A stretch of 45,812 nt of DNA from Phycisphaeraceae bacterium. Its GTDB lineage: Bacteria; Planctomycetota; Phycisphaerae; Phycisphaerales; Phycisphaeraceae. Below the pieces are notes generated by a model. It was not told the DNA's origin. It saw only the letters and a list, made by a program, of their open reading frames with translations, and searched no databases. A program made the translations under genes and the position numbers. The stretch lies in the NCBI GenBank assembly GCA_020831765.1, contig JAFIFY010000154.1, forward strand, positions 1-45,812, written 5' to 3'. Of the stretch, positions 1 through 45,812 are shown piece after piece (within the stretch, counting starts at the first letter, position 1; the number at the start of each line of letters is the position of its first letter).

Positions 1-53
1 CGCGGGATGCCGTGATGCCGGTCCCGATGGCCGTCGGATCAGGGAGCCACACT

Positions 54-1181
54 TTGCTCAGGACGCCGTTTTACGATTTTCACGCCGCGCACCAGGCCCG
101 GTTCGTCGATTTCGCCGGCTGGGAGATGCCGATTCTCTATACCTCGATCATCGAGGAGCATCGCCACGTCCGGACATCCGGCGGGCTGTTCGATGTTTCG
201 CACATGGGGCGCCTCGAGTTCAAGGGCCGCTATGCCCGGCGACTTTTGGAACGTGCCCTGACCCGGCGAGTCAGCGACATGGAAGAGGGCCAGTGCCGGT
301 ATGCCCTGGTCTGCAATGAAGCGGGCGGCGTGCTGGATGATGTGATCGTCTCGCGGATGGATGAGCGATGGCTGCTGGTGGTCAACGCATCCAACCGCAA
401 GAAGATCGTCCGCCATCTGCGTGAACTGGCCGGGGATCAGCCCGTCGAGATCAAGGACTTGACGCTGGGCACGGCGATGGTGGCGCTTCAGGGGCCGGAT
501 GTGATCCGGCACCTCGGGCCGCTGGCCGACAGTGTGGGGAAGATCAAGCGATACCGATTCCGGGAGTACGATATCCCCGGCCTGAAGCTGATGGTCAGCC
601 GGACCGGCTACACCGGCGAAGATGGGATCGAGGTCATCCTTTCGGCCGACCATGCGCCCATGGCCGTCAACATGATCGGGAAGTTCAACGCCAAGGCCCG
701 CGAGGAAGGCCTGCCCGAAGCCAGGCCGATCGGGCTGGGCGCGCGCGACACGCTCCGCATGGAGGCGGGCATGCCGCTCTACGGCCACGAACTTTCCGAA
801 TCCATCGACCCGATCAGTGCGGGCCTGGACTTTGCCATCAATCTGGACAAGGATGAGGATGCGCAGGGCGAGCCGTTCATCGGCCAGGATGTGCTCAAGC
901 GCTACCAGGCCAAAGGCAGCCCGAAGCGGCTTGTGGGTCTGAAGCTTGAAGGTCGTCGCAGCCCTCGCCAGGGGATGGCGATTCAGAAAGCCGGACAGCC
1001 GATCGGTGAAGTCACCAGCGGCTGCCTGTCGCCCACGCTTGGATTCCCGATCGCCATGGCGCTGATCCAGCCCGGCGCGGCGGAAGTGGGCGACACTTTG
1101 GAAGTGGCCCTCGGCCGCCAGCCCGTCCCGGCCGAGGTCGTCAAGCTGCCGTTCTACAAACGCCCCTCAAAGCAGACCTGA
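54..1181 (+). CDS. gcvT: aminomethyltransferase (glycine cleavage T protein)
   Basis: Transfers the aminomethyl carbon of glycine from the lipoyl H protein to tetrahydrofolate in the cytoplasmic glycine cleavage system. The N-terminus reads LLRTPFYDFH followed by FAGWEMP, the usual start of GcvT. NEAGGVLDDVIV carries the expected catalytic Asp, and GARDTLRMEAGMPLYGHEL is the folate-domain signature. About 375 residues is normal length. I chose TTG at 54 because AGGGAG lies at 41-46, seven bases upstream, and because family members begin here. GTG at 12 or ATG at 15 would add 13 or 14 atypical residues. No gcvH or gcvP is in the window; any upstream partner would lie to the left. It converges on htpX with a 43-base gap that holds no clear terminator. 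Confidence 0.93.
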   Translation: MLRTPFYDFHAAHQARFVDFAGWEMPILYTSIIEEHRHVRTSGGLFDVSHMGRLEFKGRYARRLLERALTRRVSDMEEGQCRYALVCNEAGGVLDDVIVSRMDERWLLVVNASNRKKIVRHLRELAGDQPVEIKDLTLGTAMVALQGPDVIRHLGPLADSVGKIKRYRFREYDIPGLKLMVSRTGYTGEDGIEVILSADHAPMAVNMIGKFNAKAREEGLPEARPIGLGARDTLRMEAGMPLYGHELSESIDPISAGLDFAINLDKDEDAQGEPFIGQDVLKRYQAKGSPKRLVGLKLEGRRSPRQGMAIQKAGQPIGEVTSGCLSPTLGFPIAMALIQPGAAEVGDTLEVALGRQPVPAEVVKLPFYKRPSKQT

Positions 1182-1224
1182 GCCAAGTCACCCAAGCGCC
1201 GGGCGGGGTTGGGCCACACCGGCT

Positions 1225-2064
1225 TCAGGCCAGGCGCTGCAGGCTGGCGATGCGCTGCTCCACCGGCGGGTGGGTGGAGAACAGCGAGATCAGTCCACCG
1301 CCACGGCCGGAAAGTGGCTGGACGATGAACATGTGATTGGCCGAGGGCAGTTCGCCATCCAGGGGTACCTGCCGGTTGATCGCATGCAGCTTTCGCAGCG
1401 CGTTGATGAGTCCGCGTGGCGTGCCGGCAATGGCCGCGCCATCGGCATCGGCCACGAACTCGCGGCTGCGGCTGATCGCAAGCTGGATGATCACCGCCGC
1501 GATGGGCGCCAGGAGCAGCATGGGCAGCATGAGCAGCGGATTGCCGCCCTCCCGCGAGCTTCCGCCGATCCAGAACGCCATCCAGGCCAGATACTGAAGC
1601 GCGCCGGCGATGGTCGCGGCGATGCAACTGATCAGCGTGTCACGGTTCTTGATGTGGGCCAGTTCATGGGCGATGACCCCTTCCAACTCATCGAAATCCA
1701 GCAATTGCATGGCCCCGTGGGTGACCGCGACAGCCGCATTGCGCGGGTTCCGACCGGTGGCGAAGGCATTGGGCGCCTGCTGCGGGCAGATATAGACCTT
1801 GGGCATCGGCAGGCCGGCCCGGTTGGCCAGGCGCTTAACCATCGCGATCAGATCAGGAGCCGAGCGTTCATCGACCTGACGGCCGCGCATCGCCGCCAGC
1901 GCGATGCGATCGCTGAAGAAGTAACCGATGACATTCATCGCACCGCCCAGGATCAGGGCGATCATCAGCCCCCCGCGGCCGAACGGTAGCCCGGCCAGCA
2001 GGATCAGGCCGAACATGCCACCCAACAGCGCTGCGGTCTTGATGTTGTTCCAGAAGCGAACCAT
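1225..2064 (-). CDS. htpX: HtpX-like M48 zinc metalloprotease
   Basis: Membrane-bound zinc endopeptidase of the HtpX family, which degrades misfolded membrane proteins with the active site facing the cytoplasm. HELAH lies at residues 133-137 and supplies the two zinc His ligands and the catalytic Glu. SREFVADADGA further on supplies the third ligand. Two hydrophobic hairpins are visible, one at the N-terminus and one just after HELAH. About 279 residues is typical. ATG at 2064 is chosen because the minus strand has AGGAGA about seven bases upstream and the protein then starts MVRFWNNIKT. An upstream extension to 2178 would add 38 arginine-rich residues of no known family. It is last in a co-directional minus-strand run. 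Confidence 0.92.
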   Translation of the reverse strand: MVRFWNNIKTAALLGGMFGLILLAGLPFGRGGLMIALILGGAMNVIGYFFSDRIALAAMRGRQVDERSAPDLIAMVKRLANRAGLPMPKVYICPQQAPNAFATGRNPRNAAVAVTHGAMQLLDFDELEGVIAHELAHIKNRDTLISCIAATIAGALQYLAWMAFWIGGSSREGGNPLLMLPMLLLAPIAAVIIQLAISRSREFVADADGAAIAGTPRGLINALRKLHAINRQVPLDGELPSANHMFIVQPLSGRGGGLISLFSTHPPVEQRIASLQRLA

Positions 2065-2224
2065 GTTTGCTCTCCTTGCACAAACCGCTCGCCCCCGACC
2101 GGCGACGCTTCGACAGCCGGGGACTGACGATGCTACGCCCGCGTCCACGCTTTGGTTTGCGCCGGGCATAAGCCGCACGAATCAGCTTCAGGACGCATCC
2201 TCGCGCTCGCTAACCCCGGCAATT

Positions 2225-3121
2225 TCAGAGCTTTTCAAACGCCGCCATGCGAATGGCCCCAGCCACGAGCAGCAGCACGAACGCCAGGCGCACCTGTCCA
2301 AGTGGCAGCCGATGCGTCAATGAAGCGCCGATTCGACTGCCCACCATGCAAGCCGGCGCCAGCAACGCGCCCAGGATCAGGGCGTCGGATGGATCGTAGC
2401 CGTGATGGTCCAAAGTGCCGATCTTCACCGCCGCGCCCAAGGCACTGCCGAAGATCATGATCGCCGAGGAATGGGCGATCGCCGCGCGCAGCGGAATCTT
2501 GAGCAGCACCTGTTGCATGGGCACGGCAAGGATGCCCCCGCCAATGCCCAGCAGTCCGGCGATCAGGCCCATCACCCCGCCCACCGAAACCGCGCCCGCT
2601 CGCTGGCCGGTATCGGGTCGCGCGACCGGTTCAGTGCTCGGCTCGACATCATCGCGATCCGCTGGGTTGGCAGGTCCGCCCGTCGGTGAGCGCTCATCCA
2701 GATTCTGCCACCACAACCGCAGGTTGATGATGATCACGTACACCATGAACAGCGCCAGCACCCGGCCCAGCCAGATGCCCCCCGCCTCACCTTGGAACCA
2801 ATGCGCATTGGAAAGCGCAACACCCCCGACCACCGCCAGCAGTGAAGCCGGCAGCATCCAGCGCAGGATATGCGGACGCATCACGCCCGCACGCCGATGG
2901 CGCAGCGTCGCGGGCAAAGCGACCGCCACGTTGGCCACCATCGCCGCGGCCTGAAACAGATGCTGATGCCGACCGAACAGCAAGGTCAGCGCTGGGATCA
3001 GCAGAATGCTTCCCCCCACGCCCACCATGCCGCCGAGAAACCCCGCGGCCACACCCATCAAGGCCAGGGCGAACAGCATCGGAATGAGTGGTACTTCTTC
3101 GAGCAACGGACCCTCGATCAT
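2225..3121 (-). CDS. TauE/SafE-family permease
   Basis: Predicted inner-membrane permease of the TauE/SafE (former DUF81) family, many members of which export sulfite, sulfoacetate or related organosulfonates. It has two homologous halves, each opening with a glycine-rich helix: GFLGGMVGVGGSILLIP near residue 26 and GLIAGLLGIGGGILAVP near residue 185. A hydrophilic loop separates them, rich in Asp, Glu and Pro at about residues 140-175. The 298-residue length and multiple hydrophobic helices fit the family. The substrate cannot be read from sequence, and no sulfur genes are adjacent. It starts 18 bases after the aldo/keto-reductase-like gene, so co-transcription is likely. Confidence 0.85.
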   Translation of the reverse strand: MIEGPLLEEVPLIPMLFALALMGVAAGFLGGMVGVGGSILLIPALTLLFGRHQHLFQAAAMVANVAVALPATLRHRRAGVMRPHILRWMLPASLLAVVGGVALSNAHWFQGEAGGIWLGRVLALFMVYVIIINLRLWWQNLDERSPTGGPANPADRDDVEPSTEPVARPDTGQRAGAVSVGGVMGLIAGLLGIGGGILAVPMQQVLLKIPLRAAIAHSSAIMIFGSALGAAVKIGTLDHHGYDPSDALILGALLAPACMVGSRIGASLTHRLPLGQVRLAFVLLLVAGAIRMAAFEKL

Positions 3122-3139
3122 AGCGCCAGCGGTGGAAGG

Positions 3140-3967
3140 CTATTCACCCATCGGTGGACGGCTTCGGGGCAGCGGCTCGGGCGGCTGGTGGCTCTGCTGG
3201 TATCGGTCCCACTGCACCTCCATCTGTGCTTCATCCCACGGCAAGGGCAGCGCGACATCCAGCGCTGCATCGTCAATCAGTCGCGCATGGGTCGGCGGCA
3301 GCGCGCTCCGCGATGGAAGCCGATCGACGGCGGTGAGGATACGGGCGCAGCCACCCAACGCAAAAGCCCAGTCATCCCCGGTCCAAGTCGCACAACCCCC
3401 GGCGACCCCCAGGCAGTCGATGCCGTATTCCAGGGCTTTGGGCACGGCTCGATACGCCGCCTGCTGGTCATCCCGGCTCCAGGGCATGCCCAACACGAAC
3501 GGGCCGGTGTTCTCCACCAGCCACTCGACGCTTCGCACATCATCATGCATGAAACCGAACGAACCGATCGCGCCCGAAGACCGAAGGTCCAGCAATGTCT
3601 GCAACGCCATGCCGCCTTTGAGTTCGCTTACGTCTTCCGCGCGCAGCAATACCGCCTCCGGTGGCCCCCCGCCCATCCAGTCGATCCGCCGCAGGATGTC
3701 GGCTCGCAATCGCCGCATGAAAGCCGGTTCAGCCAAGATCATCAGGCGCGGCATGCCGTCCGACCGCTTGCCCACCTCGCGCAGTTCCGATTCACCCAGG
3801 TCTTCCTCGAGCACGAGCAATGAAGGCAACGCCACGGCCACCTCGCGTTGCCCGCCAAGGAGCATCCGCCCCATCCAGGCCAGCGTCCCGACATGCCGAC
3901 CGAGGAACGTTCGCCCGTGCCCGGTCCATCCTGTTGAGCTTGCCGTCGACTTCATCAGCGTGAGCAT
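3140..3967 (-). CDS. divergent aldo/keto reductase-like protein
   Basis: Weakly recognisable aldo/keto reductase-like (TIM barrel) protein. The segment at about residues 95-190 follows the central order of the family: a strand (PEAVLLR), a helix (LQTLLDLRSSGAIGSFGF, like the usual 'L..L...GKIR.IGVS'), then VEWLVENTGPFVLGMPWS and ALEYGIDCLGV. The N-terminal strand with the catalytic Asp and Tyr is not evident, and the C-terminal cofactor loop is not typical, so it may be inactive or do something else. The start is uncertain. The reading frame stays open to 4174 through the glycosylase gene, and I chose ATG 3967 because it lies just beyond that gene's stop. ATG 3955 is possible. No ribosome-binding site decides it. 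Confidence 0.5.
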   Translation of the reverse strand: MLTLMKSTASSTGWTGHGRTFLGRHVGTLAWMGRMLLGGQREVAVALPSLLVLEEDLGESELREVGKRSDGMPRLMILAEPAFMRRLRADILRRIDWMGGGPPEAVLLRAEDVSELKGGMALQTLLDLRSSGAIGSFGFMHDDVRSVEWLVENTGPFVLGMPWSRDDQQAAYRAVPKALEYGIDCLGVAGGCATWTGDDWAFALGGCARILTAVDRLPSRSALPPTHARLIDDAALDVALPLPWDEAQMEVQWDRYQQSHQPPEPLPRSRPPMGE

Positions 3968-3971
3968 ACCG

Positions 3972-4721
3972 TCACGCGGGGCCGAAGCCATCATCGACGG
4001 GCCGTGATCGCCGCAGGGGACGATCCGGCGGCGGGCGGCTGACATGGGGGTGGCCGGCCGGGGCGAATCGGAGCAGGCGGCGCTTCCAGTCCGCTGCATA
4101 GTCGATGCCCACGCGCGGGCCGCAACGGATCGTCCATCGCGGAGCTTGGCGCGGCCGCTCAAGCCAGAGTTCATCGGCGGTCAACAAGTCCGTCCCGTTG
4201 AGGCCAAGGTCCAACGCCAGCGCCTGGCAGAGCTTGGCCGGCCCGGAAGCCAGCTCGTGCGCCGGGTCGGCCCCGCGCTTGCGGAGTCGGGCCATCAGCT
4301 CGATGCCCTCGATCGGCTCACCGGCCCGGATCAGCACGGCCGAGGGGACGCCCTCCGGCTCGGTGACCACGTTCAGGCAATGATGCATGCCGTAGGTGAA
4401 GTAGATGTACGCATGGCCCGGTGGTCCCCACATCGCGCGGTTGCGTGGCGTGCATCGACCACCGAAGCTGTGGGCGGCCCGATCGGCAACACCAAGATAC
4501 GCTTCGGTCTCGACGATCCGAACCGCCAGATGCGCACCATTGATGCGGCGATGCAACTCCATGCCCAAGAGCTCGATGGCAACCTGCCGGGCATCACGCT
4601 CGAAGAACGGCCGCTCCGGCAACGCGGGTGTTCCTTGCGGCAATGCGTGTTCTCCGCTGATGGCGGCTTCATCGGGAACACGGGCCGAGGACCGGGATGA
4701 GGCGGCTGGGTTCCTGGGCAT
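3972..4721 (-). CDS. 3-methyladenine (alkyladenine) DNA glycosylase, AAG/MPG family
   Basis: Removes 3-methyladenine and other alkylated or deaminated purines from DNA as the first step of base-excision repair. Family marks are present in order: RPFFERDARQVAIELLG, then VETEAYLG with the catalytic Glu, HSFGGRCTPRNRAMWG, HAYIYFTYGMHHCLNVV, ASGPAKLCQAL and GPRVGI. ATG 4721 gives 249 residues, with about 35 variable residues before the conserved core. Extending to 5132 would run antisense-like through ccsBA and is rejected. The C-terminal tail is rich in Pro and Arg. It lies 65 bases downstream of ccsBA and just before the aldo/keto-like gene, within the same minus-strand run. Confidence 0.9.
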   Translation of the reverse strand: MPRNPAASSRSSARVPDEAAISGEHALPQGTPALPERPFFERDARQVAIELLGMELHRRINGAHLAVRIVETEAYLGVADRAAHSFGGRCTPRNRAMWGPPGHAYIYFTYGMHHCLNVVTEPEGVPSAVLIRAGEPIEGIELMARLRKRGADPAHELASGPAKLCQALALDLGLNGTDLLTADELWLERPRQAPRWTIRCGPRVGIDYAADWKRRLLRFAPAGHPHVSRPPPDRPLRRSRPVDDGFGPA

Positions 4722-4786
4722 GGCGGAAGACTGCCCCTGATATGGCCGGGCGGGCGATCGGTCGAATTGGACGGTCCGGCGGGTGG

Positions 4787-7700
4787 TTACGGCCCGACTT
4801 CGGGGGCTTTGCCCGCGACCTCGGCTTTGCGAAGCGCGGCGGTCCTGATGCCGCTGCACCAATGTTGCCGTGGAATCAGACCGATGGCCAGGAATCCCAA
4901 CTGGCTCAGGGCAAAGACCTTCAGCGCCGCCGCGCCCGAATCCGTAAAGCCATAGGAATGCAGCCCCACACCCATCAGGTTCACACCGAACCACGACCAG
5001 GCGGTGATGATGTTGCCCAGGATCGCCAGCATGGCGATGCCGCGATCGGCGATCATGCCGCCCCACCGCGCATGCAGGATGATGGCGCAGAGCACCACGA
5101 TCAGGAGCGCCCCGTTCTCCTTGGGGTCCCAACCCCAGAAGCGGCCCCAGGATTGATCCGCCCAGATGCCGCCCAGCAGCGTCCCCACGAAACTGAAGAG
5201 CGCGGCAAAACAGATCACGCCATAGATCATCCGCTGAAGCGTCAATCCAAGCTGGTGGGAGATCAACGGTGTTGACACCGAGCCGAAGAGGTAGATGATC
5301 CCAAGGATGCCGGCGACGAACATCGCGCCGTAGCCGATGGTGATGGTCAGCACATGCGTGGTCAGCCAGAAGGGTGTGTTCAAGACCGCCCGCACGGCTT
5401 CAAAATCATCGCCGCTGCTCAGCGACTGGGCGACGATCAGCGAGCCGATACCGGCCACCGCGCTGGCCACGAGGGCGATGCCATTGCGCGAGAAGCGCTC
5501 GAGGATCATGCCCAGCAGCACCGAAACCCAGCCGATGAAGACGGCCGAGGAATAGAGACTGGTGACCGGCGGCTTGCCGTGGATATAGACCCGCAGCCCA
5601 AGCCCCGTCGTATGGTAGATCAGCGCCACCAGCGCCACGCCCACCGCCAGATTCCGCAACGGCCCGGACCAACCCAACCACGAAAACACGCCCAGCAGAA
5701 ACGCCAGCACATACAGGACCATCGTCCACTGGAAGGGATCAAGCCGATTGAACGTCGCTTCGAGATTCACGCGGCCAAGCTCGCGAAGGGATGAGTCGCT
5801 TGCCGTGGCCGGCGTTTGCGCCAGCCAGTTCAGATATCGGCGGACTTCCTGGTTGAAGGCCTCGTGATCGCCCGACTCGAATGTCCGGGCCAGCGTCCGC
5901 CAGGCTTCGGCCGATGGGTGATCGGCGGGCGCATCGTGGGTCATGCTCCACTCATCCACTCCCGCCATGGGCGCAATCGGGAGAATGTCCTGGCGGGTGA
6001 CGATCGTGGCATAGCGCATGACCTGGGCATAAAGCTCCATGGCCTTGCGATCGAAAAGCGTCCGCCGTTCACGGGGCAGATTGGCGGCACGGAAGCCCGA
6101 GACGTATATCTGCGATAGCCCTGGCCGCAGTTCATCGAACGAAAAATGCTTCTGCCGCTCATCGGCGGCGCCGATCAGGCCGCGGATTTCCTGGTGATCG
6201 ATCCGGAAGATCGGTGCATCGCTCTCCGGTCGCCGATCCAGTGATGCCATCACGAAGGCCAGAAGCTGCGGGCGCAGGGTCGCGGCCAGGAACTCGATCC
6301 GCTTTTCATCCTCAGGCGTCGGATCGAAGCGATCCGGCGAGTGGAGCAGGAACTCCATGATCTGATCCCGATGTTCATCGGGAATCAGTTGCGTCTCGAG
6401 CACCAGCGCTGGATGCAGGCGCTGGGCGGAAACATCGGCGAGGAACGCGCGGACCGCTGGGAGCAGTTCATGCTTCTCGAGCGTGCGCGGCTCAGCCTGG
6501 CGCGGAGCGATCATGCGCAGATACCATTCCACCGCACCGACGCGGCCTTCCTCGTAGGGGATCGACCGCCGGTGTGTCATGTGGACGGCGTGTGCCCGAG
6601 CCACCGTTTCGATGGGCTTGACGCGGCCATCGTGCTTGACCGGGATTTTTGCGAAGTTCTGAAGGTCAAAACCCTCGGGTGCCGGCAGCCGACCGGACCA
6701 CCAACTCAGCGCGATCACGACCAGGGCCAATGCCGCTCCGATCAGCAGGCCCGTCCTGCCCCGCCGTTCCGGGCGAAGATCACCAAGCGGCTGTGCGGGA
6801 ACGTCCAGCGGGTGCGGCGGCGGCAATGCTGAGCCCGCGGCGTTGCTGACTTCCGCGGCCGGCCGGCCTGTACTTACAGGCGCGGCGGTGCGACCTCGGC
6901 GGGAGAGGAACCCGCGAAGCTTGAGCAGAAAATGCCAGGTCATGCCCAGAGCCACGAGCAGGCATCCGATATAGGGCGCTGTCCAGACCGGGTTCTCCAC
7001 CACTTGCAGGATGCTGGTCCGGTCATCGTTGGCGAAGCTGGCCTGGAAGAACGTCTTGCCGCGATAGCGCAGCGGGTGGTTCATCTCGATGATCATGCGC
7101 CGGTCGGTATCGCGTTCCGGGTCGATCAACTGAATGTCACTGGCGAATCGCTTGGGTATGTTGGTGCCGTGATACCGTTCATGCACGAAATTGTGCAGAT
7201 GGATGCGGTACGGGTGGTAGTAGCGGCGCGGCCGCAGATCGATGAAGAGAATCCGATCGCCCTCGGGAAGACTCAGCCGCACCGGTCGGGGTTCGGCACC
7301 CGGTTGCAGGAGATTGAACCAAAGTGTCTCGGTCTGGATCGCTCGGCCTTCGTGCATGATGGTGACCAGCGCGCCCGGACGGCTGATGTCTTCAATCGCG
7401 CGGGGTTGTTCATGCAGGACTCGACGGCCCAGCGGGTCCTGCACGAACGCGTTGTCGAACCACTGCTCGATCCGCAGGTCGATCGGCAGACGCTGGTCGC
7501 GGATCAACCGACCCTGACGCAGCAGCGATGCATCGAGGACGACTTCATGATCCGTATCCCGCGTCGGGTCGATGACCGCCAACTCCGGCGTGTGGACATC
7601 GTGGGTCCAACTGCTGCCGGTGCCCTCATCCAGCACCATCTGGGTTTCCAGCGCGCGGAGCCCGGTGATCAGTTCGCCGACCAACAGCACCAGAATGCCC

Positions 7701-7999
7701 AGGTGCAGGAGATTCAGCCCCATCTTCCTGGCCGACCACTTGAAGCGGGTCAGAAACGCCGCCAGCAGGTTGAGGATCAGCAGGCCGCCGATGATGTAGC
7801 CGCCGGGCAGCGGGAGCTGCAGATAGTGAAAATCACCGACGACGAAAAGACTCTGGAAGTATTCCTTCTGGACCAGCCAGAGGCTTTCGTGACGCTGCGC
7901 CAGCGTGCCGCTGAAGACCAGCAGCATCGAGAACGCCAGCAGCGCCACCGTCAGCCGCACGGAGGCCAATCCAGCCAAAACTGCCCTAATTGAAAGCAT
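4787..7999 (-). CDS. ccsBA: fused cytochrome c biogenesis protein (ResB-ResC/CcsBA type)
   Basis: System II cytochrome c synthetase that exports haem and attaches it to apocytochrome CXXCH motifs outside the membrane. The N-terminal ResB-like half has four hydrophobic helices around a large external domain (residues 1-370). A linker and helix follow near 410-440, then a second external domain opening with FAKIPVKHDGRVKPIET. The C-terminal ResC/CcsA half holds the haem-handling motif WGRFWGWDPKENGA and conserved helices with TTHVLTI and LHARWGG. The 1070-residue fusion with the 'DGRVKP' motif is the form known from Bacteroidetes, Epsilonproteobacteria and Planctomycetes. ATG 7999 lies two bases after the upstream stop, suggesting translational coupling. 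Confidence 0.92.
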   Translation of the reverse strand: MLSIRAVLAGLASVRLTVALLAFSMLLVFSGTLAQRHESLWLVQKEYFQSLFVVGDFHYLQLPLPGGYIIGGLLILNLLAAFLTRFKWSARKMGLNLLHLGILVLLVGELITGLRALETQMVLDEGTGSSWTHDVHTPELAVIDPTRDTDHEVVLDASLLRQGRLIRDQRLPIDLRIEQWFDNAFVQDPLGRRVLHEQPRAIEDISRPGALVTIMHEGRAIQTETLWFNLLQPGAEPRPVRLSLPEGDRILFIDLRPRRYYHPYRIHLHNFVHERYHGTNIPKRFASDIQLIDPERDTDRRMIIEMNHPLRYRGKTFFQASFANDDRTSILQVVENPVWTAPYIGCLLVALGMTWHFLLKLRGFLSRRGRTAAPVSTGRPAAEVSNAAGSALPPPHPLDVPAQPLGDLRPERRGRTGLLIGAALALVVIALSWWSGRLPAPEGFDLQNFAKIPVKHDGRVKPIETVARAHAVHMTHRRSIPYEEGRVGAVEWYLRMIAPRQAEPRTLEKHELLPAVRAFLADVSAQRLHPALVLETQLIPDEHRDQIMEFLLHSPDRFDPTPEDEKRIEFLAATLRPQLLAFVMASLDRRPESDAPIFRIDHQEIRGLIGAADERQKHFSFDELRPGLSQIYVSGFRAANLPRERRTLFDRKAMELYAQVMRYATIVTRQDILPIAPMAGVDEWSMTHDAPADHPSAEAWRTLARTFESGDHEAFNQEVRRYLNWLAQTPATASDSSLRELGRVNLEATFNRLDPFQWTMVLYVLAFLLGVFSWLGWSGPLRNLAVGVALVALIYHTTGLGLRVYIHGKPPVTSLYSSAVFIGWVSVLLGMILERFSRNGIALVASAVAGIGSLIVAQSLSSGDDFEAVRAVLNTPFWLTTHVLTITIGYGAMFVAGILGIIYLFGSVSTPLISHQLGLTLQRMIYGVICFAALFSFVGTLLGGIWADQSWGRFWGWDPKENGALLIVVLCAIILHARWGGMIADRGIAMLAILGNIITAWSWFGVNLMGVGLHSYGFTDSGAAALKVFALSQLGFLAIGLIPRQHWCSGIRTAALRKAEVAGKAPEVGP

Positions 8000-8001
8000 G
8001 C

Positions 8002-9255
8002 TCAGGGAACCTCTTCGAGTCGTTCATCCGTGCCGGCCGGAAGCCGGGCAATCAAGTCGTCAAGCAGTTGATCGTAGTCGTCCATGGCGTTCAAGGTCGG
8101 TTCTGCGGGCCCGCGAATGACGACCATCAGCAAGGCATCGGCAACGGGAAGCAAGGTGGTGGTCCAGTGGGTCGCGCCGTGGGATGATGATTCATCGGTT
8201 TCGATGATGAGCTGGGCCAGCTCGACCGGTGCGCCGTTACGCTCAAGAATCCGGCTCCGCACCCGGCCGGTCCGTTCAAACTCGGCGATGCGGATTTCTT
8301 CGGCCAGTTCCATCGCCGTGGCCTCACCCGGCGAGATCAACATCAACCCGATGGTCAGTTCAACCATCGGGGCCGATTCAGCGGTCCATGCCCGGAGAAT
8401 GGCCGGGTAAGGCGGCGCTTTACCGCGCCAACCCTCGGGCGTTTCCACCCCGGCGACCATATCCAGAACCCATCGCGGAATCCGGTCCGGATCGACCAGT
8501 CGATCCCCGGTCATCGCCTCGGGCCGCTCATCCCGGATTCGCATGGCCAAGAGATATTGCTCCAGCACCGGAACCTGGCTCCGAACAAGCTCATCATCAC
8601 CGAGGATCTTGAGAAACCATGTCCAGTTGGCGTAATTCACCTGAGCCGCCAACACGCGGCGCTCCGGCTCAAGCCCCTCTTCGGCCGGGCCGGGCAGGTC
8701 GTAGATTCTCACCTGCGCCTGGGGGTGGTCCAGCATGCGAGTGTAGCGGGCCACGGCATCTTCCGGTGGCGAGCCTCGGAAGCCCAGATCATCGCGCCGC
8801 CATCGGGCAATATCGCTGCGCGGATCACCTGTGTAGCCCTCGAAGGCGATCAGGCTGACCGCGGCCGACTGCTCATCATCCTTGATGCGCCAACGCACCA
8901 CACCCATTGCACCGGGTGAGCCCTCGCGATCGCGAACCCAGTGCCCAGGCGTATCGGCTTCGAGCACGGGCCGTGAAGTGGCAACCGCATCCCGAGCCTG
9001 ACCATCGAGCAGAAACCGGGCGACCATGCGAAGGCGGTCGATTTCCTGCTCATCGCCGGAGTGAACTCGGACAGAAGACTCCTCTGACCCGCACCCCGGC
9101 GGCAGCAGCATGGCCAACGCAAGGACACCGATCCACCGCCAGCGTTGGCACGCCGGGACGGGGAGGAATGACAAGCGGGACAATTTCCAGAAACTCAAGC
9201 CGGTCATATTCAGGGTCGAGTCAAACGGTGGGTCGGGCATATTAGCACGCCTCAT
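8002..9255 (-). CDS. putative exported lipoprotein coupled to ccsBA
   Basis: Unknown function. After a basic N-terminus, a hydrophobic stretch (WIGVLALAMLLPPGC) ends in Cys at about residue 55, which suggests a type II signal, although Pro at -2 and -3 is not a standard lipobox. The body is soluble, with NYANWTWFLKILGDDELV followed by LLAMRIRDE. Similar Trp/Phe-rich segments followed by a 'VR-F' strand occur in planctomycete proteins beside c-type cytochrome genes (recalled pattern, not searched). The stop is two bases before the ccsBA start, so the two genes very probably form one operon and the protein may assist cytochrome maturation. ATG 9255, 9240 and 9207 are all possible; 9240 has GAGG upstream. 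Confidence 0.7.
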   Translation of the reverse strand: MRRANMPDPPFDSTLNMTGLSFWKLSRLSFLPVPACQRWRWIGVLALAMLLPPGCGSEESSVRVHSGDEQEIDRLRMVARFLLDGQARDAVATSRPVLEADTPGHWVRDREGSPGAMGVVRWRIKDDEQSAAVSLIAFEGYTGDPRSDIARWRRDDLGFRGSPPEDAVARYTRMLDHPQAQVRIYDLPGPAEEGLEPERRVLAAQVNYANWTWFLKILGDDELVRSQVPVLEQYLLAMRIRDERPEAMTGDRLVDPDRIPRWVLDMVAGVETPEGWRGKAPPYPAILRAWTAESAPMVELTIGLMLISPGEATAMELAEEIRIAEFERTGRVRSRILERNGAPVELAQLIIETDESSSHGATHWTTTLLPVADALLMVVIRGPAEPTLNAMDDYDQLLDDLIARLPAGTDERLEEVP

Positions 9256-9595
9256 CGGTCGCGGCAGGCGTTGGCCAATCGGCAGGCGTTCGCGCCGGTC
9301 CGCAATCGGATGCTCAGCGCCCGGAGACGATCCGATCCAGCCGGCCCATGGCCGCGATTCACCGCCAACCCGTATTCATCCATGTTAGTCTTTTATTCTA
9401 TTCAGCGCCGAAAGTACGGTCTTGGGATCATGTCGGGGCGAAATCGTTACGAAACTTGTCTGTAGCGAGCCATTCTTTGATTAACGCTTCGCTTAGTGGA
9501 TACAATCCGATGATGCCCGCTTGCACACACCAGCGCATTCGACTGGTTTCATTCGTCCAGGATATCCGACCCTTTGAAGCATCGAGGAAAGTGTC
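9256..9595. promoter_or_regulatory. divergent intergenic region between the ccsBA operon and korAB
   Basis: This 340-base gap separates the minus-strand lipoprotein/ccsBA run from plus-strand korAB and must hold promoters for both. Its middle (about 9380-9520) is clearly more AT-rich than the flanking genes. For korAB a good sigma-70-like promoter is visible and listed separately. For the minus strand only a TAGAAT-like -10 at 9400-9395 is seen, with no good -35. No gene of convincing composition lies inside. Confidence 0.5.
9477..9506 (+). promoter_or_regulatory. sigma-70-like promoter for korAB
   Basis: TTGATT at 9477-9482 (-35) and TACAAT at 9501-9506 (-10, five of six consensus bases) are separated by 18 bases. 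Transcription would start near 9513 and leave a leader of about 80 bases before the korA GTG at 9596. It is the best consensus match in the divergent region. Confidence 0.55.
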
Positions 9596-11530
9596 GTGTC
9601 GATGAGTACATCCGCCAAGCCCACGCACCCGACCCGCGCTGCCGTTGTTCGCTTCGCCGGTGACTCGGGCGACGGCATGCAGCTTGCCGGAACACAATTC
9701 ACCGACACTTCGGCCGTGTTCGGCAACGATGTGGCCACGCTGCCGGACTTTCCCGCCGAAATTCGCGCGCCGGCCGGAACCGTCGCCGGGGTATCCGGCT
9801 TTCAGATCAACTTCGCCTCGACCGACATTCACACGCCCGGCGACGAGGTGGATGTGCTGATCGCCATGAATCCGGCGGCCTTCAAAGCGCACATCGAGGA
9901 TGTGCGGCCGGGCGGCATCGTCGTGGTCAACGAAGATGAGTTCACCAAGATCAACCTGCGGAAAGCCGCCTATGCCGACGGCTATGACCCGCTGGATGAT
10001 GAGCGGTACACCCAGCGCTTCAAGATCGTTCGCGTGCCGATCACCCGGCTCAACACCGAGGAACTTTCCAGCACCGGGCTGGGGGCCAAGGATGTGGGGC
10101 GCTGCCGCAACATGTGGGCGCTGGGGCTGATCTACTGGCTTTACGACCGGCCGCTGGATACCACGATCGCCTACCTCGAAGACTACTTCGGCAAGAAGAA
10201 GAAAATGCCGCAGGTGGCCGAGGCGAATGTCAAGGCTTTGCGCGCCGGCTACTACTTCGGCGAGACGGCCGAGTTGTTTCCCGCCCGTTTCCAGGTGCCC
10301 CGCGCCAAGGCCGAAAAGGGCCGATATCGCAAGATCACCGGCAACGAGGCCGCCGCCATGGGCCTCATCACCGCCGCGCACCTGGCCGACAAGTGCCTGA
10401 TCTATTGCAGCTACCCCATCACGCCGGCCAGTGACATTCTCCACTCGCTCTCGGCGCTCAAGCATTACGGCGTCAAGACATTCCAGGCCGAGGATGAAAT
10501 CGCCGCGGTCTGCGCTGCGATCGGCGTTTCCTTCACCGGCCAGCTTGGTGTCACCGGCACCTCCGGCCCCGGCCTCTGCCTCAAGGCCGAGGCCATCAAT
10601 CTCGCCATCATGGCCGAGCTGCCCCTGGTGGTCATCAACGTGCAGCGCGGCGGGCCCTCCACCGGCCTGCCCACCAAGACCGAGCAATCGGACCTGCTCC
10701 AGGCGCTTTACGGACGCAACGGCGATTCGCCACTCGTGGTGCTGGCGCCCAAGTCACCGGCGGATTGCTTTGACATCTGCATCGAAGCGGCCCGGATCGC
10801 CATGCAACACACGGTGCCGGTCATCGTCCTTTCCGATGGCTACCTGGCCAACGGCGCTGAACCCTGGCGCTTGCCCGATCCCCAAGCCATGGAACCGATC
10901 CGCGTGGAGCACCCGACCGATCCTGAAACCTACCGGCCCTACCGGCGAAGCGAAGACCTCTCGCGCCCCTGGGCCATTCCCGGAACACCGGGGCTCGAAC
11001 ACCGCCTGGGCGGCCTTGAGAAAGAACATCTGACCGGCAACGTCAGCTATGACGCCGACAATCACCAGCGCATGACCTGGATCCGCAAGCAGAAGGTGGA
11101 GAACATCGCGGCCCAGGTGCCGGACCTCGAGCCCATCGGCAGCCCTTCGGGCGATCTGCTGATCATCGGCTGGGGTGGGACGTATGGCTCGATCATGACC
11201 GCGGTCGAACGCGCTGGCGAAGAGGGCAAGTCGGTCGGCGCGGTTCATCTGCGCCATCTGAACCCCATGCCCGGCAACCTCGGCCAGATCATCAAGCGAT
11301 ACAGGAAGGTGCTGGTGCCGGAGTTGAACACCGGCCAGTTGCGAACGCTCATCCGCTCGCGGTTCCTGATCGATGCCCGGGGATTGAACAAGATTCAGGG
11401 CAAGCCGTTTCTGGTGGATGAACTGATGGATGCCATCAATCTGATGCTCGACGACCGCTGGGGCGATCGCGAATCGCTCTCACCGACCGAGCATCATGTC
11501 ACCGCCGTGGAGCCGCTGTCGATGTATTGA
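9596..11530 (+). CDS. korA: 2-oxoglutarate:ferredoxin oxidoreductase, alpha subunit (gamma-alpha fusion)
   Basis: Large subunit of the CoA-dependent 2-oxoacid:ferredoxin oxidoreductase that converts 2-oxoglutarate to succinyl-CoA and reduces ferredoxin, reversibly. Residues 1-200 are the gamma domain (FAGDSGDGMQLAGTQF, then EIRAPAGTVAGVSGFQ). From about 245 the alpha pyrimidine-binding domain follows (GNEAAAMGLITAA, CSYPITPASDIL, ITGTSGPGLCLKAEA-like core, VINVQRGGPSTGLPT). The C-terminal domain has IIGWGGTYGSI and VLVPELNTGQL. This two-subunit form, without a separate delta ferredoxin subunit, is known from Mycobacterium and other aerobes. GTG 9596 is preferred because AGGA lies seven bases upstream; ATG 9602 is the alternative. 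korB follows closely, forming an operon. Confidence 0.93.
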   Translation: MSMSTSAKPTHPTRAAVVRFAGDSGDGMQLAGTQFTDTSAVFGNDVATLPDFPAEIRAPAGTVAGVSGFQINFASTDIHTPGDEVDVLIAMNPAAFKAHIEDVRPGGIVVVNEDEFTKINLRKAAYADGYDPLDDERYTQRFKIVRVPITRLNTEELSSTGLGAKDVGRCRNMWALGLIYWLYDRPLDTTIAYLEDYFGKKKKMPQVAEANVKALRAGYYFGETAELFPARFQVPRAKAEKGRYRKITGNEAAAMGLITAAHLADKCLIYCSYPITPASDILHSLSALKHYGVKTFQAEDEIAAVCAAIGVSFTGQLGVTGTSGPGLCLKAEAINLAIMAELPLVVINVQRGGPSTGLPTKTEQSDLLQALYGRNGDSPLVVLAPKSPADCFDICIEAARIAMQHTVPVIVLSDGYLANGAEPWRLPDPQAMEPIRVEHPTDPETYRPYRRSEDLSRPWAIPGTPGLEHRLGGLEKEHLTGNVSYDADNHQRMTWIRKQKVENIAAQVPDLEPIGSPSGDLLIIGWGGTYGSIMTAVERAGEEGKSVGAVHLRHLNPMPGNLGQIIKRYRKVLVPELNTGQLRTLIRSRFLIDARGLNKIQGKPFLVDELMDAINLMLDDRWGDRESLSPTEHHVTAVEPLSMY

Positions 11531-11622
11531 TCGCGGCCACAGTGCCCGCCCGAGTATTCGCCGGGTTCACGCCGAGCCGGCCGGAGAAAGCCGACCGTAA
11601 GCCAATCGCCAAGGATTTCACG

Positions 11623-12642
11623 ATGACCGCCTCGAACGCCGTCTCCATCCTGAATGCCAAGGATTTCGCAACCTCGAATGATGTCCGCTGGTGCCCCGGT
11701 TGCGGGGACTATGCCATCCTCAACCAGATGCGCAAGGTCTGCGCGGCCATCGGGGCGCGGCGGGAGAACACCGTCTTCGTCTCGGGGATCGGCTGCTCCA
11801 GCCGCTTCCCCTACTACATGGGCACCTACGGCTTCCACTCGATCCATGGCCGCGCCCCCGCGGTCGCCACGGGTGTCAAGCTGGCCAACCCCGAACTCGA
11901 TGTCTGGGTGGTTACCGGAGATGGCGATGGGCTTTCGATCGGCGGCAACCATCTGATGCATGTGCTGCGGCGAAATGTGAACCTCAAGATTCTCTTGTTC
12001 AACAACCGCATCTATGGCCTGACCAAAGGCCAATATTCCCCGACCAGCGAAGAAGGCAAGAAGACCAAGTCCAGTCCGATGGGCTCGATCGACCTGCCGC
12101 TTTCACCGCTTTCGATCGCCGTGGCCGCCGAGGCCAGCTTCGTGGCCCGCACGGTGGATGTCGATCGGGATCTCAACCGCGTGCTGACCGAAGCGGCCAA
12201 TCACCAGGGCTCGGCCTTCGTTGAAATCTACCAGGACTGCAACGTTTTCAACCACAAGGCCTTCGACTACGCCACCGACAAGGACGCCAAGCTCGACAAC
12301 CTGCTCTATCTTGAACACGGCAAGCCCATGATCTTCGGCAAGCAGCGGGACAAGGGCATTCGGCTCAACGGCAGCCGCAAGCCGGAGGTGGTCACCCTCG
12401 GGCCGGGCGTTCGTGAGGATGATCTTCTGTTCCACGATGAAAGTGATGAGAGCATGGCCTTCCTGCTCTCGCGCCTGCGCCACACCGATGGCTTCCCCGA
12501 GCCGATGGGCATCTACTACCGCGTCAAGGACGATTGCTACGAACGCCTGGTCGAACAGCAGATCGCCACCGCCCGATCCGCCCGCGGCCCGGGTACGCTC
12601 GAAGCCCTGTTCGACGACGGCAACACGTATGAAGTGCCGTAA
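11623..12642 (+). CDS. korB: 2-oxoglutarate:ferredoxin oxidoreductase, beta subunit
   Basis: Thiamine-diphosphate and 4Fe-4S subunit partnering KorA. Cysteines expected to hold the cluster are seen in RWCPGCGDYAI, GIGCSSRFPYYM and YQDCNVFNHKAF. The TPP/Mg motif is VTGDGDGLSIGGNHLMHVLRR with FNNRIYGLTKGQYSP. Length is 339 residues. ATG 11623 is chosen because AAGGA precedes it by seven bases and the family start (SNDVRWCPGCGDY) lies close by. A TTG overlapping the korA stop would add 32 unusual residues. The C-terminal 60 residues form the usual domain ending in a variable tail. Together with KorA it makes a complete heterotetrameric enzyme. Confidence 0.93.
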   Translation: MTASNAVSILNAKDFATSNDVRWCPGCGDYAILNQMRKVCAAIGARRENTVFVSGIGCSSRFPYYMGTYGFHSIHGRAPAVATGVKLANPELDVWVVTGDGDGLSIGGNHLMHVLRRNVNLKILLFNNRIYGLTKGQYSPTSEEGKKTKSSPMGSIDLPLSPLSIAVAAEASFVARTVDVDRDLNRVLTEAANHQGSAFVEIYQDCNVFNHKAFDYATDKDAKLDNLLYLEHGKPMIFGKQRDKGIRLNGSRKPEVVTLGPGVREDDLLFHDESDESMAFLLSRLRHTDGFPEPMGIYYRVKDDCYERLVEQQIATARSARGPGTLEALFDDGNTYEVP

Positions 12643-12836
12643 CCGGGGCGGCCCCATGTCATCCGTCCGCCTGTTTGTGCAACCGCTGGCCTGGCCGCGG
12701 CACTGTTCGATCATCCAAGCGCATCGCCCCCGCGCCATGCGTTCCTCCCCACCACCGGTTAGGATGCGTTGGTCACCCGGCTCATGGTCGGGGGACGCTT
12801 CGCTTTCAGGTATCGATTCGCTGGAGTCGCCTTCTC

Positions 12837-13373
12837 ATGGTCAGCAGCAATTCATCTTTACTGGTCATTACCGCCGTCGGCCCGGATCGTCCGGGGTTGG
12901 TGGATGAGTTGACCGGGTTCCTGCATGAGGCGGGGGTCAACATCGCCGATTCCCGGATGGCCAATCTGGCCGGTCAGTTCAGCCTGCTGCTGCTGATCCA
13001 GGCCGGGGCCGATCAGATCGCGCGGTTGCGCGGCGAGCTTCCCGAGCGGGCCTCGGGGCTGGGGTTGATGCTGATGATGGGCGATCCCATGTCGCCGCGC
13101 ACCACCACCGCCGGCTTGCCCTATCGGGTTGAGGTTCGCGGCATGGATCAAGCGGGCATCGTCCACCGCATCAGCCATCTGCTCTCATCCCAGGGTGTGA
13201 ACATCGAAGAGGTGGAAACCAAGCTGGAGCAGCGGTCGTACGATCAACCGCCGGTGTTCAGCATGGTGATGGAGCTGACCGTGCCATCGTCGGTCAAGGT
13301 CTCGGACCTTCGGCGTCAGCTTCTGGAACTGTGCGATACGCTGAACATGGACGGCCGGATGGAGCCTCGGTGA
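12837..13373 (+). CDS. double-ACT-domain regulator (GcvR-like)
   Basis: Small cytoplasmic protein of two ACT domains (about residues 8-80 and 93-175), the architecture of GcvR, the accessory repressor of the glycine cleavage operon in enterobacteria. The first domain begins LLVITAVGPDRPGLVDELTG and the second YRVEVRGMDQAGIVHRISHL, each with the Gly-containing ligand loop. The domains probably bind an amino acid, perhaps glycine or serine. No DNA-binding domain is present, so it would act through a partner, and no gcvA-like regulator is in the window. ATG 12837 has GGAG ten bases upstream. The frame is open further upstream, but the added residues resemble non-coding sequence. It lies 195 bases after korB. 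Confidence 0.8.
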   Translation: MVSSNSSLLVITAVGPDRPGLVDELTGFLHEAGVNIADSRMANLAGQFSLLLLIQAGADQIARLRGELPERASGLGLMLMMGDPMSPRTTTAGLPYRVEVRGMDQAGIVHRISHLLSSQGVNIEEVETKLEQRSYDQPPVFSMVMELTVPSSVKVSDLRRQLLELCDTLNMDGRMEPR

Positions 13374-13428
13374 GGGACGAACCAGTCGGGCCGGACGTAT
13401 TGACCCTTTCGATCCCACTCCTTGGAGC

Positions 13429-14412
13429 ATGCGATTGGCGCGGGTGTCCGATGCCAAGAGGCCCCTGGTCGAGACCCGCGATGTTCGGGTGGACTATGGC
13501 GATCTGACCGCCGTCCATGACCTGACGCTGGACATCCATGCCGGGGAGATCGCCGGGCTGATCGGTCCCAACGGGGCGGGCAAGACCAGCCTCATGCGGG
13601 TGCTGGCGACGCTGCTGGAGCCGACCTACGGGCAGGTGACGCTGGCGGGCATCGACGCCCTGGCCCATCCTCGGCGGGCGCATCCGCATATCGGCTACAT
13701 GCCTGATATGCCCATGGTGCCCTCCGACCTGACCTGCCGTGAATTCCTGATGATGTTCGCCGGGGCTTACGGCCTTGAGGGCGATGATCAAACCCAGCGC
13801 GTGAAGCAGTGCATCGATGAAGTGGGCCTCAGTGCCAAGACCGATGCCATGGCCTCGACGCTCTCGATGGGCATGCGCCAACGGCTGGTGCTGGCCAAGA
13901 CGATGCTTCACAAGCCGAGCATCCTACTCCTGGATGAGCCGGCAAGCGGCCTGGACCCCTTGGCGCGCATCCAGCTTCGCGACACCCTGCGGCGGCTGGC
14001 CCAGCTTGGCTGTGCGATTCTGGTTTCCTCCCACATCCTCAGCGAGATGTCCGACCTCTGCTCGACGGTGTGCATCATGGACCGGGGAAGAATCGTGCAT
14101 CGCGGCCGGATCGATGATCTTGTCCGCCAGATGGATGGGCTTCGCCAGTTCACCATCCGGCTGGTGGGTTCGGCATCGGCGGCCGCGCATTTCCTTCGCG
14201 AACATGAACACGTGGAATCCGTCCACGAGGAAGATGCCCGCCTCCGCATTGTCTTTACCGGGGATGATGTGCAGGCGGCGGCGCTGCTTGGCGATCTGGT
14301 CAGCGCCGGCCATAAGGTCATCAGCTTCGCGGAGAAATCCGTCGGTGTTGAAGACCTTTTCCTCCAGCTACACTCGGCCGGCGCGGCAAACGGCGGAGGC
14401 GCATCGCCATGA
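13429..14412 (+). CDS. ABC transporter ATP-binding protein
   Basis: ATPase subunit of an ABC-2-type exporter. Visible motifs in order: Walker A GPNGAGKTSLMR near residue 50, signature LSMGMRQRLVLAKT near 146, Walker B SILLLDEPASGLDP near 164, and the switch His in VSSHILSEM. A C-terminal domain of about 100 residues follows. The Q-loop region reads IGYMPDMPMVPSDLTCREF. ATG 13429 is the longest start, but GGAG at 13424-13427 is only one base away from it and seven bases from TTG 13435, so TTG 13435 may be the true start. The stop overlaps the permease start by four bases (ATGA), so the two subunits are translationally coupled. Confidence 0.9.
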   Translation: MRLARVSDAKRPLVETRDVRVDYGDLTAVHDLTLDIHAGEIAGLIGPNGAGKTSLMRVLATLLEPTYGQVTLAGIDALAHPRRAHPHIGYMPDMPMVPSDLTCREFLMMFAGAYGLEGDDQTQRVKQCIDEVGLSAKTDAMASTLSMGMRQRLVLAKTMLHKPSILLLDEPASGLDPLARIQLRDTLRRLAQLGCAILVSSHILSEMSDLCSTVCIMDRGRIVHRGRIDDLVRQMDGLRQFTIRLVGSASAAAHFLREHEHVESVHEEDARLRIVFTGDDVQAAALLGDLVSAGHKVISFAEKSVGVEDLFLQLHSAGAANGGGASP

Positions 14413-16085
14413 TGAGCGCGGTGACCGAATGGTTCCGATTCAACCCGATGATCGTGGCGGGCATCGAAGCGCGGCTGCGCCGGCGGCAGTTCATCCCCTG
14501 GGCGTTGATGATGATCATCATCACCACCTTCGGCTTCCTGCTGGCGTACCTGGCGGCGACTGGTCGTGGCCATGCCGCGGCACAGGAGGCGGCACGAATC
14601 GGCCTCATGCCCCTGCTGGTGATCCAGGGCATCGTGCTGATCTTCTTGGGCACCGGCAGGATCGCCGCGGCCATGGTCGAGATGCGCGAGAAAGGCATCC
14701 TCGATTTCCACCGCATGACGCCGATGAGCCCAGGCAACAAGATCATCGGCCAGTTGTTCGGGCTGCCGGCGCGCGAGTATGCCCTTTGCCTGATCACAAT
14801 GCCCTTCGTGATGTTCTGCTGGATGGTCGGCCAGATTCATCTGCTGGTGCTGGCCGAGCTCTACCTGGTCTTTTTCTCCAGTGTGATTCTTTATCACAGC
14901 ATCGCCATGGTCATGGGCATGGTCGCGCGCAGTCCGCGAACCGCCTTCGTCGGTGCCCAGGGCATGGTCTTTCTGTTTCACCTGGTCATCCCCGCTTTTT
15001 CCGGATTGGGCTTTCAGTTCCTTGAATACCTGACCGTGCGCCCGACCTTCGTGGTCATCGCATCGGAGCAGATCCAAGGTGTTGAGGCCGAGCTGCGGAT
15101 GTTCGAGGATGTCCATGCGCTGCGGGAGGTCGCATTCTTCGGCATCGGTCTGCAATCCACCCTGTTCTCACTCCTGCTTCAGGGCCTGGTGACTTCCACC
15201 ATCCTCGTGGTGCTGCATCGCAAGTGGCGCTCACCGCAACATCACGCCCTGTCAAAAATCTACGCCGTCGCGCTTTTTGGTGGTTTTCAGTTCCTGGTGG
15301 TCGGCTGCGTCACACCGTTTCTCGCCAGCACCGTGCGCTTCGCCCGGCTGGGCGAGTTTGGCATGCTTACCCTGGGTTACTCCTACTTCGTGCTCAGCGC
15401 CAGCGCGGCGATCTTTCTGATTCACATCACCACACCGTCTGGCTTCGAATATCAGCGCGGCCTGCGCCTGGCGCGAAAGCATCGCCTGCCCAGACTGCCG
15501 GCCCATCGTGATGAAGCGCCTTCCGGGCTCTGGGCATTGGGCATCGCCCTGATCGGGGCGATGGGGTACAGCATCATCTTTCTGGCGGCCTGGTATTACG
15601 AACGTCTGGACACCGCGACGACCGGCGCGCGGATGCTGTTCCTCCCGGCGGTCTGGTGGATGGCCATGGTCATGAGCGTCCACCAGGCGCGGGCCTGGGG
15701 CGAAGAACGCGGACTGTTTCTCTATGGCGTTTTCGTGTGGATGGTGCCGGTGCTGCTGGGCATACTTCTGCTGGTGGCCGATGTGGTCAGCTTCACCACC
15801 GCATGCTATTTCACCACGCCTTCAGGGCTGCTGGCACCGATATGGCTTGTGCTCCCGGTGATCGAACTTTACGCATTCGTCAATGATTTCGGCCCGAAGC
15901 ACCGTGCTGTACTGGCGGTACTTGTCACAATCTGGCCGTTGCTCGCCCTGGCGATCTTTGCCCGACTGAACCTGATGCGGCACAATCACCTCCGGACAAC
16001 GGTCCGATCCGATACCGTCCCGGAGTCCTCCAGCTCCGAGTATCATCCGGACCCACCCGGGGATGATCCGGTTCGAATGGCCTGA
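14409..16085 (+). CDS. ABC-2-type transporter permease
   Basis: Polytopic membrane subunit paired with the preceding ATPase. Twelve or so hydrophobic segments are visible. The first is FIPWALMMIIITTFGFLLAY and the last group lies at about residues 430-535. Between helices, MREKGILDFHRMTPMSPGNK matches the coupling segment of ABC-2 permeases ('K..GTLE.L..TP.S'). The C-terminus is hydrophilic and Ser/Pro-rich. The substrate is unknown. The first half resembles a standard six-helix ABC-2 permease; the second half looks like an extra membrane domain, making it longer than usual. The next gene starts 38 bases on and may be co-transcribed. Confidence 0.82.
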   Translation: MMSAVTEWFRFNPMIVAGIEARLRRRQFIPWALMMIIITTFGFLLAYLAATGRGHAAAQEAARIGLMPLLVIQGIVLIFLGTGRIAAAMVEMREKGILDFHRMTPMSPGNKIIGQLFGLPAREYALCLITMPFVMFCWMVGQIHLLVLAELYLVFFSSVILYHSIAMVMGMVARSPRTAFVGAQGMVFLFHLVIPAFSGLGFQFLEYLTVRPTFVVIASEQIQGVEAELRMFEDVHALREVAFFGIGLQSTLFSLLLQGLVTSTILVVLHRKWRSPQHHALSKIYAVALFGGFQFLVVGCVTPFLASTVRFARLGEFGMLTLGYSYFVLSASAAIFLIHITTPSGFEYQRGLRLARKHRLPRLPAHRDEAPSGLWALGIALIGAMGYSIIFLAAWYYERLDTATTGARMLFLPAVWWMAMVMSVHQARAWGEERGLFLYGVFVWMVPVLLGILLLVADVVSFTTACYFTTPSGLLAPIWLVLPVIELYAFVNDFGPKHRAVLAVLVTIWPLLALAIFARLNLMRHNHLRTTVRSDTVPESSSSEYHPDPPGDDPVRMA

Positions 16086-16123
16086 TCCGGCCGGAGACGC
16101 ACCATTCGCTTGAGGAGTTGGCC

Positions 16124-17023
16124 TTGATCATCGAGAAAACCGCCCGATCGACCGTGACCGCCGTGGAACTGGACCGTGACGATGAGCTTCACTTCAAGCT
16201 CGCCGACGGCCAGGTGCGCAGAATCCGCCTGCTGGAGACCCGCGCCGGTGTTTACCAATCCAACCTGCATGAACTGGAAAAGCCCGGGCACAAGGCCAAG
16301 GTCGTGCTCAAGATGTTCTGCCGCATCGAGGTCGATGGACACTCGGTTTCAGTCAACCGATGGGTCGGCAACCAGGACAGCTTCGCCCCGCCGTGGGAAT
16401 TCATGGGGCTGCGATTCTGGTTCGATGCCTGCCAGGAACTGTTCGATCACCTGCACGAGCACCACGGCATCTGCAAGCCGCGCAAGCATGCCCGCCTGGC
16501 GGTGCAGGATGCCACGCTTCGCCTCTGCCCGGTGCTTCTGCATCCGTGGTGTCCGCTCCATCCGGATGGGCTGCGCATCGAGGATTGCTACGAGGGTTCG
16601 GACTGCTGGCTGGGGCCCTACCACGGCATCGATGCCCATGGCGGCCTGGATATCAACCACCCGGCCGGCACGCCGATCTGGACGCCGGTTTCCATCGATG
16701 AGCATGGCTACTTCAACAGCCTGGCCAATGGCGACAACAACAACCGCTGGCGCGGCATCAAGCGTTGGGATGATGGCTCGACATGGGTCTTGCAGGTCCA
16801 TCACATCCTGCGCCTGCTCGTGCCCGAAGGCGGGCGACTCGAGGCCGGCGCTCATATCGCCGAGGGCGCGGGCGTCCACGTCGGCACCTTCGAACACAGC
16901 CACTTCGTGTTCGGGGTCGTGGAGCCGGGCGATGGCCTGGACGATCGCATCCTTCTGGACCCTTGGCTGATCTTCCACCAGACCTTCCAGGACCGCGCGG
17001 CCACGGTCATCCATCGGCATTGA
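16124..17023 (+). CDS. M23-like (LytM fold) metallopeptidase without signal peptide
   Basis: Protein with a C-terminal M23-type domain. The zinc and catalytic residues of the LytM fold are visible: HGGLD (HxxxD) near residue 170, VHHILRLL in the centre, and HSHF (HxH) near 263. Gly-rich strands such as LEAGAHIAEGAGVHVGTF link them. The N-terminal 160 residues are not recognisable and hold a Cys- and Trp-rich stretch (RFWFDACQEL, LHPWCPLHPDG). No signal peptide or membrane helix is seen, which is unusual because M23 enzymes normally act on peptidoglycan outside the cytoplasm. TTG 16124 is chosen because GAGGAG (16112-16117) lies six bases upstream; TTG 16118 touches it. The flanking genes give no functional clue. 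Confidence 0.72.
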   Translation: MIIEKTARSTVTAVELDRDDELHFKLADGQVRRIRLLETRAGVYQSNLHELEKPGHKAKVVLKMFCRIEVDGHSVSVNRWVGNQDSFAPPWEFMGLRFWFDACQELFDHLHEHHGICKPRKHARLAVQDATLRLCPVLLHPWCPLHPDGLRIEDCYEGSDCWLGPYHGIDAHGGLDINHPAGTPIWTPVSIDEHGYFNSLANGDNNNRWRGIKRWDDGSTWVLQVHHILRLLVPEGGRLEAGAHIAEGAGVHVGTFEHSHFVFGVVEPGDGLDDRILLDPWLIFHQTFQDRAATVIHRH

Positions 17024-17145
17024 CCAGACCACGCCTCGCCGCGAACCCGCGTCTTTTTGACCCACCAGTTCGGTGGACCGGCGACATCTGGTAAAACTAA
17101 CGATCAACTGTTCTCCGTGACGATTCGGGGAAGAGAGGTAAACCC

Positions 17146-17823
17146 ATGACCATTTACTTCCATCGCCAGATCGACAAAATCAAGAAATCCGTGCTGGGGC
17201 TTTCGGCCATGGTCGAGCAAAGCCTGGTTCAGGCGATCGAGGCGGTGCAGAAGCGGGATGTCGAGATCGCGCAGGCCGTCATCGATCGCGATGTGCAGAT
17301 CGACATCACCGAGGTCGATGTGGAGGAAGAGGTGCTTTCGGCACTTGCGTTGCACCAACCGGTCGCGACCGATCTCCGCTTCCTGGTCGGCGTGCTGAAG
17401 ATGAATCACGATCTGGAACGCATCGGCGATCTGGCGGTCAATATCGCCCAGCAGGCCATCGTCCTCTCAGGACGGCCGCCGATTCAGGACATCGACTTTG
17501 GCCTGGGCAAGATGAGCGAACTGGCCCAGGTCATGCTCAAGCAAAGTCTCGATTCGCTGGTCACCCTCGACGGCGATCTGGCGACGCATGTCCGCAAACT
17601 CGATGACCAGGTCGATGATCTGCACGCGAAGATGTACGACATTGTCGAGGATGCGATCAAGAAGGATGTCGAGCAGGTGGACAGCTACATCCGGCTGATG
17701 ATCTGCGGCCGGCAGCTTGAGCGCATCGCCGACCACGCCACCAACATCGCCAAGGATGTGCTCTACCTGGTCAAGGGCGACATCGTCCGCCATGCCAGCA
17801 AACGCGGCCTCAAGATCGATTGA
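17146..17823 (+). CDS. phoU: phosphate-signalling protein PhoU
   Basis: Negative regulator that links the PstSCAB phosphate transporter to the PhoR sensor kinase. It is an all-helical protein of two PhoU repeats, each with the metal-binding E/D-x-x-x-D pattern: LERIGDLAVNIAQQA near residue 92 and LERIADHATNIAKDV near 193. Length, 225 residues, is normal. ATG 17146 follows GAGAGG by a few bases. It starts 122 bases after the peptidase. No pst or pho genes are adjacent, so it appears as a stand-alone gene. It converges on the Sua5 gene with a 38-base gap. Confidence 0.93.
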   Translation: MTIYFHRQIDKIKKSVLGLSAMVEQSLVQAIEAVQKRDVEIAQAVIDRDVQIDITEVDVEEEVLSALALHQPVATDLRFLVGVLKMNHDLERIGDLAVNIAQQAIVLSGRPPIQDIDFGLGKMSELAQVMLKQSLDSLVTLDGDLATHVRKLDDQVDDLHAKMYDIVEDAIKKDVEQVDSYIRLMICGRQLERIADHATNIAKDVLYLVKGDIVRHASKRGLKID

Positions 17824-17861
17824 TTCAACCGCCGCCTCGACCGACAAGCTTTCTCCGGCCC

Positions 17862-18842
17862 CTACTCCGTCGATGCGCGTCGCAGCCGATCGTTGATCGC
17901 CCCGCCCAACCCGCCTTGGGGTGCCGCCACCGCCAACAAGCCGTCCAGCGACATTTCCTCAAGCTTTCGCATGGTTCCAAACAAACGCATCGCGGCCTCG
18001 GCCATATCCCCGTCGGGACTGAGCAACTCGGCGACCGCAAACCCCTCATGCTGGACGCGCGCCGGACTGATCAACCCCCACTCGCCGGCCCCGGGCGGCC
18101 GATAGACAACCTCGGCATCGAGCCCGACCATGCGCATCGGGATTCGCGGCGCGTAATGCCGCGCAAGCATCCCCGGAGCGGTGATGCCTCGGGACCGCGG
18201 TTCAGCGGGTGGGAAGGCCACCTTCCGCCCCAGCACAGCCTCCAGCCGCTCGGTGGTGATCGCTCCCGGGCGCAGCAGCACGACGCTTCCTGCTTCACCC
18301 GGCATGACGATCGTTGATTCGATGCCACAGGCGGTCGGCCCGGCATCCAGAACCAGATCGACACTTGACCCCAGATCACCGACCACGTGCCGGGCCTCGG
18401 TGGGGCTGACGTGGCCGAACCGATTGGCGCTGGGCGCGGCCAGTGGTCGGTCCGCCCGGCGAATCAACTCCAGCGCCCAGTCATGCGCTGGCATTCGGAT
18501 CGCCACCGTGGGCAGGCCGGCGGTGACCAGGTCCGGGATGGAATCGCCGCGCGGCAGGATGATCGTCAAGGGGCCGGGCCAGAACGCTTCGGCCAGTTGA
18601 TGCGCCGCTTGAGGCCACTGGCCCGTCAGGTGCAGCGCCCGCTCGATGCGATCGACGTGGACGATCAGCGGATCAAAGCGAGGCCGCCCCTTAGCCTCGA
18701 ATATCCGGGCCACCGCGCGGGCATCGGTGGCATCGGCGGCCAGGCCGTAGACGGTTTCCGTCGGCATGGCCACCAAACCGCCGCGCCGAATCGTCGCCGC
18801 GGCCGCCTCAAGCATCGACTCCAGGGGTTCATCGGTTCGCAC
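17862..18842 (-). CDS. L-threonylcarbamoyladenylate synthase (Sua5 type)
   Basis: Makes threonylcarbamoyl-AMP from threonine, bicarbonate and ATP for t6A modification of tRNA position 37. The YrdC domain occupies residues 1-205: GGLVAMPTETVYGLAADA, KGRPRFDPLIVHV, FWPGPLTIIL, VAIRMPAH and PLAAPSANRFGHVSPT are all family signatures. STIVMPG and LRPGAI close it. The C-terminal 115 residues, starting PGMLARHYAPRIPM, form the extra Sua5 domain, so this is the long Sua5 form rather than the short TsaC form. A terminator separates it from the upstream RNA-binding-protein gene, so it is probably transcribed on its own. Confidence 0.92.
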   Translation of the reverse strand: MRTDEPLESMLEAAAATIRRGGLVAMPTETVYGLAADATDARAVARIFEAKGRPRFDPLIVHVDRIERALHLTGQWPQAAHQLAEAFWPGPLTIILPRGDSIPDLVTAGLPTVAIRMPAHDWALELIRRADRPLAAPSANRFGHVSPTEARHVVGDLGSSVDLVLDAGPTACGIESTIVMPGEAGSVVLLRPGAITTERLEAVLGRKVAFPPAEPRSRGITAPGMLARHYAPRIPMRMVGLDAEVVYRPPGAGEWGLISPARVQHEGFAVAELLSPDGDMAEAAMRLFGTMRKLEEMSLDGLLAVAAPQGGLGGAINDRLRRASTE

Positions 18843-18945
18843 AGCAAAAGAGGATACAGCGTCGGGCCCCGGTTGAATGGGTCACGCTCGCGGCCGCGTC
18901 GGCACTTGGCCCCAATCCATCACCGATGGACAAATTCAGGACGTG

Positions 18946-18974
18946 AAAAAGCCCCGCCCGGTGAAGGACGGGGC
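18946..18974 (-). terminator. intrinsic terminator of the RNA-binding-protein gene
   Basis: On the minus strand GCCCCG pairs with CGGGGC around a loop (18974-18951), with further pairs inside, followed directly by TTTTT at 18950-18946. It lies about 145 bases downstream of the RRM-protein stop. It is the clearest intrinsic terminator in the window. Confidence 0.8.
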
Positions 18975-19118
18975 AAAAACTGGTTTTATTTTACGCATGG
19001 CAAGGGCCAAGGTCGCACGCAGTCGCGGCTGGAAAGCCGGCGACAAGTCTTGAAGGACAATCGGCGCGAATCGCTCCCGATTCGCAGCCCCCCAAGACCT
19101 GTACGACCCGCGGGCGTC

Positions 19119-19463
19119 TTACCAGTTGTCGCGACCGCCACGGCCACCGCCGCCGCCGCCGCCACCACCACGGCCACCGCCGTAGCCGCCACGACCACCG
19201 CCACCGCCGCCGCCGCCACCTTCACGCGGCCGCGCTTCGTTGACGTTGAGGGTCCGACCCTCGAACTCGCTGCCGTTGGTCTGCTCGATGGCCTGGCGAC
19301 CTTCGTCGTCGTTGGGCATCGTGACAAACGCGAAACCGCGAGGCCGACCGGTGTCCCGATCAGTGATCACCGCGACTTCTTCCACTTCACCATAGTTGCT
19401 GAACAGGTTGCGAAGCCCATCCTCTTTGGTTGAAAAACTCAAGTTACCGACATAAATCTTCAT
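19119..19463 (-). CDS. RRM RNA-binding protein with glycine-rich tail
   Basis: Small single-stranded-RNA-binding protein. The RRM spans residues 1-80, with RNP2 (IYVGNLSF) at residues 3-10 and RNP1 (RGFAFVTM) near 42-49, both aromatic-rich. The tail is nearly all Gly with Arg and a Tyr, ending GRGGRDNW. This RRM plus Gly-rich form is known from cyanobacterial and planctomycete Rbp proteins, often cold-induced RNA chaperones; no function is proven here. ATG 19463 gives the standard MKIYVGNLSF start. The tail is coded by a GGC/GGT-type trinucleotide repeat, so its length may vary by slippage. It has a probable promoter about 100 bases upstream and its own terminator, so it is monocistronic. Confidence 0.9.
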   Translation of the reverse strand: MKIYVGNLSFSTKEDGLRNLFSNYGEVEEVAVITDRDTGRPRGFAFVTMPNDDEGRQAIEQTNGSEFEGRTLNVNEARPREGGGGGGGGGRGGYGGGRGGGGGGGGGRGGRDNW

Positions 19464-19564
19464 GCGATCCGTTCCAATTGCGTGAGGCTCAACGAAGACG
19501 ACGAGCTTACCGAGCGCCACAGGACAAGTTCAGCGACAACGACAACCGTTGCGCCACGCCTAAT

Positions 19565-19593
19565 AAAATACTCCGCGGCACGGACGAATGCAA
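19565..19593 (-). promoter_or_regulatory. candidate promoter of the RNA-binding-protein gene
   Basis: On the minus strand TTGCAT (19593-19588) and TATTTT (19570-19565) are 17 bases apart, in the AT-rich core of the gap. The predicted start near 19558 leaves a leader of about 95 bases, like the long leaders of cold-shock genes. The -35 matches consensus at only three of six positions. Confidence 0.4.
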
Positions 19594-19726
19594 CCCATTT
19601 TGCCTGGATTGCCGAAAAATCATTTTCCGCCGATTCCACGGGCCGCCTCATCCCGGACCGTCCGACAGGCGATCATCGGCCCCCCTCCCTGCAAGTTTTC
19701 ACCGGTGCTTCCGTTAGAATTCGAGC

Positions 19727-22282
19727 ATGGACCCAGTAAGTTTGTCGGCTCTCTGTCGCCCAAGGTCGCTGCCCATCGCTGGAGCGATGATCCTTGTCGC
19801 ATCGCTGGTAATCATCGCCGGTGCGGCCTCAGCAGCCGTCACGCCGGCGGTCAGCGGCGGCTCCATCGACGACCCCAATGCCTGGGCACCCCACCAGAAG
19901 GCGCTGACAACCGAGGGCGAGGGGTTTCTCGTATGGGAATCCAATCGCACGGGGAACTGGCGGATTTTCTTTCAAAATCTTGATGGATCGGGAGTTAAGC
20001 AAATATCCTCAGATGAGGAAGGCATCGAACACGCCGCCCCGCACATCAGCCCGGATGGCCGGCATGTGGCGTACTTGGCCTACCGGGGCAACGACAACGC
20101 CTATAACCGAAGGAATAACGGGAATCGCGCCCAGCTCAGGCTGATGCGACTCGACGGCGGCGAATCCCGGGTGCTCGCCGAGCATGCCCGGGCGTATTTC
20201 GAGAATCGGGCGGCGGTCTGGCTGGATGACCGGAACCTGGTCTTCATCGATCACGAGGGCTACACCACGCGCCTTGATATCCAGTCCGGCTCGACCCGTC
20301 GCATCTCACACCAGGGCCGCGATACCTTCGGCTACCTGCCGGATCCGACCCTGCGATTCGCCACGACCGGCTTTCCGAATTTCGCCACGTTCGACAAAGA
20401 ATCCGGCCGAATCCAGACGCGCGACACGCTCAGGGGCTGCCAGCCGTACTTTTCACGGGACGGCCGCTGGGGCTATTGGATCAGTGGCGCCGGCGGCCCG
20501 ATCCGACGGTTCGATCTGCAATCCGGGGCACAGACCAACATCCTCGAGAAGGATGATCCACGTCTGCCCCGGGGGCGGGCGTATCTGTACTTTCCCATGG
20601 TGTCACCGTGTCAACGGCTGCTGGCGTTTTCCGCATCGGCCAATCAGCATGACCATTTCCGGGGCAACTACGACATCTTCATCGCGCCGATCGATCCCCA
20701 GACGCTGATGCTGACCGGCGCGCCGGTCCGGCACACCTTCTCCGATTCAACCGATCGCTATCCGGATGTGTTTCTGGCTGACTACCCCCTGGGCAGACAT
20801 GTGGTCAAAGCGCCACATCGGCTGGAGTTCGCCACGCCCGATGGCCAGCACGCGAGCTGGGAATTCAGCGACGGGCTTACCCTTCGCGGCGCCCGCGTGA
20901 CACGTGTTTTCATCACCCCGCAACGGTATGTCATCGAGGCCAGGCAGGGCGAACGCACCTTGCGCGGCGTGGTCGAGGTCTTGCCCGCTTCGCCGCCGAA
21001 GATCGAAGCAGCGGTGCTCTCCAACGATCGAACCATCAGCATCCACTTCAACGAGCCAGTCACCGTGGCCCCTCGCAGCCGGGCCACGCTGGAATCGGGC
21101 ATCGGCATCGAAGCGATGATCGTGGAAGCCGATGGTCGGCGTTTGGACCTTAAACTGAGCAGGCCGTTAAGAGCAACCGATACGCTCACGATTGAGGGTA
21201 TCACCGACCGCGCCTGGCGCCCCAATGCGCTGCCACGCACGGAGCTTGGCATCGAGCCGGTGACCTGGCCCGTGACTCGGGACGGCCTGGTCTTTCTCTG
21301 GCAACACGCCAGCGCGGCCAACCTCGCGCCGGACACCCGCGGCGATGGACAGCGATCCTTTGAGATCGATCGCGGCGGCCAAGCGGTCTTCGACGCCGTG
21401 GGACGGCTGCTCCTCCAGGGCGGCCATGCCGATTTCCGCGATGCCGGAGCCATCATCTCCGAATCGATCCGGCGATCCAACGCGTTTTCGATCGAGTTGA
21501 CGTTCCGCGCCGCCAATCGCACGGCACGCGGACCGGCACGCATCATCACACTTTCCAATGGCGCATCGGATCGCAACTTCACCATCGGCCAGGAACGCGA
21601 TCAACTGGTCATGCGGCTGCGAACGACCTCGACCAACAGCAATGGAATGCCCGATATCCGCCTCGGGCAGGTCACGCCCGGCGTCGATCAGCACCTGCTG
21701 GTCACCTGGCGTGATGGTGAATTGAACGCCTGGCTCGATGGCGAGCATGTCCAGCGTGTCTCCCGCAACGGCACCCTGGCCAACTGGGCTGACTATGCCC
21801 TGCGCCTTGGCGATGAACTCAACGGCGACCGTGCCTGGCCGGGATGGATCGATCGGATCGCGATTCACAGCCGCGCGATGTCGAGCGATGAGGCGAACAT
21901 CGCCTTCGTCGCATCCCGGGCTGATCGATCGCGCCTGCCCGAGCCCGACCGCATCATCATTCAGGCCCGTGTGCGCGCGGTGTCCGATCAGCCGACGCTT
22001 GAACGGATTCAGCCGTATCGCGAAGCATTGCGCCTGGATGAAGTGGAGGTCGAGCGTGTCATCGACGGCCGGTTGACCGCCCAGCGCCTCCGCATCGCGC
22101 GATGGGCCATTCTCGATGGCCAGACCCTTGACCGGCCGCGCATCGGTCAGCGTCTGACGTTGGCCATCGAGCCGTTCGAGGCCCATACGCAACTGATCGC
22201 AACCTACCTTCAGGACACGTTGGAGGATGACTTTGATGTGCCTCGATTCGTGGTGATCGCGCCGGATGCGGGTAACCCATGA
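19727..22282 (+). CDS. secreted PD40-propeller/PKD/Ig-like/LamG multidomain protein
   Basis: Large exported protein that probably binds carbohydrate or protein outside the cell. After a signal-type helix (about residues 16-36, ending ASA) comes a TolB/PD40-like propeller, with blades such as WESNRTGNWRIFFQNLDG, HISPDGRHVAYLAY and VSPCQRLLAFSAS (about 55-345). A PKD-like domain (WEFSDGLTLRGARVTRVF, near 375-430) follows, then an SbsA/Ig-like domain (PPKIEAAVLSNDRTISIHF, 425-500). A LamG/concanavalin-like domain covers about 540-735 (LLVTWRDGELNAWLDGEHV). The last 105 residues form a module that seems to recur in the AlgJ-like protein at 23886. It is followed by algI after 111 bases, suggesting a joint role in polymer acetylation. 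A TAGAAT at 19715 lies just before the ATG. Confidence 0.82.
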   Translation: MDPVSLSALCRPRSLPIAGAMILVASLVIIAGAASAAVTPAVSGGSIDDPNAWAPHQKALTTEGEGFLVWESNRTGNWRIFFQNLDGSGVKQISSDEEGIEHAAPHISPDGRHVAYLAYRGNDNAYNRRNNGNRAQLRLMRLDGGESRVLAEHARAYFENRAAVWLDDRNLVFIDHEGYTTRLDIQSGSTRRISHQGRDTFGYLPDPTLRFATTGFPNFATFDKESGRIQTRDTLRGCQPYFSRDGRWGYWISGAGGPIRRFDLQSGAQTNILEKDDPRLPRGRAYLYFPMVSPCQRLLAFSASANQHDHFRGNYDIFIAPIDPQTLMLTGAPVRHTFSDSTDRYPDVFLADYPLGRHVVKAPHRLEFATPDGQHASWEFSDGLTLRGARVTRVFITPQRYVIEARQGERTLRGVVEVLPASPPKIEAAVLSNDRTISIHFNEPVTVAPRSRATLESGIGIEAMIVEADGRRLDLKLSRPLRATDTLTIEGITDRAWRPNALPRTELGIEPVTWPVTRDGLVFLWQHASAANLAPDTRGDGQRSFEIDRGGQAVFDAVGRLLLQGGHADFRDAGAIISESIRRSNAFSIELTFRAANRTARGPARIITLSNGASDRNFTIGQERDQLVMRLRTTSTNSNGMPDIRLGQVTPGVDQHLLVTWRDGELNAWLDGEHVQRVSRNGTLANWADYALRLGDELNGDRAWPGWIDRIAIHSRAMSSDEANIAFVASRADRSRLPEPDRIIIQARVRAVSDQPTLERIQPYREALRLDEVEVERVIDGRLTAQRLRIARWAILDGQTLDRPRIGQRLTLAIEPFEAHTQLIATYLQDTLEDDFDVPRFVVIAPDAGNP

Positions 22283-22393
22283 CCGCGGGCGGCCCAAGCC
22301 GGCGAATGACCGCGTCTTAGCGCTTCGCCATGCCACCACCACGGGCGATGAGCCCCGCCATACGCCACCAACGGCAAGCCCGGCCTTCACGCC

Positions 22394-23860
22394 ATGGTCT
22401 TCAGCTCGCAGCTTTTTCTGTTCTACTTTCTGCCGCTGGCGTTGGCGCTTTACTACATCGTTCCCGGGCGCGGCAAGCACCTGATGCTCACGGTCCTGAG
22501 CTATGGCTTCTATGGCTGGGCCAATCCGCTGTTCATCTGGCTGCTTCTGTTCAGCACCACGGTGGATTACATCTGCGGGCTGATCATCTCCCAGCGATTC
22601 GGCCGAGGCCGATTCAGCCAACCCATCGAATTGCTTCAGCGCGGCGGAAGCAGAACCCGTGCCCAGCGCACCGCCCTGATCGTCTCGCTGGTCACCAACC
22701 TCGCCCTGCTGGGCTTCTTCAAATACTTCAACCTGCTGGCCGACAGTTACAACCAGATGGCCAGCATCCTGGCCGGCAGCGCCTATACATGGGACACCTT
22801 CATCCGCATCACGCTGCCGCTGGGGATCAGCTTCTACACCTTCCAATCGATGAGCTACTCGATCGACGTCTATCGCGGCGATGCCCGCGCGATCCGCAAC
22901 TACATCGATTTCGCATGTTATGTCTCGATGTTCCCGCAGCTTGTGGCCGGCCCGATCATCCGGTTCTCCGAGGTGGATCAGCAGCTTCGCCATCGCTTCC
23001 ACACGCTGGACAAATTCGCCCGGGGCGTGGCGATGTTCTCCTGCGGTCTGGCCAAGAAGGTGCTGATCGCCAATCCCTGCGGGTGGGTGGCCGACCAATG
23101 CTTCAACAGCGATCAGATCGGCACGCTGGATGCCTGGTACGGCGTCATCGCCTATTCATTCCAGATTTACTATGACTTTTCGGGTTATTCGGACATGGCC
23201 ATCGGCCTGGGGCTGATGCTTGGATTCGTCTTTCCGAAGAACTTCGACAGCCCGTACAAGTCCAAGTCGATCACTGAATTCTGGCAGCGCTGGCACCTGT
23301 CGCTTTCATCCTGGCTGCGCGATTATCTCTATGTTCCGCTGGGCGGCAATCGCAAGGGCAACTTCCGAACCTATTTCAACCTCTTCCTCGTGATGCTGCT
23401 GGGCGGCCTGTGGCACGGGGCGACAAGCTGGAACTTCGTCATCTGGGGCGCGTTCCACGGCATCCTGCTGGCGATCGAACGCGCCGCCGGCGGCAAGGAT
23501 TCGCTCTATCGATTCCTCCCCGCGCCGCTGCGCGTGGGCGTGACCTATGTGCTGGTGCTGATCAGTTGGGTCTTTTTCCGGGCCGAGGGGCTTGATCGGG
23601 CGTTGGATTACCTGGCCTCGATGTTCGCCCTGCGACAGGTCACTGCCCATGCCGAAGTGGCCGCGGCCAACATCTTCCAACCCTACTACGTGGCTATGAT
23701 CCTCTTAGCGGCCGTGATCGCCTGGACCTGCCCGCAAGCCTGGCAGATCACCCGCAAGCTCACGCCGATCCGCGCTGCCTGGTGCCTGCTGCTGCTGGTC
23801 CTGGGCATTCTTGTTCTCTATACCCAGTCTTTCAATCCGTTCATTTACTTCATCTTCTAA
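22394..23860 (+). CDS. algI: MBOAT O-acyltransferase, AlgI family
   Basis: Integral membrane acyltransferase that passes acetyl groups from a cytoplasmic donor across the inner membrane to partners that acetylate an exported polysaccharide. It begins MVFSSQLFLFYFLPLALALYY, the classic AlgI start, and has about eleven hydrophobic segments. The MBOAT core is clear: SMSYSIDVYRGD, QLVAGPIIRF, YSDMAIGLGLMLGF and FWQRWHLSLSSWLRDYLYVP. The invariant histidines are H341 (GGLWHGATSWNF) and H355 (GAFHG). Length is 488 residues. Many AlgI relatives acetylate polymers other than alginate, and no alginate polymerase genes are present, so the substrate is open. The next gene starts 25 bases downstream. Confidence 0.92.
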   Translation: MVFSSQLFLFYFLPLALALYYIVPGRGKHLMLTVLSYGFYGWANPLFIWLLLFSTTVDYICGLIISQRFGRGRFSQPIELLQRGGSRTRAQRTALIVSLVTNLALLGFFKYFNLLADSYNQMASILAGSAYTWDTFIRITLPLGISFYTFQSMSYSIDVYRGDARAIRNYIDFACYVSMFPQLVAGPIIRFSEVDQQLRHRFHTLDKFARGVAMFSCGLAKKVLIANPCGWVADQCFNSDQIGTLDAWYGVIAYSFQIYYDFSGYSDMAIGLGLMLGFVFPKNFDSPYKSKSITEFWQRWHLSLSSWLRDYLYVPLGGNRKGNFRTYFNLFLVMLLGGLWHGATSWNFVIWGAFHGILLAIERAAGGKDSLYRFLPAPLRVGVTYVLVLISWVFFRAEGLDRALDYLASMFALRQVTAHAEVAAANIFQPYYVAMILLAAVIAWTCPQAWQITRKLTPIRAAWCLLLLVLGILVLYTQSFNPFIYFIF

Positions 23861-23885
23861 ACCCGATGAATCAACCCCGAAAGCC

Positions 23886-25625
23886 ATGACGCACCCACGG
23901 CTCAACCAGAATCGCGAAGACCAGGCCCATCAGGAACTGGGCATCACCTCCATTTCCCGACCGATGGCGTGGCTGCTGACCCTGGCGTTTCTACTTATCC
24001 TGATCCTGCCCACGACGATCCAGACGATTCACGAAGTGCTCGTGAAGAACGTGCGGCCCGGCGTTTTCCAGATCGCCCAGACACCGCTCACCGCCACGGA
24101 CCTGAAGAATCTGGAAACCAATCTCGAAAACCAATCGATCGTGCAGGAAACGCTACTGCCGTGGATTCAACCGCTGTTTCTGGCGGTGGGCGCGGCGGGC
24201 GAGAAGGTGATCCCCGGCCGTGACGACTGGCTGTTCTTTGAGCGCGATGTCAGCCACCTGACCGGATCGGGCTTCATGCAGCCGTCGGTGATGCTGGCCC
24301 GCCGCCGCGCAGGCGATCGCTCGGTGGAAGCGGTGCAGCCCGATTCGATCGAGGCGATCGTGGATTTCCGCGATCAACTGGCCAAGCGCGGCATCGAGCT
24401 GGTCCTGCTGCCCACACCGGTCAAGCCGGAGGTGCATCCCGAGCGGCTTTCGGCGCGGCTCGATCCGGACGTCGGCGTGCTGGCCAATCCATCCATGGCC
24501 GCGTGGTTCAAGGCCCTGGAAGCGGAGGGGATTCATGCCTTTGATCTACATGAACTGATGGTCCAGATCAAGCGAGCCTCGTCCGAGCCGCTCTATCTTC
24601 GCCAGGACACCCACTGGACACCGCGGACCGTCGAGCGTGTGGCCGACCATGTCGCCGATTGGATCGAGCGGAACCATGAGGACATGTTCTTTGAGTTCGG
24701 CGCTGAGTATGCGAGCGAACCGAGGGAAGTGGTGAATCACGGTGATATCTTCGACATGCTGGCCCTGGACGAACGTCGCCGTGGCCGCTATCAGCCAGAG
24801 CGCTTCGAGATTCGCCGCATCACGCCCGCGACCGATGATGATGCCGATGATCAGCGCAACGATGACCCGATCCCTTCGCCCGAGGGCCGAAGCATCGTCG
24901 TGCGCGGCAGGATTGTCGAGGCCGTTCGGCCACCTTCGCCCGGCTCCGTGCCGTATCCCGATGCGGTCACCGCCACGCTGCTCACCGATGTGCAGCCGTC
25001 GGAAGCGTTCGGAACCGCCCTGCCGGAAGGTCGCATGGTGGTCTACGCGATGGGCATGAGTCGCAATCGATGGACCGCCGCCGCCGAGTGGCAACCCGGG
25101 CGCACCATCGAGATACGGCTTCGCCCCTGGGCCGATGTGCGACAGGCTTACGGCGCGATCAACCGGTTCGACCTGGTCGAGAACGAAGATGCCATGTTCG
25201 AACTGCCCCTGTTCTGGGCCGAACCGGTCGGGCAGCCCGACGATGAATCGGCGTCCGAAGCCGCGCCGATCGATCAATGGCGGCCGGACACCCGGAGCCC
25301 GATCCTTCTATTGGGCGACAGCTTCACGAATATCTTCTCGCGGAAGGCCATGGGCTGGGGCGACAGTGCCGGGCTGGCCGAGCAACTGGCCTATGAACTG
25401 GCCTTGCCGCTGGATGTGATCGCGATCAACGGCGGCGGCGCGTTGGCCAGTCGCCAGGCGCTTGCCGCGGACCTGGCACGCGGCGAAGATCGACTTGCGG
25501 GCAAGAGACTGGTCATCTGGCAGTTCGCCACGCGCGAGCTTAGCCAGGGCGACTGGCGATTGCTGAACATCAGAGGTGCTCAAGCTCAGCGCGGCGAGGA
25601 CGAAGACACAGGAGAAACCCCTTGA
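23886..25625 (+). CDS. AlgJ/AlgX-like SGNH acetyltransferase with inserted module
   Basis: Membrane-anchored, periplasmic SGNH-hydrolase-like protein of the AlgJ/AlgX family, expected to work with AlgI in O-acetylation of an exported polymer. One transmembrane segment (about residues 29-52, WLLTLAFLLILIL) precedes the external domain. Catalytic residues are visible: D241 and H243 in QDTHW, and S479 in GDSF. Between them, residues about 335-455 form an insert (IVVRGRIVEAV to MFELPLFWAE) that is absent from the second AlgJ-like protein but resembles the C-terminus of the propeller protein at 19727. ATG 23886 is chosen because the open frame upstream lies inside algI. Its stop overlaps the next TTG start by four bases (TTGA). 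Confidence 0.87.
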   Translation: MTHPRLNQNREDQAHQELGITSISRPMAWLLTLAFLLILILPTTIQTIHEVLVKNVRPGVFQIAQTPLTATDLKNLETNLENQSIVQETLLPWIQPLFLAVGAAGEKVIPGRDDWLFFERDVSHLTGSGFMQPSVMLARRRAGDRSVEAVQPDSIEAIVDFRDQLAKRGIELVLLPTPVKPEVHPERLSARLDPDVGVLANPSMAAWFKALEAEGIHAFDLHELMVQIKRASSEPLYLRQDTHWTPRTVERVADHVADWIERNHEDMFFEFGAEYASEPREVVNHGDIFDMLALDERRRGRYQPERFEIRRITPATDDDADDQRNDDPIPSPEGRSIVVRGRIVEAVRPPSPGSVPYPDAVTATLLTDVQPSEAFGTALPEGRMVVYAMGMSRNRWTAAAEWQPGRTIEIRLRPWADVRQAYGAINRFDLVENEDAMFELPLFWAEPVGQPDDESASEAAPIDQWRPDTRSPILLLGDSFTNIFSRKAMGWGDSAGLAEQLAYELALPLDVIAINGGGALASRQALAADLARGEDRLAGKRLVIWQFATRELSQGDWRLLNIRGAQAQRGEDEDTGETP

Positions 25626-26779
25626 AAACTGAAACCACCCTGATCGGGGCGCATCGATGCCCGACGATCCTCACCGCGAGCCTGGTCATGAGCCTGCTGT
25701 TGGCGGCGTTCGCGCTGATTCCGGCCCGGGCTGAAGAAAAGGGCGCTGGATCGACGACACCCGATGCCCCCGTACCCACGCGACCGACATTGGGCGGAGA
25801 GAAACTCGAAGCGTTTCAGCAGCGTTTGCTCGATGCCGCCACGCAAGCCTCCGAGCGTCGCACCATGACCGTCGTCGGCCGCGAGGGCTGGCTGTTTCTG
25901 AGCGCAGAGCTTCGTCACCTGGGAATCGGCCGTTTCTGGGGCGAGGATGCGATCCGAACCGGGGTGGCGGCGCGTGAAGACCGCCGCGACCCCCTGCCGG
26001 TCATTGTGGATTATCACGAGCAGCTCAAGGAACGGGAAATCGAGTTGATCCTGGTGCCGGTGCCGCCCAAGGCCGCGATCTATCCGGAGAAGTTCGATGA
26101 CTCGGTTCAGTCGGAAGCCGGCGCGCCGCGGCCGCGCGTCGATCCCCACCATCAGGAGTTCTATCAACTGCTCCGACAGCGGGGCGTGAACGTGCTGGAC
26201 CTGACCGAAGTGTTCCTGGCCGCGCGTGATCGCAATCCGGAGATCGAGCTTTACTGCCGGCAGGATACGCACTGGTCGGGCAAGGGCCTTACGCTTGCCG
26301 CGCAGGTCATCGCCCAGCAGGTGGGGGAGCGCCCGTTGATGGAGGATGTCACGACCAACGACCATACGATCGAACATCGAACGATCGAGATTCGCGGCGA
26401 TCTTTATGATGCGGCGGGTTTGCCGGACCTTGAGCGCGAGCAACTTCAGATCGGCCTGATCAACGGGGGTCGGCAACCGATCAGCGACCGGCAAAGCCCC
26501 ATCGTCCTCCTGGGCGACAGTCACCTGCTGGTCTTCCACATCGGGCAGGATATGCACGCCACCGGTGCGGGCCTGGGCGATCATCTGGCCCATCAACTGG
26601 GCTTTCCGCTGGATGTTCTGGGCGTCAGGGGATCGGGCGCAACCGCCAGCCGTCGAAGCCTGACGCTTCGGCGTGACAATCTCGAGGGGAAGAAAATGAT
26701 CATCTGGGTCTTCACCGCCCGAGAGTTCACCGAGGCTCAAAGTTGGCAGACCATCCCCGCCACGCTGCCGCCGATGTAA
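25622..26779 (+). CDS. second AlgJ/AlgX-like SGNH acetyltransferase
   Basis: Paralogue-like partner of the preceding protein, with a cleavable-type signal (about residues 15-37, ending ARA) and no anchor, so probably soluble in the periplasm. It keeps the SGNH core: GREGWLFLSAELRHL, VIVDYHEQLKEREIELILVPVP, D215 and H217 in QDTHW, and S300 in GDSH. The usual GDSF is GDSH here. It has no insert between DTHW and GDS. TTG 25622 starts on the last bases of the previous gene (TTGA) with GGAG about eight bases upstream, so translation is coupled. Two such proteins per AlgI parallels the AlgJ/AlgX division of labour in alginate producers (known), inferred here. Confidence 0.87.
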   Translation: MKTETTLIGAHRCPTILTASLVMSLLLAAFALIPARAEEKGAGSTTPDAPVPTRPTLGGEKLEAFQQRLLDAATQASERRTMTVVGREGWLFLSAELRHLGIGRFWGEDAIRTGVAAREDRRDPLPVIVDYHEQLKEREIELILVPVPPKAAIYPEKFDDSVQSEAGAPRPRVDPHHQEFYQLLRQRGVNVLDLTEVFLAARDRNPEIELYCRQDTHWSGKGLTLAAQVIAQQVGERPLMEDVTTNDHTIEHRTIEIRGDLYDAAGLPDLEREQLQIGLINGGRQPISDRQSPIVLLGDSHLLVFHIGQDMHATGAGLGDHLAHQLGFPLDVLGVRGSGATASRRSLTLRRDNLEGKKMIIWVFTAREFTEAQSWQTIPATLPPM

Positions 26780-26845
26780 GTTTGGTTTACGATTCCAGCC
26801 CGGACGGCAACGGAAACAAAGGAGCAGGTGAAAGGAGCAGGCGAC

Positions 26846-27256
26846 ATGCTCAGTTGGTTTCGGCGGAAAAAGCGGGGTCCCGCGCCTAAGGTCGAATCGG
26901 GCGACTCGTTCGAGGATGATCTGGTTCGTATGCGACAAGGGCTGCTGGACAGTGGCATGCCCGAAGAAGCCGTCGCGAAGATGTGCCAGCAGTTTGAAGA
27001 GGAGATTCGAGTGATGGCCGAGAAACAGTCAAGACCCGATGCGCCGGCCGATGCGCCAACGCCGCCACCAAGCGAGGAGGAGCTGGCCGAGTGGACCGAT
27101 GAAGGCGGGCAGCCGGCCGAGGGCACCCACCAACCGAGGGAAGATGACAAGCCGGAGCCGGATCAATTGGACGACTGGACCGGCGAAGGCGGCCCGCCGC
27201 CAATCCCTGATCAGGATCGCAAGCAGGGAAGCCCGGGGAAAAGCAAGGATGCTTGA
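26846..27256 (+). CDS. small acidic hypothetical protein with repeated W-T-x-E-G-G motif
   Basis: Not recognised. It is 136 residues long, starting with a basic MLSWFRRKKRGP, then a helical segment (SFEDDLVRMRQGLLDSGMPEEAVAKMCQQFEEEIRVMAEKQ) broken by Gly and Pro, then a disordered, acidic, Pro-rich tail. The tail holds two copies of a short motif: EWTDEGGQP and DWTGEGGPP, about 30 residues apart. No membrane segment or signal is seen. ATG 26846 is preferred because AGGAG lies eight bases upstream; a GTG at 26828 is possible. Its end overlaps the btpA-like start by eight bases, so the two are translationally linked. Confidence 0.7.
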   Translation: MLSWFRRKKRGPAPKVESGDSFEDDLVRMRQGLLDSGMPEEAVAKMCQQFEEEIRVMAEKQSRPDAPADAPTPPPSEEELAEWTDEGGQPAEGTHQPREDDKPEPDQLDDWTGEGGPPPIPDQDRKQGSPGKSKDA

Positions 27257-28058
27257 AGCCTGGTCGGACGTTCGCTTGCCTCTGCTGGGCATGGTGCATC
27301 TGCCGGCCCTGCCCGGCAGCCCGCGCGCCACGTTGGATGCGGCATCGTTGATCCGCTGGGCGGTTAGCGATGCGCGTGTGCTGGCGGCGGGCGGCGTGGA
27401 TGGGCTGATGATCGAGAATTTCGGCGACGTGCCCTTCTTCAAGGATCAGGTGCCCCGCCAGACCATCGCCTGGATCACGCGGATCGCCGCCGAGGTTCGA
27501 AGCGCGGTCGAGGTTCCCCTGGGCATCAATGTGCTCCGCAATGATGCGCTAAGCGCCCTGGCGATCGCCCACGCCGTCGAAGCGCAGTTCATCCGGGTCA
27601 ACATCCTCACCTCAGCCCGGCTGACCGATCAGGGCATCATCGAAGGCCGCGCCGCCGACCTGCAACGATTGCGCCGCCTGCTGGGCGCTGATTCGATCCG
27701 GATTCTGGCGGACATCGATGTCAAGCACTCCACACCGCTGGGGCCGGGGTCAAGCCTTGAAGATGAAGCGCGCGATACCGTGCATCGCGGGCTGGCTGAT
27801 GGCCTGATCCTCAGCGGATCGGGCACCGGCCGCCAGACCGATGCCGCGCCCATCGCGCATCTCAAGAATACCGTACCAGGCACACCGCTGTTCATCGGCA
27901 GTGGCGTGACGGCGGAAAATCTCCAAATGTATCGCGAGGCGGACGGCATCATCGCCGGCAGTTGGCTCAAGCAGGATGGCCAGGTCGATCGGCCCGTTGA
28001 TCCAGCGCGTGTTCAGGCGCTGGTCGAAGCGCGCGATCGCATTACGGCCGGTGACTGA
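27249..28058 (+). CDS. BtpA/SgcQ-family TIM-barrel protein
   Basis: Member of the BtpA family, known as BtpA in cyanobacteria (photosystem I stability) and SgcQ in Escherichia coli; the biochemical role is unknown. Signatures are PLLGMVHLPALPGSPRA at the start, DGLMIENFGDVPF, VPLGINVLRNDALSALAIAH, ILADIDVKHSTPLG, GLILSGSGTG and PLFIGSGVTAENL. The last two look like the phosphate-binding end of a TIM barrel. Length is 269 residues. ATG 27249 gives the family start MLEAWSDVRLPLLGMVH. There are no photosynthesis genes here, so a metabolic or RNA-related role is as likely. It converges on the lyase gene with a 20-base gap. Confidence 0.85.
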   Translation: MLEAWSDVRLPLLGMVHLPALPGSPRATLDAASLIRWAVSDARVLAAGGVDGLMIENFGDVPFFKDQVPRQTIAWITRIAAEVRSAVEVPLGINVLRNDALSALAIAHAVEAQFIRVNILTSARLTDQGIIEGRAADLQRLRRLLGADSIRILADIDVKHSTPLGPGSSLEDEARDTVHRGLADGLILSGSGTGRQTDAAPIAHLKNTVPGTPLFIGSGVTAENLQMYREADGIIAGSWLKQDGQVDRPVDPARVQALVEARDRITAGD

Positions 28059-28078
28059 ACTTCGGCGATCGGGCTCGA

Positions 28079-30562
28079 TCAGCCGCCGGGCGATCGGTAG
28101 GTCATGATGCCGTCTTCGATGGTGGCCGGACTCAGCCGACCGTTGAAATACAGCCGGGTCTGGCCATCACCCACGCGAATGCGAACGCCGCGTACATCGC
28201 CGAAAATCTCGACCTTGCCCGCGCTCCTGCGCACCAGGGCGTGATCGGCGAAGGTCACCTCCGTGCCATCATCCTCGGTCACGGTGATCGGGCCGCGATG
28301 ATGGTCAAAACGAAGATACGCACGGTCATCAACGGACTGATCCGGTCCCCCAATGCGCCACGCGCCCCACATCGTGCCGCCATCGATCCGCTGGAACCGC
28401 GTAATGCCCCCTTCGCCACCCTCGAATGGCTCGTGAAGCGCGGCAAACAGGGTTCCCGATGCCTGGCGTTGGGCGATGATGCTCGCGCCGCCGGTTTCAT
28501 ACGCTCCGGGCGTCTGGGCCGGGTCGGGCCGACGCTCCGGATCATGGTGGTATGTGGGCGTATCGGCCACCAGCACCAGTGTGCCCGGCTCCGCGGCCAT
28601 GCGAAGGTCCACGCCGATCTTGCGATCCCACCACGCTTGGGGCAGCGCACGCTTCTCCGGATCGATATCGGTTCGCTGAACCACGCGCAGATGCCAATCA
28701 CCATCCATCCGCCGGGTGCGTGCCTGGTGGAAGGTATCCAGCAGCTTCTGAGGCTCGGCCAACAGGCGATGCCGCGTCGCCGTCGCCTGGTCGCGTTCCG
28801 AAGCGCCCAGTTCACCGGTCATCGGCCGCGGCTGGGACCATTCTTCATTCAGCTCCGCATGGCCGAGCGGATGCACCAGCCAGCGAAAGGTGCGCTCCTG
28901 ATCGGTCTTTCCGATCAGGCTGAAGATGTCCAGCAGGTACTGATCGGTGAGCATCAGGCCGCGCGTCGCATCAATATCGGGAAAGAGTTCGTGCGAGCGC
29001 GCCGCGACGAACTTGAGTCCATCCTGAAAGTTGTGCCGCACGGTGGTGGCTTCAGTGAACGCCGGCTCGTGTCCATCGACCTTCACACCGGCGTGGGAAA
29101 GCACACTTCGAGACCAGTCGTGGGCGTAGCCGTGAATATGGCGGTTGAGGTAAATCGGCCGGTTGAAGGCGTAGAACCCGGTGATGGCGAAGTTGTCATA
29201 GACGTTGTGGGCGTATGGGTTGGCCAGGCGCATGCCCACGGCCGGTGCCGGTGAATCCCAGTGCCCGCGTCCTTCCTCGGCCCGCAGCATCAGAAAACCG
29301 CGGTGCTGCGCCACCCAGGACGGGGCGCGCGGCGGGCGGGTCTGCGCGGGGTCGATCGGGTCAAGGCCCAGATAAAGCGAAGGCTGATACTTCTCCTGGT
29401 CCGGAGCGCGGTCCAACCCCAGGAAATAATCGAAACCGGCGTCCGGCCATCGCTGGTGGGCAATCTCAAACCAGAGCGGAATCTGCATCTTGGGCGTGAA
29501 GTTGGTATATCCATCCCACTGCGGATGGTTTCCGCGAATCTCACCGCCCCATGCACCGGGTGACAACCAGCGGGCGGTGCCGCCTCGACCATCGGGCATA
29601 TGGCCCTGGATCACCACATCCTGAAAGAGGTTGACCGGCCGAATGGTGGCGGGACCGCCGCGCAGATCGCCGGTGGTCATGCGCGGAATGTGCGGCCGGC
29701 CGGAGTGAAGCTCGACCTTGGGAAAGGCCAGCCAGATCATCGATTCGATGTGACCCCGCATCGTGGCGCCGTGGCGACCTCGATAATTGAAGCCCAGCTC
29801 CGAAAGGCCCAGGTTGTCCAGGGCGATACAGTAAATGAGCATCTCACCGGGCAGCGCGCGCTGCTTATCGACTTCTTCGCCGTAGAAGCCACCGTCGGTC
29901 AGGTATTCATCGAAGTACCAGCGCCACGAGCCGTAATGGTTCCAGGTGCGGCGGATCAGTTCCTCATCGGCCAGCGCCGCGGCCATGATGTTCGCGCTGA
30001 GGATACGGGGAAAGGTGATGTTGGGCAGCCAGTTGTCGATCCGGTGATAGTGGGCGTGATAGCGGCTGTAATTGCGCTCATCGTTGAACACCTCCGGATC
30101 GAACAGTGAATTGCGGAATACCGCGTGCTCGATGTAAGTCCGGAAGAAATCCTCGACCAGCTCGCGCTCTTCTTCGCTGAGCTTGTCATAGAGCAGATCG
30201 TAGCGAAGCACCGTGATCCACTGGGCCGCGCCGCGCGGAACCGGTGAGCGGGCGACCTGCAACAGGCGCGCTTTCTGCCGCTGGCCGGCTTGTTCATCAT
30301 CCTGAACGACATACCGCCAGAGGTCCAGGAGATGGCGCTCCAGCGGAATGGGATCGCCCAGGGTTCGCTCGACGCGGGCCGCATACTCCGGATCATTTTC
30401 CAGCTTGTCGCGCATCGTGGCGATGTCCTTGGCCGTCCACAACACAAATGGACGCTCCGGTGCCTTGCGCTCGCCGGCCATGACCGGCAAAGTGGACCAA
30501 CCCGGGCCCGATGAAAAGACCAGGAACACGATGGAGAGTTTCAGCAGGGTTGAGAGCTTCAA
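28079..30562 (-). CDS. heparinase II/III-like polysaccharide lyase
   Basis: Large exported protein with a signal peptide (about residues 5-30, ending VMAG). The first half is an alpha/alpha barrel-like region (LRYDLLYDKLSEEERE, YHRIDNWLPNITFPRIL). The second half resembles the heparinase II/III beta-sandwich: NPYAHNVYDNFAITGFYAFNRPIY with a conserved His-x-x-Tyr/Asp pattern, then DWSRSVLSHAGVKVDG, like 'RS...HNTV.VDG'. Such lyases cleave uronic-acid polysaccharides by beta-elimination. Which PL family it belongs to cannot be told. The start is TTG 30562 with GGAGGA about ten bases upstream. It lies opposite and 1.3 kb from the acetylation cassette, so it may act on the same polymer (inference). 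Confidence 0.7.
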   Translation of the reverse strand: MKLSTLLKLSIVFLVFSSGPGWSTLPVMAGERKAPERPFVLWTAKDIATMRDKLENDPEYAARVERTLGDPIPLERHLLDLWRYVVQDDEQAGQRQKARLLQVARSPVPRGAAQWITVLRYDLLYDKLSEEERELVEDFFRTYIEHAVFRNSLFDPEVFNDERNYSRYHAHYHRIDNWLPNITFPRILSANIMAAALADEELIRRTWNHYGSWRWYFDEYLTDGGFYGEEVDKQRALPGEMLIYCIALDNLGLSELGFNYRGRHGATMRGHIESMIWLAFPKVELHSGRPHIPRMTTGDLRGGPATIRPVNLFQDVVIQGHMPDGRGGTARWLSPGAWGGEIRGNHPQWDGYTNFTPKMQIPLWFEIAHQRWPDAGFDYFLGLDRAPDQEKYQPSLYLGLDPIDPAQTRPPRAPSWVAQHRGFLMLRAEEGRGHWDSPAPAVGMRLANPYAHNVYDNFAITGFYAFNRPIYLNRHIHGYAHDWSRSVLSHAGVKVDGHEPAFTEATTVRHNFQDGLKFVAARSHELFPDIDATRGLMLTDQYLLDIFSLIGKTDQERTFRWLVHPLGHAELNEEWSQPRPMTGELGASERDQATATRHRLLAEPQKLLDTFHQARTRRMDGDWHLRVVQRTDIDPEKRALPQAWWDRKIGVDLRMAAEPGTLVLVADTPTYHHDPERRPDPAQTPGAYETGGASIIAQRQASGTLFAALHEPFEGGEGGITRFQRIDGGTMWGAWRIGGPDQSVDDRAYLRFDHHRGPITVTEDDGTEVTFADHALVRRSAGKVEIFGDVRGVRIRVGDGQTRLYFNGRLSPATIEDGIMTYRSPGG

Positions 30563-30931
30563 GATGATCTTGTCCTCCAGGCAATCGGACCGAATGAACC
30601 AAACCGAAAAGAGATTACGGTTTCTCGAAAAAAGGCGACCGGCAGCCGCCTCCGCACACGGCTTGGTTCAACGCACACGAGTGGTATTTCATTCACCTTA
30701 GCACGGCACTTTGCTCGTGTCGCCTCAGGTTCCATCGCGGCTGGCGGCGAATCGCGAGCCGGATTCCGCAGTCCGAAGGCAACCCCCGTGGGTAGATGCA
30801 GGATTCCGGGGGCAAGGTTCCGGGGGCAGCCTTCCGGGGGGCAACCTTCCGGGGGTTCCGGGAGGTTCCGGTGGCTTACGGGGGCTTCCGATTGGGGCGA
30901 TCGGCGATGCGCGGCAGTAAGATCACGACTT
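30563..30931. other. divergent gap with TTCCGGGGGC repeats upstream of miaA
   Basis: About 370 bases between the minus-strand lyase and plus-strand miaA. The left part (30600-30720) is moderately AT-rich and should hold the lyase promoter. The right part is an iterated repeat, listed separately. No convincing gene is present; frames in the repeat give a pentapeptide-like FRGA repeat with no start signal. Confidence 0.5.
30804..30893 (+). repeat. tandem degenerate TTCCGGGGGC repeat (8 units)
   Basis: About eight head-to-tail units of TTCCGGGGG, spaced by 1-5 bases (GCAAG, CAGCC, GCAACC and so on), with later units degrading to TTCCGGTGG, TTACGGGGG and TTCCGATTG. A similar but reversed and looser array lies at 39362-39475. 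Confidence 0.7.
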
Positions 30932-31963
30932 ATGGTGCGTCCTCTGGTTATTCTCGGCCCCACCGCCGGCGGCAAGAGCGATCTGGCTTATCAACTGGCC
31001 CAGCGGCTGTCTGAATCGGATGCCGCGCCACCCCAGATCATCTCGGCGGACTCGATGCAGATTTACCGACACATGGATGCGGGCACAGCCAAGCCTTCGC
31101 CGGAAGTTCGCCAGCGGGTTCGGCATCACCTGATCGATGCCATCGAACCGACCGAGCCGTTCACCGTGGCCCAATGGCTGGAGCGAACCGAGCAGGTGAT
31201 CGGCGATCTGCTGGAGCGGGGTATTCGTCCGATCGTGACCGGGGGCACGCATTTTTATCTTCGCGCTTTACTTGAGGGTTTCTTCGAGGGCCCGGGCTCT
31301 GATTCGGCGTTGCGGAAGGAACTCAGCGATCTGTCCAACGATGATCTTGCCGCGCGACTGGCCGCGATCGACTCCCGCGCAGCGGCCCGAATCCACCCCA
31401 ACGACCGCCGGCGACTCATCCGAGCCCTCGAAGTCTTCGAGTTGACCGGGCAGCCGATCAGCGAACTGCAAACCCAGTGGACCGATGCTCAGGCGGACGA
31501 GGTGACCGATACGGTCCCCTACCGGCACAATCCCCTGCTGGTCGGCCTCCGGTGGTCTTCGACCTCGATCAATCGCCGGATCAACCGCCGCGTCGGCCTG
31601 ATGTTTCAACCGCCCGCCGCGCAGGAATGGCCGCCCGAGAGCCTGCCGGCTGAGACCCGGCGACTGGAAGCGCTTGGGCTGCTGGGCCGGCAAGCCCGCG
31701 AAGCGCTGGGCTACAAACAGGTTCTGGATGCTCTGGCCGGCCAATCGACCATGGAGGATGCATTTGAACGCACCAAAATCCAGACTCGCCGCTTTGCCAA
31801 GCAGCAGCGAACCTGGCTCAAACGATTCGAATACGTCGGCTGGATCGATGCCGATCGGATGGACGAGGCGGCCTGGCCGGAGCGTATCTGGAACTGGCTG
31901 CGGGAGGTCGAAGCCGGGAGCCGACCTGACCCCCCCAGGGCTGGAGAAAATCTAAGCCCATGA
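30932..31963 (+). CDS. miaA: tRNA dimethylallyltransferase
   Basis: Adds an isopentenyl group to N6 of adenosine 37 in tRNAs reading UNN codons. The P-loop is ILGPTAGGKSDLAYQLA at the N-terminus, then IISADSMQIYRHMDAGTAKP, HHLIDAIEPTEPFTVAQW, PIVTGGTHFYLRALLEG and RRRLIRALEVFELTGQPIS. Near the C-terminus are REALGYKQVL and TKIQTRRFAKQQRTWLKRF. Length is 343 residues. ATG 30932 starts MVRPLVILGPT, the normal family start; the longer frame runs into the upstream repeat array. No good ribosome-binding site is seen. topA follows on the same strand after 133 bases. Confidence 0.95.
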   Translation: MVRPLVILGPTAGGKSDLAYQLAQRLSESDAAPPQIISADSMQIYRHMDAGTAKPSPEVRQRVRHHLIDAIEPTEPFTVAQWLERTEQVIGDLLERGIRPIVTGGTHFYLRALLEGFFEGPGSDSALRKELSDLSNDDLAARLAAIDSRAAARIHPNDRRRLIRALEVFELTGQPISELQTQWTDAQADEVTDTVPYRHNPLLVGLRWSSTSINRRINRRVGLMFQPPAAQEWPPESLPAETRRLEALGLLGRQAREALGYKQVLDALAGQSTMEDAFERTKIQTRRFAKQQRTWLKRFEYVGWIDADRMDEAAWPERIWNWLREVEAGSRPDPPRAGENLSP

Positions 31964-31987
31964 TAATGGAGCATTTATGACACGGAC

Positions 31988-32016
31988 TTGACAAGACCCC
32001 CCGGCTCGACTCAAGT
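31988..32016 (+). promoter_or_regulatory. candidate topA promoter
   Basis: A perfect TTGACA at 31988-31993 is followed after 17 bases by TCAAGT (three of six), or after 18 by CAAGTT. The -10 is weak. The leader would be about 75 bases long. A lone TTATCCACC at 32016-32024 resembles one DnaA box but is isolated. Confidence 0.35.
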
Positions 32017-32096
32017 TATCCACCCCCGCGCGGCCGAGATAACCGGGAAGCAATCGGGTTTTGTCCTGCCCCCTCGCCACGCTCCAGGCACTCGAA

Positions 32097-34751
32097 ATGG
32101 CCAAGAAAAAAGCTGCCAGTACAACCAAAAAACGATCGACCAAGCAGTCCGGCTCCTCCGGCCGCGCGGCCTCGAAGGCACCCAATGCCCAGGGCAAGCA
32201 CCTGGTGATCGTCGAGAGCCCGACCAAGGCCCGGACGATCAACAAATACCTCGGGTCCGGCTACGTGGTGATGGCCAGTGTCGGTCATGTCCGCGATCTG
32301 CCCAGCCGAAATCCCAAGGGTGAAAAGCGACCCGTGCCGGGCGTGGACCTTCAGAGCGACTTCGAACCGGTCTACGAAATCCTGCCGGACAAGAAAAAGA
32401 CCATCACCGAACTCAAAAAAGCGGTCAAGCAGGCGGACGATGTCTGGTTCGCCACCGACCTTGACCGCGAAGGGGAAGCCATCGCCTGGCACCTGGCACA
32501 GGCGTTGAACGTGGAGCTGGGTTCAGCCAAGCGAGTGGTGTTCAACGCCATCACCCGCAACGAGATCGAAAACGCATTCGCTCATCCCCGACCCATCGAC
32601 CAGGCCCGTGTTGATGCTCAGCAGGCGAGGCGAATTCTGGATCGCATCGTCGGATACCAGGTCTCGCCCCTGCTGTGGAAGAAGGTGGCCGGCGGGCTCA
32701 GTGCCGGGCGCGTGCAATCGGTGGCGACAAGATTGGTTGTCGAGCGCGAGCGCGAGATCGAGGCGTTCGACCCTGAAGAGTTCTGGCGAATCGGCGTGGT
32801 GCTGACCACGCAGACCGATGCCGAGGAAGTTAGGAAGCTCGCCGGGGCGTGGAACCGGTTCAAAACGCAATCATCGACGGGCAAGGACGGGGCCAACGGC
32901 AAGGGGCCGACCGTTCGCGACATTGTGGCGTGGCTCAAGGATCATCAGAGCCTCCGGGCCGAGCTGGTGAAGGTCGCCGACAAGGACTTCCGGCCCACGA
33001 GCTCACAAGAGGCATTGAAGGTCGCTCAATCGTTGGGGTTCCGTCTGGTTGATGAAGTGCGAACCGAGGATCCGCGAGGCAAGGGCGCGGCCAGGCACCG
33101 CATTGAGCTCAAGGGCGAGATGGTCGCTTCGCCGCCCAGGTACGTGGTCAAGAGTCTTGAAACCCGGCCCACCACTTCCCGACCGTCAGCGCCGTTCATC
33201 ACCAGCACGCTGCAACAGGCCGCTTCCACGCAACTCGGGTTCCCGCTTTCACGCACCATGCGGGTCGCCCAACAGCTTTATGAAGGCATCAACATCAAAG
33301 GTGAAGGTCAGATCGGCCTGATCACCTACATGCGTACCGATTCGACGCACCTCACGGCCGAAGCCATCGACATGGCCCGAGGTTTCGTCAAGAGGGAATG
33401 CGGACCCGAGTACCTGCCCGAAAAGCCCAATTTCTTCTCCAGCTCCAACAAGAAGGCTCAGGAAGCCCACGAAGCCATCCGCCCCACCGATGTGGCCTAC
33501 ACCCCATCGAACATCCGCTCGAGCCTGACCGACGAGCAATTCCGACTTTATGACCTGATCTGGCGGAGGTTCGTCGCCTGCCAGATGCTTCCAGCGCGAT
33601 GGGATTCGACCACGGCGATGATCGAGGTTCCCGATGCCCGCGCCCTGTTCCGCGCCACCGGGCGGCAGCTTCGCTTTGATGGTTTCTATCGTATCGCCGG
33701 CATGCCGCGCGGCGAAGAAGCCATCCTGCCGGCGCTTGACGAAGGCGGTGAACTGGCCCCGCTGGACCTTGACCCAAGCCAGAATTTCACCGCGCCTCCG
33801 CCTCGATACACCGAGGCATCCCTTCAGAAGAAGCTGGAAGAAGAAGGCATCGGCCGGCCTTCAACCTACGCGGCGATCATCGAGACGATTCAGACCCGGA
33901 AGTATGTCGAGCAGATCGATCCGCCGCGCGATCGACGGCTCATGGCCACGGACCTGGGCAAGGTCGTCACCGATAAGCTCATCGAGGCCTTTCCGCGGAT
34001 CATGGATGTGGCCTACACGCGGGAGATGGAAAGCAGCCTCGATGAGATCGAGACCGAACACACCGACTGGCGCCGAATGCTGCACGCCTTCTACGGCCCG
34101 TTCCGGGAAAGCCTCGATCACGCCATGGAGGCGATGACCCACGCCAAGGCCGAGACCGAGCCCGCGCCGTTCAAGTGTCCTGAGTGTGGCGCAGCGACGG
34201 TTTACCGTTTCGGCCGCAACGGCAGATTCCTCAGTTGCTCCACTTACCCCGACTGCAAATACGCCTCGCCCATCGATCGCGAGGGCAAGCCACAGGGCAC
34301 ACAGATCACCGATATCCAATGCCCGTTGTGCCGCTCGGAAACGGCCAAGCGATCCGGCCGCTTCGGCCCGTTCCTCAGTTGCGTGAACTATCCCGAGTGC
34401 AAAGGCATCGTAAAGCTCGATCCCAAGAAAGGCTTTGTCGTTCTGCCCAAGGCCCCGCCGCACCTGTCCGACCTGCCCTGCCCCAAGTGCCAGGCACCTT
34501 TGAATCTGCGCGACTCCAAGCGCGGCCTGTGGCTGAGTTGCTCCAAGTATCCCTCCTGCCGAGGCCGCCAGCCGTTCAAGGAACTGGACCAAGCCACGCA
34601 AAAGAGGCTCGAAACGGCTTGGGAAGAGCACCTGAGCCAGAACCCGGTCCCCGTGATCCACAAAGCCGATGGACAGCCGATCGGCGAAGGCGAGCAGTAC
34701 ATGCCGCGCGTGCTCGACGATGCGACCGAAACCGCATCGGCACGATCCTGA
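32097..34751 (+). CDS. topA: DNA topoisomerase I (type IA)
   Basis: Relaxes negative supercoils by passing one DNA strand through a transient break. The Toprim domain (residues 35-155) has VIVESPTKARTINKYLG and ATDLDREGEAIAWHL, which bind magnesium. The catalytic Tyr is Y411 in GLITYMRTDSTHL. SAGRVQSVATRLVVERE and GRPSTYAAIIETIQ are core motifs. Three C-terminal C4 zinc ribbons follow: CPECGAATVYRFG, CPLCRSETAKRSG and CPKCQAPLNLRDS, each with a second Cys pair. Before the core is a Lys/Ser-rich tail of about 30 residues. The Tyr is further along than in Escherichia coli because of an insert with KTQSSTGKDGANGKGPT. ATG 32097 is chosen over an in-frame TTG at 32061. Confidence 0.96.
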   Translation: MAKKKAASTTKKRSTKQSGSSGRAASKAPNAQGKHLVIVESPTKARTINKYLGSGYVVMASVGHVRDLPSRNPKGEKRPVPGVDLQSDFEPVYEILPDKKKTITELKKAVKQADDVWFATDLDREGEAIAWHLAQALNVELGSAKRVVFNAITRNEIENAFAHPRPIDQARVDAQQARRILDRIVGYQVSPLLWKKVAGGLSAGRVQSVATRLVVEREREIEAFDPEEFWRIGVVLTTQTDAEEVRKLAGAWNRFKTQSSTGKDGANGKGPTVRDIVAWLKDHQSLRAELVKVADKDFRPTSSQEALKVAQSLGFRLVDEVRTEDPRGKGAARHRIELKGEMVASPPRYVVKSLETRPTTSRPSAPFITSTLQQAASTQLGFPLSRTMRVAQQLYEGINIKGEGQIGLITYMRTDSTHLTAEAIDMARGFVKRECGPEYLPEKPNFFSSSNKKAQEAHEAIRPTDVAYTPSNIRSSLTDEQFRLYDLIWRRFVACQMLPARWDSTTAMIEVPDARALFRATGRQLRFDGFYRIAGMPRGEEAILPALDEGGELAPLDLDPSQNFTAPPPRYTEASLQKKLEEEGIGRPSTYAAIIETIQTRKYVEQIDPPRDRRLMATDLGKVVTDKLIEAFPRIMDVAYTREMESSLDEIETEHTDWRRMLHAFYGPFRESLDHAMEAMTHAKAETEPAPFKCPECGAATVYRFGRNGRFLSCSTYPDCKYASPIDREGKPQGTQITDIQCPLCRSETAKRSGRFGPFLSCVNYPECKGIVKLDPKKGFVVLPKAPPHLSDLPCPKCQAPLNLRDSKRGLWLSCSKYPSCRGRQPFKELDQATQKRLETAWEEHLSQNPVPVIHKADGQPIGEGEQYMPRVLDDATETASARS

Positions 34752-34953
34752 TCGCCGGTGGTTCCCCGCTTCGCGAAAGCAATCGGGCACGGGGCCGCAT
34801 GGTCCTGATATGACGCCGCCAAAGCTCATCCAAGACGGTCGCGGTCTTGCGGCCGGCTGAAACTCCAAGCCGCGCCGAGGGTATCTTCATGGGCAATGCC
34901 GACATCGGCATGTCCGTTCAGCGATACCGATCGGTATTCAGAGGAAACTGACC

Positions 34954-36420
34954 ATGCCCATGCCTTCCGCTTTTCGCAGAACAACTTGCTCACTTTACGC
35001 CATTCTCGTGATGGTGGCCGCGGTGCTCGGCCTGATGGCTGGCTCATCGACGGCCGCCGCCGCGCAGGAGCCCTGGCGCGTCGGCGACTGGACCTTCACC
35101 ACCAATACATTCGCGGGCAACCCGGGCGATCGACTGACCGGCTCGGCGATTCAGTCCGACGGGACGATCGTGCTGGTCGGCCGGATCACCGGCGGCCCAC
35201 TAGTTGCGCGGGTGGCGACCCTGCAGGCCGGGCCAGCGGTGGTGGTGCGGCTTTCCGAGGATGGGCGGCGAGTGCTCTCGGCAACCCGGATCGGGCCGGA
35301 TGTGCGCGATGTCGCCATCGATGACCGCGACAACATCTACGTCGCCCTTGGCGGCGAGGGCGTGGCGAAACTGGACCCGGCGGGCCGTCGGCCGATCTGG
35401 CAGCGACCCACCGAAGGCATCTGCACGCGCGTCGCCGTCACACCCAACGGAACCGTCGCCGCGCTACGCTATGACCGCGATGTCGATTCAACACCCGGCA
35501 ACGGCACGATCTACCTTTTCGACGCCAACGGACGTGCGATGACCCGGTTCCGCGGGCATCGTCACACCCTGGACATCGCCATCGATCAGGAGAGCCGAAC
35601 CGTGGTGCTGATCGGGTGGCGGCAGGCCAACGCATTCGATGGGTCGCGAACCTTCCCCGTGCAAATCGCCTACATGCGGGGCGTGGGCTTTGATGGGCAG
35701 ACCAAATACACGCTCTATGACTGGTCAACCGATCGAAATGCCCCGAACTTTCTTAATCGACCGACCAACAACATGGCCGACACGCGCGGCTATCGCATCG
35801 CCATGGGCCGGGATGGGAAAGTTTATTCCGGTTTCGAGGCCGCCGGCGGCAATCATATCTTTCGGTACGAGCCGCAACTGCGAAATGGCAACTGGGCGTC
35901 GGCCACCGGCAAGAAGCCGCGAGGCGATCAGTTCTTCGAGTGGCACAACAGCCGCTCCGAACACAAACTCTTTGTGGCATGTCACGACCCGGCGACCGGC
36001 GAATACCTTCTCGGACAGCAGTTCGCCGGCCGACTGGACACGGGCCGGACCAACACGGTGCGAATGGTCGACGGTGCCCTGGCGACTGATGAAAACGGCC
36101 GCGTTCTGGCCGGCGGTGCCGCGGGGGCCGGCCTTCCTCTGATGTTCACCCCGCCCGAAACCGGTGATTACACCGGCGGCGGTTACATCCTTCTGCTGGG
36201 CCCGGGCATGACTTCGCGAGAGGTGATGACCCGGCTGGACCCGGGTGGCCGCGTGGTTTCAGGAGATATCCGGCGCGTCGGCGATACCAGTCGGATCATC
36301 GTGACCGGACACGTGCGGTCGGAGGGCGACATCAGCTTCACCCCGTACCAGGCGTTGCAGGATCGTGGCGCCGCGAATGTGCCCTTCTTCACCGTTCTGC
36401 ACGAGAAACCGGCGAATTAG
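34954..36420 (+). CDS. secreted beta-propeller-like protein of unknown function
   Basis: Exported protein with a clear signal peptide (residues 10-40, VMVAAVLGLMAGSSTAAAAQ). The body looks like an SBBP/NHL-type propeller: repeated strands of the type SAIQSDGTIVLVGRITGG, VRDVAIDDRDNIYVALGG, VAVTPNGTVAALRYD and RIAMGRDGKVYSGFEA. The C-terminal 80 residues contain GGYILLLGPGMTSREVMTRLDPGG, resembling a final blade. No enzyme motif was found. ATG 34954 has GAGGAAA about eight bases upstream. It is downstream of topA by 202 bases and not clearly in its operon. Such proteins are abundant in planctomycetes (known) and might bind surface polymers. Confidence 0.75.
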   Translation: MPMPSAFRRTTCSLYAILVMVAAVLGLMAGSSTAAAAQEPWRVGDWTFTTNTFAGNPGDRLTGSAIQSDGTIVLVGRITGGPLVARVATLQAGPAVVVRLSEDGRRVLSATRIGPDVRDVAIDDRDNIYVALGGEGVAKLDPAGRRPIWQRPTEGICTRVAVTPNGTVAALRYDRDVDSTPGNGTIYLFDANGRAMTRFRGHRHTLDIAIDQESRTVVLIGWRQANAFDGSRTFPVQIAYMRGVGFDGQTKYTLYDWSTDRNAPNFLNRPTNNMADTRGYRIAMGRDGKVYSGFEAAGGNHIFRYEPQLRNGNWASATGKKPRGDQFFEWHNSRSEHKLFVACHDPATGEYLLGQQFAGRLDTGRTNTVRMVDGALATDENGRVLAGGAAGAGLPLMFTPPETGDYTGGGYILLLGPGMTSREVMTRLDPGGRVVSGDIRRVGDTSRIIVTGHVRSEGDISFTPYQALQDRGAANVPFFTVLHEKPAN

Positions 36421-36436
36421 CCTCCCCCGAAGCTCC

Positions 36437-36457
36437 ATGATCCTTTTGCCGGATCAT
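36437..36457. terminator. weak hairpin between convergent genes
   Basis: ATGATCC and GGATCAT form a 7-bp stem around a 7-base loop, overlapping the stop codon of the minus-strand kinase gene. Neither strand has a T run after it, so it could be a bidirectional stop signal but this is not proven. Confidence 0.35.
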
Positions 36458-38343
36458 TCCACAGGCACAAGGATGGCGATGATGGCTTGGCGCTCATCGA
36501 CCGACTCCACCAACACATTACCGCCGTATTCCTCGGCAATGGACCGGCAGATCGCAATCATTGACTGATCGCCATCGACCCGCGTCAGATCGATCGGCGT
36601 ATCGCCGGCCTCACCGAAGAATTCGATGCGGATGCGGTCATCCTCGACCAGCCTCGCCGACAGGTCGATGTGTTGCGAGCCGGCGGTCATCAACAGGCGC
36701 ATGACCTCGGCCAGCAGCAGCTTGGCGTGCAGGGGGCGAATCTTCATCGGCGGCAGCGCGGGCGCTTCGCTGACCACGACACGCGCTCCGTGCCGTTCGG
36801 CATCATGGCGGGTCAACTGCCGGGCATGCATCGCCATTTCATCGAAGCGCGGCCGCGCACCGTGGTCGCTATCCGGATCGAGAAAAGCGAACAACTCCGA
36901 GACAATGCGACCGCATCGCTTGGCCTCTTCTCGAACATCGCCCAGAAGCTCAAGCGTCTCCTCCTTCGAGCCGCCCTCGCGGAGCAGTTCGATCGCCAGC
37001 GAATCGGCCGCCATGATCGAGCCCAGCTTGTTGTTGATCTGATGCACCGTGCCCGAAGCCAGACGCACCAGGGCCGCAAGGTGATCAGCGCTGAGCGAAC
37101 GTGAAGCGCTCGAAGGCCGCGGCTGGGCCGGAGCGATCGGGCGCTCCTGAACCATGCCCAGAATGCGCGTCGATTGGCCGGCCGGGGCGGCCAGGCCCAT
37201 GTGACGGTAGATCAGCATCGAAGTCGGCTTCGCGGCCAGACCGGACACCGGATCGATGGGCCCTTCAGGCACCTGAGGAAGCTCGAACTCATGCGTCTGG
37301 CCGGGCGCGAGCTTGAGCACCTGTTCCATGGCGACTTCGATCGCCGCGATCCGCTCGGGCGTATTCGCGTTTCGCAGCGCCTCGGCCAGATTCGGTCGGC
37401 GAGACCCTGACTCGGCTTCCCGATCCGGCCAGACCACGTTCATCGTGATGGGGTCCATCATGTAGAACGATGCCGGAAGCCAATCGCCGATCGTCGGCAA
37501 GGCCGTTTTCAGATCGTCGGCCGCTCCATCATTCAGCGGCGTGATCACACTGAGCATCGTCACGCCCCCGCCGGAATCAGCCCCAAGCGGCCTCATCGAC
37601 CAGCGGCAAAGCCGGGAAGCCCCCTCGGCGGCCCCACAGCGCACCAACAATTCCGTCTCGACACCTTGAATCAGCGCGGACAGAAGCTGCTCATTGTCCG
37701 CCTGAACCGGATGCCGCGAATCCAGCAGCGCCTCGATATTCATTCCCGGCATATCCAGCGGGCTTCGGCCGAAGACCTCGACGACGGCCGCGTTGGCAAA
37801 GAGCACCGCCGGTTCAGGAATATCCAGCCGCATTCCCGTCACCAGCACGGGCTGATCCACCGCGGCCACCGCCATTTCGAGCATGCGAAGCCGGGCGGTC
37901 TTCCAGATCGATGCCACCGGCGTCACCGGCGAGGAAAGCTCATCGGGGGGCGCTTCATCCTGCCGGAAGAACGCCACCTCCACCTCCGTGGCCTGGCCAT
38001 GGTCATCGCGCTGGATGATGCCCCGACTCACCAGACGCATCATCCGCCCATCGTGTCGGATCATTCGCGAAGGCGGCAGATCAATGAGCGTCGCCCGGCC
38101 CGCGATCAGAACATTGAGCGTATTGGCCCAGGTGGTTCGATCCAAAGGATGCATCCGGCGGCGTATCGCCTCGAGGTGATTCACCTGCTCGGGATCGGAC
38201 AGCTCCAGCACCCGGCGCAACACATCATCGCACTGGGCCTCATCAACACGACAACGCCATCGCCAGCTTCCCGAATACGGGCCAAGCTCCGACTCGTTCC
38301 ACCGGATCAACTGCCTGAGATTGTCGGTCATGGGCAACGACAT
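36454..38343 (-). CDS. PAS-domain sensor histidine kinase with eroded ATP-binding domain
   Basis: Cytoplasmic sensor with no membrane segment. Two PAS-like domains are seen: residues 1-125 (DRTTWAN and HDGRMMRLVSRGII) and about 150-270 (PAVLFANAAVVEVFGRSPLDMPGMN), with a third poorly conserved sensor region to about 390. A DHp helix holds the phospho-His H434 in GTVHQINNKLGSIMAA, like the NtrB-type 'HEINNPL'. The C-terminal ATPase part is unusual: the N box (AEVMRLLMTAG) lacks Asn, and the G boxes are missing. Instead it reads IEFFGEAGDTPIDL and SMIAICRSIAEEYGGNV. It may be a pseudokinase or phosphatase. No response regulator is adjacent. The start is ATG 38343; ATG 38331 is possible. Confidence 0.78.
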   Translation of the reverse strand: MSLPMTDNLRQLIRWNESELGPYSGSWRWRCRVDEAQCDDVLRRVLELSDPEQVNHLEAIRRRMHPLDRTTWANTLNVLIAGRATLIDLPPSRMIRHDGRMMRLVSRGIIQRDDHGQATEVEVAFFRQDEAPPDELSSPVTPVASIWKTARLRMLEMAVAAVDQPVLVTGMRLDIPEPAVLFANAAVVEVFGRSPLDMPGMNIEALLDSRHPVQADNEQLLSALIQGVETELLVRCGAAEGASRLCRWSMRPLGADSGGGVTMLSVITPLNDGAADDLKTALPTIGDWLPASFYMMDPITMNVVWPDREAESGSRRPNLAEALRNANTPERIAAIEVAMEQVLKLAPGQTHEFELPQVPEGPIDPVSGLAAKPTSMLIYRHMGLAAPAGQSTRILGMVQERPIAPAQPRPSSASRSLSADHLAALVRLASGTVHQINNKLGSIMAADSLAIELLREGGSKEETLELLGDVREEAKRCGRIVSELFAFLDPDSDHGARPRFDEMAMHARQLTRHDAERHGARVVVSEAPALPPMKIRPLHAKLLLAEVMRLLMTAGSQHIDLSARLVEDDRIRIEFFGEAGDTPIDLTRVDGDQSMIAICRSIAEEYGGNVLVESVDERQAIIAILVPVE

Positions 38344-39627
38344 ACAACAGTTTCTACTTTCTCCAGCCAGGCCAAGGCCCAGGTCGTGCCGAACCTGCAC
38401 GCCGGTCGGTCCCGGAACCGTACTTACGGCTCGGGAAGTCGATCACGAACGTGCCAGGGCGGAACCGGGGCGACCTGACGACATTGTCCCAACGACCCTC
38501 GCCGCGGGTGTCTCGGACAAGACACAACGCAGGTCTGTATCAACCGGGACATCCACCCTCACGGCAATCAGCCGATCGACTCGACCGATGCCACCACTTA
38601 TCGTTGGGAATCAGAAGCCGGGTGTCCAGCCACGGCCCCATTCCAACCCAACCAACATACCACAATCAAGCCACCGGATTCCCGTTCTGCAAGCGTTTGC
38701 CCCATGTCCATCGCAAGAGATGAGAATTGAATAATTCGCCCTATCTCAAGGCCGTTTCCACGGTGACGTTCGTCAGGCAATCGAGTCGTTTTTCGCTGAT
38801 CGACGAGCAATTAAGAGCAACCGCTGGATCCCCCATTCCAGCAATCCCCAGACTTTCCGCCGCGCTTCCCGAGAGATTCCAACATGTGACCTTTCATCGC
38901 CGACTGATCTAACCTTCGCCCTGTCAAATGTTTTGATTCATCGCGTGGTGCATGGTTCGAGTCTCGATCGCAATCTCGACACCACCGGACCCGGCATGTA
39001 AGGAAATTCCTATTCTCTCGACATCGCTTCGGAGCGACATGACCAGTCGATCATGGCCAGCCACCATTGGCAGTGCATCGGGGCAGGATTCGGGCTCAGA
39101 CGGCTGCTCAACATCACAACTTCAATGGTGGATGAGGCCAAGGTTTCTCAGTATCCCAGCGAACTCGATAGCACCCAGATTCCCGTTCTTGCCCAGCTTC
39201 TCCACTGGGCTGCGCCACTTCCGACTTACCCCATCAGCACGGCGGCTGAACCCCGATCCATCCACCCTGCATTCCAATACGATCCCGAACCCATCAAGCC
39301 ATAATCGGTTTGCCGCCCGGAGCGCAGAACGTAAACTGGCCGTGACTCGCCCTTACGGTCGGCAAGCCCCGCCCCCCGGAAGCCCGCCCCCCGAAAGTCG
39401 ATTCCTGGAACCCCATCCCCGGAACTTGATCGCCGGAGCCGGACTCCAACCTCCGGAAACGACCCAAGCTCCCGGTAACCGTCGGAAACCCAAGCATTTC
39501 GGCGGCCCTCGAACGCTTGACCACCCCCGGCGCGGCTACGCAACGGGCTTCGAGGCCACCCCAGATGCCGGCTTCCTCGGGCTTGCGTATTCAGACCCAT
39601 TTACCATCAGGAAAGGATGCATCACCC
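38344..39627. other. long intergenic region with no convincing gene
   Basis: About 1.3 kb between the divergent kinase and oxidoreductase genes. The right part (39362-39475) holds the reversed TTCCGGGG-type array. The left and middle parts (38400-39330) are less GC-rich than neighbouring genes and every frame is short or of poor composition. An 83-residue frame at 39053-39304 and a 124-residue frame on the minus strand at 39226-39600 are the longest compact ones, but have no family match or ribosome-binding site. GAATTGAATAATTC at 38724-38737 is a small palindrome. Confidence 0.5.
39362..39475 (-). repeat. degenerate TTCCGGGG-type repeat array (minus orientation)
   Basis: Read on the minus strand, loosely repeated units occur: TTCCGGAGG, TCCGGCTCCGG, TTCCGGGGATGGGG, TTCCAGG, TTCGGGGGGCGGG, TTCCGGGGGGCGGG. 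The last two are closest to the array upstream of miaA. The array lies upstream of the Gfo/Idh gene in a divergent gap, as does the first array. Confidence 0.55.
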
Positions 39628-40965
39628 ATGCCCACCGCCACTCGCGGCAAGACCACACGCTACGCCATCGTCGGAACCGGCGGCCGCGCAAGCGGATTCA
39701 TCGATTCGATCGTCAATACCTACGGCGAACACGGCCAACTCGTGGGGCTGTGCGACCGCAATATCGGGCGGGTGGAGTATCAGCGCCAGCGCCTGGCCGA
39801 ACAATCCGGGCCCGATGTGCCCGGCTTCACCGATGAACAGTTCGACCAGATGATCGAGCAGACCAAGCCGGATGTCGTCGTGGTGCTGACCATGGATTCA
39901 ACGCACCACCAGTACATCATCCGTGCCTTGGAGCTGGGCTGTGATGCGGTCACGGAAAAGCCGATGACCACGGATGATGCCAAGTGCCGGGCCATTATGG
40001 ATGCGGTTGAACGCACCGGCCGCGCTGTTCGAGTCACCTTCAACTATCGATTCGCCAATGATGTCAGCTTCATCTGGCGGAAGCTCCACGAGGGGCTGAT
40101 CGGCGAGGTCATCTCGGTGGACATGGAATACATGCTTGATGTGCGTCACGGTGCGGATTACTACCGCCGCTGGCACCGCTTCAAGGATTGCTCCGGCGGG
40201 CTTCTGGTGCATAAAGCCACGCATCATTTCGACCTGGTCAACTGGTGGCTGGATGCCGTGCCCGAAACGGTCTTCGCCTTCGGCAGACGGGCCTTTTACG
40301 GGCAGGAGAACGCGGCGCGGCGGGGTGAGCATTACAGCTATGATCGATACACCGGTTATCCCGAAGCCGCCAACGATCCCTTCGCCCTCGATCTGACCAG
40401 CAAGGAGTCACTTCGAAAGCTGTACCTGGATAACGAAAAATATGATGGCTACCGGCGCGATCAGAATGTCTTCGGGCCCGGCGTCACCATCGAGGATTCG
40501 ATGTGCCTGGTGACCCGCTACCGCACGGGTGTGCTGTTCAGCTATGCCCTGAACACCTTCCTGCCCAAAGAGGGCTATCACGTCGCGTTCAATGGAACCA
40601 AAGGCCGACTGACGTTCAACAGCGGTGCCAGCCCCCACATCATCACCGGCGAAGGCTCGGAGACGGACATCAAGTACACCCGTGAGTGTTATTTCCATCC
40701 ACAGTGGGGCAAGCCGGAGAAACTTGAGATGCCGAAGCTGGCCAAAGGCGGCCACGGCGGCGCTGACCCGGTTCTCCACCGCCAGATTTTCGATCCCGGT
40801 GCCCCGGTTGATCCGCTCCGACGAGATGCCGGCCACGAACAGGGCGCGGCCTCGATCCTGGTCGGAATCGCCGCCAATCAAAGCATCGCCACGGGCAAAT
40901 CCGTGAACATCGCCGACCTCTGCCCTCACCTCGGCGACCGAAAGCACCTGAGCGAACTGCTCTGA
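39628..40965 (+). CDS. Gfo/Idh/MocA-family oxidoreductase
   Basis: NAD(P)-dependent sugar or inositol-type dehydrogenase. The Rossmann fold starts YAIVGTGGRASGF, with acceptor loop VGLCDRN. The cofactor-contact motif is AVTEKPMTTDDA (EKP). The C-terminal domain begins about residue 130 and includes GLLVHKATHHFDLVNWWLD, which supplies the expected Lys/His active-site region. It is longer than most family members at 445 residues, with an added segment around ENAARRGEHYSYDRYTGYP. Planctomycetes carry many such genes. ATG 39628 has AAAGGA about ten bases upstream. No sugar operon is beside it, so the substrate is unknown. It stands alone on the plus strand. Confidence 0.88.
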   Translation: MPTATRGKTTRYAIVGTGGRASGFIDSIVNTYGEHGQLVGLCDRNIGRVEYQRQRLAEQSGPDVPGFTDEQFDQMIEQTKPDVVVVLTMDSTHHQYIIRALELGCDAVTEKPMTTDDAKCRAIMDAVERTGRAVRVTFNYRFANDVSFIWRKLHEGLIGEVISVDMEYMLDVRHGADYYRRWHRFKDCSGGLLVHKATHHFDLVNWWLDAVPETVFAFGRRAFYGQENAARRGEHYSYDRYTGYPEAANDPFALDLTSKESLRKLYLDNEKYDGYRRDQNVFGPGVTIEDSMCLVTRYRTGVLFSYALNTFLPKEGYHVAFNGTKGRLTFNSGASPHIITGEGSETDIKYTRECYFHPQWGKPEKLEMPKLAKGGHGGADPVLHRQIFDPGAPVDPLRRDAGHEQGAASILVGIAANQSIATGKSVNIADLCPHLGDRKHLSELL

Positions 40966-41066
40966 GCGGACGGGGGTGGCCCTGTCATCAACGGCATGTG
41001 GCTCCCGATCGCCCAAGACTCGTCTCCATGGCACGGGTCCGGGCAAGCCATCGAGCTCCGTCGTAC

Positions 41067-43262
41067 TCAAGGCACGATCGCCAGGAGGATGGCCCCGCGT
41101 TCGGGGTAGCTCTCGACCGGTCGCCAGCCGCCTCGCTGAAACATCTCGATCAATGCCGCTTCCTCGATCCCGGGATCGTAGCCGTAGCTGCCGACCAGCC
41201 GCCTCAGCTCGCCCCAGCCGAACCAGACATGGGTGATTCCCTCTTGCCGAAGCGCTCCGGCGATTTGGCGGGGATCATCAATACCATCACGCTCAAGCGC
41301 CCGCAGCCGCGCGGCCAGCGGATCTTCGTCCCATGCCGTGGCATAGATCACCCGGCTCTGGATGTGGGCCAGGCCCTGGTTGTCGGCGATGATCAGGGTG
41401 ATGGCGTTGGGGCCGACGCGGGTGTCCAGCGGATGGCGAATCCACTCCGGTGAATCGATGATCTGTCCCGGCGCGGCGTGAAGCCACTGACGCGTGGCCG
41501 GATCGAAGAGCCGCAGTGTCTGGCGGTGCATCAGGCTCAGCAGATGAACCGAAAGCGACAACGCGATCACGACCGCGAAGAACACAAACGCCCATCGCAT
41601 CGCCGTCAGCCTCTCCAGAAGCGCCTGCGAGCCGATCGCCACGGCGATGCAGACCGCCGGCAGAAGCACCACCAGAAATCGCCCCTGGTGATGCGTCAAT
41701 AACGCCCACGCGATGATCTGAAGCACCGCCATCGCGCCAAGCCGCAGCGCAACAACCCGTACACGCCCACCGCGCCGAACCATCGCCACCCCGCCCAATA
41801 TCGCCAGCATCAACACCAGCGGAATGCCCCACTCCCGATCGAATCGCGCCACCTCATCGGCATCGGTCACCGGCCGACCCCCCAGCGCTCCGAAGCCGGC
41901 ACTGAACAGCCCATCACGCGCCAGCCGATGGCCGATCTCAACCGGGGGGCGCGGCGAGTGGTGGGCGCGGTTCCAGCGCTCGGCCTGCTCCGGGCTCCAG
42001 TGGGCGCGGCCGAAAACGCCGATGCCCAAGGGAAACACAGGATTAACAGCGCCCCGGTCCGGTCGGCCGTCCGGCCAGGTCCAGACCGTGTTCCGCACCA
42101 GCCACGGCGAAACCGTCAGCCCCATCACCAGCACGATCACCAACGTGGACACCCATCGTGATGAAGATCGATGCATCAGCCAGCCGGTTGATGGTTCAGG
42201 CTCGCCGGCCTCATTCGATGAAGATTCACGCCCGCTGAGCATCCACGGCACCAGAATCAAAAGCGGCGCCACCCACAGCGCCAGGGCGCTGGGCTTGGCC
42301 AGGATCGACATGCCAAGCAACATCCCCACGGCCACCAGCCGGCCTCGCGTCGGCCGCGATTCCTCGATCAGAAGCCCCAGCGCGCAAACGCCCATGGCCA
42401 GCATCACCATCTCGTTGTAGGCCAGCGTGCCGGTGATGATCGTCCAGGGAACCAAGAGGAAAAGCACGCCGCCCACGGCCGCGCTGACCGGGGTTACCCA
42501 GAGCTGCGCCACCCTCGATATGGCCGCGGCGGTCAGAACCGCAAAGCCCAGATGCAGCAGCGCACAGGTCGCCATGGCTCCAAGGCCGCCGCCCTGCATG
42601 GCCATGATCGACAGGAAGCCCGATTCGGTGAGATTGGGCAGAAAGCTGTAGACGTTGTGCTCAAGCCCCGCGATACGGCCCATGGCCAGCCATTCGCGTG
42701 GCAGTTGCAGGTGATACAGCAGCACATCGTAGCCCCGGGCCTCGACCGACCAGAGCGTGCCCGGTGGACAAACCGTCGCCACCAGAGCCAGCCCCAACAC
42801 CGGGATGCCCAGAAGAATCGTCCATGGCGGCGAAGGCCAGTTGACCGGACGAAGCTCGGCCAGGCGATCACGATCGGCCAGCCGACGTATCGCCGCCAGT
42901 GTGCCCAGGATGCAGACGCCCCAGGCCATCAAGGTGCTGAGCAATCCCAGCACACCCAGCATCCAGAACATGCCAAGCTGCGCCGAAGCCCCCAGCGCCA
43001 GCGAAACCACCAGCCCCAGTTCCGATCGACGCACCAGCCGACCGCGGATCAGGCTGCCCCATCCGGCAGCGCCCATCCACCAGATCAGAAGGATGGGCAG
43101 CGAGGCCGCCAGCGACTGAACCGTTGAAGCGAAAGTCTCGGGAAACGGGGGCAGAATTTGACCGTGATGCGCCAGCCACATCCCGCCGAACAAAAGCGCG
43201 ATCGTCAGGAACGACAGGTAGGTCGCCGAGCCGAATACCAGGCGTGATGAAGGCGCGGCCAT
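41067..43262 (-). CDS. large polytopic membrane protein (GT-C-like)
   Basis: Integral membrane protein of 731 residues with roughly twelve or more hydrophobic segments, concentrated in residues 10-560, and a C-terminal soluble domain of about 150 residues. A conserved-looking loop (SVEARGYDVLLYHLQLPREWL, then HNVYSFLPNLTESGFL) after the first helices resembles the catalytic first loop of GT-C glycosyltransferases, which use polyprenyl-phosphate sugars. The C-terminal part (GPNAITLIIADNQGLAHIQSRVIYATAWDED) is like the soluble end of such proteins. No specific family is certain. ATG 43262 has GGGGAAGA upstream. Its upstream neighbour, the ATPase, seems to be an insertion, so the gene may have once followed the SDR. 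Confidence 0.65.
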   Translation of the reverse strand: MAAPSSRLVFGSATYLSFLTIALLFGGMWLAHHGQILPPFPETFASTVQSLAASLPILLIWWMGAAGWGSLIRGRLVRRSELGLVVSLALGASAQLGMFWMLGVLGLLSTLMAWGVCILGTLAAIRRLADRDRLAELRPVNWPSPPWTILLGIPVLGLALVATVCPPGTLWSVEARGYDVLLYHLQLPREWLAMGRIAGLEHNVYSFLPNLTESGFLSIMAMQGGGLGAMATCALLHLGFAVLTAAAISRVAQLWVTPVSAAVGGVLFLLVPWTIITGTLAYNEMVMLAMGVCALGLLIEESRPTRGRLVAVGMLLGMSILAKPSALALWVAPLLILVPWMLSGRESSSNEAGEPEPSTGWLMHRSSSRWVSTLVIVLVMGLTVSPWLVRNTVWTWPDGRPDRGAVNPVFPLGIGVFGRAHWSPEQAERWNRAHHSPRPPVEIGHRLARDGLFSAGFGALGGRPVTDADEVARFDREWGIPLVLMLAILGGVAMVRRGGRVRVVALRLGAMAVLQIIAWALLTHHQGRFLVVLLPAVCIAVAIGSQALLERLTAMRWAFVFFAVVIALSLSVHLLSLMHRQTLRLFDPATRQWLHAAPGQIIDSPEWIRHPLDTRVGPNAITLIIADNQGLAHIQSRVIYATAWDEDPLAARLRALERDGIDDPRQIAGALRQEGITHVWFGWGELRRLVGSYGYDPGIEEAALIEMFQRGGWRPVESYPERGAILLAIVP

Positions 43263-43381
43263 GAGTCTTCCCCAATCGACGATACCTGCGGATCAACGTT
43301 CAGCGGCCCGGCATGCGAACCAGGATCAAGAGAATAACCGATCGCCTCGAACGCACCGGCGGACCGCCCGGACGAGCGGAT

Positions 43382-43417
43382 GGATCAGATAGGGACACTC
43401 GTGGCCCGGCGAAGGTA
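43382..43417. repeat. direct repeat copy 2 (downstream of the ATPase)
   Basis: Partner of the block at 44920-44955, in the same orientation. Similarity stops sharply on the ATPase side, after GGTA. Confidence 0.7.
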
Positions 43418-43420
43418 TAC
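43385..43420 (-). pseudogene. orphan 3' end of an SDR gene (11 codons plus stop)
   Basis: Read on the minus strand, this segment codes VYLRRATSVPI and a stop, matching the last residues of the SDR at 44923 (IYLRRAASVPF and stop). It agrees over 32 of 36 bases with 44920-44955 (this copy being 43382-43417). Two of the four differences are silent and two are conservative, as expected of a true gene end. It has no upstream body and lies seven bases after the ATPase stop. Confidence 0.7.
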
Positions 43421-43427
43421 GCCTGCT

Positions 43428-44666
43428 TCAAATCATGCTGACCGGAATGGCCTGAACCGCATTGCTCAGGGGCAACGCCTCTTCCCGCAGACACACCAGG
43501 GCGCCGGGACCGACGTGTAAGCCCAAGGATTCGAGTCGCGAGAACGCCTTCACGTCATCCCGGCTGGGCGAGGCGGTTTTCTTCACTTCCACGGGGTACA
43601 GCGTGTTGTCCTCCACAAAGACGAAATCAATCTCCTTCTGATCCTTGTCGCGATAGTAATACAGTGAGGGCGATCGACCGCGATGCCACCAGCTCTTGAG
43701 CAATTCGGTCAAGACGTAAGTTTCAAAGATGGCCCCCGACATCGCGCCGGCTTCCAGAGATTTTGCGGATGACCACGCGGTCAAATACGCGCAGAGACCG
43801 GTGTCGAGAAAGTAAAGCTTGGGGGTTTTCACCAGGCGTTTGCTCAGGTTCGTGTGATAAGGTTGCAGTAGGTGGACCTGGAAGCTGGCCTGCAGAATCG
43901 AAAGCCACTTCTTGGCGGTGTTCACAGCCACATCGGCGTCGCGAGCCAGGTCGGTGAGGCTTAGCATCTGAGCCGTTCGAGCCGCACACGCTCGCAGGAA
44001 GCGAAGAAAGGCCGACTCATCACCGACTTGGGCCAAATCCCTGACATCACGCTGCAAATACGTCTGAAGGTAGGAACTGTGGAACAGTTCGCGATCCTTG
44101 ATGCGTCCCGAAGCCAGCGCGGGCATGCCGCCCAGCCAGATGTCCTGATACAACGGGTTCACTGTCGGACCGATCATGGCATCGTCCCGTGCATTCATGC
44201 GCTCGGCGGTGGGCAGGAACGGCTCGATCTCCAACTTCAACCGATATCGCTCTCGTCTGGAGAAGCCCAGCAGGTTGACCATGGCCACACGGCCGGCGAG
44301 GGTCTCACTGATGCCCCGCATCATCTGAAATTGCTGCGACCCGGTGAGCCAGAACAGCCCCGCCTGCCGCCGTCGGTCCGCCTCCATTTTGATCAAGGGC
44401 AGCAGTTGCGGGGCGTACTGGATTTCGTCGATCAGCACGGGAGCGGAATAGCGCTGCATGAAAAGGGCGGGATCATCCTGGGCCAAGGCGCGGACGCTCG
44501 GATCGTCGAGCGAGACATACTGGCGATTCGCCTCCTGGTGATGCCGCAGGAATGTGGTTTTGCCGACTTGGCGCGGCCCCGTCAGCAGGAGCACCGGAAA
44601 CTGGGAGGACGCTTGGGCCCAGCGATCACGAAGCTCCCGCAAGTAGTAGTCGCGTCCATTTTGCAT
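43428..44666 (-). CDS. AAA ATPase with DUF4143 domain
   Basis: ATP-binding protein of the AAA_14/DUF4143 family, whose function is unsettled; many members travel as isolated genes. Walker A is LLTGPRQVGKTTFL near residue 35 and Walker B is PVLIDEIQYAPQ near 80, then LTGSQQF (sensor 1). The DUF4143 part (about residues 200-400) starts LYQDIWLGGMPAL and includes SSYLQTYLQRDVRDL. It ends in a PD-(D/E)XK-like pattern, KEIDFVFVEDNTLYPVEVKKT. Codon use looks less GC-biased than neighbours. The start is ATG 44666 (412 residues), since a promoter at 44704-44676 would place the transcript start two or three bases ahead. It is probably an inserted gene. Confidence 0.88.
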   Translation of the reverse strand: MQNGRDYYLRELRDRWAQASSQFPVLLLTGPRQVGKTTFLRHHQEANRQYVSLDDPSVRALAQDDPALFMQRYSAPVLIDEIQYAPQLLPLIKMEADRRRQAGLFWLTGSQQFQMMRGISETLAGRVAMVNLLGFSRRERYRLKLEIEPFLPTAERMNARDDAMIGPTVNPLYQDIWLGGMPALASGRIKDRELFHSSYLQTYLQRDVRDLAQVGDESAFLRFLRACAARTAQMLSLTDLARDADVAVNTAKKWLSILQASFQVHLLQPYHTNLSKRLVKTPKLYFLDTGLCAYLTAWSSAKSLEAGAMSGAIFETYVLTELLKSWWHRGRSPSLYYYRDKDQKEIDFVFVEDNTLYPVEVKKTASPSRDDVKAFSRLESLGLHVGPGALVCLREEALPLSNAVQAIPVSMI

Positions 44667-44680
44667 TATGACTGCATAAT
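44665..44680. promoter_or_regulatory. palindrome over the ATPase start (candidate operator)
   Basis: ATTATG and CATAAT form a perfect 6-bp inverted repeat around ACTG. It covers the presumed -10 hexamer and runs to the A and T of the start codon. A dimeric repressor bound here would block transcription. No regulator gene is obvious. Confidence 0.45.
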
Positions 44681-44704
44681 AGACGCACACTCAGCCAGTG
44701 GCAA
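44676..44704 (-). promoter_or_regulatory. strong sigma-70-like promoter, apparently leaderless
   Basis: On the minus strand TTGCCA (44704-44699, five of six) and TATTAT (44681-44676, five of six) are separated by 17 bases. Transcription should begin near 44669, only two or three bases before ATG 44666. No ribosome-binding site exists between them. Confidence 0.6.
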
Positions 44705-44919
44705 GGTTAGGGCGGCGTGCTCCTCAGTGAGTCCTCGTCTGCCCAGCGTCCCGCACCGAGTCGGTCACCGAGCGCCGGTGGCGAGGGTTTCGGTTGGACT
44801 TCCCCACGATTGGCGGGCGCGCCTTGAGGGCAGCATCATGGCTGTCGAAGGAGGCGTTTGGTGACACGGCCGAAGTTCAGTTTGCCGGGTGTTTGTGGAG
44901 GGAAACGAATAGGACGGCC

Positions 44920-44955
44920 GGATCAGAAAGGCACGCTCGCGGCCCGGCGAAGGTA
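44920..44955. repeat. direct repeat copy 1 (3' end of SDR gene)
   Basis: This 36-base block matches 43382-43417 at 32 positions. It spans the SDR stop codon and the last ten codons. The paired copies enclose the ATPase gene; the spacing between them is 1,538 bases. Confidence 0.7.
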
Positions 44956-45660
44956 GATCTGATCGATGGCCGCGTGTGGCGGCAAACTCAACAGAAAACG
45001 CACCGTGTGGGCCACATCCTCGGGCTTGAGCATCTTCCGGCGGTCCAGGTCCGGGCGCGACTGGGCGACCAGATCGGTGTCCACGCCACCGGGCATCACG
45101 ATGCTGACCCGGATGTCGTGTTCCTGTGCCTCAACGGCGAGCGTGCGCGTCATGCCCAGAAGCGCGTGCTTGCTGGCGGCGTAGATCGATTGATTGGCGT
45201 AACCCTTGAATGAGACCACGCTGCCGATATTGATGATCCAGCCGCGCCGAACCGGGATCATGCACTTGAGTGCCCGCGCGGCACAAAAGAACGCGCCTTT
45301 GACGTTGGTGGCCAGGACGGCATCCAGGTCCGCGGGATTGAACGATTCGAGCTTGCCGAAACGCCCGATGCCGGCGTTGTTGATCAGGATGTCCAGCCTT
45401 CCGCTCTCACGTTCCACGCGATCGAAGACTGTGGCGATGGCATCCGGGGCACTCACATCGGCGATGTGCGTGATCAAGCGGCCGGGAAGTTCCTTGACCT
45501 GCTCACTCAGTTTTTCAAGGGGTTCACGACTCCGCGAGATGGCATGGACAAGAGCGCCACAATCCAGCAGCATTCGGCAGATGGCGCATCCGATGCCCCG
45601 GCCGGCACCGGTCACCAGCGCCACCTGTCCGGCCAGGTCGGGGCTGAACGATGGGGTCAT
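44923..45660 (-). CDS. short-chain dehydrogenase/reductase
   Basis: Classical SDR of 245 residues using NAD(P)H. The cofactor motif is TGAGRGIG at about residues 17-24. INNAG lies near 92, and the catalytic Ser-Tyr-Lys triad is seen in GSVVSFKGYANQSIYAASKHAL. VMPGGVDTDL follows. It resembles 3-oxoacyl-ACP reductases (FabG), but SDR substrates cannot be assigned from sequence. ATG 45660 overlaps the upstream gene's TGA by three bases (ATGA shared), so translation is coupled. The last eleven residues are repeated downstream at 43385-43420. Its own end (IYLRRAASVPF) may have been rebuilt by the insertion described there. Confidence 0.9.
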   Translation of the reverse strand: MTPSFSPDLAGQVALVTGAGRGIGCAICRMLLDCGALVHAISRSREPLEKLSEQVKELPGRLITHIADVSAPDAIATVFDRVERESGRLDILINNAGIGRFGKLESFNPADLDAVLATNVKGAFFCAARALKCMIPVRRGWIINIGSVVSFKGYANQSIYAASKHALLGMTRTLAVEAQEHDIRVSIVMPGGVDTDLVAQSRPDLDRRKMLKPEDVAHTVRFLLSLPPHAAIDQIYLRRAASVPF

Positions 45661-45812
45661 GACTGGCTCCCATCCCGCCGCGCTGCATCATCGCAGTTCG
45701 ATGCCTCGGCGGACTCGTCGGGCGACGGGGACGCTTCTTCAGGCACCTCCGGGGCCGGGGACACCTCCGGGGCCGGGGACACTTCCGGGGCCGGGGGCAC
45801 TTCCGGGGGCGG
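45657..45812 (-). CDS. 3' end of a Pro/Glu-rich protein gene, cut by the window edge
   Basis: Partial. An open frame of 51 codons runs in from the right edge and ends at TGA 45659-45657, overlapping the SDR start. It reads PPPEV, then PAPEVS repeats (VPPAPEVSPAPEVSPAPEVP), then an acidic Ser-rich tail (EEASPSPDESAEASNCDDAA). This composition suggests an extended, disordered C-terminal tail. The gene body is outside the window, so function is unknown. Coupling to the SDR shows the two share an operon. Confidence 0.75.
   Translation of the reverse strand, partial: PPPEVPPAPEVSPAPEVSPAPEVPEEASPSPDESAEASNCDDAARRDGSQS

Follow-up and report, generated by a model that had tools for sequence, protein, structure and literature searches.

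Judging from their sequences, four adjacent genes of a planctomycete probably direct the acetylation of an extracellular polymer and encode a surface protein of sugar-binding type. One of the acetylation enzymes and the surface protein have in common a domain of about 110 residues, here called the CTD, which is new here and without a Pfam, NCBIfam or PDB sequence match. The reading that we prefer, with somewhat more conviction than doubt, is an envelope O-acetylation relay in which the transferase and the surface protein carry the same docking module.

Gene layout

The window, that is the whole stretch of DNA analysed (45,812 nucleotides; positions 1-45,812 of the forward strand of contig JAFIFY010000154.1, assembly GCA_020831765.1), comes from a Phycisphaeraceae bacterium (Planctomycetota; Phycisphaerae). 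ORF calls place genes A-B-C-D at 19727-26779, all on the plus strand (Table 1), bearing out the original prediction of four co-directional genes, and the last two are joined by a 4-base overlap as it had proposed (C ends at 25625, D starts at 25622 with a TTG codon and AGGAG upstream). Its family assignments also stood: an exported propeller/PKD/LamG protein (A), an AlgI-type MBOAT (B, Pfam MBOAT) and two AlgJ/AlgX-like SGNH proteins (C and D, Pfam ALGX), one anchored (C) and one exported (D). Families were sought in 28 window ORFs, the ORFs at 41067-43262, 43428-44690 and 44923-45660 lying outside the Pfam scan; a 142-aa ORF downstream of D had no family match at all. The G+C content of the cassette is similar to that of the remaining window, and a promoter and terminator scan was too weak to use (3 versus 1.5, s.d. 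1.2, and 10 versus 4.9, s.d. 2.6, in shuffles).

Table 1. Features of the four-gene cassette, in window coordinates
Feature	Position	Strand	Basis
Gene A, exported, 851 aa: signal segment, TolB-like beta-propeller, PKD, LamG and shared OB-like domain	19727..22282	+	Sequence matches, hydropathy
A beta-propeller region, about residues 60-364	19904..20818	+	Profile of window and G001 propellers; TolB matches
A PKD domain, approximate limits	20819..20980	+	Alignment with G001 A; PDB PKD chains by A profile
A LamG/ConA-like domain, residues 580-722	21464..21892	+	Pfam Laminin_G_3, E 8.8e-14
A C-terminal shared domain (CTD)	21935..22276	+	Profile comparison; predicted OB-like
Gene B, MBOAT of AlgI/DltB type, 488 aa	22394..23860	+	Pfam MBOAT PF03062, E 1e-30
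B C-terminal FIYFIF, putative acyl-tyrosine shuttle motif (Tyr485)	23840..23857	+	Motif as in PMC12148441 (excerpts)
Gene C, membrane-anchored (hydropathy) ALGX SGNH protein, 579 aa, CTD inserted ahead of GDS motif	23886..25625	+	Pfam ALGX, E 1.9e-31
C putative catalytic Asp241-x-His243	24606..24614	+	Alignment, motif
C inserted shared domain (CTD)	24876..25235	+	Profile comparison
C GDS, putative catalytic Ser479	25314..25322	+	Alignment, motif
Gene D, exported ALGX SGNH protein, 385 aa	25622..26779	+	Pfam ALGX, E 4.1e-25; hydropathy
D putative catalytic Asp215-x-His217	26264..26272	+	Alignment, motif
D GDS, putative catalytic Ser300	26513..26521	+	Alignment, motif

The MBOAT protein and its SGNH partners

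B is the sole MBOAT found in the draft genome of the window. Its His341, which we take to be the catalytic histidine by analogy with PatA His315, is invariant in the 35 aligned rows covering that position, as is His301. In the first locus set, 34 of 36 MBOAT ORFs have the FxYxxF tail; of the two exceptions one is split by a stop and the other (G001) is cut by a contig end, its missing tail being located on the next contig and also ending in NPFIYFIF. According to excerpts of PMC12148441, a C-terminal hexapeptide of this type serves MBOAT-SGNH transferases as an acyl-tyrosine shuttle. In a quick tree, the cassette MBOATs other than L123 and L124 fall in one clade of 40 rows (SH-aLRT 99).

Both C and D have the DxH and GDS motifs together with residues equivalent to the AlgJ signature P/K/D/H/W, and a sequence search of the PDB with either matched AlgJ and AlgX. 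One N-terminal hydrophobic stretch was found in each of A, C and D, looking cleavable in D and not in C; signal and lipoprotein assignments here and below were made by eye and from hydropathy. C and D form a single ORF in four genomes. A search of viral contigs with C gave 17 stretches, with no relative among them.

The surface protein

A carries domains of carbohydrate-binding type and is predicted to be exported. Besides the LamG domain, Pfam at E 0.01 gave neither a propeller nor a PKD match in the window's own A, and these two assignments come from other comparisons. The propeller matches NCBIfam TolB (E 1.4e-6, 27.5 bits versus a cut-off of 343) and TolB chains in the PDB (best E 5e-5), while the PKD domain is recognised by Pfam in the closest relative (G001 A, 43% identical; E 2.6e-14) and matches collagenase PKD chains in the PDB (E 1.4e-6, two-row profile). 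A contig search with A returned one locus only, a copy of the G001 contig. The structure prediction for whole A is poor (pLDDT 44).

A domain common to A, C and a lipoprotein-like protein

The CTD lies at the C-terminal end of A, as an insertion in C, and in a small lipoprotein-like protein of a second cassette type described below. The domain common to A and C had not been part of the original prediction. Profiles of the LamG-linked and ALGX-linked copies align at 99.2% probability in hhalign (E 1.3e-19), versus at most 2.1% in 100 column shuffles. The lipoprotein-like protein aligns with the CTD at 96.8% (E 3.1e-10; at most 15.5% in 100 shuffles); with smaller sets, the values were 91.2% on all copies, 2.0% on the ALGX-type subset and about 10 bits by hmmsearch, and the match with the ALGX-type CTD rose to 93.2% with larger sets. 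At E 1e-5 we count 57 copies, 28 with LamG, 23 with ALGX and 6 in other contexts.

No significant match of the CTD was found in Pfam (best E 0.022, 22 members) and none at E 1 in NCBIfam (five isolated domains); among PDB sequences the best E was only 1, and a PDB sequence search with the lipoprotein-like protein gave no useful match. The AF2 model of the CTD, from an alignment of three rows, has a pLDDT of 72 and a pTM of 0.66, the five models ranging from 72 to 45. Its best structural match has a Z of 7.2 (agrin NtA, PriB), a value that may mean only a common arrangement, and Foldseek gave no match at E 0.001 or better. Many of the 50 structure matches listed are presumably OB-fold proteins, and the fold of the modelled CTD is possibly OB.

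The CTD was found in at least 7 of 397 genomes of the class and at least 17 of 392 genomes of the phylum, both samples including the window's genome; these counts are lower bounds because few candidates were scored per genome (2, 5 and 11 by search) and only best matches were listed. An MBOAT is encoded in the window's genome and in all 25 other known CTD-bearing genomes, against a base rate of 106 in 258 class genomes, which is a class-only figure, 16 of the 25 falling outside the class.

Recurrence across planctomycetes

A profile of D was used to pick 20 loci. In 18 of them an MBOAT gene is the next neighbour, and in 15 of the 18 that MBOAT has a propeller or LamG gene no more than one gene away. 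Among 40 further MBOAT loci of the class, used as controls, none showed such a neighbour; a more distant propeller there might have escaped notice, and some of the stretches are short. These controls were hand-picked from the upper part of the MBOAT match list, leaving out loci already collected, with their neighbours not yet known. Most genomes are drafts and several cassettes are cut by contig ends. The same genes occur together in other families as well, so the arrangement of the window is not due to chance. The original prediction had held the propeller/LamG protein to be a true partner and named a lack of its conservation beside algI as what would speak against this; the neighbourhood proved to be conserved.

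The prediction had also pointed to a survey of the four-gene order. The gene content does recur and is constant, but the exact order is only one of several (A-B-C-D, A-D-B-C, B-C-D-A and A..D-B-C), and a second cassette type is commoner in the D-picked set (12 of 15). This type consists of a bare propeller, an MBOAT and one ALGX protein, with a small (about 150-aa) lipoprotein-like gene between propeller and MBOAT; the profiles that label its propeller and lipoprotein-like protein were trained on ten and twelve, respectively, of the loci they label. The training propellers are 46-86% identical to L135, in which Pfam finds PD40. The propeller of A is weakly related to them (E 7e-7 with G001 A and 3e-4 with the window's A; no match with G028 A), a similarity that could be the generic one among TolB propellers. 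A point against the preferred reading is that, in G033, the gene after the A-like gene has a sub-threshold transglutaminase match.

Comparison with known acetylation systems

The window holds an MBOAT with a conserved histidine and an FxYxxF tail, and neighbouring extracytoplasmic SGNH proteins with a predicted Ser-His-Asp triad, features used to recognise MBOAT-SGNH systems. As in the Pseudomonas AlgI-AlgJ-AlgF-AlgX system, one MBOAT accompanies an anchored and an exported ALGX/SGNH protein, both of which keep the DxH, the GDS-type triad and the AlgJ signature residues; proteins of AlgI, AlgJ and AlgX type are thus present, a single ALGX family covering the last two types. However, AlgX has a C-terminal carbohydrate-binding module (PMC4148444, in part), for which D leaves no room, its ALGX match covering residues 84-346 and the protein ending about 40 residues later. 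Further differences are the OB-like domain in C, the gene for a propeller/PKD/LamG protein in the cassette, and the fusion of C and D in some relatives. Among the 28 window ORFs scanned there is no alginate polymerase, export or other alginate gene, in agreement with the original prediction, and no match to an AlgF-named family, the latter being meaningful only if the library holds an AlgF model. Since D has no room for the module, we class the system as MBOAT-SGNH of AlgI/ALGX type rather than alginate acetylation, as had been anticipated.

The same enzyme types as B, C and D are found in cellulose acetylation, as the WssF/H/I/G proteins are homologous to AlgX/I/J/F (excerpts of PMC10641220), but no cellulose synthase match was seen among the 28 ORFs. 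PatA-PatB and MBOAT-SGNH systems in general likewise combine an MBOAT bearing a C-terminal hexapeptide with its tyrosine and an SGNH partner with Ser-His-Asp; the partners here are ALGX proteins (PF16822), unlike those of the DUF459/PatB family, so named in excerpts of PMC9487903. By sequence, DltB is the closest solved MBOAT to B (PDB, E 6.7e-28), although its score of 154.7 falls well short of the DltB equivalog cut-off (375). In the partial sources on DltB-DltD, DltX bears the tyrosine motif and the pathway employs a carrier protein, whereas B has the motif on its own tail.

Proposed mechanism and alternatives

The gene set, its motifs, the shared domain and the recurrence are read directly from the DNA. 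By analogy with characterised MBOAT-SGNH systems, B would take acetyl from cytoplasmic acetyl-CoA and load it onto Tyr485 of FIYFIF via the conserved histidine, probably His341; the acetyl would then cross the membrane to the serine of C (anchored), D (exported) or both, to be passed on to an exported polymer. Beside the window cassette, no gene for polymer synthesis or export was seen. What we say of the polymer, the ligand of the CTD and the role of A is inferred: the CTD may be a docking module through which the transferase and the propeller/LamG proteins meet at one target, most likely the polymer that receives the acetyl groups.

A tentative extension, which we find possible though doubtful, is that the MBOAT-ALGX relay writes O-acetyl marks on the polymer and that propeller/PKD/LamG proteins act as readers, held there by the same OB-type module that the acetyltransferase or the relay lipoprotein uses. 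One writer would then serve many readers, as in G534 (a draft, 81% complete), which has nine CTD copies, seven of them in LamG proteins, and a single MBOAT.

The CTD could instead be an assembly adaptor, a counterpart of AlgF that holds MBOAT, SGNH and propeller proteins together without binding the polymer. The second cassette type, where the CTD takes the form of the lipoprotein-like protein whose gene separates those of propeller and MBOAT, is consistent with this, as is the MBOAT adjoining 19 of the 25 ALGX-CTD ORFs (all loci read), but the copies in G534 are more than an adaptor needs, and AlgF is described, in excerpts, as two tandem beta-sandwich domains, whereas the CTD model, of middling confidence, is a single OB-like barrel; we regard the adaptor as unlikely. 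It is improbable that A and its CTD-bearing relatives are themselves the acceptors, the relay acetylating these surface (glyco)proteins with the CTD as recognition tag: the many CTD proteins per single MBOAT in G534, a second A-like gene in the window's genome (L057) with no MBOAT alongside, and the encoding of A together with its would-be modifier would suit this, but C, the enzyme, bears the same domain, and characterised MBOAT-SGNH systems act, in the partial sources, on polymers.

Strict alginate or acetylated-cellulose machinery with its polymerase elsewhere in the genome would agree with the AlgI/AlgJ/AlgX-type matches of B, C and D, yet we give it very little credence, given the missing room in D, the lack of alginate-specific genes among the 28 scanned ORFs and the lack of any among 20 hand-chosen proteins from other loci. 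Finally, an accidental placement of A beside an ordinary acetylation trio, to which one might refer the three D-picked MBOAT loci with no adjoining propeller/LamG gene (G136, G185 and G083) and the 15 of 28 LamG-CTD ORFs with no MBOAT within 6 kb on the same strand (some at contig ends), both of which also weigh against the preferred reading, is rejected with near certainty in view of the 15/18 versus 0/40 counts, the domain shared with C and the varied orders of the same content.

Implications

By title or start of abstract, no paper on a planctomycete version of this system appeared among the open-licence PubMed Central matches listed; one match, PMC12419801, names planctomycetes, MBOAT and AlgI once each. 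The shared module, which may be an AlgF counterpart, connects an acetyltransferase, in a way that can be tested, with a group of propeller/LamG surface proteins that have no known role. To our knowledge, the surface polymers of planctomycetes and their modification have been little studied, and the gene set, the putative catalytic residues and the marker domain would allow a phylum-wide search for an acetylated polymer.

Gene content of the cassette

The window spans an entire contig (G000:C77, 45812 bases) of a draft genome of 4.7 Mb. The four co-directional genes of the original prediction, A to D, were confirmed together with their coordinates, as was the 4-base overlap between C and D, where AGGAG precedes the TTG start of D. 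A signal segment, a TolB-like propeller, a PKD domain and a LamG domain were assigned to A; LamG is the sole domain detected by Pfam in the window's own protein, and the propeller and PKD were assigned through its relative and through profile matches. B is borne out as an MBOAT protein, with DltB as nearest solved relative, and C and D as ALGX proteins, with AlgJ and AlgX as nearest solved relatives. Both C and D retain the Asp-x-His and GDS motifs, along with the residues matching the AlgJ signature P, K, D, H, W. The neighboring genes are mostly of housekeeping type (Sua5, an RRM protein, BtpA, IPP transferase, topoisomerase and others). The scan of 28 window ORFs, several of them without any match, found neither a glycosyltransferase match nor AlgF or alginate genes. 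Just past the cassette's downstream neighbors lies an ORF of 827 aa for which Pfam gave no match at E 0.01.

Coordinates of the features (G000, the window's own genome)
Locus	Positions	Strand	Feature
Window	19727-26779	+	Genes A-D
Window	25622-25625	+	Overlap, TTG start of D to end of C
Window	28079-30562	-	827-aa ORF
L161 (G136:C239)	2-2934		CTD gene
L123 (G207:C113)	6572-12078		MBOAT, PD40 propeller
L124 (G105:C185)	6128-11497		MBOAT, PD40 propeller
L057 (G000:C26)	9199-11234		Propeller-LamG-CTD gene
L052 (G000:C6)	2328-7704		Lone ALGX-CTD gene

Conservation of the propeller/LamG neighbor

A search of the class sample (397 genomes) with the profile of gene D, at E below 1e-20 and with matches in the own genome left out, retrieved 20 loci in 19 genomes. 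An MBOAT gene lies next door in 18 of them; the other two are a lone gene (G099) and a contig that begins inside the gene (G413). The predicted conservation of the propeller/LamG neighbor holds: such a gene lies at most one gene from the MBOAT in 15 of the 18 loci (12 propellers and 3 LamG proteins with the shared domain CTD), versus none of 40 control loci, which are other MBOAT loci of the class hand-picked from the match list before their neighbors were seen. The loci of G136, G185 and G083 lack the partner; in G136 a CTD gene is present on a different contig. No LamG, CTD, small protein of the second cassette type (see below) or match to either propeller profile was found in the 40 control loci, and ALGX was present in two. 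In cassettes resembling that of the window (first type), the predicted four-gene order A-B-C-D recurs and other orders occur as well, and C and D form a single ORF in G203, G617, G481 and G774.

Gene order in first-type cassettes
Order	Genomes
A-B-C-D	Window; G001 (two contigs); G079 (D split over two frames); G203
A-D-B-C	G028
B-C-D-A	G531
A..D-B-C	G725
A..B-C-D	G442

Across all loci read, an MBOAT within 6 kb on the same strand is lacking for 15 of the 28 LamG-CTD ORFs and for 6 of the 25 ALGX-CTD ORFs, in some cases owing to a contig end. Thus, LamG-CTD proteins occur both as partners of the cassette and on their own. In three genomes a PA14-match protein (above the Pfam cut-off in G442, under it in G531 and G725) adjoins the LamG-CTD gene, which fits a carbohydrate-rich setting.

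A domain shared by proteins A and C

When A and C were aligned with their counterparts in G001, a relative placed in the same family, and in G028, the C-terminal ~110 residues of A (CTD) proved similar to a segment inserted in C, both in the window and in G001; in G028 the domain sits at the C-terminus of C. Collected at E 1e-5, 57 CTD copies comprise 28 linked to LamG, 23 linked to ALGX and 6 others. The LamG- and ALGX-linked sets align in hhalign at 99.2% (E 1.3e-19), with a maximum of 2.1% in 100 column shuffles. Among the six others, L161 is propeller-like by eye only, with no Pfam match, and adjoins an ORF resembling, by eye, a phage-type integrase; a copy on G000:C160 has a lipoprotein-family match (43.8 bits, far under the 544-bit cut-off), and L192 and L199 both lie beside an MBOAT.

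Comparison of CTD with Pfam (22 members) gave nothing better than E 0.022, with PDB sequences nothing better than E 1, and with NCBIfam (five isolated domains) no match. The AF2 model (three rows; pLDDT 72, pTM 0.66) predicts an OB-like barrel plus a helix. Foldseek returned no match at E 0.001; a second structure comparison placed agrin NtA (TIMP-like) and PriB at the top with Z 7.2, a value that, by the tool's own warning, can mean a common arrangement only.

A second type of cassette, seen in 13 loci (L119, L134-L139, L141-L144, L146, L245) and in families other than the window's, encodes, in this order, a PD40 propeller of ~345 aa (doubled in both L144 and L146), a ~150-aa small protein, an MBOAT and one ALGX. 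The small proteins have an N-terminal hydrophobic stretch and a putative lipobox-like Cys, conserved in at least 90% of 12 aligned. Their profile matches CTD at 96.8% (E 3.1e-10; at most 15.5% in 100 shuffles); with fewer sequences the match was weaker, at 91.2%, and at 2.0% against the ALGX-type subset alone. CTD therefore appears to be the element that both types have in common, joined to LamG and to ALGX in the first and free in the second.

Distribution and phylogeny

CTD occurs in at least 7 of 397 class genomes and at least 17 of 392 phylum genomes, both samples including the window's genome and both counts being lower bounds, with up to 11 candidates scored per genome. All 25 other CTD-bearing genomes known at the time of the search have an MBOAT, the class-wide rate being 106 of 258 genomes in a different sample. 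The window's genome holds one MBOAT, four ALGX and five CTD copies. Its second propeller-LamG-CTD gene (L057), without an MBOAT beside it, is split over two overlapping frames by a frameshift or sequencing error. A lone ALGX-CTD gene (L052) has genes of glycoside hydrolase families 28 and 42 as neighbors; this ALGX and a second lone one (G000:C191) may draw on the genome's single MBOAT. In G534 (81% complete), a single MBOAT stands against nine CTD copies, of which seven belong to LamG proteins; this expansion spreads over many contigs (L194-L196, L253-L257), and some of the proteins carry PKD and one several LamG stretches. L247 and L248 (G582:C30, G637:C22) combine an MBOAT and an ALGX-CTD gene with four more flanking ALGX ORFs on the opposite strand.

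In a quick maximum-likelihood tree of 86 MBOATs, those of both cassette types fall in one 40-row clade (SH-aLRT 99), and the ALGX-paired controls L277 and L288 branch just outside. The MBOATs of L123 and L124, which have a propeller neighbor and no ALGX, fall elsewhere. L123 also encodes a 622-aa fusion of an FGE-sulfatase domain and a histone-deacetylase-like domain, and a gene of similar size lies beside the MBOAT of L124.

Proposed mechanism

B ends in FIYFIF. In PatA, according to the published work, the tyrosine of the C-terminal motif is auto-acetylated and then supplies the SGNH partner, a step its authors extend to other MBOAT systems bearing the motif (PMC12148441). Of the 36 MBOAT ORFs in the first set of loci, 34 end in the motif. 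A contig end truncates one of the remaining two, whose tail on the adjoining contig ends NPFIYFIF, and the other is the front half of a stop-split gene. The motif is not specific to the cassette, since most of the 40 control MBOATs end in it too.

Judged by its sequence features, which agree with those of MBOAT-SGNH systems, the cassette would work like one of them; it is not classed here as alginate machinery, since D leaves no room for the module of AlgX. By analogy with PatA-PatB and AlgIJFX, as described in the cited papers (PMC12148441, PMC10641220, PMC4148444), we infer that acetyl would pass from acetyl-CoA to Tyr485 of B, then to Ser479 of C and/or Ser300 of D, and from this serine to a polymer. 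The main rival for the role of CTD is an AlgF-like adaptor, which is supported by the free form that the operon encodes. Most likely, CTD would dock the transferase and the surface protein at one common target, and the polymer is favored as this target since many CTD-LamG proteins can share a single MBOAT. Among the literature matches listed, none dealt with this system in planctomycetes and, as far as our searches went, both the shared domain and the recurring propeller/LamG partner are new.
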